From: Prinia subflava | Taxonomy: Eukaryota; Chordata; Aves; Passeriformes; Cisticolidae | Reading direction: 5' to 3' | Assembly (NCBI RefSeq): GCF_021018805.1 | Contig: NW_026960609.1 | Coordinates: 744,001-808,000 of the forward strand | Length of the DNA: 64,000 nt | Shown: positions 1-64,000 of the stretch, piece after piece | Position numbering within the stretch: the first letter of the stretch is position 1 | How the letters are laid out: every line of letters starts with the position of its first letter | Made by a program: the position numbers and the translations under genes | Notes under the pieces: generated by a model | Told to the model about the DNA's origin: nothing | What the model saw: only the letters and a program-made list of their open reading frames with translations | Database searches by the model: none

Positions 1-19
1 AGGGGTATTCTTTAATTGT

Positions 20-503
20 GGAAGGAAGGAAGGAAGGAAGGAAGGAAGGAAGGAAGGAAGGAAGGAAGGAAGGAAGGAAGGAAGGAAGGAAGGAAGGAAG
101 GAAGGAAGGAAGGAAGGAAGGAAGGAAGGAAGGAAGGAAGGAAGGAAGGAAGGAAGGAAGGAAGGAAGGAAGGAAGGAAGGAAGGAAGGAAGGAAGGGAG
201 GAAGGAAGGGAGGAAGGGAGGAAGGAAGGGAGGAAGGAAGGAAGGAAGGAAGGAAGGAAGGAAGGAAGGAAGGAAGGAAGGAAGGAAGGAAGGGAGGAAG
301 GAAGGGAGGAAGGAAGGGAGGAAGGGAGGAAGGAAGGGAGGAAGGAAGGAAGGAAGGAAGGAAGGAAGGAAGGAAGGAAGGAAGGAAGGAAGGAAGGAAG
401 GAAGGAAGGAAGGAAGGAAGGAAGGAAGGAAGGAAGGAAGGAAGGAAGGAAGGAAGGAAGGAAGGAAGGAAGGAAGGAAGGAAGAAAGGAAGGAAGGAAG
501 GAA
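20..503. repeat. (GGAA)n microsatellite, about 484 bp
   Basis: This is an almost uninterrupted run of the tetranucleotide GGAA, about 120 units. Interruptions of the form GGGA cluster at about 196-232 and 291-342, which suggests local duplication of variant blocks. The run is open in several frames and encodes Glu-Gly-Arg-Lys repeats, but this is a by-product of the repeat and not a gene. Long GGAA runs can bind ETS-family factors in other genomes; nothing here shows that they do so. Confidence 0.97.
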
Positions 504-995
504 ATCAAATGACCATGGTTCCTTGAAGAAGTTGAAGTTTCCTTGAACATCTAACCTAAGTTAAGCAGGTTCAATGACCATCACTAGCTAGTAAAATCTG
601 CTCATCCTACTCCTGCTTATATGCTCATGCCTTTAAGGCAAAATAATTCTGAATTAAAGCTGTGAATTTAGCATAGATTGTTAAAATTACACTGAACCTA
701 CATGTACTTTACTAAAGTAGTATTAATTACATTTGCTTTAATTTATTTTAAAAATTAAATAGGCTACACTGAACAAAGGCTATTCTGTTTCTGAATGAGA
801 ACCCACACACAGTTCAATGTAGTTTAACTAATCCAGCTCAGAATATAAGCGCAATAATTTCTCTGATTATCACTGTGAAGACTAGACTTTATTAAGCACT
901 GCCCTTCAGAAAAATGAAGGCCTGAACTCTTGCTGAGGAAAATAATTATGATACTTTACAGCAGCCTTATAGTACCTAAACAGGGACTACAAGAA
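504..995. other. AT-rich sequence, nothing recognised
   Basis: I see no coding potential, LTR or recognisable repeat between the microsatellite and the first CR1 tail. It is probably intronic. Confidence 0.5.
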
Positions 996-1306
996 ACATA
1001 GAGAGGGACTTTTTACAAGGGCATGTAGGGTTAGGACAAGGGAGAATGGCTTCAAACTCAAAGAGGGTGGGTTTAGATTAGACATATTAGGAAGAAATGC
1101 CTTACAGTGAGCGTGGTGAGACACCAGCACAGAATTCCCAGAGTAGTTGTGGATGCCTCATACCTGGCAGTGTTCAAGGCCAGGTTGGATGAGCTTTGAG
1201 CAACCCGGTCTGCTGAAAGGTGCCAATGCTTATGGCCAGGGGATTGGAACTAGATGGTCTTTAAGGTCCTGTCCAACCCAAACCTTTCTATGATTCTGTG
1301 ATTATG
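996..1306 (+). mobile_element. CR1 LINE, 5'-truncated 3' end
   Basis: The stretch reads like the 3' end of an avian CR1 retrotransposon in plus orientation. It has the typical phrases for GGCAGTGTTCAAGGCCAGGT (about 1168-1187) and for the terminal part around TCCAACCCAAACC (about 1273), and ends in short ATTCTGTG-type repeats near 1290-1302. It is truncated at the 5' side as most CR1 copies are and encodes no intact protein. The left boundary is approximate. Confidence 0.85.
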
Positions 1307-4300
1307 TATGCCCACAGCACATATTTTGGGAATGGATTCACATTTTAAGTTGCTCATAAATCTTAGACTTATGCACACAGAATTCACTTCAGAAGATAAC
1401 TCAAATGAAGTACATAATGCTTCTGAATTTTTTTCTGCCATTTTAGGCAAAGGAGTCTTATGGAGACAAGAAACATTCTGTTATCAGATTGACAAAATGA
1501 AAGGAATTAATAACAAATCTGGAAGGCACTGGATTCTCAGATGTCAACCATCTGTCAGTGATTGTTCTTCAAGGATCATGTAGATGCATTCTAATCTATG
1601 TAAAGTTCATGACAACTTTATTCCTACAGTCTGCACTCTACTTATCAAAGATGATAGTAGTCACTTTTACCTTTTAATGCCAATAATTCATCTGACAACA
1701 TTAATCCTATTGCTAACAAGTTGGTTTAAATTAGGATAACATTTTCTTGCGCAATAATGATTGCATTTTAATATTTTTATTATGCCTAGTGACATCTAAA
1801 TGCAGTATCAGAACTTCAACCCAGTCACTACTGTGATAGCACAGCTATCCCAATCAGACAATTAAGAAATGTGGCTCTTACATCAAAGACTTGGATATTT
1901 AAGAGAATTAGGATTCCCCTGCTGACTTGAAAGTGACTATCAATTTATTAGCTAAAAACCATCAAGCAAGACCTCGTTCACTAAATGTAAGGTCTACCTA
2001 ACAATCAATGAACCATGTACAGCAGTCCAAGAACCACAGGGATCTATATTACCACTACAATACAGTCACCAAAGTTTGGAGCCACCATCTCCAGCACTCA
2101 AATTCCTACAAGTAGTTGCACACGATCTGTCCTAAAATGTGGAACATGAAACAACCCATGAAATGTTTTTGTCAATGCTGAACAAGCAATAAACCAGAGA
2201 TTAGGCAAACCTCGGCTTGTTGGCATTAACTGAAACAAAGTAGCTCATAAAGGTATTAATACTACAGTAATGAGACTAGTAACACAAATGGAGCAATGAT
2301 AGACAACATTTGTTTTATGTAGGCAGAAGGTGTTGCCAGATGTTCAATTCTTTTGAACATTTAAATTTTGCACATCTTCCTTATTTGTCATCTTTACACT
2401 CATGGTCTTAACTGAAAGCAATGGCTAAAGAGCTCCACTAATTCCTGAGGTTTTCAGAAAAAATCAGAATTTACAACTGAGGGTGAAGATTATCTTAAAA
2501 GAAACATTAAAGGAACATCATTATTATGCTGGACTATGTAAGAAAGAGGATTTATTAAAGGGTATTTGTTGCTTGGTGAATGTGTTATTTTAATGTTTTA
2601 TATAATGGTGACCTATTAGAGAGGTTTTTAAAATGTAGCAGTAACAATTAAAATAATTAATGAATAAAACCAGTCCCTTTCTTGTAGGATCAAAGTATAA
2701 GAAATTATTAGCTATATCCAATGATGCATAGACAACACTATGAGCCAGAAGCTAAAAAGAAAGGAAAAATCTATGATAATCTTCCCTTGAGTAATCAGGG
2801 CAGTACTACTGGGAATTATCATCTATTATAGAGGGTAATGCTTAATTTAAATCAGATTACTTTTGACAAATATCTGCTGCTGATGGCCACATTAAAAGGA
2901 CTTAAATTTACATTCATTTTAAATATTAAAATATAACACACACTGTAACTTAATTGAGGACAGCGCCGATGTTTTCAATTTCACTTCAGTGTTCTCTCCT
3001 AATTCACGTAACTTCAATACATCAACTTGGTATATTTTACATAAGACCCTTTGGTTATAAGACATTATTGCTTTCAATTTAACATTTTGAACTAAATTCA
3101 TGACATGACTTTGAAATTGTATTCCTTTACCTAGACTGAGAAATTTTCATAACATGTCTCAAGTCTCCTGTGTATTCAACAACTAATGCTTCACCACAGC
3201 TTCTAAGCAACTCTCCTGCTATATCCAACTTCCCCCTTATCCCCAAATTCTAACCTTTCAAATACACTCTTTACTTATCCTTACTGCAGCCTACATGAGA
3301 AATAAGTGTTCTCTGTCTTTGATTACTTGGTAGCTGCTACATGTTTTGAGTCAACCATGTGTGTGATAGATTCAGGGCATTAAAAATAGAAGAAAACAAT
3401 CTTATGAAAGATTTATGTGTTTTCTAAGGCTACCCACAAAATGAATCTCTCAGTCAAAATTAGGCTGGTTTTACAAAAGCAAAATGCCTTCTAGCTTTAC
3501 AAATTTCAGTTCTTCCTCAAGATTTGCAAAGCAATGCAAGCTGCAGAACTGAAACTGTGGTACTAAAGAGGTCCTCAATCAGCCTTAGATCACACATCAT
3601 ACAAGAGGATGAGAAATATGGGTAAATCAAGTTAGGCAGATGACAAGGAATGGGACAATAATTTAGCACATCTGGCCACATTGCCACCTGAAAGAAGAGT
3701 CAGGGTGTTCCAGTGTCAAAGACTAAAATAAAGAGGATTACAGCAGATCCTTTAAGTGCAGGAGGCATCCTGTGTAATATGGTTGGCCCACTCTCCAGCA
3801 TAACGTGAGGTAAAGGCAGAGGTGGTGCCACTGGGTTCTGTGAAGTATGACTGAAAAGGTTCCCATGTATAAGTGACTTCCTTGCAATTCAGAAGCCTGA
3901 AGCCAAACAGTTCTGTGAGTTCCCAGCAGAAATATGGATTAAAGAAGAACCATACAGAAAAAAAATGAAGTAATCTCCTGGAATTAAAAAAAAAAAAAAA
4001 TCAGGAAAAAAAAGACACATGCACATCATGTTCTTCTTGCAATCCACCATTAGTTTATAACAGACATCTATGAAAGACAATCCTGTTAAAATGTGAGTAT
4101 CTGCAAATGCTGTGTGAGTTCAGCAGAGAATGCAGCAGAGTGGAATTGAAAGGGAGTCTCTAACTGCACAAATTGCTCTAAAGATTACCTGAGAAAGGCT
4201 GTGAGAAACTCGGAGGCAGAAAACATCCACCACACTGGGCTTCCTTCAATGCGACTGTGTTCCTTGCGTAAACGTGGGATTACTAATTTTTACCATAAGC

Positions 4301-7272
4301 AGTCTCTAAGATATTAATTCAAAGCAAATCCCCTTTTCTGCTCTGCTGAAGTTTTCTTTCGCAATGGTGAGAGAAGGCTTAGGAAAAAAAAGGTTTCCAA
4401 AAATCACAGAAAATTATTAATACTTACTCAAACACAAAAACATCTGACTTCAGTCTTAATTTCTTTCATTTGTTTTCTATGATGAATAAACTCCAAACCA
4501 AGATAAAATTATTTATTAGTGAACGAGCTTTAAATAACGCTTTTCACTATGTTGAACCAACTATCATTTGCAAATGCACTGACAGTTATTTTTGTTTTTT
4601 CTCAAAAGCATTTTCAGACCCAGTTTCTCCTGCATGGTTGAGGTCTTCTGTCAAAAACAGTAGCTTTCTGTAAGTTGGCCTATTTTGCCCACATCTCCAA
4701 AATATTTCTATTACTTTATTTATGGTGTACAACTTTTCTTGCAAATAAGCATCAAACTGACAGTTCCTTTAAAAGCTATCAAGAACAGTTTTCCCTTTTC
4801 TGAATATTATATATAAGTTGGTGTTTATGTCATCCTAGCAACCAATGGTGCTGTAATTTTCATTAACATCCATTTGTCTCCCATAATAGCAATCCTGAAA
4901 CCCTTCACATCTATTCTTTTCTGAGTTACTCTACACGTGTAGGCATAGATTGATTTGCTGTGGAGGTACATGTTCACCTGTTCTTTTATTATCAGGTATG
5001 TTTCTGTACACAATTTATCACTCTGATACAACTGTAGCCTAATGGAGTCATCATGAAAGCATCTAAAAAGAATATGAGTGTCTTATTACATGTAGCCTTT
5101 TTGGATCTGATAACAAAACCAAAAGGTCCTGCCTTCAAATAATTCCCCAAACTGGAAAAGGCTATTTACCATGAGTTTATCAATAATCTTTAAGAAATAA
5201 CTTGTATGAAAATATAGGCCTTTTTTTAATATATACTTTTATGTGATTGTAACTCTATATTCAAAGGCAATCTAACAATGAACTAGTTCTAACTGGTCTG
5301 TGATTTGAAAGAAATGTTTGATTTTGTTAGTGCTTTAGCTAGGATGGATATATTTAGATCCTTTTTGGGACTGATTTTATCTTTTACTGCATATCAGTTC
5401 ATGCTATTAATTTTTTCTGCAGTGAAATCCATGACTTTCAGCTTCACCAGCAGCACTTAGGAACATGACTACTCTGCTGAGTTTGACATACAGCAAGACT
5501 ATCCCAAAAAGTTTCTATTAGGCATACCGATTAGTTTGGAAATAACAACTATCTGCCTGAGGTCATCTGGGTGCTGAGCAGAGCTGTTGATGGAGTCCAA
5601 GTCTGTTATTTCCAGTTTCTGGATTCTGCATACTTCTCCATGGAGAAGCAAACTGAAGTCTGCCCCTCTGTGTGTACCAGAAGTTCTCAGTTATTGAAGC
5701 CTAATGTTTTATTAGAGTCCTTCCATCCACTTCAGAGTTACTGGAGTTCTACCACAGTAAGAACACTTGGGTGTTTTTGTTCCATTTCTCTGTGCTATCA
5801 GCACAGACACCTCTCACCTCTGTTTCAGTGAAGGATTTCAGTGAAGGATTATACAGCACTAAAGATGGCCCAAAATGAGATGTGCTGCTTCAACTGAGAC
5901 AGTCTATCCTCCTGCTACTGACTCAAAGTACCACTGAAGACAAAAGGACTGATAGCAGAGGCATCCAGGGTTGTAAAGCCTCCAAAATTTGTTAGTCTGA
6001 TAAAATGCTCCTGCAAATTTCTTATTGTTGCAAAGGGGCCAGCTGCAGCTGCCTAGTGGCTCCTTTATGTCTAAACTCCAATTCAAACCTCTCATAACTG
6101 GCCTGGCTCAAACTGCATACTGTGCTTGGACACAGAAGTGGCACACTGCTACATTTAAAAATACACACACATAAAAGGACACAGATAGAGAGGAGTGTCC
6201 AAGAATCAAAACACTTCAGGAAGGCACAACATTCAAGCTGAAAAGGGGTTTAAGTTTTTACGGGTATTACACTCAAGGAATGAGGAAATTCCTCAAGGAC
6301 TGAGTAGCCAAACTCTCTCCTCTTGGCCATGTTTGAAGCTATTCTCTTTCTGAAGACTATTCTTTAGAGTCATCAAAAAAGGACATGGATGGAAAGTCAT
6401 GAAGTTTAACATAACTGAAATCCTTAACAGCTGCATTTGGAGGGGCAAGGGGGAGAGACACTGGAAGCAGGCATTCTCAGCCTTCACCCTGCTCAGACAT
6501 ATCATTAATAATATCAAAATGTGTACTGACACAAGAAAATATACTCCATGTTATAGCATACCTTAAATCAATCTGGTAACAGAAGCTAACTTGGACTGCA
6601 GTAGGTCATTTGCCAAAGAGGGTGTCTTAGTCTCAGGATGATAGAAGAGCTTCAATACCTGCACAGGGCTCTTATCAATCTCTGGACTAAATTTATGATG
6701 CTGTTCTTGATCTATACAGATCTAAATTACATGGGATTTGTCTGTCTAAGAGACCACTTCTCGTGTGCCATGCTGCCACAGCTGGTGTCAGCAGAAAGGC
6801 TCACTCCAGGCATGTTTGGTATTAAAGAAGGGGAAAAAAAGTGAGTTGTCAGCAGGATTGACTCACTGGGGACAGGCTGCTTTGCAATTTACTCCCACCT
6901 TTAGTTTGAAATAGCTAAAATCTGTTGATCCTTAAAGTGGTCTAAAAGGTACCCTGCTTTCTTGGGAACACAATCAAGAGTGATATTTTTAGACACATCT
7001 GAAAACCATGCTTGTTTTCTAACTCCTGATTATTTCTCTTAAGAGTTATGAATTGGAAGGTAATCTGAGGTCTTCATCTTTTAAGACAATGTCCTTTAAT
7101 CCAACAGAATAAACACATTTTATTAAAAGGGGACTTCAGATAGCATTGTCGGAAAAGAATAACATAGCAGACATACTTTTAGAGCTATTCATCTGCAGAG
7201 GGGATGCCATTAATTTTGTTAAAAAGTGCTGGCCTTTCTCCAGTTTAGTTTGGTAAAGGATACAGATATACA
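1307..7272. other. About 6 kb of intron-like DNA
   Basis: No open frame longer than about 90 codons and no repeat family I can name is visible. There are short A-runs (for example near 3987-4000). Old, diverged repeats may be present but cannot be called by eye. Confidence 0.5.
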
Positions 7273-7278
7273 TATATT

Positions 7279-7597
7279 TGTGGAACTGCATTTTATTGAA
7301 ATGGTATGCTCTGGCTCACCCCTGGAAAGTGTATGGTTTATCCCAAGTCTGTAACCTCCCCTGCAGTATCGTGTGTCTGTAACACCACTGGCCTCTAGAT
7401 CTGTCCGTGCCCACTTTGAATCCCTCTGTTAAGGGTGCAAACAGAGAGGGCGCACTCTCTTTTTGCCCTGGAGGCCTCCAGAGGCTCTGCTCCTCTCCCC
7501 TTCCCTCCCTCTCCCTCCTTCCCCCTCTCTCTCAGTGACCATGCTGCCTTCCTGGGGTCAAACTCCGAATAAATCCTCATCCCATCAGCACCTCACC
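7279..7597 (+). mobile_element. Old solo LTR, left half (split by ERV-1)
   Basis: This segment matches the first three quarters of the solo LTR at 59956-60396. It starts TGTGGAA, contains the phrase GTATGGTTTATCCCAAGTCT, and carries an AATAAA at about 7569-7574. The remainder continues at 14934 after ERV-1. The flanking hexamers TATATT (7273-7278) and TATATG (15044-15049) look like its own slightly diverged target duplication. The unsplit length would be about 429 bp, against 441 bp for the other copy. Confidence 0.85.
7592..7597. repeat. Target site duplication of ERV-1 (CTCACC)
   Basis: CTCACC occurs at 7592-7597 directly before the 5' LTR and again at 14928-14933 directly after the 3' LTR. 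The uninterrupted homologous LTR near 60290 has a single CTCACC here, so the empty site is effectively known. Six bases is the length expected for alpha- and betaretroviral integrases. Confidence 0.92.
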
Positions 7598-7922
7598 TCT
7601 GGGAATACACAAGACAGAGAGTCAAACAGACTTGATTAGCATATCTGGTTTGATAACCAAGATGCCATGGCAGGAACAAACAGAACTGTGAAAATTACAG
7701 GAGATGGGATTACACCTGCTTACGGGAAGAGAGAAGATTCAATCAACTTCTGCAAGCAAAGAGTTGTTGTAAAATGCATGAGTTTTCTGTGTGATTTTTA
7801 ACCTGATTATTGTAGTAGAAATGATTAACCTGTCTGAAATAGTATATAAGCTTTTGGAAAACCTGAGTAAAATCGAATTCTGATCACCGAATCAGTCTTC
7901 CCGTCTCTCATAATCGCCAATA
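7598..7922 (+). mobile_element. ERV-1 5' LTR (325 bp)
   Basis: Direct repeat of 14603-14927 with no difference found by eye. It begins TCTGGGAATA and ends CGCCAATA, so the terminal dinucleotides are TC and TA instead of the usual TG and CA. The boundaries are fixed by the CTCACC target duplication on both outer sides and by the exact 2-nt gap (AT, 7923-7924) to the primer site. It holds a TATATAAG box, but no AATAAA; AGTAAA at 7866-7871 is the best poly(A) signal candidate. Confidence 0.93.
7843..7850 (+). promoter_or_regulatory. ERV-1 LTR TATA box
   Basis: TATATAAG at 7843-7850 lies about 70 bp before the LTR end, the right place for a retroviral core promoter. An AGTAAA at 7866-7871, a variant poly(A) signal, follows within 25 bp, so R would be short. 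The same pair occurs in the 3' LTR near 14848 and 14871. Confidence 0.7.
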
Positions 7923-7924
7923 AT

Positions 7925-7942
7925 TGGTGCCCCGTGTGAGGA
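7925..7942 (+). other. Primer binding site, elongator tRNA-Met
   Basis: TGGTGCCCCGTGTGAGGA is complementary over 18 nt to the 3' end (including CCA) of vertebrate elongator tRNA-Met as I know it. It starts two bases after the LTR. The match is much better than to tRNA-Lys, -Trp or -Phe, which related genera usually employ. Confidence 0.8.
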
Positions 7943-8044
7943 AAAGAACCGGCGGTCTGCTGGCAATTGGCGACGCCCCTGGAACTGATCGTGGCGGTGA
8001 AAGAACCGTGTTTGGGCCTACAATCATCTGTACGCCGGACGTGA

Positions 8045-8053
8045 CAGGTGAGC
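8045..8053 (+). other. ERV-1 major splice donor (CAG|GTGAGC)
   Basis: CAG followed by GTGAGC matches the splice donor consensus. It sits in the leader, 22 bp before the gag start codon, the usual location for the donor that makes env mRNA. A second weaker donor-like site (AAG|GTATGG) overlaps the gag start at about 8067. Confidence 0.65.
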
Positions 8054-8069
8054 CAGGGGAACTCAAGGT

Positions 8070-9812
8070 ATGGGACAGGTCATGTCCGACGGGAGAGACG
8101 TTAAGAAAACCATCCAGCGCTTGCTGAGCAAGCATGGATCCCCCATTCTTAAGCAGGACCTTAAGTCGCTCCTACGATGGGTGTCACGCATGTTCCCCGA
8201 TACCACCCCTTCCTCTGTTCTTACTCTCTGCTACTGGGACAAGGTCGGCGTAAAGCTCTACGACCTGGCTACGCTGCCTGGCCACGAGCCAGAGCTGCGC
8301 CTGCTTCCTGCATGGAGGGCGGTCATGGAAGCGGTTAAAAAAGAGGGGGGGAGCGAGGCAGCCTGCGAGGCTACCGCGGAGACGGCCCCGGAGGCCGTGC
8401 CAGACCGAAACCTGCCCAGGTCCCGCTCCCCGTCCCCCGTCCGCACCCCCTCCCCGACGAACGCCAAAGATAAAGCCCAGCCGCCAGCTGCACCCCCACC
8501 GGGATCCCACCAGCGACCCCAGAGCCGCCGAACGCTAACTGCTTATGGGGACTCTGACTTTAGCAGTGACGGGGAGTCTTTTGATCCCAGCCCCGAAAAT
8601 GATCTGGACTTATTCCCTTCAAATAGGCATAACAACTGGTTAAAGATAAAAAAGAAAGCCCTTAAGGACAGAGACTTTGATACCGCAGCAGAAATATTTG
8701 TAGCCCCTGTGCGTCTCGGCCCGAGGGGGGGGAATCCCCGATGGGAGCCCTTGGGCCACTCAGAAATTAAGGAACTGCGCCGTACCGCAGCAGAATACGG
8801 TCTGGGGTCCCCTTACTTCAGTAATTTGTTGAGAGCAACTTTCAGTACTCACCTCATGACCCCTCATGATGTTAAATCCTTAGCAAACCTTTTGCTCACT
8901 CCAACGCAATATGCGATATTCATGGCACAATGGAAAAGGAGACTGGAGAACTTAATTGTAACATATGCAGGGCAAGCAAACCAAGCCCTGGTTGCCTTAA
9001 CTATTGACCATTTAGCGGGGGAGGGAGCGCATACCGATCCTAATGGCCAAGCTGCCTTGCCGAGGGAAGCCCTGGAAGGGGTCACGGAGGCAGCTCGTTT
9101 TGCATTTCTTAAAGTCCCTGATGCAAAAACCCCGCAACAGTCCTTCATAAATATTAAACAGGCTCCCCAAGAACCCTATATGCAGTTTGTGGACAAATTG
9201 AAACAAGCACTGGAAAGACAGATTGATAACGATCAAGCCAGGGAAGTTGTGCTCCTAAAACTGGCTATTGAAAATGCTAATGATGACTGTAAACGACTCT
9301 TGAAGGCCCTGCCCCCAGAACCTGAGCCCACACTGCTCCAAATGATAGAAGCCTGCAACCGCCTGGGGACATTGCAGCACACTACAGCAGTGACCTATCA
9401 AGCTGTGGGACAAGGCATAGCCGATGCTTTTGCCGCTTTAAAGATAATACCCAAAAAGCAGTCGGTTTGTTTCATCTGTGGGGAGCCCGGGCACATTAAA
9501 AAAGACTGTCGAAAGGCACAAAACCCGAGAACACCGAATATGTGCCCTCGTTGCCAGAAAGGTCCTCACTTTGCTAATTCCTGTCGCTCTAAATTTCACA
9601 AAAATGGCCAGCCGTTGCAGGGAAACTCATCTCACAGCGCGGGATGGCGACGCGTGAAGACACAAGTCCCACAGCCAACCCAGCAGCTGTCACAGCCAGA
9701 GCCAACCTTCAGCTTCCAGCCAGCGCAGGCCCTGCCCGCCGGACCATCTCCGACCTACGTCCAGCAACCCCAGGGAGCGCCGGATTGGACATTTCAACCC
9801 GTGATACAGTAA
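8070..9812 (+). CDS. gag: ERV-1 Gag polyprotein, intact
   Basis: The 580-residue structural polyprotein would assemble the particle and package the genome. It starts MGQ, giving a glycine at position 2 that could be myristoylated. A proline- and serine-rich stretch (about 115-150) separates the matrix part from the capsid. The capsid major homology region is visible at about 363-383 (IKQAPQEPY followed by FVDKL). Two zinc knuckles of the form C-X2-C-X4-H-X4-C lie at about 467-480 and 492-505. The start at 8070 is the first ATG after the leader donor. The C-terminal 60 or so codons overlap the pro frame. There is no clear PPPY or PTAP late motif; a PTYV near the C-terminus is the nearest candidate. 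No internal stop or frameshift is present. Confidence 0.93.
   Translation: MGQVMSDGRDVKKTIQRLLSKHGSPILKQDLKSLLRWVSRMFPDTTPSSVLTLCYWDKVGVKLYDLATLPGHEPELRLLPAWRAVMEAVKKEGGSEAACEATAETAPEAVPDRNLPRSRSPSPVRTPSPTNAKDKAQPPAAPPPGSHQRPQSRRTLTAYGDSDFSSDGESFDPSPENDLDLFPSNRHNNWLKIKKKALKDRDFDTAAEIFVAPVRLGPRGGNPRWEPLGHSEIKELRRTAAEYGLGSPYFSNLLRATFSTHLMTPHDVKSLANLLLTPTQYAIFMAQWKRRLENLIVTYAGQANQALVALTIDHLAGEGAHTDPNGQAALPREALEGVTEAARFAFLKVPDAKTPQQSFINIKQAPQEPYMQFVDKLKQALERQIDNDQAREVVLLKLAIENANDDCKRLLKALPPEPEPTLLQMIEACNRLGTLQHTTAVTYQAVGQGIADAFAALKIIPKKQSVCFICGEPGHIKKDCRKAQNPRTPNMCPRCQKGPHFANSCRSKFHKNGQPLQGNSSHSAGWRRVKTQVPQPTQQLSQPEPTFSFQPAQALPAGPSPTYVQQPQGAPDWTFQPVIQ
9620..9626 (+). promoter_or_regulatory. gag-pro -1 ribosomal frameshift heptamer GGGAAAC
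   Basis: G GGA AAC is set correctly in the gag frame (last base of one codon plus two codons), and the pro frame is -1 relative to gag and open from about 9593 on. The same heptamer is used at gag-pro junctions of known betaretroviruses. Downstream, GCGCG and CGCGT around 9636-9654 could form a stem. Confidence 0.85.
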
Positions 9813-10465
9813 CGTTGACCAATTCCTCAGTGTTTTGTCTCCCCACAGGAATTTACAGACCTTTGCTACCAGGTCACCATGCTTTGCTTTTAGGTAGATC
9901 TTCTACCTCAGTAACAGGATTATTTGTTTTGCCAGGAGTTATTGATTCTGACACGGTTGGGGAAATAAAAATCATGGCTTGGACCCCACAGCCCCCCTGC
10001 GTGGTCCCAGCAGGGACCAAAATAGCCCAGCTTGTACCTTTTCCAGCAGCCCCCTTATCCACACCCCCGATAGCTAATCAGAGGGGAGGCGGGTTTGGTT
10101 CAACAGGGGTACCACAAATTTTTTGGACCCAGCGCATAACTCCTGAACGTCCTACGTGCAGGTGTAAGGTGTCTCTGAGAGGTAAAGAGTTAATTTTAAC
10201 CGGATTGATTGACACGGGCGCGGATATCAGTCTTATCTCCCAAAATCAATGGCCTAATGATTGGCCATTAATGCCTGTCCCCCAGGTCCTCTCAGGGGTG
10301 GGTGGAAACAGTCAAAGCTATCAAAGCCAACACCTGGTACAGATCACAGGGCCTGAAGGCAGGGTAGCAACTGTCAGGCCTTATGTGTTGTCTGCGCCGC
10401 TGATTTTATGGGGGAGAGATGTTTTGTCTCAATGGGGAATTTTCATGCAGTCAAATTTTGTATAA
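9620..10465 (+). CDS. pro: ERV-1 Pro: dUTPase plus retroviral protease, intact
   Basis: The frame is made by a -1 shift out of gag. Its first half is a dUTPase, which hydrolyses dUTP and limits uracil in viral DNA: the phrases PGSAGLD, RSS and RGGGFGSTG (the C-terminal glycine-rich motif) are in the expected order. The second half is a retropepsin-type aspartic protease with the active-site phrase LIDTGAD (about 10205-10225) and a later GRDVLSQWG segment. dUTPase joined to the N-terminal side of protease in its own frame is typical of betaretroviruses. An ATG occurs at 9644 but is unlikely to be the natural start. The frame closes at 10463-10465, overlapping pol by about 50 bases. Confidence 0.92.
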   Translation, partial: GKLISQRGMATREDTSPTANPAAVTARANLQLPASAGPARRTISDLRPATPGSAGLDISTRDTVTLTNSSVFCLPTGIYRPLLPGHHALLLGRSSTSVTGLFVLPGVIDSDTVGEIKIMAWTPQPPCVVPAGTKIAQLVPFPAAPLSTPPIANQRGGGFGSTGVPQIFWTQRITPERPTCRCKVSLRGKELILTGLIDTGADISLISQNQWPNDWPLMPVPQVLSGVGGNSQSYQSQHLVQITGPEGRVATVRPYVLSAPLILWGRDVLSQWGIFMQSNFV

Positions 10466-13128
10466 GGGTCATTTGGGCGCGCGAGACCCCCAAACTGACT
10501 TGGAAATCCTCTGATCCAGTTTGGGTAGACCAATGGCCCATGTCATTAGAAAAACTGCGCATTTTACAAGAACTTGTAAAGGTACAGCTGGAAAAGGGAC
10601 ACATAGTCCCATCTAATAGCCCTTGGAATTCACCGGTGTTTGTAATCAAAAAGCGGTCTGGGGGGTGGAGGCTATTGCATGACTTGAGGAAAATAAACGA
10701 GGTAATTGAGGGAATGGGGCCCCTACAGCCAGGCCTCCCTTCCCCTTCTATGATTCCTAGAAATTGGCATTTAACAGTAATTGATTTAAAGGATTGTTTT
10801 TTTGACATTCCTCTGCATCGAGATGATGCACCCAAATTTAGCTTTTCTGTGCCGAGCATTAATATGCAGGCACCTCTAAATCGATATCATTGGTTATCAC
10901 TTCCCCAAGGAATGCGAAATAGCCCAATTTTGTGTCAGTGGTACGTGGCAAAAACCCTGAGCCCGATACGGGAACAAATGCCTGATGTTCTCTTTTATCA
11001 TTATATGGATGACATTCTTATTTCTGCAGAAACCGTGGGTCATATGGAGGAAGCAGTGCAGGCTGTCTGCCAAGCTGTTACCTCAGCAGGCCTCACCATT
11101 GCTTCTGAAAAGGTTCAAAAGACATCTCCCTGGAAATATTTGGGCTGGCGAATAAGCATGCATTCTATTTCTGCACAACCCTTGCAAATCTCAACTGAAA
11201 TCAAAACTTTACATGATGCACAGAAGTTGCTAGGAACAATAAATTGGGTCCGTCCCTTGCTTGGGATTTCAAATGCAGATTTAGAGCCATTGTTTGCCCT
11301 CCTGGGAGGAGAGCCTAACCTCTTATCACCCAGACACTTAAACAAAGAAGCACAAATTGCGCTTCAAAAAGTAGCTGATGCTATCTCTCAAAGGCAATCA
11401 GCTAGGTGGGCTCCAGAGTTGCCTTTGTGGCTAATTATTCTGAATCCTAATAAACAGCCTTATGCATTAATATTTCAGTGGGACTCAGAAAAACCAGATC
11501 CTCTTCTAATTATCGAATGGGTCTTTTTGCCTAACAATATGCCCAAGACTATTTCCATGCAAGATGAACTTATGGCCATGTTGATTGTCAAGGCTCGCCA
11601 AAGACTGACCTCTTTGGCTGGGAAAGATTTTGATATTATCTATCTACCTCTCACAATGTTTTATTTGAATTGGTTGCTACAGATGTCTGAAAAATTGCAA
11701 ATTGCTTTAACAAATTACCCAGGGCAGATATCTATCCATCCGCCTAAACACAAATTATTAAGTTCGTCTTTTAATTTAATCCCCAAGCCAAAGAGAAGTG
11801 AGACTCCCTTGCAAGCTATGACAATATTCACAGATGGGTCTGGGAAAACCCGTAAATCAGTGATTGTATGGAGGGACCCTGAAACTGGAACTTGGCAATC
11901 TGATATTGCTGTGGTTGAAGGGTCTCCACAAATAGTGGAATTAGCTGCTGTTGTCAGAGTGTTTCAGAAATTCAGCACACCTTTTAATCTGATTACTGAC
12001 TCCGCATATGTTTCAGGTATTGTACAGAGAGCAGAGAATTCTGTTTTGAAAAATGTTAAAAATTACATTCTTTTTTCCTGGTTAAAACTGCTGGTCTCTC
12101 TGTTAGACCAGAGGACGGCTCCTTACTTTGTGATGCATATCAGGTCACATTCCAATCTACCGGGTTTTCTCACTGAAGGTAATGCCCAAGCAGACTTGTT
12201 AACCTTATCAGTGCAGCATGTTTTGCCTAACAAAATAGAGCAAGCTAAACTGAGTCACTCCTTTTTTCACCAAAATGCTGGGGCTTTGGTAAGACTTTTT
12301 AAATTAACTCCAGCACAAGCCTCTAATATCATTTCTATATGCCCTGACTGTCAGCGTTGCACACTTCCTAATGTGAACACAGGGGTCAACCCAAGAGGTC
12401 TACAGAGCCTACAAATTTGGCAGACAGATGTGACACACATTCCTGAATTCGGCCGCTTGAAATTCGTGCATGCTTCTATTGATACCTTTTCAGGTGCTCT
12501 GTTTGCCTCAGCTCACACGGGAGAGACAGGGAAAGACGTTTGCCGTCATTTCGCTGCTGCCTTTGCCACCTTAGGAATTCCGCAACAGATTAAGACAGAT
12601 AATGGACCCGCATATATTTCCCGTAGAGTTGCAAACTTCTTCTCATTATGGGGTATCACCCACAAAAGGGGCATAGCTCACTCACCCACAGGACAATCAA
12701 TTATAGAACGAGCCCATTGCTCTCTCAAACGTCTTCTGTTACAACAAAAAGGGGGAGCCGAGGATACTCCTGCGGAAAGATTATGCAAAGCCTTGTATGT
12801 CTTTAATTTCTTGAATTGTTCAATGACAGACTTAAATCCCCCTATGACTAGGCATTTTACATCATCCACATCGCTTTCCTGCAAAGAGAAACCACCAGTA
12901 CTAATCCGTGACCCAGAATCTGGTAAAATCCTTGGCCCTTACCCTTTGATCACCTGGGGAAGGGGCTATGCTTGTATCTCCTCAGAAAAAGGACCCCGCT
13001 GGATTCCGGCAAAAAACGTGAAGCCGTTCCGAGAACCTCTACCGACAGCTGACGGAGGCCAAGACGCCACCGCCACCGAGCCCCCGAGAGAGGAGGAGGA
13101 GGAGGAACCCCACTCAGACTGCAGTTGA
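10408..13128 (+). CDS. pol: ERV-1 Pol: reverse transcriptase, RNase H, integrase, intact
   Basis: The open frame is 906 codons if counted from the ATG at 10408, but translation should enter at the slip site 10453-10459. Reverse transcriptase: DLKD at about residues 126-129, LPQG at 165-168 and the catalytic YMDD at 199-202. RNase H: TDGS, a central Glu, TDSAYV and HIRSHS followed by GNAQAD. Integrase: an H..H..CPDC zinc segment, then catalytic Asp at about 674, Asp at about 731 and Glu at about 767, giving 35 residues between the last two (DD35E). The C-terminus ends in a glutamate-rich tail. No stop or frameshift interrupts the frame, and all catalytic residues I looked for are present. Confidence 0.93.
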   Translation: MGERCFVSMGNFHAVKFCIRVIWARETPKLTWKSSDPVWVDQWPMSLEKLRILQELVKVQLEKGHIVPSNSPWNSPVFVIKKRSGGWRLLHDLRKINEVIEGMGPLQPGLPSPSMIPRNWHLTVIDLKDCFFDIPLHRDDAPKFSFSVPSINMQAPLNRYHWLSLPQGMRNSPILCQWYVAKTLSPIREQMPDVLFYHYMDDILISAETVGHMEEAVQAVCQAVTSAGLTIASEKVQKTSPWKYLGWRISMHSISAQPLQISTEIKTLHDAQKLLGTINWVRPLLGISNADLEPLFALLGGEPNLLSPRHLNKEAQIALQKVADAISQRQSARWAPELPLWLIILNPNKQPYALIFQWDSEKPDPLLIIEWVFLPNNMPKTISMQDELMAMLIVKARQRLTSLAGKDFDIIYLPLTMFYLNWLLQMSEKLQIALTNYPGQISIHPPKHKLLSSSFNLIPKPKRSETPLQAMTIFTDGSGKTRKSVIVWRDPETGTWQSDIAVVEGSPQIVELAAVVRVFQKFSTPFNLITDSAYVSGIVQRAENSVLKNVKNYILFSWLKLLVSLLDQRTAPYFVMHIRSHSNLPGFLTEGNAQADLLTLSVQHVLPNKIEQAKLSHSFFHQNAGALVRLFKLTPAQASNIISICPDCQRCTLPNVNTGVNPRGLQSLQIWQTDVTHIPEFGRLKFVHASIDTFSGALFASAHTGETGKDVCRHFAAAFATLGIPQQIKTDNGPAYISRRVANFFSLWGITHKRGIAHSPTGQSIIERAHCSLKRLLLQQKGGAEDTPAERLCKALYVFNFLNCSMTDLNPPMTRHFTSSTSLSCKEKPPVLIRDPESGKILGPYPLITWGRGYACISSEKGPRWIPAKNVKPFREPLPTADGGQDATATEPPREEEEEEPHSDCS
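10453..10459 (+). promoter_or_regulatory. pro-pol -1 ribosomal frameshift heptamer AAATTTT
   Basis: A AAT TTT is in the pro frame just before its stop at 10463. A -1 slip leads directly into the pol frame. This heptamer is the kind used at betaretroviral pro-pol junctions. Confidence 0.85.
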
Positions 13129-13339
13129 TGACATCCTTTGTTCTATCGAGAAAGGAAACTGTGAACTTTTGGGTTTGATGTCTGTGTGAAGGGTGTGGGA
13201 ATTGGTGATATCACAGAGCCCTTTTTGGCAAAAGCGTAATGTAAAACAGGTATAAATCCATTGAATTTTTTGTTATAACTGACCACCAAAAAGGTAGGCC
13301 TTGAACGAGGACCAAAAGGAGATAAGCTAAAAAAGGTTT

Positions 13340-13375
13340 TGTTTTCTTTTTTTTTTTCCTTTTACCACAACATAG
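13340..13375 (+). other. ERV-1 env splice acceptor region
   Basis: A long T-rich tract (13338-13361) is followed by CATAG ending at 13375, 26 bases before the env start codon. With the leader donor at 8047/8048 it would give a subgenomic env mRNA. Confidence 0.6.
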
Positions 13376-13400
13376 TTCTAAACAAACAAACAAAGGCACC

Positions 13401-14696
13401 ATGGAGTTAAATCGAATGCTATACTTGTTAGCATTGCTTGCCTTTTGTAGCACAGCCTGGCCTATTAATCAACCCAAAACAAATGTTTGGATAACTCTGG
13501 CTAATGCAACCAAACAAGATACCTTATGCCTGGCCACTGCATCCCCAGAAAATCCATTTTCAACCTGTTTAGTCGGTTTGCCATTAGATGGCTGGCCAAT
13601 ACCAGAAATTACCAAAAGCATAGTACAGAGCTCAAATCCTGTTGATACATGGGATCAGTGGACTCCTTACCTTCCAATAACACCCTTGGAGCCACAAGAA
13701 TTAGAACTCCTGGGTTCTGTAAAAATGGATTTTTGTGCTAATTTTGATTACACAGGAAAAAACCAGTCAAAAGCCTGGGATGTTTCTCCCTATCACCCTG
13801 CATATAAAAATCAGACCTCTTGGTGCAATTACACTTCTGGCAGCCCTTCTAAATCCAGTAATGCCCCACTGTGGCTGCCATCAGGAATGTTTCTGATTTG
13901 TGGGGATCGGGCCTGGGCTGCTATCCCTTCACACATAAAGGGAGGTCCCTGTAGTTTGGGACGACTGACTGTGCTAACACCTAACATGTCCATGATTTTA
14001 CAGCACAAGTATCCCCACAGAATAAGGCGCACTCTGCATGCATTTGATGAATACTGCGATGATGAATTGTCTTTGTGGTCTGAGACCCAGATGAATTTGG
14101 CTTCTTCGCTTTTGCCAGGAATGGCTGCAAAAAAGGCCTTAAGTCAATTAAATAAGGTAGCCTGCTGGCTGGCAAAGCAGACAAATGCCACCAGCTCAGC
14201 TTTATCAAATTTATTAACAGATGTTGACAGTATAAGACATGCTACCCTTCAAAACCGTGCAGCCATTGACTTCATCCTCCTTGCTCAGGGCCATGGATGT
14301 GAAGATTTCGATGGAATGTGTTGTATGAATCTTTCTGATCACTCAGAATCTATCCATAAAAGCATTCAGCAGCTAAAAGATAGTGTATTTAAATTAAAGG
14401 TAGAATCTGGATCTTGGCTAGATAACTTGTTTAGTGGCTGGGGTTTGACACCCTGGCTAAAAGATTTTCTTAGGATAGGAATGCATGTAATGATTTTAAT
14501 AATAATTGTATTCGTTATGATACCTTGCTTGCTTCAATGTGTGCAGAGATTAGTTAATAAAGCCATCAAGGGGGTATTCTTGGTTAATACAGAAGGGGGA
14601 GATCTGGGAATACACAAGACAGAGAGTCAAACAGACTTGATTAGCATATCTGGTTTGATAACCAAGATGCCATGGCAGGAACAAACAGAACTGTGA
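13401..14696 (+). CDS. env: ERV-1 Env glycoprotein, intact, alpharetrovirus-type TM
   Basis: The 431-residue envelope precursor starts in a strong context (GCACCATGG). A hydrophobic signal peptide covers about residues 6-20. SU is short, about 190 residues, with N-glycosylation sequons such as NAT, NQS, NQT, NYT and NMS. A furin-type site RIRR is at 207-210. In TM, cysteines at 219 and 255 bracket a moderately hydrophobic stretch, as in the internal fusion loop of alpharetroviruses. C-X6-CC is at 300-308 and a membrane anchor at about 361-379. The last 31 codons lie inside the 3' LTR, so the stop codon is in U3. The polypurine tract is also coding. The combination with betaretroviral pol points to recombination or an intermediate lineage. 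The frame shows no damage. Confidence 0.92.
   Translation: MELNRMLYLLALLAFCSTAWPINQPKTNVWITLANATKQDTLCLATASPENPFSTCLVGLPLDGWPIPEITKSIVQSSNPVDTWDQWTPYLPITPLEPQELELLGSVKMDFCANFDYTGKNQSKAWDVSPYHPAYKNQTSWCNYTSGSPSKSSNAPLWLPSGMFLICGDRAWAAIPSHIKGGPCSLGRLTVLTPNMSMILQHKYPHRIRRTLHAFDEYCDDELSLWSETQMNLASSLLPGMAAKKALSQLNKVACWLAKQTNATSSALSNLLTDVDSIRHATLQNRAAIDFILLAQGHGCEDFDGMCCMNLSDHSESIHKSIQQLKDSVFKLKVESGSWLDNLFSGWGLTPWLKDFLRIGMHVMILIIIVFVMIPCLLQCVQRLVNKAIKGVFLVNTEGGDLGIHKTESQTDLISISGLITKMPWQEQTEL
14591..14602 (+). other. ERV-1 polypurine tract
   Basis: AGAAGGGGGAGA directly precedes the 3' LTR and would prime plus-strand synthesis. It lies within the env reading frame. Confidence 0.85.
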
Positions 14697-14927
14697 AAAT
14701 TACAGGAGATGGGATTACACCTGCTTACGGGAAGAGAGAAGATTCAATCAACTTCTGCAAGCAAAGAGTTGTTGTAAAATGCATGAGTTTTCTGTGTGAT
14801 TTTTAACCTGATTATTGTAGTAGAAATGATTAACCTGTCTGAAATAGTATATAAGCTTTTGGAAAACCTGAGTAAAATCGAATTCTGATCACCGAATCAG
14901 TCTTCCCGTCTCTCATAATCGCCAATA
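14603..14927 (+). mobile_element. ERV-1 3' LTR (325 bp)
   Basis: Second copy of the 325-bp LTR, apparently identical to 7598-7922. It begins directly after the polypurine tract and is followed by the CTCACC target duplication. Its first 94 bases encode the Env C-terminus and stop codon. Confidence 0.93.
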
Positions 14928-14933
14928 CTCACC

Positions 14934-15043
14934 AGCCATCTAGAGTCTCCTTGCCTACCAGCATGCAAATACCAATGAACCTAGAGCCCAGGGGGCTCCC
15001 GGGAAACCTTTCCCGGGGACCCCCCTAAATCTAAACTACAACA
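14934..15043 (+). mobile_element. Old solo LTR, right half (split by ERV-1)
   Basis: Continues the element interrupted at 7597. It matches 60291-60396, including GTCTCCTTGCCT, ATGCAAATACCA, a C/G-rich stretch and the end CTACAACA. It shows that ERV-1 inserted later into this LTR. Confidence 0.83.
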
Positions 15044-15049
15044 TATATG

Positions 15050-17183
15050 CACATACATCTTACCTTGATGAGACCTCTGAGAAGCACCAAACCATGTCTG
15101 CTGTTAAACTTAATAGGCAGACAGCTATCAGACTTTACCTTTTGTGCTGCATTGCTCACCCTTAATTGCTTCAGTAAATTAGTGCTAGGATACAAGCTTT
15201 AGTGGCAAATGGTAAAAAAGACAAAGCTGTTTCACAGAAGGGGAGGAGCCTTTTCAGAAGCTGAGTATCACCTAATGGGAACCTAAATCTGAGTTTAGCT
15301 CTATTTTACAGTTCCACAATGATGCATTCCTATCTTATTGTGGTGACAAGGCTGTATACCCAGATTCTAGCTCAATCACTTCATTTTTCTACCTTAGTAC
15401 AAATTATAAATAATGATTCTTTGTAGAACAGAAATTCTCCTGAGGAACCACAAGAGATATGCTCAAAATAAGGCTCCATAGTAATTATAACAAGTCCTCT
15501 CTTCTTACACAGAAACAAAAAATAAAGAAAACACCTAACAACATTTGTGAGTGGCTGAAGAGATGATTTATTCTGTTATCACCTACAGGACTGAGTCCTC
15601 ATAGACTCATATTATGGTCATTAGCATTCCACAACTGGATCTTTCCCCTCACTCAGCAGCAAATCAATCCATTTCACATCTGCTTGTAGCTCATATTTCC
15701 CCAAAGGATTTCAGTGATTATATTGTTTTTCCATTGTCCAATGTACTGTCTGACCTTTTCCCTCAAGGCCTTGCACAATTCACTTTAGTCAATCACTTCT
15801 TATCAATTGTTAGTGCCTGCTCATTCCCCATCTATCTTTGCTTTAATGAATACAGGGGTATTTTCTTAGTGATCTTATTTTTAATATGTCCTGTCATCCA
15901 CTTATGTTCTTTCCACCCTTGTTGTTTTAGATTTCTCATTTAGATTTATACTTCTGTTCTGTTCAACTTTCATTCCAGTTCAAGCTAAAATTACATCTTC
16001 TTTCAGCTTATCCTTTCTTTTGTACAATGCTTGTATATTCGAAACAAACTTCAGCTTTCAGCAAGCCACTATCGACTTCAGACCTCACCTAAAGTGCCAT
16101 TCCTTTGGGAATTTATAGCATTCTGGCAAAAGCCCTTTCTTGGTTTATAATTTCTCCTGACACTTCTGTTCTGTGTCTTTCATACAATTTAGCACTGCAT
16201 ACACTTGCTTCTTATTAGGAAGAAGCAGAGATAACAGACGGTCCCTGGAAACACTTTTCCACAATTCTTCCAAAGTCAAACACAAACCCTGTCTGTTTAC
16301 CTGAAGATTCACCTACATCCTGGAGGGCACAAATACTGGCTAATTTGCAGCTGTCATCTTATCTTTCTTGGCTTTGTAAAGACTGATGTGCTGAATCTCG
16401 GAAATTCTAATTGTTTCCCTTCTTGGGCTACTTTTCCCTTCAAAGCTCTGCAGTGGTATCAAGTAACTGTTCCCTGTTGCATCACTACAGAAGGAATGCT
16501 GACCACGCATTTCCCCTTACACTTGTTTGGGAGTCAGCCATAACCTTACACACAGGATACCATTACTGGGAATCCCTCATTTCTAACTGCCTCTTTCACT
16601 CATCACAACAATGGATGATCTCTTAATGGTCCTCTTAGCAATAACTAGACATCATTAACCAGCAAAGGAGACAGACAATCAGTGCTTTCAGGATGACTGC
16701 AAAAAGCTGACTGAGAATGGCTGTTCAGGAAACTTCTGCAAAGATTTCAAGTGAAACGTGCTTTTAATGCAAGACTCTTTCCTGGAAAAGCCCCAAATCA
16801 CTTTATTTCAATATCTACCATTCAGTTGACAGTAAACTTGGACTTAAAGCTGCTCCTCAAGCAGCCATAAGAAAATAAAGTAGCTTAGTGGACCATCTCC
16901 TCAGTCCTTTCTTTTCTTGGGACTCTGTTTTCTCTAACCATTCCTATTTTACTATTGCATTTTTTGGACGTAACAGTGATGAATGAGAGAAATGGTGGTG
17001 TCAACTTATTTGGCACCTGGATGATGAGCGAGAAAGCCTTCTTTATACAAGCACACTTCATCAGTGCACTGACCCATGGCACATTCAACATAGGACCAAA
17101 AAAGACATCCATAGAAACCTTTACAATAGGTCTCTAGGGATAAAGCAGTGCAGCTTTAGAGCAGCTTTCTGAAATACTCCCCC
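15050..17183. other. Intron-like DNA, nothing recognised
   Basis: The longest open frame is about 109 codons without recognisable motifs. No LTR pair, CR1 signature or RNA gene is seen. Confidence 0.45.
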
Positions 17184-17522
17184 TGCAGCCCCCCAGAGTT
17201 CCTAGGCTAGCTCAGATCCTAGAGGGATTTGGAGGAATATTTCAGGGACAAGGCAAAAGATTCCAAAAGAGGCTCTAACCCCCAGATATAGTCCAAGATG
17301 TTTATTCCAGATGGTTTCCAGGGGGGAAAGAGGACGAATAAGGAAGAACAGGGCCTTCTCTAGTCTCCTGCTAAGGAAGAGATAGTTGGAACTCAGCCAA
17401 TAGGGTCAGAAAGGGGAGGAAGAGTTAAACTACATGGTTACAGACTCCAGGGGTCTCTGGGGAGGGAAAAACCATTCCCCAAAGAAATTCAACAGCTTTC
17501 TGCTTGAGATCACACCATTACA
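17184..17522 (-). mobile_element. Possible solo LTR
   Basis: The minus strand begins TGTAATGGTGTG at 17522, carries AATAAA at 17301-17306, and a C-rich region ends near 17184. Size and signal placement fit an LTR, but I found no TATA box and no convincing target duplication, so both the identity and the left boundary are uncertain. Confidence 0.3.
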
Positions 17523-18811
17523 CCCAAGACGCCCAAGAGACTCACAAAGAGATCCTTATCAGAATACGGATGAGGGTTGAATAGGAAAGAGACCCACTAA
17601 CCTCAGAGTCCAGCAGCACAGAAGAGCTATGCCAGGAATTCTGGAATAATTTACTCATCCTTTTCCATTGGTAAGCATGCTGGTGCCATTAAGCCAATTA
17701 CTTTGCAATAGTGTCAATTCAGAAATAAAGTTCTCTAAATAAGAACTGAGGACGGGAAACATGCTATGCAGCTCTTTACTAAAAGCAAGTTAAGATTTTG
17801 CCAATCTGTAATTCCTACTAGAACTCTTTATAAACTTTCACAGCTACAAATAAACCAAAATGGCAAATGCTAACAGGGGCTGAAGTTGTGATGCAGATCT
17901 CTTCACCACCAGCTGTCAGTGAATGATGCTGCAAATGTGATGTGAGTAGGACTGATGTAAATGAAATTTTAAATCACCTCTTTTTTTACAAGCAAAATTC
18001 CTCATGCTGTGAACAGGAAAGGAAAGCCCTCCATGTCTTCCTTTTTCTCTGCACTGAAATCACAGTAAAAAAAAAAACCCAACCCTGTTGTATCTCCTCC
18101 CCTTCTCACACTCACAAGATTGTGTGGGTATTGATGTGGGGGTGGATGTCTGAGAACAAAGCATGTTCCTCTACACAACTGTAGGCTATGGTAGGGATGG
18201 TTTATTGCCTTTCATGTCTAACAAGATATAAGAGAAAAAATTTAATTTTCTGAAAAGTACGGGATTTATTCTGTGAAATGCAAGGGGAATTCAACTTACC
18301 ATCCACAAGAACTGCTTCATAGATCTAAGACACAGAGTCTCCAGGATTTTCACCCATGGTTTATCTAGGAAAAAATAAGAATAGGAAAGAAGATCATATC
18401 ATCACACTGATTTCCACTTTTATTTTTAGATGAAAATCTATATGTATTTTAAATGTAAGATAAAGTTATTTAAAGCTTTTATTCTGCTGATAGAAAAAAA
18501 ATCATAGAACAAATCCAAGGGATATTACAGAGGAACAAGCCTTGTGAGATCTTTAGATGCAACTGTATTTATCCAATTTCAGTAAACGTCCTTTTGACTG
18601 ATTTTTTTTTCAATTTACCAGAGCTGGTGTGAAATGTGTCCTTGAAGAAGTTTCCCTGAAAGTCAATACAGCAAACCATGGGAGAGGAGTTGTGAGTAAG
18701 GAAGAACAGAATCATGTACAGTAAAGTGAGAAACTGAAATTGATATAGACATGGATAAGACAACTCTTCAGTGCTCCGTTTGATAACACAATAGATCTGG
18801 TTACAGACAGT
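17523..18811. other. Intron-like DNA, nothing recognised
   Basis: Only short open frames and small A-runs are present. No repeat family is recognised. Confidence 0.45.
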
Positions 18812-19652
18812 ATCATAAAATCATAGAGTGGTTTGGGCTGGAAAGAGCCCTGAACAACATCTAACTCCAACCCCTTAGCCATGGGCAGAGACCTCTTCCA
18901 CTAGACCAGATTGCTCAACCCTATCCAACCTGACCTTGAACACTTCCAGGGATGGGGCAGCCAGAGGTTCTCTGAGCAATCCATTCCAGAGCCTCACCAT
19001 CTTCATTGTAAGGAATTTCTTCCTTACGTCAAACTTAAACCTACCCTCCTCCAGTTCAAAGCCATTCCCCCTTGTCCTATCCCTGGAACTTTCTATGCTC
19101 TGGGCTGAACAGCCCCAGCTCTCCCAGCCAGTCTGCAGGAGAGGTGCTTCAGTACTCTGAGCATCTTCATGGCCTCCTCTGGACTTGCTCAAGCAGGTCC
19201 ATGTTGTTCACATGTTGGGAGCTTCCAGAGCTGATGCAGCACTGCAGGTGGAGTCTCACCAGAGCAAAGCAGAGGGGCAGAATCCCCTCCCTGGCCCTGC
19301 TGCCCATGCTGCTCTGGATGCAGCCCAGGATGAGGTTGGCTTTCTGGGCTGTAAGCGCACATGTTGATCTTCTCATCAACCAACACGTCTACGTCCTCAG
19401 GGCTGCATTCAATCCATTCTCCACCCAGACTGTATTTGTGCTTGGGATTGCCCCAACATGTGCAGGACCTTGCACTTGGCCTTGCTGGCCTTCATGAAGT
19501 TTGTGTGGGCTCACTGCTCGAGCCTGTCAAGGTCTCTCCAAATGGCATCCTTTCCCTCCAGCACATCAACTGCACCACACAGCTTGGTGTCAGCAGCAAA
19601 TTTGCTAAGGGTGCACTCAATGCCACCAAAAAAGATGTTAAACAGCATCCAA
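18812..19652 (-). mobile_element. CR1 LINE fragment (ORF2 C-terminal part and 3' UTR)
   Basis: In minus orientation this is the 3' end of a CR1 LINE. The plus strand opens with ATAGAGTGGTTTGGGCTGGA, the complement of the CR1 terminus, and then has typical CR1 phrases such as GAACAGCCCCAGCTCTCCCA and CTGATGCAGCACTGCAGGTG. Several overlapping short open frames in both strands are degraded CR1 reverse transcriptase sequence and its shadows; none is intact. Confidence 0.9.
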
Positions 19653-20045
19653 CACAGAATCACTGAATGGATCTGGTTGGAAGGGACCATTGCAGCTCAT
19701 CTGGTCCAAACCTCCCTGCTCAGGCAGGGTCATCCTAGAGCACATGGCACAGGATTGCATCCAGACAGCTCTTGAACATCTCCAGTGAGGGAAACTCCAC
19801 AACCTTTTTGGCAATCTGTTCCAGTGTTCAGTCACCTGTGTAGTGAAGTTCTTCCTCACATTTAGGTGGAACATCAGTTTCTACTCGTTGCCTCTTGTCC
19901 TATTGCTTGGCATCACTGAGCCTGCCTCCATCTCCTTGACACTCTCCCTTCAGATACTGACAGACATTGATGAGGTCCCTTCTCAGTTGTCTCTTCTCAA
20001 GGCCCAACTGTCTCAGCCTGTGCCCTGTAAGATACTGTATTAACC
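19653..20045 (-). mobile_element. Second CR1 LINE 3' fragment
   Basis: A new CR1 3' end starts at about 19658 (AGAATCACTGAATGGATCTG) immediately after the preceding copy and is also on the minus strand. Phrases such as CTCAGGCAGGGTCATCCTAG and CTTCCTCACATTTAGGTGGA are CR1-like. Two copies of different CR1 subfamilies lie head to tail, or one inserted in the other's body. Confidence 0.85.
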
Positions 20046-20497
20046 TTTTCAGGACCAAGTTCTGGACTCAGCCTTTTAAGTAAGTACACAGAGACCCTAC
20101 CAAGAGCAAAATTTGATTCTATTTTTTTATTGTGAACTTAAATAGGTGTTACACTTCATGTTTTCAGGGATAAGTGACAATTTCTTTAGTCTGGACTGCA
20201 AAACAACCCGTATTTTATCCCATTTCCAAGAAGATGGCACTAATCTAACAGAAGTAACATTATGGTGAAAATACAAATAGCAATTTTGCTATAACAACAG
20301 TTGTGTGCAAAAAACTGTACATGGGGTACATTTACAGAGGTCTTCTCTAAATGCCTTCCAATAATAACTTTTCAGTAATTGTGACTGGTAACCACAGTGC
20401 AAGACTCAGTCAGACTCAATAATACATTACATGAAGGACATATAAGACTACAGATTCACACAGACATTTTACAGCATTACCTGCAAAAATACTTGCT
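20046..20497. other. Short stretch, nothing recognised
   Basis: AT-rich sequence between the CR1 pair and the next solo LTR, without coding potential. Confidence 0.45.
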
Positions 20498-20503
20498 GGA
20501 AAT

Positions 20504-20833
20504 TGTCACCATGAGATCTTCCTAGTTTACTGAGCGTTCATACTACAGTAGAAGTGTGCAGCTTCTCACACTCGTTAATGTAAACAGAAGATCGTGTTTT
20601 GTAAATAGTGCCATTGTTATGAATTCCTTCTCCAAGAGAAGGGGAGGTTGAATGACAGCCTCCTTGACCAATGTGGGTAAGAGGTGGGAATGCCCACTCT
20701 CCAATCCATGGTCACCTTGCTAGAAGTATAAAATAGGAAGGAATAAACAAAGCAGGGATCTTCTGCCCTGCTGCTCTGATCAACCCAGAACTCCGGCTCT
20801 GAGTGTGTCTTTCTGGCTAGGCTCATAACGATA
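20504..20833 (+). mobile_element. Solo LTR (330 bp), TG...TA termini
   Basis: This copy begins TGTCACCATGAG and ends ACGATA. It is inverted relative to, and similar to, 27187-27520. TATAAA lies at 20727-20732 and AATAAA at 20742-20747, the close spacing seen in several LTRs of this window. The flanking hexamers GGAAAT (20498-20503) and GGGAAT (20834-20839) match at 5 of 6 positions, consistent with an aged target duplication. No internal viral sequence is attached, so it is a solo LTR left by recombination. Confidence 0.82.
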
Positions 20834-20839
20834 GGGAAT

Positions 20840-22312
20840 CTTAAATTATTAGTCAGCTTTAGAAACAGTCTCACAACTGCAATTAAATGCTGACTGATGA
20901 CTGGGCCATAAACAATACATAGATTTGGATGATGTCCATTTCAAACCTTGAAAGAGCAGACTAAAAATGGTAAATCCATTAGATTAATTAAAAAAAAACC
21001 TATAAACTAAATAAACAAAAAATTGCAGTATGTTATCACATGCTGTTGCAATAATGCTTATGTTCTAGTCATCTGACTTTTGTTATTAACTAAACTTTTG
21101 ATGAGTTTGTCCAAAATGCTGATAAAAATTGCTAAAAATGCTAAAAAAATTCTAAAAAACATGCTAAAAAACTTTAAGATGTCAGTGCACTCACTTTTCT
21201 GGGTGTAATAACTTTTCATCCAATTACTGTCAAAAATTAGAGGAAAAAACATCACATACATGACACATACTTCAGAATCTAAGGGTACAGGTTACCACAA
21301 ATAGCTACATAGATTAGAACATAAGCTGCTAAGAAACCTAACAAATCTCACAAATAAACCCTAACAAGTAAAGTCTTCTCTGAATTTTGCAGAAAAAAAA
21401 AGAGAAGAAACAGCAAAGAAGTCAAATGGTTTAAGTGACGGGATGACAGTCTCAACACCTTATCTGGGGTTGCCACCTCCAGACAATCACTTCAGTTTCT
21501 CTTCTGCTTTGAAATAGCCAGGATCTCATGTCAGATGAAAGAAGCTAGTGACACAAACCAGCGTTCTGTTGTTGGTCATTACCAACCCCCATCACTGTGC
21601 TGAAATCCCTTCTGTGTGCAATGGTGAAGCACAGCATCTCAGGAAGATGTAATAGTCTCATAATTTTAGCAGTCCCTGCAGAGCAGTTCAAAGACTCATT
21701 GGCAGGGCAAAATGGAAATGAGAGCTACACTGCAGCACACACCAACTAACAAAATGTCGCTTCTGCTCTTGTGCTTATGATAGAGTCACACAGATTGTTT
21801 TCGTTTTAATAAAAAAAAATAACTGGCACTTGAGGTGCTCTGCAGTAAGATGACATCACTACCTTAAAACACCAACAGTGGTATGCACTGTCTGAATGTA
21901 AATACATTGGGAAAGGAGTAAACAGAGGCACAACCATGTCATCTCATTTATTGAAACCTCTCCTGGCAGTTAACGAGGCCAGAACCACCCAGCTACTTTC
22001 ATCTATTTACTCAGTCTTGCATGTTCTAGGGAGAAATCTTCACAACAGACTTAGGTCTCTCTCTCACACACACACACACACACAGTATTTAGTAGTCAGA
22101 AACAAATAAGACCAAAAATTCTAGTCATTTTCTTTCTTCTTCAACTTTGGGGGTTTTTAGCACTTTAGCTTAATTTTCTCATAGACTCCAAGTCAGTGTC
22201 AAAATTTAGGTGAAGCACTTGCCCACTGGAGCCAATGGTAAAGTTCCCACTTAAATCAGGGGTTTAGCTCATCAGCACAAGTCTTGCTTACAGACTAAGG
22301 AAATCCATTGGC
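20840..22312. other. Intron-like DNA with a short CA repeat
   Basis: A short (CA)n run lies at about 22066-22083. Otherwise only short open frames are present and nothing is recognised. Confidence 0.45.
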
Positions 22313-22318
22313 ATTCAT

Positions 22319-22650
22319 TGTTATGATTTTCGGATAGCACAGAAATAACAACATGACTCTCCATGATGGTAAAGATGAGAGCAAACTTTATTCTTCTAAA
22401 TTCTACTTTTATAGAGTAGTTCGGTACAAAGAACATGATTGGTTATTCAGCATCTACACCCTTTTGTAAACATTTCTTTCCAGTAAACATGTTGGAAAAA
22501 CACCACCTGCAGATAGTTTCTCACTTCCCAAGGTTTGTTTGAATTCCTCCTTTAGCTTTTTCAGGCTAACATGAGAAAGTTGCTCACTTGCCTTTCACAC
22601 AGACACTGGCAGAGCCTGAAGCCTAAATTCAGACCAATGTCAGGCCCACA
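22319..22650 (-). mobile_element. ERV-4 3' LTR (332 bp)
   Basis: On the minus strand it starts TGTGGGCCTGAC at 22650 and ends with CA at 22319. The complement of TATAAA is at 22408-22413 and of AATAAA at 22387-22392, so promoter and poly(A) signal are about 20 bp apart. Confidence 0.88.
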
Positions 22651-22662
22651 TCTCCCCCTTTT
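22651..22662 (-). other. ERV-4 polypurine tract
   Basis: On the minus strand AAAAGGGGGAGA directly precedes the LTR start TGTGGG. It is the standard plus-strand primer position. Confidence 0.8.
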
Positions 22663-23086
22663 AGTTTTTGCTGAGGGCGGAGTCTGTGTCTGTGTCCTCT
22701 CCTGCAGGGCCCTTGCAAGAGAAAAAAAGACAAACATGACACCAGAAGTCTCATTAGTAATCAAACAATCACTAAATAGAACTTCCATTGGGCACCAACT
22801 TAAATGGTCAGGGAAGTTCTCTGGAATTCAGTGTTGACCCTTCACAACCATGTCCATGCACCAGTGTCAAGCCTAGCTACTTACTAATTCTAATACAGAA
22901 AAAATAAAACATCATTAGTCTGCTCAAAAATGGCAGTCTAATTCACCAAGATCCATCACTCTAGAAGTCATCCTTTCAGATAACAAGGGCTTTTCCTGCC
23001 TTTTAGCAAAGGACTGTGGTCCTTGCATCACACCTGCAACAACAAACTGGTTTATTTTTCCAATTATTTGGAAAACCTGTGTTGGG

Positions 23087-23087
<1 letters not shown>

Positions 23088-23116
<29 letters not shown>
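23088..23116 (-). repeat. Homopolymer: 29 T (poly-A on the minus strand)
   Basis: A run of 29 T lies in the 3' part of ERV-4. On the minus strand it is poly(A), which could mark a retroposed transcript caught in the element, or may simply be slippage. Confidence 0.95.
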
Positions 23117-23119
<3 letters not shown>

Positions 23120-24839
23120 GCAAAAATGCATGTGATCTTTGAAGGGGCAGAGACCCATTGCAGGATATGCAGGATTGGACCATCGTTCACTCACTTGGCC
23201 CATGATACCTGTAGAATGTGACCTAGAAAAAAAAGGAATAATAAGAATGATAAAATTAATAAAATATCAATAAAAAGATAACTGACTCAAAAAAAAATCT
23301 ACATGATCCCAATCACCACAAAGACAAAAACCACAAAGTGAAACAACAGCCCTTAATAACTACAAAACATACACTGAAGGCACATGAAATATTACCTAAA
23401 ATACAACTTCATCTATGTAGGAAAATTAAATGAAACAACATCTACTACAAAATTAAAACAAATTAAAAGGAAAGGGTCCATTGAGCCAAGATGTTGATCC
23501 TTGGTATCACTGGATGTCTTCTTGAAGTCTGAAGCAGGGAGTGACATGAAGATCGATGAAAACAGGATCATGCTGCTGACACAAGACTTTTGTTGTCTCC
23601 ATAACTTCCAATCACATGGTCATCTTTGCAGTCTATGTGATAGCCAGAAAGGCTATACAGTGTCCCTTTTCAGTCCTCAAAGGTGATGGGTAACACAACT
23701 GCTGAACCTGCTAATGATAAAACACAGGCACATCCTTTCCTTAAGTTAACAAACTTGTCAGGCTCCACTGCCCTAAACTGACAACTTGTCAGACTCCATT
23801 GTCTAAATTCAACATCCAGGTTTCAGAATTATTTTTTCTTCAGGTTCATAACATAAATGTTACATTGTTGCAAGTTATCTTTTTGATAATTATTTTCATC
23901 AGCCCAGGAACTGCAAAAGCTGAAGTGCTTCTTTTCCAGTGATAACCTGTTCATCCTTCCCAGGCAGGAATTCCAGGTTGACCGCAAAGATCAATTCAGC
24001 TATTATATTTAAAGGTCAAATTGCTGAGTCAAATAACTCATATGTAATTTCTTGCTGAAACATCTGGGCAAACAGGCAATTCCCATCCAGAGAGAGCCAA
24101 GGCATGGCCAGTGCCCAGCTCTACTTGCAGAGGAATCCCTTACACCAATTTTAAGCCAATATTCTTAAAAATGTTATGATAAAAACTATAATAATAATTG
24201 ACACCTCCTAAATTTGTCAGGGTAGAGATGCTCTGAGCTCAGCAGGCTCTTGAGATGGTCTGCGACCAGGATTGGAACTGCATCCCAAACCGTCAGGACA
24301 GAGGAGGCATTCTTACAAACTCGGATAACCTTGTCTGGAAATCTGAAAATATTTAGAAAATCATGAATGCAAAACTAGCATAGACAGCTAGAAAACAAGG
24401 AAAAATTCTTGGGTGACACGTGTCTCTTACAGGCAATTATAGACAAATAGCAAAGTACCTGAGAAGAAGAAGCAGCAGCAGCAGCAGCAGTCGGCTATAG
24501 AACTGTGATAATAACTATCATATCAGTGAATTCCCATTATATAATCAATATATCATCAACAAATATCTTAAAAACTGAGATAACACTTACAACTCATAAC
24601 TGATAGTTATAATATAGAATTGTTAATAATACTTGTGTTATCTGCAAAAGGCAACAAAGGCTGCTCATTTGTTTTTTGTTTTTCTTTTCATTTTCCTTCT
24701 ATTATGAACAGGCATTTAAAGCTTCAATTCTATTCACTGGAGACGCCTTGAGAAAAAAATTTTTGAGGGAGGGTGGGAGGGAAAAACCCCCCAAAAAAAT
24801 CAACTGTCCCTCTAAAAGGAAAAGCTTCCACTTGGCTCA

Positions 24840-25760
24840 AAGGTGGCGGAGCTATTTGGCCCTGCCCTGAGTAGGGCTTTGGGGGCTTCAGGGGCCCCAT
24901 GGCCCCCCTGCATGGCTGCAGCTCCATGGAGGACAGGGAAATCCAAACAGACATGGCCCCCATTTCTCTGTAAAAAAACCCTATACCTTAAATTTCAAGC
25001 AAAGCACCTCCCACAGCATAATAAGCTGTCTAGAAGCGGCAAACGCTGCCTCATGCCCTATTCGCAATGCCGCTCGGCGTGCAGGGAAGGAGGGGGGAAG
25101 CGAACCCCGCCGCTCACGGCGGGGGGAAGGGGGAAAAGGAGGGAGGAGATGGCCCCGGCTGTTCCTATGACGGCTTCCTGCGCAAATTCACGTGGGAAGG
25201 AAATGAAAACAGTGGCAGCTGTCACGAAGTGTGTGCTTGTGGGGCAGGGGCCGCTGCCCCTGTTCTCATCACCACTGCACATGGCAGGGGAAACGGAGAA
25301 GGAGCAACTGGGCAGGCTCGGCCCGCCCCTGCCGCTGGCCCGCTGCTGCCTCTTTCGAGCAGAGAGCCGGCAGCCCCCCTTCACCGCCCTGGGGGGAAGG
25401 GGGGGAATGAAGCGGCAAAGCCGCCCCAAGCTGCACGTCTCAGTGGCACCGCGCAGGGAAAGGAAGGGACCCGCGCGCCCCCATGGTGTGGGGAGGGGGG
25501 GAAAACCAAGTACGGAAAAAGCGAGAGAGATCACAGCCACTGCCGTGCTGGAGGGGTCTCCCCTCTCCCACTGTGCCAGCGAAACCACGGGGGTGGGGAG
25601 AGAACTGCACGCAGGGAAAACAGAAAATGGGGGGGAGGGGTCCGATCCCGTCCCACCACCACAGGGAGAAAGATGGGGCTGAGTATGGCAAGAGACAGAG
25701 AGAAAGAAGGCAGAAAGATCGAATCGCTGCTGCCATGGCCTCTGTCTCACCACACCCCCT
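24840..25760. other. G+C-rich block inside ERV-4
   Basis: About 900 bp with many CpG and long G runs, in sharp contrast to the AT-rich surroundings. Open frames on both strands here are an effect of the composition. It could be a captured host CpG island or an element-specific leader; no splice or coding evidence decides this. Confidence 0.55.
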
Positions 25761-26541
25761 ACCCCCGCAAAGGGGAAAAAACAAAGTTAAAACACAGAAG
25801 ACAAAGAAAGACAAGCTCTACACTCACACAGGCAATCATAAAAACAAGCACAGGTAAAGTTAAAAAGATAAAACACTCCTAAGATGAACTTTTCGCCCTA
25901 AACTCACACAAGGATACAGAGGGGATTAAAAGTTTCGATCCTGGTCCCCACCACAGGCCAGATGCTGGGCCATGCAGATGAAGAAAGGATTGTTGTGTCA
26001 CACTCAGGGTCCAGGAATCCGACCAGCTGTATCTGGGACGGGCTGGCATCTTTTAAAGTCACAGTACAGATCAGTCGCAGTGGCTCATAAAGCAGGAACC
26101 ACTGCACAGCCATCCGTGATAAGAAGAAAGGAGAATGAAAAAGCCAAGGAAGTGCCGTCTGTGCTGGCCAGGAGAGGTGGCGGTGCAGACACTCACTTTG
26201 ATCTTGCCCAGATAGAAGCAGAAGAGGTCGGGGGAGCAAAAGAAGCTGTCAGCAGCGAAGGATACCAGCTGCTTTTGTCAGGAAAGGCACAAGCTGTCCT
26301 CTCTCAGGAAAGGCTGGTTCCCCAGGTTTTTCTGGAACCTCTGCCTGGCTGTCTGTTGTGGAAATCAAAGTCCAGCTTTGCCAGGTGCCGTCTGACCTGC
26401 TGTTTTTTGGCAGGATTGATCTTTTTCCATGGTCAGCAGGACCAGCCTTCTTTAGAAAAACGTGGAGATATTTCTCTTACCTCATGTAGTAAGTTTTCAA
26501 GCTTTGCTACATGAATCAGTCTCAGATGTGCTGAGCTTCTT

Positions 26542-26559
26542 TGAAACGTCAGGTCACCA
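26542..26559 (-). other. ERV-4 primer binding site, tRNA-Trp-like
   Basis: On the minus strand TGGTGACC followed by TGACGT begins two bases after the LTR end. It resembles the tRNA-Trp primer site of alpharetroviruses with a small deletion, so the assignment is tentative. Confidence 0.6.
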
Positions 26560-26561
26560 GA

Positions 26562-26899
26562 TGTTCTTATGATTTTCGGACAGCACAGAAATAACAACAT
26601 GACTCTCCATGATGGTAAAGATGAGAGCAAACTTTATTCTTCTAAATTCTACTTTTATAGAGTAGTTCGGTACAAAGAACATGATTGGTTATTCAGCATC
26701 TACACCCTTTTGTAAACATTTCTTTTGCCAGTAGACATGTTGGAAAAAACACCACCCGCGGATGGTTTCTCACTTCCCAAGTTTTGTTTGAATTCCTCCT
26801 TAAGATTTCTCAGGCTAACATGAGAAAGTTGCTTGCTTGCCTTTCACACAGACACTGGCAGAGCCTGAAGCCTAAATTCAGACCAATGTCAGCCCCACA
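26562..26899 (-). mobile_element. ERV-4 5' LTR (338 bp)
   Basis: Right-hand copy of the LTR. It starts TGTGGGGCTGAC at 26899 on the minus strand and ends AAGAACA at 26562. It differs from the left copy by scattered substitutions and small indels, for example around 26726-26730 and 26800-26811. Confidence 0.88.
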
Positions 26900-27186
26900 A
26901 TTCATTACTTGTAGTTGAGTACCAATGTGAAGAGGATTTTACAGGAGAACAAGCAAAGCAGTGGAGTCAAAATGTGAAACATTACTTCAGTATTCAATGT
27001 TATACCAAATTACAATAAAATTGATACCACTGTACAAGAAATGAAACAGGAAATGCATACCATAAAAGTTGTGGTAAAAATATAACTATTTCTTTCTCTT
27101 TTCTGTGGTCTGCACAATGGAAATTAGCTCCTCAGAATTTGAAGTGGTCTGAAGATCTGCATGAGTTAGGCCCTGTTTTAACTCCC

Positions 27187-27520
27187 TATCACCGCGAGCC
27201 TAGCTAGATAAGGATACTCAGGAGACAGAGGTCTGGGTTCAAACAGAGCAGCAGGGCAGGAGAGAGAGAAAGCCCCTTGTTTATTATTCCTATTATATAC
27301 CTGTAGCAAGGTGACCATGGATTGGAGAGTGGTATTCCCACCTCTCAACCACATTGGTCAAGGAGGCTGTCATTCAACATCCCCTTCTCTTGGAGAAGGA
27401 ATTCATAACAATGCCAATATTTACAAAACATGATCTTGTGTTTACATTTACGAGCGTGAGAAGCTGCACACTTCTACTTTAATATGAACGCTCAGCAAAC
27501 TAGGGAAATTCATGGCAACA
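27187..27520 (-). mobile_element. Solo LTR (334 bp), TG...TA termini
   Basis: Minus-strand copy of the family at 20504-20833. It begins TGTTGCCATG at 27520 and ends GGTGATA at 27187. ACTCCC at 27181-27186 and 27521-27526 is a perfect 6-bp target duplication, which confirms that the LTR terminates in TA and not CA. The complement of AATAAA lies at about 27282-27287. Confidence 0.9.
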
Positions 27521-27526
27521 ACTCCC

Positions 27527-29596
27527 AGCCTGCTTTTCCCACATTTACTTATTAGAGAAAAACACCCTATGCTAGTATCTCATTTGTCCATATCTATACC
27601 CTACTACTAGTTGTAAAAGTAGTTTTCTTAACATTACTCTTCTTGGTCATTAAAATTGTGTGCAGATACATGGAATACCTTTCAGGTCAACAATCAAAAA
27701 TTAATTGCATATTGCTGTCTCAGGTAAACTTTACAAATTTCTTCTGAGAATGTTTCCTGGGCTGTCAAAGGGTACCGGGTACCATTTTCTAGTTAGGTTA
27801 TCTTAATTATGTACCTCTCATTTTTTATTACAATAGCAGATAATGAATGCATACATGTAGGTTTGGTGAGCTGTTCTCAACTATCAAATTTTGTAGAGTA
27901 AATTCCCTTCATATTTTGGCATTAAAAGAAAAAAAGGGATATCACTACTTGGGGAAAAGGCTGGAAGTGGAAGTGACAAGAGTTGCTTTTGATGAGCTTT
28001 AAAAAATGAAGCCTAATAAAACTGCAGGCAGACTAATGGATACTTATGACTCCTGAGCTGTACCAAAAAGTCCCACCCAAAGTCTATTAAAAGTGTCAGC
28101 ACACTTTAGAAACAGTGTCACAAAAAATTATTTCTATTAGATAAGACCTGTTCTCTTTCTGCACCATTAATACTGAGGACAACTACAGGAGAAAATGCAG
28201 ACATTTAAGGATCTAGGTTGACTACCTACAGATGCAAATATCTATCTACAAATCCTTTACATAAATACATGCTTGCCTGAATTTGAAGTCTTTCAGGATT
28301 AAACAGAAAAACCCCAGCTATGTTTAGTACCCCAGGATACTGAATTAATACATTGAAAATATATCAGTTTTATCTATAAAAGGGTACACAGTTCAGCAGA
28401 CCAAGGACAAATAGTAGAAAGACACAGAAGAAGGAAAAGACAGATGCAAGCAAAATATACCTCCTGATTCTAATTTCAACAATATTGGGAAAAGCTGGTA
28501 AAGTTAGAATTCTAGAGTCTCACTGGGCCATCTTAGATGTTAACATATAATAATAAAACTTCTGAGTGTTCTCTTTCTCTGGGAGTTATCTTTTTTATGG
28601 CAATAGGCACAGGATCTAAGACATTCAAACCCACTTGGAATCTGAATGTGGCATTTTCAAACTGTGAAATATTTTACAAACATCTCCTGCAAAAGGAATA
28701 TTTGACAACAATAAAAATATTTGTGTTCATCTTCATGCAGAAGATGAATATAATAAAGTCTGTTAGCATCCTGGAAATATATGTTTGAAAGGTCACTCTC
28801 CATGTCATAGTTCTCCCTTTGCTCCTCCAAGAACATGTTCAAACAGGCATGACAAACCATTCAGATTTTGTGTTTGAACCACATTACAGACAAACAAGCT
28901 CTCTGCTGAGTACAAGACTTCCTGCATCTTCTATTTTATTCAGTTTTACTCAACATTTTAATTAGTTCAGGTGTTTGCCTAGAATGTGTGGCATATATAC
29001 TACTTCAGAGCCAGAAGGAAGTTTTAACAGATAAAGCTCTGTCTGCTCCAAGAAGATGAAACCAGCACCATCTGGCATAAAATGAGACTTATTTTGCACT
29101 TTTTATATCACAAGTTGTAGGGATAGTGTAAGGAGAATAGCACCTGGGAGAGAAGAGACTGCTAAGAATTTACCTTGCCTATGAACTTTCCTGAGTATGG
29201 GGAAGTCTGTAATGGAAGGGTGGTGACTTCTAGCACCTATGCTATGCCATTGTTAACATTCTCCAGGAGCGTGTTAAGCTGTGATATAACAATCTGATTT
29301 AGCATCCATCTTCAGCTGTTCTAACTGCCTGCAAGCCACTCCTGAGCCCTGGCATCCATTAGTCCTAGGGTCTCGATGGCCCACTGTCCTAAGGGATTAA
29401 CAATTTAGTTGCAGTGGAAAGCATGTGGTGGGGCCATTATAATTAAAGCACATTATTAAGTTTTTAGACTGGTAGAGTGACAGCTCTTGTCAATACTGAG
29501 GAGACAAGAAGCTACAAATGCTTGGAAGAATAAGTTAAGAGTAATGAACAGTTCAGAGGGGGAAAAAAGGAACTGAAAACCACAAAGAATATACAC
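27527..29596. other. Intron-like DNA, nothing recognised
   Basis: Only short open frames occur. A 67-codon minus-strand frame at 28657-28860 has an acidic composition but no splice sites or family that I can name. Confidence 0.45.
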
Positions 29597-29602
29597 AAAA
29601 GT

Positions 29603-29993
29603 TGTGGATGCATGGCTGGAAAAGCAGGGACATGTGCACAATCCTGCTTTTAGCCGAAAGGATGAGTAGAAGCTGAAACGTCCTTGAACTGTTCTTTAGG
29701 TGTGATAAGGATGAAATACAGTTTTGGAGCAATAGCTATAACAGGATGCTAGACAGGATGAGCTGACCATAAGTTGGAGAAGGCTCACAGCATCCAGCCA
29801 TGTGGACAGAGCTTCTAAGCCAATTATATATACTGCAAGGACACATGAACACTATGGTTTAACCAATGATGTTCAGAGTTAGGTGCATGAAATGCTTAGC
29901 ACAGTATAAATGTATGCCCAATAGCTGAATAAACGAGCAAGATTTTTAACTCATGTTGAGTGCTGTCTTGACTTTGGCTGATCTCCGGCAACA
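29603..29993 (+). mobile_element. Solo LTR of the ERV-2 family (391 bp)
   Basis: It begins TGTGGATGCATGG and ends CTCCGGCAACA, matching the ERV-2 LTRs (43847-44236 and the split copy at 34257-36022) in the opposite orientation. TATAAA lies at 29905-29910 and AATAAA at 29928-29933. The flanks AAAAGT (29597-29602) and AAATGT (29994-29999) agree at 5 of 6 positions. Confidence 0.88.
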
Positions 29994-29999
29994 AAATGT

Positions 30000-31472
30000 G
30001 TTTTCATCACTGTCTCTAAAAGGGTTAAGAATATAATTTTCTACACTCCAAGGGAAAAATAATCCTTGTATATACTCAACAACCTCTTAGCAAATAATTT
30101 TAAATACAAGGGAAAAATCTTCTTTCCCAGATGTGCAATCTGTCAAAATCCCTGTCACAGGTATCACAAAGGCTAAGAGCTTAACAGGATTCTACAAAAG
30201 AGTATCATATATACAGACACCATTATCTTTAAGCAAAGGTAAATAATGATAAACCATGTACATCTTCATTCCTCAGAGCTTAAATCAACACTCAGGTGAA
30301 AACAAATCTCTTAGTTGGAACACTTTCACTGTGCAACAGAGAGCAGAGCAGAGGTCTCCTATCAAGCACTGATCTAAGCTTGCCTGGCTGATAGCCAGGG
30401 CACACCAGTACACAAAAAACCAGGGCCAGAGCAGTTCTAAGCTATGAGTGTGGAGGAGGGCTTAGCCCTGAAGCACCAGGCATCATCACTACTCCCAGTG
30501 CTGGATCTAGCTCAGTCCACTGAACTTGTCTGATCCCAGCCACAGTCTATGCATCCCCAGTAAAGATGTACACACTGAGACTGAGGCCTTTAACAACTAT
30601 TCACTAATTCAGCTTCTTCTAATCTCTAAAATTGCTGATATTGATCACTGTCAAAGCAAAGATCATTTAAACACCTACTAAACATCTGGCATTACACATA
30701 AGTCCCAAGGGCACAGGTAATAAGTATTCTTGTGAATGCATTGACCTAAGCAAAGAACTTTCCTGTGCCTTCTAGGAAACTGTTTATTGTTGCAGAAAGG
30801 TTTGCAATTTCCTGTGCATGTGTCAACTGATAGTATCTAAGCAGTTACTTCCTATATATATACACAGAGTATAGACCCACTGTTTTCATCCCATTAAAAA
30901 ACTGCCAAGAAGCTTCAATCTGAAGGTACATATTGGACACAGACAAATTGCAAACATTACCTTCTGAAACAAAAACAGACCACTGTAATGAGCCCAAATC
31001 GTCAAGTCTGAGATATGTACTGAGGAAAAGGTTATTCAGTACTGAAGAGAAGATGGCGGGGGAGGAGGAGTCCAAAATGTTCTTTTGAAAACACTGATCT
31101 CACCTAGGTAGACTGTGTGTAGACATATTCTGGGTAGGTTTTAAAGCCCTATAGAATACTTAAGCTTACCTGCTTAAGCACATGCAGCAGGGACATCCAG
31201 CTAGGTCATTCATTCAGCTGGGGTCTCTCTACTCCAGTGTTCAAAAGAATATTCTTGATTGTGCATCCAAAACTAGGTTAAGCTCTGAGTAAAAATCCTA
31301 AACTTCAGGATGTCTTTCTCAAGCAAAAGCTCCTATTTCAATAAAATGGTATCTTGCATGTAACAAAGAGACAAGCATAATATTCTGCTTGGTAGACAAA
31401 ATCTTGGCTAAATAACGAGAGCTGAGAGGAGGTAAGAGACCTGAGGATTACAAACAAGCAGTAGTATATTAC
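30000..31472. other. Intron DNA next to the BANK1 exon
   Basis: No repeat family or further exon recognised. On the minus strand it is downstream intron of the exon ending at 31473. Confidence 0.5.
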
Positions 31473-31871
31473 CTGGCTGAATAACTCTTTTAACAACAGA
31501 GAGATATTCCTCAGGTTTCTGATCAGTAGAAATATCTTTGCTGCCTCCAGCTAAGGTCAGTATCTCATAAAGAATCTCTGAATTCTCCACTTCACAAAGC
31601 AGAATCACCACATTATCCAGAGGTTTTAGAACTTGTTCCAGAAAATAACTTCTCTTTTGATTCAGGGAGTTAAGAAGTCCACATGAGAGTATCAGGAGTT
31701 TACATTTATAAGACAGTAAACAGAGTAGCTCCTGGTTCTTGAAAAATGAATTCTCTAGACTGTAGAGTAAGATTCCTTCTTTGTTCACTATGAGTCCAAA
31801 AAGAGATTTTAAATGCAGAGCCCACTCTTCTGCTTCTTGTTCATATATCACGAGGATATGGTTTGTATTTT
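31473..31871 (-). CDS. BANK1: BANK1 internal exon encoding the TIR-like domain
   Basis: BANK1 is a B-cell adaptor that links the B-cell receptor and Toll-like receptor signalling to kinases of the Src family and to calcium release; its N-terminus forms a TIR-like fold. The 399-bp exon encodes about 133 residues with features I associate with this protein, such as AEEWALHL, ILLYSLEN, SYKCKLLIL and EEYLSVVKRVI. On the minus strand a T-rich tract and CTCTCTAG form the acceptor (AG at 31872-31873) and CCAG|GTAATA the donor (GT at 31471-31472). The exon begins and ends in phase 1 and has no internal stop, so it looks functional. No other BANK1 exon is found in the window, which implies long introns on both sides. 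The paralogue PIK3AP1 has a related domain but fits less well. Confidence 0.86.
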
Positions 31872-32484
31872 CTAGAGAGAACATAAAAAAAAAATGTTTC
31901 AAATGTGTTTAAAATCCATTATATCAGAAGACAGATTGTTTCCCTCCCTAATAAAAACTTGAGGTGCTGAAGAAATTACCTTCAGCAGAAATCAGCTCAT
32001 CACCTTGAAATGACAACCATATCCTTATTTCTAAGACCAAGGCAGAAAGATTGTCCACAGAAATACTGGAAAAACAGCTCAGGATATTATGTTTAGAATA
32101 ACTAATATTTCAGAATAAATATTGAAACTGCAGTGTAGGAAGCAGAGCACATTCACAAATTCTGCTTACTCCTAGAGTCTTGACAAATAGATGATAGTAT
32201 TAAAAATGGAACACTTAGCTTTTAATGACAGAAGTAAAGAATATATGTTTGAACACATGAACCCGATCTGACTTAATTAGAAAATTAATTGGTATGTTTA
32301 GGATATTTTGTCAGCATGGTGTTAGGATAGTAAATTGTGATCTTTCTTTCCTGTCCTTATTCTAAGAAAATTACTTGAGACCTGACAAAAATAAATCTAG
32401 ATGTGTATTCTTTTAATTCTCTTTCCCTTTAAGATGTAAAACATGATGCTAGCAAGACAACTAATACTCCCACAACGTTACTAG
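31872..32484. other. Intron upstream of the BANK1 exon
   Basis: Apart from the acceptor tract at about 31873-31895 (minus strand) nothing is recognised. Confidence 0.5.
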
Positions 32485-32700
32485 GGTGACAGTTCGAGAC
32501 AGAGGCAACAGGCACAAGCTGAAACACAGGGGGATGCCTCTGAGCATCAGGAAAGGCTTTTTTTTAGTGTGAGCACTGGCATAGGCTGCCTGGAGAGGGT
32601 GTGGAATCTGTCTTCTAGGAGCTACTCAAAAGGTGCCTGGATATGGTCCTGGCTCTACGTGTACAAGAGAACTCCCAGATGTCCCATCCAACCTCAGTCA
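32485..32700 (+). mobile_element. CR1 LINE fragment
   Basis: Plus-orientation CR1 3' part, with GGCATAGGCTGCCTGGAGAG at 32578-32597 and the following phrase about a short Lys-Gly tail region typical of CR1 3' ends. It is diverged and truncated at both sides. Confidence 0.75.
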
Positions 32701-34256
32701 TTTCATGGTCATGTGAAACCATCAAAAACTGTGATTTGGTGAGCAACACAATAACAACAAGCCAGGGTAGCTTAATAGCCCCAGAGCGGTTCACAATCAC
32801 AGCCCTGTGGAGCAACAATGTGAGAGTGAGGAATAGATAGATACAGCTTCTGCACTTTACCTCCACTGTGCTTCACGGTGTCTGCCTGCTGGTCGGGGTC
32901 AGGCAGCCTGACTGACACCTGCCTGCAATGCACCACAGCTCCTTTGAGTGCCTAAGCTGCTGCACTGTGAGGATCAGTGTACACAGAGGTAGAATGTTTC
33001 TGAAGGACACAAAGGATGTGGGTAGTGGGATGCACCGTTGGAAGCACAGTACAGATGTAGCTAAGGAGAATAAAAAAAACTTGTCAAGGATCCCAAATAA
33101 GTCCACGTATAAAAGAAGAAACTGAACCTATATCTCCACTCCAGGATTAATGCTTAAATTATTTGTCTTCCCTTCCTTTTAGAAGAAATTATTTCTACAC
33201 TTTGTTCATCTATTCTTTACTCTGGAGATACCTGAAACAAAGTTTACCCAGCAAAAGCTGATTGAAACTTGTAGAATAGGGACACTATTGTTTAGTCTCT
33301 TGAGTTCATATGTCTACAAACTTTCAAACTTTTTGGAGGACAATTGCCATCTTTTCAAGATTTGTGAATGCTCACCCTTTCACAAAGTTTTCTGTCACAG
33401 GAAATTGTAAAGGGCCATGCTCAACACGGTAGCAGGTGATGATATTTGAAGTTAACTAACTCATACCAGTACATGAAAACAGGGTAATATTTGTCAAAAT
33501 GTATTTGGAGAGGTGAATACTGTATTTACCATGGTAAAAAACAATCTGAAGAATACCTGTTTCTGATGAAATGCTGAAGGTTAATAGTAAGAAAAATAGA
33601 GGTGTATTTCTCATTTAACTCAGAGCAAACTTGTTTGGTTTATGATGCTGGCATTAAAAATCTACTTAACCTTGCCTTCATTACAGTTTGTAAACTGGGA
33701 TTAATACTCTTCCCACTACAATGGAGACATTGTAGAACTCTTCCTAATTTGTTTTCTGCACTTTTGTGAACCCTCCTGACTTTTCAAATTACTGTCTCGG
33801 ATAACCTGAACTGCATACAGGGTAGGGGTTCCTTCATACAGTGTATGGGAAGAAAAAAATAACCTTGGGTATGCACACGGGCTCATAAACAATGAATTTC
33901 ACATTCATTCACCACTGTGCAAATGGAAAGTACAAGGCTTGAGTACTCAAGAAATTCTAAAGATAAAAGTGAGAAACATGCATTGAAAGGAGAAAAGAAG
34001 ACACAAATTCCACTTCCATATGGAATATCTGCACCAGTCTGCAGATTTGATCTTAGCTAAGCAGGAACGAGAAAGGGATTTTATGATGTTTATTGAAGGC
34101 TCAATTGCATTTCTTCTTAAATATATTGGGGGTTTTTATGAGAAAGAAAGCTTTATTTGTATAAGAAAGAGGATTGAAATATATCTAACACCACACTTGA
34201 TGGAATAAAAGCTCTGCAACACACATCTCATAAAGCTCTCATGCAATATGGTCCCC
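32701..34256. other. Intron-like DNA, nothing recognised
   Basis: Short open frames only; no repeat family identified by eye. Confidence 0.45.
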
Positions 34257-34347
34257 TGTTGCCAGAGATCAGCCACTGTCAAGACAGCACTCAATACGAG
34301 TTAGAAATTTTGCTCGTTTATTCAGCTATTTGGCATACATTTAGACT
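34257..34347 (-). mobile_element. ERV-2 3' LTR, outer part
   Basis: Matches the end of the 5' LTR (43847-43940) and begins TGTTGCCAGAG on the plus strand. It is cut at 34347 by a later LTR insertion and continues at 35723. Confidence 0.87.
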
Positions 34348-35722
34348 TGTCTTGGTTTGAGGGGGAGGTGAATTTTCCAGGAAGTTGTGGGCAAACCAAT
34401 CAGTGGTCAGGTTTTATGCTGGCACTTGGAGTAGCCACTGGGAGGTTTGGACACGCCTCTGAGAACACAAGGGGTTAAAAGCAAGGACTCCCAGAGGGTC
34501 TGCCTCTTTTGGGTTCCGGTTTCAGCAGAGAAACAGAGAAACATCTTCGCCTCCTCCCCTGCTCAGCTTACAAGGCTGAGTGGGGGAGGGGAACCATGTG
34601 GTCAAGCTGAGGAGAACCATGTGGCCAGGCTGAGGTAAGTTGGAGCCCCTGGGGGGGGGGGGAAGAGAGTGAACAGGACTGGAGCTGAGCTGGCCCCATC
34701 CAGGATGGAGGGGTGGAAAACTGTGGAGGTGCCTTCTGTCCCGTCCCATTCCCCCCCACCCCCCCCCACCCCTCCGCCTCCAGGAGAAGGTGCCCAGCTG
34801 TGTGTGGCAGTTGCCGAGCCTGGGAGTGCCTGAGCCTGCAGCCCTGCCGGGAGCCAAGAACTGCTAACTCTTTCTGAGGCAGAAGGAAACTTTTTCCAGA
34901 TATTGATTCTCATGGCTAGTGGTTTCAGAAGAGAGAGAGAGACAGCCTGGGACCGAGATGATAAAGGAAGATGAAAAGAACCCCAGATGGGCAGGGATGA
35001 AGAGGAGTGGCTTTTAGGCTGGACTTTTCTTGCATAATGTTAGCCATGGACTGAACTTGAGTCTCTTTTGAACATAAACTGCATTTGGGTGGATGTAGCC
35101 GGCTCGACTTGCTGCAGTGGAGCGAACAGAGAAGAGAGGAAGAAGGTGTGGTGGCACCCTCTGCCCTCAGAGAAGGAACCCTCGGCCCCAGGGGAAAGAT
35201 GGGGAGACCCCAGCATGCAAGCATCCTTAAATAGAGCCCTATATGCAGCTTTAGCCCATGGACAGTGGTGAGAGCACTGGACATGGAAAAGAGTGTCACC
35301 CTGGTAGATTTCTCCGGGTGGTGCAATGGGTGACATAGGAACACATAAAGGGTGGACCTGTGTTTTCTGAGGAGCAGTCTGTGGTGCAAGAGAGACTCCT
35401 CTCTCCCTTGCTGAACTGAAGATTAGTTTTTCTGAGTAGTAATTCTTTGATTTAAAACCCAAGGTTTTAGTCTATAGAGAGTAATGTGTAAGGGGTGGAA
35501 ATTGGGGGAGGAGAAGAAATGTTCTGGGAAGTTTTCATTTCTGGTTTTTGGGTTTTTTTCCTTTTCTATTTCTGTTCTTATGTAATGTAATAAAGTTTTG
35601 TTTTCTGTTTTCAAATTTTGGGCCTGCTCTGCTCTGTTCCTAATGACATCCCACAGTAGTTGTTAGGGAAAAAACATATATTCATGGGTGCATTAACATC
35701 TGGCCAGTGCCAACCCACAACA
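34348..35722 (+). mobile_element. Long solo LTR (1,375 bp) inside ERV-2's 3' LTR
   Basis: It begins TGTCTTGGTTTGAG and ends CCACAACA, interrupting the ERV-2 LTR between CATTTA and TACTGTG. The flanks AGACT (34343-34347) and ATACT (35723-35727) fit a 5-bp target duplication with one change, the length typical of ERVL-type elements. AATAAA lies near 35589-35594. The start TGTCTTGGTTTG is shared with the LTR at 56499-57325. The small open frames in it, including proline-rich ones at 34522-34913, are not convincing genes. A donor-like GAG|GTAAGT sits near 34634. Confidence 0.85.
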
Positions 35723-36022
35723 ATACTGTGCTAAGCATATCATGCACGTAACTGAACATCATTGGTTAAACCATAATGTTCACGTGTCCTTGCAGTATAC
35801 ATAATTGGCTTAGAAGCTCTATCCACGTGGCTGGATGCTGTGAGTCTTCACCTTATCGTCAGCACATCCTGTCTAACATCCTGTTATAGCTATTGCTCCA
35901 AAACTTTACTTCATCCTTATCACACCTAAAGAACAGTTCAAGGACGTTTCAGCTTCTACTCATCCTTTCGGCTAAAAGCAGGATTGTGCACATGTCCCTG
36001 CTTTTCCAGCCATGCATCCACA
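35723..36022 (-). mobile_element. ERV-2 3' LTR, inner part
   Basis: Continues the LTR after the 1,375-bp insertion. The minus strand starts TGTGGATGCATGG at 36022. It also encodes the last residues of the decayed env frame, as in ERV-1. Confidence 0.88.
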
Positions 36023-37186
36023 ATTCCCCCATTTTCTTTTTGCACAATTCATGCCTGTTCTGTTACTTTCGCAAACATTCTGCGCGCACAACAACAAACA
36101 ACCAAACAAACACATTCCCAAGATAACCGCTAACAACACAATTCCTGTTTTCACTAATCCCCTTATCCATCCATCAAGGCCCAACCAATCACATAATGAC
36201 TCCAATCCAAAGAATCCTACATCTTGCTGAATTTTGTTAACATGTTGCTGTAAATTCTGTATTTTCTTGTGGATGGACTCAGAATGATCCTCAAGGTCCA
36301 TGCAACACATTCCATCAAAGTCTTCACAACCATGATCATAAGCTAATAACAAGAAATCAATTGCTGCACAGTTCTGTAATACTGCATGCTGCACACTAGA
36401 TAAATGCTTAGCTAATAAAGATAAAACATTAATAGTAGCATTAGCCTGTTTAACAACCCAGCAAGCTAATATTTCTAAATTTTTATGGGCATTGCCAGCA
36501 GTAGCTGCAGGGAGAAACAATGCTGACAAAACATCATGCCATTTACTCCATAACTTTACCCCATCATTACAGTTTTCTCCAAGGGATATAGTGGGTGTGC
36601 GTTTAGTTCGGCTATATTGTATTTTAACCTTCAGGTGACTGGAATTAGGATGATGGTGTGGCATTGCCATGCTTATTTGTCCAATTGTACATGGCCCACC
36701 AACAGGTGCTGGAGGTATCCTGGCCCAGGCGCTATTGCCACTTATTAAAAATAGGCCAGCTGGTAATTGCCTAGGGTAGATCGATGATGCTGGGGTTGTT
36801 TTATTCTAACTCAGCTCCAAGCACCATAAAGATTCATTATTCCATCCATTTGACCCTGTAACAAAAGTAGGCCTTATATGATTGTCACTCTTTATCCCCA
36901 ATGGCTACCCATATGCTGATGCATTAAAATAAAAACATGAAGGAGCACTAAGTGTCCCAGGAATTTCAATCTCTTGAGGATGGCCTGGATAAAAGGGTAG
37001 TGTAGGGATCCATGAATTGATTCCATGCATCCATTTTCCAGTTATCAAGGTAAAGCTAATCGCCAATCCATTTTCATAATAGTTTACCTCACTGCTACAA
37101 AAATCTCCTATGGGGGTCTCAGTCAACAAATTTATGTTGGAGTCATTTATCGTAACACCTACCAAACATGTCACAAATGGTGACAT
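35972..37186 (-). pseudogene. env: ERV-2 env, decayed (SU fragment and TM)
   Basis: A minus-strand frame at 36905-37186 is an SU fragment, and one at 35972-36670 carries TM. TM shows a hydrophobic Ala-rich segment, LQNCAAIDF, then DHGCEDFDGMCC (C-X6-CC) and a membrane anchor with LLAVILGMCLFGCLLLC. The TM is of alpharetroviral type and close in layout to ERV-1's. Stops and frame changes lie between the two parts (36671-36904). The C-terminal end runs into the 3' LTR. Confidence 0.85.
36023..36040 (-). other. ERV-2 polypurine tract
   Basis: On the minus strand AAAGAAAATGGGGGAAT precedes the LTR start TGTGG. It lies within the env frame. Confidence 0.75.
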
Positions 37187-37930
37187 TGGGACGGCTAAAC
37201 TAGGGCAAAAGGAGGTAGTATTCAGGCTTCATGTCTGTGTTACCCAAAAATTTTCTCTGGGGTCAAATAAGGCTTTCCCGGGGTCTGCTGTGACAGCATC
37301 AACCTTGTGTAGTGTGGCTAGAATGTAGAATGGTGATTACGATGACCATTACGGCGCCACTGCCAGTACCTGCACGTCCTTTCCCATCTATCTTCAGGAA
37401 CCCCATGTTGAATGGGGACTCTCACCCCCCTACTAAACTGCTGTTCCAAGATATGTGTATCCCTAAGGGTAACTGCATGTTTCAAAGTTTGCTGGACAAG
37501 CCAAACTACCCAGGCTCTGCATCTGGCTCCTTCGTTTTCCAAAAAACCCTCTAAACTGTGATCGTCTAACTGTACTTCTCCAAAATACTCTCTTCATGCT
37601 GCCCAAGGATTTCCAGGGCAAAAATTACCATTACAGCTAATACAACAGGCAATCAAATCGAGGCGACTCCTATGGATCGAAATAATTCGCTGGCAGCCTC
37701 TGCACTTAATCTTTGCCCACCAATCACAACTACCACATTCACAAGAAGATTGTCACAAACAATGTAAATACACCACATTAGGTCTAATGTTCAGCCGAAC
37801 TTGCTGTAATAATAACTGAGCTGTATCTTCTGTCGAGGAGAAAAAGAACTGGGGCCCTAGGATCTGTGCGGCCTGGTGGATAAGTGGCTCAAGAGCAAGC
37901 TGCTAATGGCATTCTTCATGTCTTTCTGCT

Positions 37931-40656
37931 TCAGGATCCAGCTTGCCTCGGTGACTCAATTGCTGTTTTGGTCCACTGGCTAGGTACCCACAGTGGTCCA
38001 TTTCCTGTAGAAACACACATATACCCTCGGCCATTAAATATAACATCAACAGGTCCTTCCCATATTCCCATTTTGGGATCCCTGTAGTTTACTCTCATAA
38101 TTATTTTGGGTTGGCTTGGAGATACACATGCATGATGAATTACAACAGGTGTATCTGACTGCTCTCCAAATACACACAAATAATTTAGCACAAACAGTGT
38201 CTTATCTAATCTCTGCTTGGCATCTGTAATGTCCTTAAACTTCTGCAAATAGTCCTTAAGAACATGATGTGTCCTTTCAACAATCGCTTGTCCAGTTGGG
38301 GAGTTTGGAAGGCCCCACTTATGTATAATTCCCCATACCTTCATAAATTTCCTGACACTGTCACTGACATAGGCAGGCCCATTGTCTGTCTTTATCTGTT
38401 CAGGTACTTCCATTACAGCAAAACATTTGGTCAAACGTTTGCACACATGAAGGCTTTTCTCTCCTGTTTCTACTGTGGCCCACACCATTTTTGAGAAAGT
38501 GTCTACTGTAACATGTACATATTTTAACCTTCTGAATTCTGAAATATGAGTTACATCCATTAGCCAAAGTTCCAGTGCTTTTAGGCCTCAAGGATTGACC
38601 CCTAGGCCTAACCCAAGCCCATGATGACTGCATTGCGGATATGCTCTCACGAAGGCTTGTGCTTCAGCATGTGTTAGCTGATATTGCTTCCTCAGGCCTT
38701 TGGCATTTTGATGGAACTGTTCATGTGCCAGTCACGCTTCTTCAAAGTGGTTCTTGGGCAGCTGATAACATACTGTACTAACTAATTGATCTGCTCTTGC
38801 ATTGCCTTCTCCTAACCTCAATTCCCATTGATGACTCCTAATATGTATTATACAATACTGGGCTTGTCTGGCTCTTGTAGCTCGTTGTGTCATCAAAAAC
38901 AGTTCTTGCAGCCGATCGTTGTGCACATCTCGGATAAAGGCATCTTCAATACGTCGGGCTACACCTGCTACATACAAAGAATCAGTAACTACATTCAGCG
39001 GCATGTTTAGCCATTGTGACAGGGCCCAGAATACTGCCAACAGTTCTAAGGTTTGCAACATGTCAGTCCTTTGTCCACACAATATCTGCTTCTTCCAATG
39101 TTGTTCTTCTTTCCACACAATTGCTGCCTTGTGGCTAGCTTTTCCTACATCTGTATACAGCGTCATTCCATTCTTCAGTGGCGTTTCTGAACATTTTGGT
39201 AGTTGTACCCATTCACATCTATTGAGCAGTTGGTATTCTTTTCCTTCTGGCTTTTCAGTAGTTACTACACCCTCATATCCCAATAGTGCTAGTTCTAGTG
39301 CTGTTGAGTGCCTTAGGCTCCATTACAGATCAGCCAAACTTAGAGGGTCACCAATACTGTCGGGTTCCTGTCCTGTCCACTGATGGCCAGCAACCAAGTG
39401 CGACCTTTCCAGATTACTTCCCCAATGGCTTCCATTTTTGTCTGAATACTTTTGCATGGTTGAGTGGATGTGAAGATCCATTCCAAGACAAAACCTGTTT
39501 TGTTTCTGCTGTCGTCTATTCTGTCCATTCAGCTTGTCAATGGCATCACTTGTTGTCTTAGGCCTCCCTTCTTCCCCGTTTTTCTTTTGCCATTGACAAA
39601 GCACAGCAAACACAGTGGTGGGTCATGTCACCACAAGCAGATGGATGGGTAACTCAAGAATATGATGTGAAGCCCATTGAGTGGAAATGAGATGACCAAG
39701 GCAGTTAATACAGTCTTGCTGCTCTTGAGTAAGTTCTATGCGTTGATCTGCATCAGTACCTCTGAGTAATGGCAAGAGTGGGTACAATTCATTGTTTGTA
39801 ATGCCAACTAGAGTTTGAACCCACTGTAGATCACCAAGCAGCATTTGCACATCTGTGAGCGTGGAAATTTGAGTTGCAATCATGATTTTTTGTGGAGTGA
39901 TTATTGCATCATTATGAGCCAACCCAAATATTTCCAAGGGCTCTTCTGTTGAATCTTCTCAGGCACAATTTGCAACCCAGATTTCCTTAAGGCAGTTGCA
40001 AGATATTCTACATCAGGCTGTTGAAATGGGACCGCTTTGGCAACCAGGATATCATCCATGTAATGGTAGATAACACAGTCCTTCCAGGCAGTACAAACTG
40101 GTCGGAGAGCTGCAGCTACATACAATTAGCACGTGGTAGGGCTGTTGCACATTCCCTGCGGTAAAACCACCCATTGATAGCGTTGTGAAGGCCCACTCTT
40201 ATTGACTGCAGGCAAGGTGAAGGCAAATTGTTGAGTATCATCAGGATGTAGTGGGATGGTAAAAAAGCAATCTTTCAAGTCAATGACAAGAAGGTTCCAG
40301 GATGCTGGTAACATCACCGGTGAAGGAAGCCCAGGTTGTAAAGCTCCCATGGCCTGCATTTGATTATTAACCTTGTGCAAATCATGAAGGAGCCTATATT
40401 TTCCAGATTTTTTCGGAATCACAAAAATGGGTGTGTTCCGTGGGCTCGTAGATGGATGTATATGCCCTGCTAACAATTGTTCATTGACTAATTCACGTGC
40501 CTTTTGCAGCCTCTCTTCCAACAGCAGCCACTGCTCTACCCATACAGGTGTGTCCATTAACTGAGTGATCATTAAAATGGGTGGCTGCTCAGCAGGGGCT
40601 GCTGATGAAAAACCGATCCTGGTGTTGTTAGCACCACTCCCCACTGGTTTAAACAT
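37931..40656 (-). pseudogene. pol: ERV-2 pol, decayed (RT, RNase H, integrase)
   Basis: From right to left: reverse transcriptase at 40126-40656 with VIDLKDCFF and LPQGM; its catalytic YMDD (in IYHYMDDIL) is at about 40050-40065 in the next segment, just after an in-frame stop near 40126; connection segments at 39323-39937; RNase H at 38732-39283 with TDVG, VTDSLYVAG and HIRSHQ; integrase at 37931-38560 with MDVTHI, TDNGPAY and SPTGQAIVE (DD35E set). At least five breaks separate these segments. The missing stretch 38561-38731 would hold the zinc-binding region of integrase. The region 37187-37930 contains the pol 3' end and env 5' part in unreadable form. Confidence 0.9.
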
Positions 40657-40658
40657 TC

Positions 40659-41280
40659 TCAGCCAATCAAGGCAAACACCCTTTCAGGCAAGGGCAAAAC
40701 AAAAATATGAGTTATGGCAACCTTATCTTCTGTTTTTAATGTTACGGGGTTGACACTGATCATAGGTGTCGACTGTCCCTCTACTCCTACAATGTCAGCA
40801 GTATGCTGTTTTAAAGGCCAGCGACTTGGCCATGCAGCCCTAGTGACAGTGGTGGCGTCTGTACCTGTATCCAAAAGCGCTGTGATCTGTCTGCTCTCAT
40901 TTCCATGGATAAGGGTAACCTCTTGTACCAGCCTGTCTTTCATGTCCAGTGTCAAGCAAGCAGCATCTCCCGTCGATCCAAAGCCTTTGCTTCCACATTC
41001 CAATGTATTTTGAACTGTTGTCACCTTAGCAATCATGTTTTCTATTGGAATCATTTGGGCTATTTTACCACCAGCAGGTATGTAAATTGGAGGAGCATCA
41101 GTATAGGCCATGATCTGAATTATTCCAGTGTAATCAGCATCAATTAACCCAGGAACTACTATTATGCCTTTAATGACTGCTGATGAACGGCCAATCAATA
41201 GTCCTCCCAGTTGTCACTTGCTATCTTCTATAGGCCCTACAGAAGTGGTGGGAATTTTTACATCTGTTCCCATTAAGGTG
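40659..41280 (-). pseudogene. pro: ERV-2 pro: dUTPase and protease, partly open
   Basis: The 179-codon frame 40659-41198 includes dUTPase motifs (GRSS, PGLIDADYTG, a C-terminal GSKGFGSTG) followed by a retropepsin segment with ALLDTGTD. The usual DTGA is here DTGT. It stops next to pol. The N-terminal dUTPase part to about 41280 is out of frame or has stops. Confidence 0.85.
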
Positions 41281-41284
41281 GTAT

Positions 41285-43680
41285 CTACAGCTGACTCCAG
41301 GTAGATTCTGAGACTTCCAGCTGTGGAGGGCTGTCCAAACACCTAGCTTGGGCAGCAGCTACTGTTGTCTTCGCACGGTTGCCATACGCGCTCCGCTTGC
41401 TGTTTCTCGAACATCGACATACAGTGGTGGCATGACAACTGCTCTGGCATCGGTCACACCAGACAGTAGCCATACACACTCAACGCATGTGTCCAGGTCT
41501 TCCACATTTATAACACACAGCAGGAGTACTGACTCTCTTTCCCTGTTGCTTCAATGCGGCTGCCAATATTTGCGTCTGGCCTTGTACAGCACCTTTCACT
41601 GCCTCGGCAATAAGTGCAGCATTTTGACTCAAGTCTTGTTTAGCCATTTTTTCCACCATTTCGTCTACCGAGGCACCATTCAGAAGCATTGAGAGAATCA
41701 TCTTTGTTTTGGAATTAGCATTATCAAAGGCCAAAATTTTAAACATGTTGCTGCGCATCTCAGTAGTCAAGTCAGGATGACATTGTAATGCTTCATGCAA
41801 CTGATTTACAAAATTGGAAAAATTCTCCATTTGGCCTTGCTTAATATTTGTAAACAATGGTTCTCGTTGGTCATGAGGGATGGACAGCATTGCTTGTTTG
41901 GCTGTGGCGGCAGCAGCATGATGCATTTGTATAGGAAATGTGAGCTGTACATTGGTATCTGCATAAGCTCCTCTTCCAGTCAACTGTTCCACTTGGACTG
42001 CAAACAAGGGATCCCCCACTTGTTGTGGCTTCTGTGCCTCTCTTTGAACTTGTCATTCCCATTCTCTCTCCCACAACAAGTACTGTTGCCCTGGTTTGAA
42101 GACTTTTCTAAGCCTTCTGTATTGTTCTTCATATTGGAATCAGAAATTTTACTTTATCACACTTTCTACTATAAACAATGGCCATGTTTTGCTAACTCTT
42201 TCCTTGTTCACATATTTTTAGGTGGGAGAAGAAAGTTGATTGACAGTTGGCTTGACCAATGTGGTTTGAGAGGTGGAATTCCATCCTCCAGTCCACGGCC
42301 GCCATAGGAAATGTATAAAATTGAGTTTTGTAAATAAACTTGTCCCTTTTTCCTGCTTTGCTCACCAGCATGTCCTCATGCAGTTCTTTTCGTGTCATCT
42401 GTGACAAAGTACTGTGATGGTGTCAATAGTAACCTTGCAATAGTCATGCAATCATTTGGGCACACGATATCCAAGGTGAACAAATAATGGATAATGTTTT
42501 TTGCAGTTTCTGAATGCAGTCCATATTGGGTAACAGTGATTTTTGCTTGTTTTGCTTGTTGTCCTATGGCTTCCATTCTGCAGCTAGTCCAGTTTGCGTT
42601 TGCTGCAGCGCTATGGGGAAAGTGACTGCAGAGGCTGCTTGCCATTCCTCTTCCAGGATCGCATTGTGGATGAAGCCCGACCATCTATTTCCTGCTTGTT
42701 TAGGTTTTATCACAATTCCTTCTGACGAGGAGATAAGCACAGGTTCTTGCAGTGGTCTGGTGGATGGAGCCGTTGGTCTGCTAAAGTGATTAGGATTCAT
42801 TTGAGGTGGTTTTCCAACATGCATACGCTTTGTCATTTCTTGTTCTGCTTCCCATTGTTTCTGTGGGAGACCCTTGTCTCCCTCAGCCAAATCAATTGCT
42901 TGGCTTGTTGCACTCTTTTGTTGTGCAAGCTCTTCTAATTTCTTCAGCACTCTTTCATTAATTACTCAGTTTCACTTGTTTCACTTGACTCTATACCAGG
43001 TGGGTTCTTTGTAACTTCCATAGCAGGAGAGGGTGACGCATGCCCACTGACACATCATGATCCATGTGAGCAAGGGAGACAAGGCGTTGTTTGTCCACTA
43101 GATGGCAGCAGAGGATAAGCTTGTGGTCAGTGAGCCACTTTGCTTTGCTCTATTACATCATGACTTGGCATGGGTTCAGGGACTGTGTCTCACTGAGTCG
43201 AACCATCTGCTGTCTTGGCAGCTGCTTCCCTTTTGCTACTTCAGCGGCAGAGCTTTTTGGCTGCTGCTGCACTGCCCTTGTCGGTGGCATATGATTAGTT
43301 CCAAAAAATCTCCCAAGACGAGAAGTCATTGCTTCAGGGACCAAGGGGGGGAGTTGGAGGGCGTAGCACCTCTGTAGCTGCCGGAGTGACCTTGCGCTCC
43401 GTTTTGATCTACAGTAATGTTTTGATTACCCCGCGCCACAAGCTTCCCAGCTCTTTAGCCGATTTACTTCCTTCAATCATCTTTTCCCATAGGGCATTGC
43501 CTACCTCCCTCCATTCTTCAGGGCTAAACATTAGTGATACATCTTTCATATATCCATGTTCTTTAGCCCATTTTAGAAGCTATTTGAGCTGTTTCTCCTC
43601 GGTGTTTATCCCTCACTTAGCAAGGCTACATTTCAACAGCCCAAGGGCTGTGTCCCACTCCATCGTTCGTTCAGGGTAGC
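41285..43680 (-). pseudogene. gag: ERV-2 gag, decayed and split by an LTR
   Basis: Segments of capsid and nucleocapsid are open at 41480-42019 (major homology region near FTNIKQGQMENFSNF, then CYKCGRPGHM) and 41285-41479 (a second Cys-His segment). A stop interrupts the first zinc knuckle at about 41480. More N-terminal pieces are at 42376-42684 and 42564-42950, and matrix-like sequence reaches to about 43680. A 323-bp LTR (42084-42406) splits the capsid. Confidence 0.8.
42084..42406 (+). mobile_element. Solo LTR (323 bp) inside ERV-2 gag
   Basis: It begins TGTTGCCCTGG and ends TCTGTGACA. AAGTAC at 42078-42083 and 42407-42412 is a perfect 6-bp target duplication, and removing the insert rejoins the gag capsid frame around SQY. 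TATAAA lies at 42314-42319 and AATAAA at 42333-42338. Its U3 (TTGACCAATGTGGTTTGAGA) resembles that of 20504-20833 and 27187-27520, but it ends in CA. Confidence 0.92.
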
Positions 43681-43824
43681 GGTCTTACCTGTCTGCAGGT
43701 CTGACTTGAGGTCGTAGTCAGAAATACAGCTATTTCCCTTATCAAGATGCCTTCCCACTCTGATCTCCGCTCTCCATCTGCCTCTTTCAGTTATCCACAG
43801 ATTTGAGAGTCTCCATTTCCCGAT

Positions 43825-43842
43825 CTGAGGGTTTGGGCACCA
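43825..43842 (-). other. ERV-2 primer binding site, tRNA-Phe-like
   Basis: On the minus strand TGGTGCCCAAACCC starts four bases after the LTR end. It fits tRNA-Phe with one mismatch in the first 14 bases and is diverged beyond that. Confidence 0.55.
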
Positions 43843-43846
43843 GAAA

Positions 43847-44236
43847 TGTTGCCAGAGATCAGTCGCTGTCAAGACAGCACTCAATATGAGTTAGAAATCT
43901 TGCTCATTTATTCAGCTATTTGGCATACATTTATACTGTGCCAAGCATATCATGCACATAACTCCGAACATAATTGGTTAAACCATAATGTTCACGTGTC
44001 CTTGCAGTATACATAATTGGCTTAAAAGCTCTGTCCATGCAGCTGGATGCTGTGAGCCTTCTCCAATTTATGGTCAGCACATCCTGTCTAACATCCTGTT
44101 ATAGCTATTGCTCCAAAGTTTACTTCATCCTTATCCCATCTAAAGAACAGTTCAAGGACGTTTCAGCTTCTACTCATCCTTTAGGCTAAAAGCAGGATTG
44201 TGCACATGTCCCTGCTTTTCCAGCCATGTATCCACA
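43847..44236 (-). mobile_element. ERV-2 5' LTR (390 bp)
   Basis: The minus strand begins TGTGGATACATGG at 44236 and ends TCTGGCAACA at 43847. It matches the solo LTR at 29603-29993 and the split 3' LTR. It is followed on its outer side by a purine-rich tract (minus strand AAATAGGGGAAT) that looks like a polypurine tract, which is unexpected next to a 5' LTR. Confidence 0.88.
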
Positions 44237-44242
44237 ATTCCC

Positions 44243-47200
44243 CTATTTAATTTGTCTTTTCTATCTTTTTACAGCGGGAAGAGCCACGCTGTTGAGCAAG
44301 GGTTTTCATACTGCAGTTTGGTGCAATGTTTACTGAAGCAAGCAGCAACTGCTATCAAGTTACCTATAAGAAATCAAATGTGGGTTTGTTTTGAATTAAA
44401 AGCTTGCAATTTTTTTCTGACATTGATCTGCCTTCTATATTAAGAGTTAACTTCAATATTAAGCAGGAATGTAAGGCTTGCATCTTACTTCCCCCAAATT
44501 GTATTAAAAGGTGAAATATCACTATTTTGAAATGCTTGCCTGAATTGAAATGTGGAGTCAAAGTTTACCCTACATATAGCTACAATGTCCCCTATCAAAA
44601 AATCTACTCTATGTACTAGTAGCTTCTTCCTGTCATCCAGTGTTTTTGCCTTCAGAGATTCAATTAAGATGCATATGTAGGCAGCTTACTTGAAAATTAA
44701 AGCCCACCAAAACTCTGCCTTCAGAGCAGTATTATTTTAATTTGATAAAAAAGATCAAGTCTAGCTTTAATGCAACACCATCCAGTACTGAATATACAGT
44801 AACAATGCTCAACTTTTCAGCCGGAGTTTTTTCCCCTTCATTTTCTTCATCTCTTACTGAATAATTCTTTGAATTTACTGCACTTGAAACATAATGTAAG
44901 TTGAGATTAATTTTGTTCCCTTGAAAGTTAATGTAATAGAAACTATCCTATCCTGACAAAATTAAGCTGTGCTTCATCTGCTCCTACTTGGAAACTGACT
45001 CAAAGGTAGAAATAAAATGTATTATTAGTTCAACAACGAGAAACAGTAAGAGAATTAATGCAGTCATCCATACTGAAAGGGGTTGTTCTGACAAGCAAAA
45101 CTCTTCTCTAGTTACTGGTGTACGGTTGCCAAGAAAGCACATCTCAGCCCAAAAAAAGCACATCTCATGTCATCTGAAGGGCTCTTTGAAAAGACCTGGT
45201 AGATCCTATGCGACTACTGTGACCAAGCAGGAATTAAGAACTTGTGCATATAGGGCAAAAGAACATGTCTTTTATGGCAAGAATTAAAAGATATAGCAGG
45301 GGAAGAGTTGACAAATAAAATCAAGTGTATTAGAGAGTTAAAGGAAACCTCAAGAATTCTGGAATGCACTAAACACACCAGGAAGGCAAATGAAACAAAT
45401 CGAAAATTGGGGTCTAGTAGCTGCTCTTTAACAGATCTCTCAGATACTGCAATCTCGTAAAAGATAATTTCTGTGTGCTCAGAAATAATCAAGAAGCACT
45501 TGGTAACATTTGTCTTTGAGCATAACACTGCACAGGTGTCAACTCATTCCCTATTTTTTTAAAGGCCTTTTAGGTTTGTAGGAGTCTGTAAAGGTTTGTA
45601 GGTGAAATGCTTTACTTCTATATATCTTTGACCTGCATTTACTACAATTGATTCCAAAAATTCAGCACTAACATACTTTGTTTGACTTAAATAAGGCTGA
45701 TTACAATTAGGATAGGGTTTAAAAATTGGTTCTACAGTCCCACTACCTTAAGATGTTTTCGTGAAAAAAAGTCAGGTTTGAACATCAACTTTTACCCAAA
45801 TTTTGATGGAAGATGGATCACCATATTTCTCAGGGTTGTCCAGAGTCTTTTCCAGTTAGGATACTGGAGCCTAACAATGGAATTCCCTGCTGTTCACTCA
45901 GCCACCCATGAGCTCCTATAACCACATACCAAGCCTGCCACAGTCAGCCCCAAAAAAATGTAATGCAAGTCTGCTTACAGTTCTCACCTCTATCCCATCA
46001 GCCTTTGATACCTGTGTGAAGAAAACACCCTCTCGAATTGTTCTCCACCACGATGTTGAGAAAGGACAGGATCAACTGCAAGACCAAGCATAAAATTTGT
46101 CCCTTTTATTTCTTCCTGTCACAGATGTCCTCACTTGGGGAATGGAGGGTTATTTGATTTTTTAAAAAATATTAGTCTTAAAAGGAAAGACATTTGAGAA
46201 AGAAATGTATGAATTCTGTCAATATGAAATGAACTACTGTCCATCAGCAAAAAATTGCTAAAATAAGTACAGTAGTTAAATATCTCGAAGGAGAAGTGGA
46301 AAGGCACCCAAGTTCTTGCTCACTTTCTCATAATATATTGATGATAAATCTGGGCAACATAAGTGATATGGAATGACATCCATTGCATCTTAAATTCTTT
46401 TGTGAATAGTAGACTACACTCTCCAGGATTACCATGAGTACCTTTTCATGCTAAAAACTTACACATAAAGAAGCAGTATTTTTTTTTCCAGGCAAGCAGT
46501 GCCAGGATAGAGCTATTTGAGACTTTACAAGTTGAAGGCACTCACCTACTTCAATTTCACCCTGTAGAATGAAACTGTGGATATAGATAAGGGTCATGAA
46601 ACAATGAAAAAAAATGGAGCATGAGAAATATAAGGAAGCATAAAATAACCCAGACTCTTTGCTCAGAGATTTTCAAAACTTTTCTTCTAATCTCAAGAAG
46701 ATTCATTTTCATCTGGGCTGTATGCAGGATGAGAATGACAAGCATACATACTAGTTCAAATGATACTTTAGAATCTAAAGATTTTTAGTCTCTTGGCCTC
46801 TTTGCAATCTTTTGACAAAGATTCAAGCATTCATTTCTTCACACGGCTTGCCCTAATCACTAACAGTGATATGATAAGAACTGCAAAAAGTTTCACTAGC
46901 ACTTCAAACAACACCTGCAATCTAACAGAACTGGAAACAGAATGAGAACATTTAATTCAGCACTAATAAGTGGCCTTAGCATAACAAACTGCCTCTCACC
47001 CATCCAGAAGGCATTGATTTTCCCAGTCAGCACACCTCACACATGTCCAGTAAATGTGTCTCAAAATGCAACTCCAGCTCTTGGTTGCTGGAATTCTGCA
47101 AGGCAAATCCCCTAAAGCAAGCCAAAATGCATTCATCGCAGGAAGGACAGCAGAAAGCACTTTAGAACTACTTGCAGATAATGGAAAATGTTTTCAAGGC

Positions 47201-47982
47201 ATTTCATGTTGCTTCTCTGAGGTGTTACAGTAAAGGAAATTAAAATTATACAAGCCACTTGTAAACTTTAGAGTGAGATCACAAAGTAATGAAATTGCTG
47301 CTGTGCTGTGGTACACCTGTTTCAATTAAACCAATTATCCTAAAACACAGGGTATTCCTGCCCTCACTGTATCAGCCAGCAGTGGCTGCACTTCTATTCT
47401 CAAATGCCTATTTAACTAGCATGTAATAAGAACATTTTCATCATTTATGTACCTTCTGTTGGTAATTGCTAAACTGTATGTGAAAAAAATACTTGCTCTA
47501 ACTGTATAAAATCAAGCCTCATGTCTTCATCCTGCTTCTTACTAAGCTTAGTGAGGTCTGGAGTGGGAAAAATTAGGTTCTACAGAGAGGAACAATTTTT
47601 GTACAAATGAGTTTACACTTGATCTAGTTGGTTTTCCCTGTAAAGAAATTCCATTGATCTTCCCTACAGTAACAATGGGAACACAGAACCAAATAAATTC
47701 CTGGGGTGTCTTTCCACAGCATTGACCTGGCACAGGTAGACCAGAAAGATACCCGACTATCAAACATGACAAAGCTAACATCATGCCCAAAAAGCTGTTT
47801 CTCATCAAGCAATATGGCCTTATTTCCTGGTTTAAGCCTTTCTCTCTGATCTGTCTCATGAATCCTTACAGCTGAATACCTAGTGATGGGCACGTGCTCT
47901 CGCTTCTAATGAACAAGGCTAAACATAAACATGGGATATAGGGATATAAAGGTCAGAACTCATATCTCTATTTCAAGGTAGA
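44243..47982. other. Intron-like DNA, nothing recognised
   Basis: Short open frames only. An acceptor-like T-rich tract ending TTTTTACAG lies near 44260-44273, without a convincing exon behind it. Confidence 0.45.
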
Positions 47983-48430
47983 TTGTAGGAAAGCACCCCT
48001 CACATCCAAGTGGGCAGTTCTGTATAAGGAAAGAGGTTTCAGTTTACTTCTAGACATATTAAGAACTTTAGCTAGAACTTTCCTTGCTTCTCTCATGACA
48101 ATTGGCTCAAGGCCAAGACAGAAGCACCTGTTGGACTTTCTAGATGCTCTTCAAAAGCTATCCCTGTTGTGATTGGCAGTTTGCCAATTAAGCCCTCCTC
48201 AGTCATTAAGTAGATAAGTGAAAGAACAAAGGTACTCGAGGCATTTTCAGGATGTTGTAACAGGAATATGGACTTTGTTCCTTATTCTGTGCTTGGCTTT
48301 GTTATTTGTTTTTGTATTATTTTCATTCTTTTATTAAAACCTTTTTGCTTTTTCAAGACATACTCGATCACGCCGTCTCCCTATTATTAAGCTATTTCTC
48401 TGCTAGGCTGGACCCTCAGAAGTATTGGGG
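47983..48430 (+). mobile_element. Possible old LTR
   Basis: The region begins TGTAGGAAAGCACCCC and contains TTTTATTAAAACCTTTTTGC near 48328-48347, a poly(A)-signal arrangement often seen in avian ERVL LTRs, followed by a U5-like stretch. I found no target duplication, so boundaries and identity are uncertain. Confidence 0.3.
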
Positions 48431-49595
48431 TGCTTCCAATAGTAGATGATCTCCTTTATCACAATTGCAATGAGGCAAAATTTCCTGTCATTACAGTAAC
48501 TTCCTTGAGAGCAAATCGCATCTACAGTAGATTTTAGCGCAAAAAAACCAGATAATTCAGAAATTATTTAGACATGAACAAATGAAGAGAAAAATATACC
48601 ATAATGACAGCATGAGGAGCTGGAGTAATATACGACTTTTTTATGATTGCAGTGGAACAAGTCTTTAAGGTCACACAAAAACATGACTAAGTCTTTAAAG
48701 TCACAGGAAAACCTAAGCAAGTTGTATCAAGTTTTCATTAACAGATGCTATTGCTACCAAAAAAAACCACCCTCTGAAAATTTCCTTTACATGATCACTA
48801 TAAGTATGGTTTTATAAGCATGAAATATTAAAAACCAATTAATTTCAAAATGTACTATTAGGGCAGACCAAAGTGTCCTCTTCTTTATTTGAATTTTTTA
48901 AATTGCCAGTGTTTCTCTTATCACAATCTCTTTAGATGTTCTCATCCTGACTTAGTGCAGGTAGTTTTGTATTTATGATCACATTTAAACTCTACTCACT
49001 TAAATTCAATATCTTTGCTTCTTCTTTTGCCATCTCTTGCTTTCTCCTCTGTCCCCTTTGACTCCATCGTTACTTCAATTTCTCACAAATTCTTAACTTT
49101 AATTTCTTCAAAATAAGAAACAAAAAATGGAATACATGTTCTGCAGATATTATTTAGGGAAAACATTCTCATGAAATTCAGTACATTTACCTCTATCACA
49201 AGTGAATATGTCTCAGAAAATAGTGCTTACACAACAAAACAAAAACCACTGATCTTGTAAGAAATAATATTTTGGGTAAGTTGCTGTGATTCCAACAGCT
49301 ATAGTCTGGGAAGGTCACACCATAGCAACTGATGTACAAAACAAGAAAATTATCTTACACATTAAGTAGTCTAATTTGTATGCCAGGGACTTGACAGACA
49401 CTGATCATCAGGCAATGTTTATCAATAAATAGCACAATTTATTGCAATTTATGCTCAGAGATTTCTGTGTTACCTGCATTTGTAATGTGATCAAATACAC
49501 TGAATTAACCATCGATTACATCCCAACAATTCCTAAATTACAGGTTACCATTGACACTAGAAATCTGTAGAAACCTGGTTGAACTCTCTCAGAGC
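48431..49595. other. Intron-like DNA, nothing recognised
   Basis: AT-rich sequence leading up to ERV-3, no features recognised. Confidence 0.45.
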
Positions 49596-49601
49596 AGTCA
49601 T
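49596..49601. repeat. Target site duplication of ERV-3 (AGTCAT)
   Basis: AGTCAT lies at 49596-49601 and again at 53884-53889, immediately outside the two ends of ERV-3. The right-hand copy belongs to the tail of a CR1 element, so the provirus inserted next to or into that tail. Confidence 0.9.
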
Positions 49602-49715
49602 TGCCGTCCACCACATTGGTGTCAGCGTGTCAGTGGCCCGAGTAGCTCGAGGACGTCGAGCTGCCGTGCTGACTCTTTGAAACCAGGTCGCCATTGCCTC
49701 ATATCGAAGGCAACA
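49602..49715 (+). mobile_element. ERV-3 5' LTR, R-U5 only (114 bp)
   Basis: Direct repeat of 53770-53883 with no difference found. It begins TGCCGTCC directly after the target duplication and ends GGCAACA. The U3 part present in the 3' LTR is missing entirely. The first bases correspond to a point a few nucleotides inside the presumed R. Confidence 0.92.
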
Positions 49716-49718
49716 TTC

Positions 49719-49738
49719 TGGTGCCGAAAGCCCGGGAA
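49719..49738 (+). other. ERV-3 primer binding site, tRNA-Phe-like
   Basis: TGGTGCCGAAA then G and CCCGGGA match tRNA-Phe complementarity except for one extra G. It starts three bases after the LTR. Confidence 0.65.
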
Positions 49739-49849
49739 CAAGAAAAACGCTCGGGAGTCGGGATTTTTCGCCTGGACAGGAGCAGCGGCCGGGGCAGGCC
49801 AAAGGAACTGACCCTCGGCGGGGGAGACGTCCCCGGACCAGCGAGACTC

Positions 49850-51013
49850 ATGGAGGCAATCGCGAAGGTCGTAAGTGTAATTCACAGACAGTGGGAGATT
49901 GAGTGCAAGCCCAGAGATTTACAACTTGCTTTGGCAAGATTACTGGAGCTTGGGGTGATAGAGCGCCCAGTAGAAATCCTCCATTCGGAGGTATGGGGGA
50001 GGTGTACACTCGCGCTGGCCGAAGATACGGAATCCACAGGGAGCGGGAAACACCTTAAAGCATGGGGGAGGGTCAAGCAAAGTTTACGGAAAGCGCTGGA
50101 AGAACAAGAGACCTGGAGTGCCGCCCGTGTGTGTTTGCTGGCCACTCCTAAGCTGGGAGTGGGGGCCACCACGCAAACGGCGTCTGAAAATGATTTATCC
50201 GAGTGCGAGAAGCCGCGGGAGCCAAGCACGCTTCCCCCCTCCCGGAGCCCGAGCCCAAAGCCCCCGGTGCCCTCAGGGAACCCCCCGACCCCCACCCCGA
50301 GCCCGTCGGCTTCCCCCCCGCCCGCGGAGCCTTCCCGGGCATCCGGAGGTCCCTCCTCAGTCCCCTTGCCGTCGATCGGTAGTTCGGTACCCGAGGCGCG
50401 GCAGCGCGTGCGATTTTTCTGGCAAGGACTGGCCGAAGAGGCCAGAGACGCCGAGCACGTGGCTCAGGAGAGCACGCGGCCGGCACCGCCACCGTACGGG
50501 TTTGAAAATGGCGCCGGCGGCAGCGGGGAGGGGCGGGGTCTGAACGTTTGTGGTGGGGAGAGCCCGGAGCCGTGGGTGTGCGCCAGTGCGCATGCGCAGG
50601 GGAAAGCCGGGGAAGAGGGAGAGGAATGCGTGCTCAGACAAGAGCCGCGGGCTTCTGCTGGCGCGTGCGCGCAGCAGGAGGGGAGGGGGTGCATGTTCGG
50701 AGCGGCGCCGCGAGTCCCCGCGGGCGCGTGCACACGGGAGAGCGGCGGGGAAAGTGCGCCCGGCCCGGCGCCGTGGGCTTCCGCGGGCGCGTGCGCGCCG
50801 GGAGGCGGTGGGGAAAGCACGTTCGGGGAGGCGCCGCGGAGAGCGCCCGCGTGGTTCGGAGCCGTGGTTTTCCGCAGACCCGCATGCACGGGACAGCGGC
50901 GAGGAGCGCGTGCGCGCCTCGGGGCCGCGGTTTCCCGCAGGCACGCACGTGTGGGAGGGGCGCGAGGAGCACGTGTCCCGTCGGGAGCTGCGTTCAGCAC
51001 TGCCAGCATTTAG
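49850..51013 (+). CDS. gag: ERV-3 truncated Gag: matrix and late-domain region
   Basis: The frame from 49850 gives 387 residues. The first 110 or so form a compact domain starting MEAIAKVV, with an arrangement I associate with the alpharetroviral matrix. A proline-rich linker follows (about 128-165), then a PPPY late motif (50486-50497, residues 213-216). After that the frame enters G+C-rich tandem repeats rich in Ala, Gly and Arg and ends at 51013. No capsid or zinc knuckle is present. An ATG at 49694 is in the same frame but lies in the LTR. Only the first two thirds are likely derived from Gag. Such a product could bind membrane but not assemble a particle. Confidence 0.75.
   Translation: MEAIAKVVSVIHRQWEIECKPRDLQLALARLLELGVIERPVEILHSEVWGRCTLALAEDTESTGSGKHLKAWGRVKQSLRKALEEQETWSAARVCLLATPKLGVGATTQTASENDLSECEKPREPSTLPPSRSPSPKPPVPSGNPPTPTPSPSASPPPAEPSRASGGPSSVPLPSIGSSVPEARQRVRFFWQGLAEEARDAEHVAQESTRPAPPPYGFENGAGGSGEGRGLNVCGGESPEPWVCASAHAQGKAGEEGEECVLRQEPRASAGACAQQEGRGCMFGAAPRVPAGACTRESGGESAPGPAPWASAGACAPGGGGESTFGEAPRRAPAWFGAVVFRRPACTGQRRGARARLGAAVSRRHARVGGARGARVPSGAAFSTASI
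49868..49876 (+). other. ERV-3 splice donor seven codons into gag
   Basis: GTC|GTAAGT has the six intronic consensus bases at 49871-49876. It falls after exactly seven gag codons. Alpharetroviruses also place the env donor a few codons into gag, so that env uses the gag start. Confidence 0.65.
50567..51000 (+). repeat. 63-bp minisatellite between gag and env
   Basis: Units recognisable by a (G)AGCCG/GCGCCG motif start at 50642, 50705, 50768 and 50831, then at 50859, 50922 and 50985, each series with a spacing of exactly 63 bp. A first, longer unit (75 bp) starts at 50567, and a 28-bp step separates the two series. The sequence is rich in CpG and in GCGCGTGCGC-like runs. Since 63 is a multiple of three, each series keeps frame, and no forward frame meets many stops. 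Confidence 0.85.
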
Positions 51014-51052
51014 GGGAGAGACCTCGCCCCACAGGAGGCAGGGCAAGCTCGG

Positions 51053-51160
51053 GGGGCGGGAGCGGAGCCACCCCCGAGAGGGGGGGCGGGAGTGGAGCCA
51101 CCCCCGAGAGGAGGGGCGGGGCCGGAGCCACCCCCGAGAGGAGGGGCGGGGCCGGAGCCG
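51053..51160 (+). repeat. 30-bp tandem repeat, about 3.6 copies
   Basis: Units start with GGGGCGGG at 51053, 51083, 51113 and 51143, each followed by GGAGCCACCCCCGAGAGG or a near variant. In the frame of the env ORF it encodes a ten-residue repeat around SHPREEGRGR. Confidence 0.9.
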
Positions 51161-51305
51161 CACTGAACGACACTCAAACCCAGAAGTGAGCTGGCAGTGT
51201 GTCTCTGACTCCTTGTCAGACAGTACCGGCGGCAGCAGCTCCGGAGAGCAGACAGAGAGTGATTGGGATTCAGAAACAAAGAGAGCAGAACCAACACGAT
51301 TTAAA

Positions 51306-53117
51306 ATGAAACTTAATAAAGCTTTCAGCCACTTCAAAAAGAGTTTACAACATGAGCCAGCCCAGGTCACTGACTGGGGAAAAATAAAAATAGCCTGTGC
51401 TGAGTGGACACCGGCTTCCACAGTGAAAGCATTCCCAGTAAGGGTTACTAGAATAGAGGACAACCAACAAAAAATATACACGCCAGTAAATCCCAAAGAC
51501 ATACAAACAATTGTAAAAGCGATTCCAGAGAAAAGGAACAAACCGAGAGCACCCAAGTGTCCCACGCCAGTGAGACCCAGGCAACAACGATGCTTTTGTA
51601 TGATTTTGCTATTGGGGCTGGTTGCCAGAATGCAAGCCAGCCCAGACTATTATCCTCATCAACCATTCAGGTGGGTCATGAAACACCTTTCAAATGACAA
51701 GGTGCTCAAAGAAATCACCACACCGGGCACCCCATCCTTTGTGTTCCACATCACCGATCTGTTCCCGGGGCGACCAAAGATAGACCGCCACGCCCCACAC
51801 CTCATGCACATGTACATGGCCTACTGGTGCCCAGCCTCCAACCCAGGGAAAAGGTACTGCAACTACCCGGGGTGGGGCCACTGTGGTTACTGGGGCTGTG
51901 AAACCATTGTTACAGATGCCAGACCATCAGGATATGGGTGGGACCCACAGGAACCCGATAAATTCTTACAGTTCTCCTGGGCACCCACCGGCTGTAACAA
52001 ACCCTTCTTCAGGTCAGGGTTCTATCGAAACTATTATCAGGACCCTACACGCCGGACATGCACTGATTATAACATGACTGTTTTACAACCAGATCACCCT
52101 AGCTGGGCCACAGGCAGGACGTGGATAGTAGTCCTCCAGTCACCAAAAGAATGGGTGAATGTACAGATTATCAGACTCCAGCCGCCAGTGCCTCGGGCGG
52201 TCGGACCCAAAGAAATTATTAGAGACTCACAAAAAAGGAAAAGCACAATCCACCCCAAATCTTTGCCCACAAAAGTCACCAATACCCCGACCAGCTATGC
52301 AGATGCCTTTCAGATAGACCACTTAGCCGTGTCTGACCCGAATCCCATTTTCCGCATGCTAGAAGCTACCTTTTCATCTCTGAATGAATCCAACCCAAAC
52401 CTAACCAATCCATGCTGGCTCTGTTACGATGTTAAACCTCCTTTCTATGAAGGAGTTGCTCTAAACATCCCATTCAGTTACTCCACAGCTGATGTCCCCC
52501 ACCAGTGCAGGTGGGACACTCCCCGCAGAGGAATCACCTTGAGTCAAGTCACGGGTCAGGGAAAATGCTTTGGCAGTGCAACTTTAGCCAAGCAGAAGGG
52601 AAATGTTTGCACCGAAGTTGTCAAACCTGACAAGAAGATCAATAAGTGGGTGATCCCAGCTGCATCCGGAATGTGGGTTTGTCAACGGTCTGGGGTGAGT
52701 CCTTGTGTGTCCCTGGCCAAATTCAATAACTCTGATGATTTTTGTATCCAAGTTCTGATTGTTCCTAGGGTCTTGTACCGCTCAGACGAGGAGGTGTGTC
52801 AACTTTCCGAGGAACCGGGCCGGCTCCACAAGCGAGAGATAATAACGGGTAACCATCGCGATGCTGCTCGGCCTGGGAGCAGCCGGTACAGCCACAGGTG
52901 TCTCAGCCCTCGTGACCCAACACCAAGGACTTTCTCAACTACAAGTGACTATCGACGAGGACTTGCAGAGGATCGAGAAATCCATCTCCTTCCTGGAGAA
53001 ATCGGTTTCCTCACTTTCAGAAGTCGTCCTGCAGAACAGGCGGGGACTGGACCTCCTGTTCATGCAACAAGGAGGCCTGTGTGCCGCCTTGAAAGAAGAA
53101 TGTTGCTTTTATGCTGA
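51306..53117 (+). CDS. env: ERV-3 Env SU, gammaretrovirus-like, frame lost before TM
   Basis: The open frame continues upstream to 50550 through the tandem repeats (855 codons in all). Plausible starts are the ATG at 51306 with a long leader, or at 51600 next to the hydrophobic signal [16 protein letters not shown] has many cysteines, an NPCWLC motif near 52408 (the CXXC of gamma-type SU) and a furin-type site KRE at about 52830. Shortly after the cleavage site the frame goes out of register with TM, so codons from about 52845 to 53117 are not Env. The SU itself shows no other damage. Confidence 0.82.
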
Positions 53118-53391
53118 TCATACAGGAGTCGTTAGAGACTCCATGGCAGAACTCCGAGATAGACTGGCTCAGAGAAAGAAAGACAGGGAAGCCCAACAGG
53201 GCTGGTTCGAGTCCTGGTTCAATCAATCGCCATGGCTCACCACCCTAATTTCCACATTGATAGGTCCATTGGCAATGTTATTCGTAGCTCTCGCCATTGG
53301 ACCATGCCTGTTAAACAAGCTAGTCACATTTATTCAAACACGCCTAGAACGGGCCAACATTCTATTTGTAGGACAGCAACAATTGTTGTAA
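52846..53391 (+). CDS. env: ERV-3 Env TM in a different frame
   Basis: TM is open in the frame that begins after a stop at 52843-52845. It has a fusion-peptide-like segment [12 protein letters not shown], a heptad-rich region, the conserved [11 protein letters not shown] segment, C-X6-CC (CAALKEECC), a membrane anchor ([19 protein letters not shown]) and a short tail ending at 53391. Everything from the fusion peptide on is intact. A small indel near 52843-52861 is the simplest reason for the separation from SU; alternatively an ATG at 52861 exists, but it would give no signal peptide. Confidence 0.85.
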
Positions 53392-53542
53392 ACCAAACTG
53401 TGAACACTGCCAGTTGCAAAGTTCTGCCTAGTCAGCCTCGCAGAATTTACTCAAGTTTTCCAAACCCCTTCTTTTTTTTTTATCAAGTTACTACCTTGTA
53501 CCCCTTTTCTCCAATGCCTCTAACTACCTCATTTTTTTTGTG

Positions 53543-53558
53543 AAAAGGGGGGGGGAGA
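53543..53558 (+). other. ERV-3 polypurine tract
   Basis: AAAAGGGGGGGGGAGA immediately precedes TGTGTGGG, the start of the 3' LTR. Confidence 0.88.
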
Positions 53559-53883
53559 TGTGTGGGTGATAGCTAGGGACAGGCGCTCGGAAGATCACGT
53601 GATGTCACGGGAAGATAAGGACCCTCCCCCCATCCCTTCGGTGGTGGCCCCTCCTAGCCCCATTAGCTTCCCACCAACCACTGACCTTTAGATCCTTTGC
53701 CCTCCCACTGACATAGTAGAAGACCCTTTAGACTATTTAACCCCATGTGTAATACAATAAACCGCCATTTGCCGTCCACCACATTGGTGTCAGCGTGTCA
53801 GTGGCCCGAGTAGCTCGAGGACGTCGAGCTGCCGTGCTGACTCTTTGAAACCAGGTCGCCATTGCCTCATATCGAAGGCAACA
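53559..53883 (+). mobile_element. ERV-3 3' LTR, complete (325 bp)
   Basis: It begins TGTGTGGGTGAT after the polypurine tract and ends GGCAACA. U3 contains a TATTTAA box near 53732 and AATAAA at 53756-53761, with presumed R starting about GCCATTTGCC at 53764. The final 114 bp equal the 5' copy. The AGTCAT duplication follows. Confidence 0.9.
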
Positions 53884-53889
53884 AGTCAT

Positions 53890-54110
53890 ACAATGGTTTG
53901 GGTTGGAATGAACCCTTTAAGACCATCCCATTTCTTGCCCCTGCCATGGACCTTCCACGAGACCAGGTTGTTCAGAGGCCCATCCAACCTGGCCTTGAAT
54001 GTTTCCTTTTATGGGGCATCAATAGCTTTTCTGGGCAACCTGTTCCAGTGTATCATCCAGACTTCATGGGTTTCTAAACCTACTACTCCCTTCGCCACAA
54101 GTCAGCAGAG
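53890..54110 (-). mobile_element. CR1 LINE 3' end
   Basis: The plus strand reads ACAATGGTTTGGGTTGGAAT and further complement of the CR1 3' UTR (GGCCCATCCAACCTGGCCTT). The CR1 terminus points at ERV-3, whose target duplication is part of the CR1 tail. Confidence 0.85.
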
Positions 54111-56493
54111 TACTGAGGGAGACCTTCTGAGATCCCTCAAATTAGATGCTTTGATCTTCTCTTGCTTTTGCTGTCTGATTTTAAATCCATTTTTAATGCA
54201 TCTCATTTACTTGAGCATTCATCCAGAAATTTAAGTAAATGTGAGAAGCAGATTTTGTTTGATGTATAACACATTGAAGTTATGAGGCTGTAGAAGAATT
54301 TGTCCTCCAGTTTTAGCTCATTTCTTTCCTCCCTTTCTGACAAATACATGACAGTCACTAAAAATGCCAAAACAATAACAACAGAACAACCCAAGACAAA
54401 TCTCCATCAGTGTTGGACAACCACTTTATATTTTTGTTTTGACCTTTTTAACAGCATTCATGCTAATGTTGTACACAGATGGAAGTAAATGAAGTAGAAA
54501 ACCATTACATAAATGTGCAGCTTCATAAAATGAACAATGGCAGAGCTAGAAACCAAGCTAAATAAAACACTCAGGAACAACTTCAGTGGAAGGCTGACTT
54601 TATATTAAACCCACCTCTGCTCCCTCTCTACCGCCTTAAGACAAAGATTCTACAGACTAGCTATATGACAAACTACTTCTATTTCTGTCCATCAGATAAA
54701 GAAAACAGCTTAGTTAAAAGAAGGCCTACCTGCCTTCATAAATTCAACCACAGGCCTGCAAAATCAACTGTGATGCCCAAATACTGCTACAGCTTGCACA
54801 AGATTCAAGACATTTTTCCAATAAGAATATCTCCTCGGTATAACACATAACACATCTTCCCCCCTTGCAAAATAAATTCCCAAAATTATTACTGGTCCTA
54901 AAATAAGAACAAATTGGAGAGTTACCTGGGTAAAAATTTTGGGTCCTCCTCTAGTGGGGAGACCTTATAGAAAGATTTTGTATTACTACTACTGCTTTAG
55001 ACCACAAGGATGCTTCCTGGAAATAAACCAATCCTGTATGTTGAGGTTCTTGCAAATAGAATACCATACAATACATACATACCTGCCATACATTGCTGTT
55101 GTTGCAGTATAGCCTCACTGTGGGATAGAAACAGGAAAAGTATGTCTACAGAATAATGTATACTGGAAGAAAAGTATCTCACCAGTACTTCCACCTTTTC
55201 ACGCACACAATCATCCATTTCTAGTTATAAAGATACAGAAAAGAAAGTGAAAACATATCTCTCCTAAACAGTTTTTGAGACCAAATTAAACCTTATCTCA
55301 CTACAGTCAGAGAACCTGTGTAATTCAAACACAGTAAAACTCAGAAGCTTGAGGTAGACAGGCCAGGACCAAAGAATTATGAAGCATCCTGCTTTTTACA
55401 TCATCAAGTCCCTTGTGGTTTGACCAAATCTGTAAAACTAAATTTTTACTTTCCTCTTGAACATTCAGGAAAAGAAAAATCTTAAAATAAAACAGGCTGT
55501 CATAGGTCTATCACCATCATCATTATACTTGTATTTTATTAGTGTCTAATGTAAGACTCCTCAGGATCCCACAGTTTAACATGCTATCAAGTGCCAGCTG
55601 CTCAACAATAACTATTTGCATATTTGGTAAAAGTATGAAACACAATGTGCAGTTTTAATTTTCCTCCTCTGGAGTTTATTCTGCCCATGCTCCATTTTCC
55701 ATTGACCGCAAATTAATGTTGTAACCGCACAAACATCTCAAATCTTTAGAATCATAGCTCATGTGCACTGCCTGTGAAGGCCATAGGATCAGACTAGAGC
55801 AAGCCTAAAATAAACTCTCTTCAATGCACCCTGCATGGCTCTTAGGCCCTACTGCTGAGCTCTGCACATCCTGTTTAGTAGGGAACACTACTTACCAATG
55901 GTGAAGTAGCCTTGCAGCATTAGGAAACAAAGTACTGAGAGTGCTCCCTGACCACATCCACTCAGTGCCAGAGTACACAAACATAAACATGAAGCTGAGC
56001 TCCCACTCTCTCGGGCACACTTGTGCCAAAGTAGGTGCCTCAAGAGGCACTTTTGGACATAGCCACTTTTACTGAATCTATAGCTGGTACAGACTGCAGT
56101 GCCATATGCTCCTGTAGTGTTTAATGCACTTACAGGTACCTGGCCTGACTAATCAGAACCATAAAAAAATGAAACATTTCTTAAATTAAATGCTTACTAT
56201 GACATCAAAATTCAGGAATCCGGATTTTAGTAATATGCCAAGAAGGGAAATATCCACAAACAAAACACCATGTTCATGAGTCAATTTCAAAAAATGACAG
56301 ACCTTACACCTCTTGAGAGACTTCTCATCATTCTGATCTTTCAGTAAGAAATTAAAACCTCTAAAAGTAGAGGAACTTAAGTTTGGAAACACTCCTCTAA
56401 AGACTTCTACTACTTTAATAAAGACTTAGATTCAGAACTATGATTTATCCAGTACTGGATTTGTTTTTTGTTACAAAGAGTGAAAACTTTTTC
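54111..56493. other. Intron-like DNA, nothing recognised
   Basis: Short open frames only, AT-rich, no recognisable family. Confidence 0.45.
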
Positions 56494-56498
56494 ACTTA

Positions 56499-57325
56499 TG
56501 TTGGGGGTTAGATTTGCCTCTTTTTTTCACTTACAGAATTTTTTCCCATAAGTTTCCAAGAAACACTAATGACAGTACTTAGCCAGAACAAAGAGAGTAA
56601 TTGAAGGACACGGAACACAAGGCTGCACCTATTGTTTTTAAGTCTCTGGGAGTGTCCCTCAGAGGGGAGAGATAATGCGAGCTTTGGGAAAGGTAAAAAG
56701 ACAGAGCTGGGGGGGGTGAGGGGGTGGGGCACTCTTGCTCTCAGCATCCAGGGAGAAAGTCAGGCTGCTCCTCGCTGCAGGAAGAGTTCACGGCCATCAC
56801 TCTGCCTTTGCCTCGTCCTAAGAAATCTGCCGTCATCTGCTTGTGTACCCAGGAATCCTGAGCTCGTTTTCTCCAGCCCTCCCCCCCACCGCCACTGCTT
56901 CTTTGGAGCTTTGAGGCTCTCCTGCTACTCTGTAGCCCTGCACTGCCCAGCCCTGCCGGGACACCCCCTGCCGCTCCAGCTACCAGCGCAGACCTCCTCA
57001 TCTCATCCACCAGCCCAGGACTTTCCACCATTCCAGCTCAGCCTCTCGGAGTCCTGCAGGGGCACCGAGGTCAAACTGCCCTGGGCTTTTTGTGAAAGAA
57101 AGCCCTCGAGGTTCTTGGTTCTGTTTATTACTAATGCTGTAGTTGTTGTTTGTTGTTTTGTCATATATACTAGTAAAGAACTGTTATTCCTATCCCCATT
57201 CCTCTGTCTGAAAGCCCCTTTAATTTTCTAAATTAGAATAATTTGGAGGGAGGGGATTCGAATTCTCCATCTCTAGGGAGGTCCTGCCCCCTTCCTAGCA
57301 GATACCTGTCTTTCAAACCAAGACA
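56499..57325 (-). mobile_element. Solo LTR (827 bp), ERVL-type
   Basis: The minus strand begins TGTCTTGGTTTGAAAGACAG at 57325 and ends CCCAACA at 56499. ACTTA at 56494-56498 and 57326-57330 is a perfect 5-bp target duplication, the length expected for ERVL. The 5' dozen bases equal those of 34348-35722. Open frames in its C/G-rich middle (about 56632-57031) are composition effects. Confidence 0.88.
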
Positions 57326-57330
57326 ACTTA

Positions 57331-59949
57331 TTAGGCAAAACAGACTGTTTAGGGGAGAGCATGTATGTTTAGAAATTCAAATGTTACAATGCTCACCTGT
57401 GGCATAAGTGTGGTGAGAGAAATAAAATAATGTAATTGGCTTTTATTCTATTTTAAGTATTTTAAGTTCATGTTCAACTCTTAATTTCTGATAAAAAGGT
57501 CCAGCTTTTCACAGAAGTCTCCAAAATGTTACATCCAATGGATGAGATGTCACAGTTTGAAAGGATAGTTCTGCCTTTTAACTATGTTATTTAAGGCATG
57601 ATTGTGTTCCAAATGAATGCTATTCATTATTATACAAGTCATTCAAAATGAGCATGGACTTAATGTGGGAGTACAAAAACAATGGTATACATTATATATT
57701 TGCAAGCTAAGATATAGAAACATGGCTTGCCATTTTAATGAATTCTATAAGCATCAGTGTTGAAATACAGGCTGTAAGTTTGCCAATGAAACATAGCTGT
57801 TAGAAAAACCAACTGACAATAGCTTGGCAAGAACGCTAGCAGAAAATTAAAATGAAACTGTCCTGAATGTACCCTTGAAGCAGAAAACTCTTCTGTTTCC
57901 AAACTGTTAAATGTAGGATCTGGCCTAAACTTTCACTGAAAATCCATTTTCCCCAATTCAGTCATTACAGACTATTTCATTCAAGGCCAAATTAGATTTG
58001 GGCTCCTCTAAAATAGCTAGTCTTGAACAGGGAACAGAATTGATAAGGGAGAGAAACACATTTGCACATTTTAATGATAAGATTACTGTGTTACAAAACC
58101 AGAATGCATGCATAAGAACCTTAAAGTTTTTAATCAAAACACTGGCAACATTTCCTTTGGTAGTGCACAGCAACAAGGCTTTGTTGATTACAGTTATTCT
58201 GAGACACACTAGGCTGGGGGATTAGCTTTCCACATTTAGAGGTAGGAAGTCTACAGCAACAGGAGACTCAGTGAAATATCTAAAAGTAGACATCTCAGGG
58301 GGGTGGAGGAAAAAAGGTATCTTGAGTTTTGTGCATTTTTATTAGATTTTCCAGATACTACAGAATATCCTTTCCTAGCAAGACCACTTCTATTATTTGA
58401 TTACATCTTTATGAAGTTTTCTCATAATATCAGCCTACCTTTAAAAAATATTGTTTAAAAGATTCAGATGAATTTGAAATGCAAATTACCTTTAGAGCCT
58501 AAAAGTAAGATTAAGCTGCTAGAATTTACTTGCTGGACAGAGCCAGAATCATTTAGACACTTAAAAAGATGTTGGGGTCTATCTGGCTTACTTGAAGGCC
58601 TTGCTTTTGTCAGGAAAATCCACAAATGCCAGAGGTTTACATCCAAAAAGGAGACAGAGGAGTTAACTTGATTCAAATAAATGAATAAACTGAGAGATTC
58701 CACTGGAGCACACACCCATGGAGGTTTCACAGGGCACAGCCTCCTTTTATCCTAAACTCCTGGCCGCATGTTGCCCTTTTCCTTTCCCCATTGGCTGAGA
58801 TACCAGGAAGGCACAGCCTTCCCGAACCGCCTACCACATATCCCCTCTTGAATCTACTACTTTACCCCAAAGTTCAGAAGTTCAGGCTTGTGTAAACCAC
58901 TGCCTACACAATTTCAGGAGCCAAGCTGTCTGGGCTCTGCAACCAACCTACTGCCCAGAGTTGGTTGCATTAAGAGAGACATTAAGACCCATTTCAAAGA
59001 CATTAACACCCATACCTTCACCCATCAAATTGTAAAGACATGAGCTTTCCTCTCAATCCCTCCTTTTCTTATTTCTCAATTTGTCTTTACAAACCCTAGT
59101 TATTATTAACTTAACCCTTTCTAACAACCAGAAACACTTGAAACAGCCCCCCCCCCCCCCCCCGACTTTTCCACCTCTGGTCCCTGCACCAAGAGTGGCA
59201 AGTAAATGCAGGGAATAAAGCAGACAATGACAGTTCATACTAGTTCATGAACCACTAGAGCTCCTTGCTGTGGCCACTGATAGCCGATGTCTCCCATCCT
59301 TTTCTTCCTCCTGAGAAGTCCAAATCTCCAGGGAGTTAGAGACCTTGATCTGAGTATGATGGGTCCAGCTGTCCTGTCTGCTCTTTCCCATCCTGGTTGG
59401 AGGTTATGAACAGCAAAAGCAGTGCCTGTGCTAAGGGGGATTCCTGTCCAAGTCAGCCCACATGACCTCAAGTGACCCCTACCAGGGACTCCAATGACCT
59501 CAAGTCAGCACAAATGACCTCAAGTAACCCCTGTGACCTCAAGCAACCCCTGATGTTTTGCACCCTCAGCTCTCATGGGGGAGCAGCCTGCAGCACCCCA
59601 CAGCAGCACATCATAACCAGGCTGGCAGGGTCAGGGTTGTGAAGCACTCTCCCACAGCTTCCCTCCCAGCCTGGTCCCTCCATTCATCTTCTCAAGGAGT
59701 TGGCTCCTCAGCACCAGGATCTGAGCAAGCCAGAGAACTCATCTGGCTCATGGTAGCCCTTCAGTTTTTCTGCACCCAGTCAGTACAGAGTCTTAAACTG
59801 GGTTAGAAAATTTCCAAAGCAATGAATATTGTTACACAGAGAAAAAGTATAAAACAACTCAGTGGACACAAGGCAACTTGTGGGGCAACGTCTCACTCTT
59901 CCTGGCCTCTCCCAACCCTGTACAATGTGTTTGAAGGGAATGGGCAAAG
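57331..59949. other. Intron-like DNA with C-run and a small repeat
   Basis: A run of 17 C lies at 59147-59163. Around 59462-59541 the phrase TGACCTCAAG occurs four times at irregular spacing, forming a small degenerate tandem array. The part at 58690-58860 has the feel of an old LTR, but I cannot delimit it. Confidence 0.4.
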
Positions 59950-59955
59950 GCAGCT

Positions 59956-60396
59956 AGTGGAATTGCATTTTATTTAAATGGTGTGCTCTGTCTCAATCCT
60001 CAAAAGTGTATGGTTTATCCCAAGTCTGTAACCTCCCCTGCAGTATCGTGTATCTGTAATCCCATTGGCCCGAGAATCAATCTGCACCCACTTTGAATCT
60101 CCCTGTTAAAAGTGCAGAGGGAGGCAGCTCGTCCTCTTGCTCCGGAGGCCCCTGGAGGCTCTGCCCCTCTCCCCTTCCCGCTCTCCTTCCCTCTCCCCCT
60201 CCTTCCCCCCTCTCCCTCAGTAACCATGCTGCCTTCCTGGGGTCAGACTCCAAATAAATCCTCATCTAATCAGCACCTCACCAGCTGTCTGAAGTCTCCT
60301 TGCCTGTCTGCATGCAAATACCAGTGAACATAGGGCCTGGGGGCCCCCCGGGGACCCCCCCCCCGGGGACCACCCCCCCAAATCTGCACTACAACA
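59956..60396 (+). mobile_element. Solo LTR (441 bp), same family as the split LTR at 7.3 kb
   Basis: GCAGCT at 59950-59955 and 60397-60402 is a perfect 6-bp target duplication. The element starts (A)GTGGAATTGC, where the first base seems mutated from T, and ends CTACAACA. AATAAA lies at about 60253-60258. A G/C-rich inverted stretch at about 60336-60380 could form a strong hairpin. It serves as the intact reference for the copy interrupted by ERV-1. Confidence 0.88.
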
Positions 60397-60402
60397 GCAG
60401 CT

Positions 60403-63400
60403 GTGAAGATAAAACACACACATTCACCAATAGTGATTGAATAAAATGCACCTGCTCATCTTTCCCACTTTATCAGAAGAACACTTTAAAAATTTTTCCC
60501 TCTTTGGCAAGAAATTCAAATTATACAGAGAAGTTCCCATGTCCACTAGGAAACACACTTCTCAGTTCAGCACAGGCTCCAGTGTGGTGAGCCCCCAGTA
60601 CAACAGCAGATCCTGACAACCTTAACAATCCATTTCTAATGTTCTTTTTCACAAACGGCTTATTGATTCCTTCCCAATCACTATTCTGGTGGCCGCCACC
60701 TTCCCTTTGGTCCCTGCACTTTTTCCCATCGGGGGCTGTAAAAACTGTGCCATTATCCTTGCCTGTACTTTTACCTTTCCTTCATTCCTTCTTTCATATC
60801 TTTTATATACCTGAGATGCCTTTCCAACCAATTCCTGGAAGGCCCACTCAGCCACCTCTCCAGCCCCTGCTCCTGCCGAGTGTGGGCTCTTACCACCCTC
60901 CCTTTGAAGTAAACTTGAATGAAGACTATAACTCACATGGATTGTTTATTTCAGTTCCCTCAAACAAAAGGCAATTGAAAAATAATGATCAAATTGTCAT
61001 TTTTCAGAGGATGGGGGTTTTTTCCTCTTAAAATGCTCCTCTCAACTGAGTTTACAGTGGAAACAAGTTGTTTGAGGTAGCCACAGTCTGCTTGTACAAC
61101 GTGAGATACACTGACTGCCTTCTCAGGAGTTTTTTATACATCAGCCCAAGCATACACTTCTGGCCAGCACTACACACTTCAGTCACAATTGAATTACAGG
61201 AATGCTACTGCAAACATTGTAAAAATATCTTAGTGACAAAATTCCCTAGGAAAATCTCTTCTTCTTGAAGGGGTTTATACTGAATAGTGCATATTTACCA
61301 GTTTCCCACAGTATTTTATATCTTTAAAGGGAACCTAATCAAACTCAGAAGATATCTGGTTTCTGCCGTTAATACAATTTTGTTAATTTAAGAAGTTTAT
61401 TTCTGTCACAATGCATATTATAATTTAACAAAAAGCAGGTTCCCAAGACTTTTCAACCACAAATTTTAATAAATCAGAGGAACACCACACTGGTGGCTTC
61501 TGATTAAAGTACTGCTTGTTTTCACTCAGTGCTCACCATCATATTAGCATTAAACTGCTTTGAAGCCTGTACTGTGTTTAGCCTTTCATTATTACAGAGG
61601 ACACAGCACTGCTTAACATGAAGGCTTTTGTTTTCAGTCTTCAAATGACTAAAAATTGTCCATGTTCAATTCATTCCAGGCATAGCATAATTTTTTTTCC
61701 TTTCAGCTATTTAAACTATAAATGTTTCACAAATAAATGAAAATGATGAAAACCAGAAGGGTACACTATATGAAAATATGTTTACCTTATATTACCTTAT
61801 TTCTTAAAAGTTTAATTCATAAATGTCATTCTATTCATTGTTCCATTTTCCCCAAAGCTTCTGGAATTTTTGATATTTTCCACTAGAAAATAAATAATGC
61901 TTGCTATTTGAATTGTACATCTAATCTGATTTTTAAAACAAACAGACAAACAAACACCACTTTTTACTGACTACAGTAAACAAACTTGAATTATTTATTC
62001 TTCACGATTTAACACTCACCCTGTAGAGAAAACAACTAAAAAAAAATTAATATTTCTTTTTGGGTTTCAGTTTTGTTTTTTCTTTTTAGTTGGAAGCAAG
62101 TACAACAATAAATAGTGCATGACAATATCATTACTTCATTACATTTTGACAGGAAAATACCTTGCTTTGTTTGAGAGACACAACATATGCATGTCCCCAA
62201 TGCTGAGAAATGTGGAGGATATAGCACATTTAGACATGAATTGAACTGTATGTGACAGGCTCTCTGTCAGGTTTGGGGACAGGAGGTTATTTATCTTTTA
62301 GTCTGACATTATTTCTTGTAAGGAAACTCTTTTATGCATGTCTAGAGTAGGGGATCTAGGAGCAGGTGTTAGCTCTTAGATACAGCTGCTCTATTCAGTT
62401 GCACCTTAACTTGGTGTCAGGGCAAAACTCTAGCAATCGGGAAAGCCTCTCTTCTGATGTTGGTTTCCCCAGAAAGGAAACCCAAGGATGTAGGACTGGA
62501 CAGAAGCTGTGGTACACTCCAGCAGAAAGACCAGCCACACATTTTTTTCAGCTATGAAAACCTGCAAGATTAAGCAACTCACTTGAAGTAAGTTTACCAG
62601 TAGGTACAGAGAAAAAACTATGAAACTTGACAAAGGCATTGCATTTCAGCTTCATGGTCTTAAATGAATTCTCTATTTCTTACACAGAAGCAAGAGCAGT
62701 AAACCTTAGCCACAGACTGCAGCTATTTATAAACACCTGTGTAAAATTTCAAGTTCTTTCAAGATGTTAAGCATGTGATCCAAATGCAAATGGGTGCTTT
62801 CCAAACTCGACTACCTCTGCTTGAGCTGTCTCAATGTCAGACATGTGTAAGACTTCTTACCTAACTGCACACAAAAGCTCACAGCAACGTTGAAAAGCAA
62901 AGTAATGATGGGGATGGTATGACCAATTTACTTTAACTCTCAGGCCTGTGATAGCATAAATTATAGACTGTGGCTGCATACAAACCCTTGCTTTTTTACA
63001 ATGCAGGGAGCCAATAAACACTAAATGAACATCACTATCATTACATGAAATAGATTCCAGTTTAAAAGTTAAATCTTGTTATTTGTGACTCCCTTCCTAT
63101 CTTCACAGTAGTTTCAAAAATATTTTCAATACCATTCTGAAATTATTACTTTTGTTTACATTTAATAAAACATAGGGGGTTTTATCACAGTTCACATTAC
63201 AGTAGTCTGATTTTGATTTATAAAAAAGGTCAGGACAACTTTATTTTTTAACAATAGAAATCACTGTACCTCCCTTGGGGATATAATTATATCATAAGCT
63301 ATTGCTGCTCTTTGCATTGGGGTGCTTAAGCTTGTTAGAGGAGATAAAACATTCTTTATTACATACAAGCAAATAAAGGAGTATATAAAGTAATCAAATC

Positions 63401-64000
63401 CTCAAAGACCAGCTTCAAGAGATATAAAGACAGGGAAAGAGTCACACTGTGGATTTTGAGTCCCTGGGCACAAATGTTCTTTTAAGAAACTGAGATTGCT
63501 GCTTTCTTTCACCTTTATCACATCAGGGATAACAGTGACACAATTTTTCAAATGTGGGTGGTCAATTGCTTCTATGCAAACTTCAGTAACTGCTGCTTGC
63601 AACAGAAGGGAAATGGGAGAGGATCAGCATAATGAACACAGCTTGTTAGGATCAACTTTTGAATCTGAATGAGCATCCCAAAACTTCTGAAGGTAAATGA
63701 TAGCTTTGAGGTACTTCAGTTCTGGCTTCTTTGATACTCAAATTACTAATACATTGATAATTATATTAATACTACTTATTAATTAATATTGAATATGAAT
63801 ATTAAGATTCATATTATGATGTTATTACTGAATCTACTTCAAAACTCCACCACTAGACCTCTTGGATTTTGAATCAAGTCATTGTCTGGGAACTCTTTTT
63901 TCCCTAAAAGTGAAGGAGCTGAAAAATTATTGACTACTAAAGATTCAAGGACTCTCTAATTCTTGAGAAAAACAAAAATCAAGTATTACTTGTGTCTATT
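60403..64000. other. Intron-like DNA to the window end
   Basis: No LTR pair, CR1 copy, RNA gene or exon recognised. The longest open frame is 130 codons (60639-61031), without motifs. Confidence 0.45.

What the first reader, a model, noticed from the sequence alone, without database searches (positions are those of the whole stretch)
7598..14927. A complete, apparently undamaged and very young provirus
The sequence shows two 325-bp LTRs without a difference that I can find, a perfect target duplication, an intact primer site and polypurine tract, and open gag, pro, pol and env with all catalytic motifs. Identical LTRs at insertion diverge with time, so this is recent and may be polymorphic or even competent.
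Basis: partly seen in the sequence, partly recalled or inferred. Interest (0 to 1): 0.9.

Follow-up and report, generated by a model that had tools for sequence, protein, structure and literature searches.

The report
Young chimeric bird retrovirus, odd ends
A recently inserted, apparently unbroken endogenous retrovirus in what looks like a bird genome joins a beta-like body to an envelope of the chicken-leukosis type and has DNA ends that differ from the textbook retroviral ends, which makes it a natural case for studying retroviral integration and envelope swapping.

Summary
Observation confirmed: LTRs 7598-7922 and 14603-14927 match 325/325, CTCACC abuts both outer ends, and gag, pro, pol and env are open. 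"Very young" is loosely bounded: 0/325 differences allows up to about 1.4-3.1 My at recalled bird rates. Polymorphism and competence are untested.

Added by the tools: (1) It belongs to a large young family: 40 of 717 LTR candidates were scored, all 99-100% alike, in a 1.12-Gb genome. (2) All 40 begin TC and end TA, not TG...CA; of 20 insertions with both flanks, 18 have 6-bp and 2 have 5-bp duplications. (3) It is chimeric: beta-like gag-pro-pol with the avian gamma-type env of alpharetroviruses; an older ERV in the window has the same pairing. (4) Of 14 other proviruses read at both ends, none keeps gag and env both open, which suggests spread in trans.

Deviant songbird LTR ends are already in print (PMC6523648), so this is a new variant of a known kind. 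Genome-wide env/pol counts, the primer tRNA and a possible W-chromosome location were not tested: the genome search stopped answering.

The parts
7592..7597 (.). left copy of the target-site duplication, CTCACC
7598..7922 (+). 5' LTR, 325 bp, ends TC...TA; TATATAA at 7843, AGTAAA (possible poly-A signal) at 7866
7925..7942 (+). primer binding site, two bases after the LTR; fits the 3' end of elongator tRNA-Met (tRNA recalled, not tested)
8070..9812 (+). gag, 580 aa: Gag_p10, p24 N and C domains, two zinc knuckles
9620..9626 (+). slippery heptamer GGGAAAC, gag/pro -1 shift (function inferred)
9593..10465 (+). pro frame (first ATG at 9644): dUTPase and aspartic protease, no G-patch found
10453..10459 (+). 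slippery heptamer AAATTTT, pro/pol -1 shift (function inferred)
10357..13128 (+). pol frame (first ATG at 10408): RT, RNase H, integrase
13401..14696 (+). env, 431 aa, avian gamma-type; last about 30 residues lie in the 3' LTR
14019..14030 (+). RIRR, likely SU/TM cleavage site
14055..14165 (+). fusion loop between two cysteines (residues 219 and 255), first cysteine 9 residues after the cleavage site
14298..14324 (+). CX6CC motif of TM
14591..14602 (+). polypurine tract, directly before the 3' LTR
14603..14927 (+). 3' LTR, identical to the 5' LTR
14928..14933 (.). right copy of the target-site duplication, CTCACC
7280..7597 (+). left part of the older repeat that was hit; its right part begins at 14928
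59957..60396 (+). uninterrupted relative of that older repeat, single CTCACC

Best explanation
A recently integrated, structurally complete endogenous retrovirus of an avian class II (beta-like, 'alpha-beta') lineage. Shown: identical LTRs, target duplication, open gag/pro/pol/env in a -1/-1 layout, dUTPase in pro, an env of the avian gamma-type, and membership in a family of many near-identical copies whose integrated ends are TC...TA. Inferred: its RNA is primed, probably by tRNA-Met, reverse transcribed, and its integrase joins ends that carry TA (U5) and GA (U3) where retroviruses have CA, across a 6-bp and sometimes 5-bp stagger. Inferred: copies that lost parts of gag or env spread with proteins from fuller copies.
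For: Anatomy. Body nearer beta than alpha in each gene compared: integrase 242 bits to 7usf against 146 to 7jn3 and 122.5 to 1c0m, named RSV integrase; Gag 85.6 bits to 6ssj, named ERV group K Gag, against 57.6 to 2x8q, named RSV capsid; protease 60 bits to 3sqf against 41.5 to 2rsp, named RSV protease. Env: Avian_gp85 and TLV_coat in Pfam, ASLV TM best in the PDB at 86.5 bits, CX6CC, cysteine-flanked internal loop, no CXXC. Family and ends: 40 of 40 LTRs TC...TA, 18 of 20 insertions with 6-bp and 2 of 20 with 5-bp duplications. Defective copies.
Against: No expression, particle or integrase activity was tested. The primer tRNA is recalled. Spread in trans is inferred from which pieces are missing. 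Only 40 of 717 LTR candidates were scored.
Confidence: 0.82

Rival explanations
1. The provirus is older, and its LTRs were made identical by gene conversion or by assembly.
For: Seven of the 40 LTR copies, its own two included, are identical, so a conversion donor is at hand.
Against: Ten of 15 LTR pairs show no difference and all 15 pairs together show 7 mismatches; four open frames would also have had to survive.
Confidence: 0.1
2. The copies on contigs C36-C40 arose by segmental duplication, not by new integrations.
For: 9 of 25 insertions lie on C36-C40, 2.85% of the assembly.
Against: Of the 9, the 7 with both flanks in hand have their own, different duplications; the other 2 were seen at one end only.
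Confidence: 0.05
3. The integrase follows the usual two-ended CA rule, and the extra terminal bases come from something else, for example unprocessed U3 ends as in foamy viruses (recalled) or reverse transcription that starts and stops at odd places.
For: A CA lies a few bases inside each end. The purine tract abuts the first LTR base, so trimming at U3 cannot be counted. A U3 end without CA can integrate in RSV experiments (PMC12789967 passages).
Against: The same TC and TA ends stand directly inside the duplications of 20 of 20 insertions, and U5 has lost exactly the two bases before the primer site.
Confidence: 0.3

Closest known systems
Avian 'alpha-beta' beta-like intermediate ERVs (chicken GGERVAB; PMC1224870, passages)
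   Same: -1/-1 frame layout, dUTPase in pro, no G-patch.
   Different: Their env type and LTR ends were not stated in the passages that I saw; no tree was made here.
TgERV-F (songbird ERV; known from PMC10536682 passages; its own paper not held)
   Same: Avian class II body with an env from another branch.
   Different: TgERV-F has a mammalian gamma-type env; this one has the avian gamma-type.
Alpharetroviruses (ASLV)
   Same: Env type: cysteine-flanked internal fusion loop, CX6CC, no CXXC.
   Different: gag and pro in different frames, dUTPase present, body nearer to beta; SU much shorter (ASLV length recalled).
Type D betaretroviruses (MPMV)
   Same: Class II body with a covalent-type env acquired from elsewhere (PMC3758190 passages).
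   Different: MPMV env is gamma-type with an N-terminal fusion peptide; here the avian variant.
Songbird LTRs with ends other than TG...CA, and UcyLTR-Lurtz with 5- and 6-bp duplications (PMC6523648, passages)
   Same: Deviant ends; mixed duplication lengths.
   Different: There noted during repeat curation; their table was not seen, so this very family could be among them. Here tied to a complete provirus.
IAP/IAPE of rodents (PMC3758190 passages)
   Same: Class II family with env-bearing and env-lacking lines.
   Different: Here a shared gag deletion is also common.

Membership tests
Orthoretroviral provirus | paired LTRs, target duplication, primer site, purine tract, gag-pro-pol-env | tested here: met
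Orthoretroviral provirus | LTR ends TG...CA (PMC12789967 passages) | tested here: not met
   TC...TA in 40 of 40 LTRs scored
Genus Betaretrovirus | gag, pro and pol in three frames, -1/-1 | tested here: met
Genus Betaretrovirus | dUTPase N-terminal in pro | tested here: met
Genus Betaretrovirus | G-patch at the end of pro (mammalian betaretroviruses; some lack it, PMC1224870) | tested here: not met
   no Pfam hit, no motif match
Genus Betaretrovirus | tRNA-Lys primer (recalled) | tested here: inconclusive
   The site fits elongator tRNA-Met by recall; genome searches for the tRNA did not complete
Genus Betaretrovirus | RT tree position | not tested
   no named references at hand; only pairwise PDB scores
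Avian alpha-beta intermediate ERVs (PMC1224870) | -1/-1 layout, dUTPase in pro (often), no G-patch | tested here: met
Avian alpha-beta intermediate ERVs (PMC1224870) | Pol tree position between alpha and beta | not tested
   no references at hand
Avian gamma-type Env (PMC3758190) | CX6CC in TM | tested here: met
Avian gamma-type Env (PMC3758190) | internal fusion peptide about 9 residues after the cleavage site, flanked by cysteines | tested here: met
   sequence only; the disulfide itself is not testable here
Avian gamma-type Env (PMC9967133) | no CXXC in SU | tested here: met
Genus Alpharetrovirus | gag and pro in one frame, 0/-1 (PMC1224870 passages) | tested here: not met
Replication-competent virus | produces infectious particles | not testable with these tools

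The most novel reading that the evidence does not exclude
A recently active vertebrate retrovirus whose integrase normally uses ends without CA on both LTRs (GA at U3, TA at U5), in an avian beta-like lineage that carries the alpharetroviral type of envelope and whose gag-intact members sit mainly on the female-limited chromosome (3 of the 4 gag-open copies seen are on C36-C40, counting this one; that these contigs are W is untested).
Probability: 0.3. Interest if true: 0.7.

Novelty: new variant of a known kind. Interest (0 to 1): 0.48.

Why it matters
TG...CA ends are given as general for retroviruses (PMC12789967 passages), and changes in CA abolish 3'-processing by HIV-1 integrase in vitro (PMC2615046 passages). 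A natural family with other ends, many young insertions and an open integrase gene makes the basis of end recognition directly testable. [quoted passage not shown] The mix of gag-deleted and env-deleted copies shows a family moving from virus towards transposon.

Tried and rejected
Rejected: that the true LTR is TGGGAA...CCA with host bases outside. TC and ATA are constant in 40 of 40 LTRs with differing flanks, and the duplications start directly outside them. Rejected: that the short SU is a truncation peculiar to this copy. The env of the older ERV aligns with residues 25-411 at 33% over 425 columns. Rejected in part: that odd ends are general in this window. The elements 22318-26899 and 49601-53883 read TG at the start of the 5' LTR and CA at the end of the 3' LTR, with 6-bp duplications, once the aligned block is shifted by one base; the 3' LTR of the first begins TC. 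The older minus-strand ERV reads TG...CA in the one LTR checked, without a duplication check.

Led nowhere: scans of viral contigs with env and with pol found no relative. The protein database was switched off. Rfam and tRNA scans of the window gave nothing. Two papers were not held. Ten paper searches were answered; statements on what is in print rest on these and on passages, not whole texts; supplements were not seen. Left open because the genome search did not complete: env and pol counts in the genome, the tRNA behind the primer site, whether C36-C40 and C53 are sex chromosomes. An earlier count said 9 LTR pairs without difference; one search shows 10 of 15, used here.

Full report
What is there. 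The window is G000:C40:744001-808000 of an assembly of 1,119,828,203 bases in 537 contigs. The size and an envelope type described as specific to birds (PMC3758190 passages) point to a bird; the species was not identified. The finding's coordinates are right. LTRs 7598-7922 and 14603-14927 are identical over 325 bases and the likeness stops sharply. CTCACC abuts both outer ends. The provirus split an older repeat; a relative of that repeat stands uninterrupted at 59957-60396 with a single CTCACC.

Genes. gag (580 aa), pro (273 aa from its first ATG), pol (906 aa) and env (431 aa) are open. pro lies in the -1 frame of gag and pol in the -1 frame of pro, with GGGAAAC and AAATTTT in the right register. 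pro holds dUTPase and protease and no G-patch was found. Catalytic motifs are present. Four late-domain patterns are absent from gag; what that means is unknown. env ends inside the 3' LTR, so about its last 30 residues are LTR-encoded.

Affinities of the body. By sequence search of solved structures: RT-RNase H best to 7sr6, 476 bits; integrase 242 bits to 7usf, 146 to 7jn3 and 122.5 to 1c0m, named RSV integrase; Gag 142 bits to 8c9m, 85.6 to 6ssj (named ERV group K Gag) and 57.6 to 2x8q (named RSV capsid); protease 60 bits to 3sqf and 41.5 to 2rsp (named RSV protease), dUTPase 83 bits to 2d4l. That 7sr6 and 8c9m are HERV-K, 7usf MMTV, 7jn3 RSV, 3sqf and 2d4l MPMV is recalled; the listings do not say so. 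Gag, protease and integrase each score higher against beta-type than alpha-type chains; no alpharetroviral RT was among the 60 rows shown of 326. These are scores, not a tree. The layout, dUTPase and missing G-patch fit the avian alpha-beta ERVs of PMC1224870 (passages).

Affinity of the envelope. Pfam gives TLV_coat and Avian_gp85. The best solved relative is the ASLV TM at 86.5 bits, then syncytin-2 at 52 and filovirus GP2 at 46 and less. CX6CC, a loop between cysteines beginning nine residues after RIRR, and no CXXC are the marks of the avian gamma-type as given in PMC3758190 and PMC9967133 (passages). [quoted passage not shown]

An older relative. The minus-strand ERV at about 35.7-44.2 kb has gag, RT, RNase H and integrase pieces and an Avian_gp85 env piece. 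Its env aligns with ours at 33% over residues 25-411, its pol at 54% and 35% in two blocks, its gag at 35% and 31%. So the pairing of body and envelope is not peculiar to this copy, and the short SU is shared.

The ends. All 40 LTRs read begin TCTGGGAA and end CCAATA. Of 20 insertions with both outer flanks in hand (15 two-LTR proviruses and 5 solo LTRs) 18 have a 6-bp and 2 a 5-bp duplication directly outside these ends. The other 5 of the 40 LTRs had no partner in the set. Reviews give TG...CA as the rule; a U3 end without CA can integrate in RSV experiments (PMC12789967 passages). Boman and others report that several LTRs of an estrildid finch deviate from TG...CA and that one has both 5- and 6-bp duplications (PMC6523648 passages). 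The deviation as such is therefore in print, and this family may be in their table, which I did not see. Two bases lie between the U5 end and the primer site, so U5 loses two; at U3 the purine tract abuts the first base, so trimming there cannot be counted. Two other LTR elements in the window show TG...CA at their outer ends.

The family. One search scored 40 of 717 candidates, each 99-100% alike. Seven of 40 equal this LTR exactly, its own two included. Ten of 15 LTR pairs show no difference, and there are 7 mismatches in all. Zero of 325 gives a median age of 0.3-0.7 My and a 95% upper bound of 1.4-3.1 My at recalled rates. Of 17 other 3' pieces 5 keep the whole env and 12 have lost part; 7 of the 12 share one pair of breakpoints with about 270 bases of other sequence between. 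Of the 5 whole envs 3 are open to the same stop, one of these without the start codon, and 2 are broken. Of 16 other 5' pieces 3 keep gag open to its stop, 9 share one gag deletion, and 4 are broken otherwise. Of the 14 other proviruses read at both ends none keeps gag and env both open; their middles were not read in full. In the gag-deleted line the gag remnants differ from this copy by 3-25%, while its first pol piece is 98.9-100% alike and its LTRs 99-100%; later pol pieces of the 17 range from 96.4 to 100%, with one short segment at 92.2%. I read this as mobilisation in trans with template switching; that is inference.

Where the copies lie. 9 of 25 insertions are on C36-C40, 2.85% of the assembly; without the query copy 8 of 24, binomial p about 2e-7. 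Of 8 insertions with 325-bp LTRs 7 lie there and 1 on C53; of 17 with 326-bp LTRs 2 lie there (Fisher p 0.0005). The set was chosen by likeness to this 325-bp LTR and is not a census. [quoted passage not shown] this was not tested.

Verdict. Youth is supported within wide limits; competence is open. More interesting are the TC...TA ends, the chimera and the complementary defective copies.

Noticed in passing
49601-53883, + strand: Second young LTR element: LTRs identical over a block of 115 bases, duplication AGTCAT, G+C-rich, no pol found among the ORFs scanned, an 857-aa frame with TLV_coat (env).
   Followed up: partly
about 35.7-44.2 kb, - strand: Older broken ERV with a beta-like body and an Avian_gp85 env, the same pairing as the finding.
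   Followed up: partly
22318-26899: Another LTR pair, 320 of 333 identical, duplication ATTCAT after a one-base shift; no family hit for the two ORFs scanned in it.
   Followed up: partly
L056 about 806-1080; same spacing in six other 3' pieces: About 270 bases of other sequence between the shared env-less breakpoints; by eye in L056 it resembles an RNase H piece of another class II pol, not tested.
   Followed up: no
LTR copies in the genome: 325- and 326-bp LTR types, differing by one base near LTR position 314, are unevenly spread over contigs.
   Followed up: partly
primer sites of the 15 two-LTR copies: The primer site varies: 7 of 15 copies as here, 8 of 15 with one or two changes.
   Followed up: no
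20-503: GGAA tandem array of 484 bases at the start of the window.
   Followed up: no
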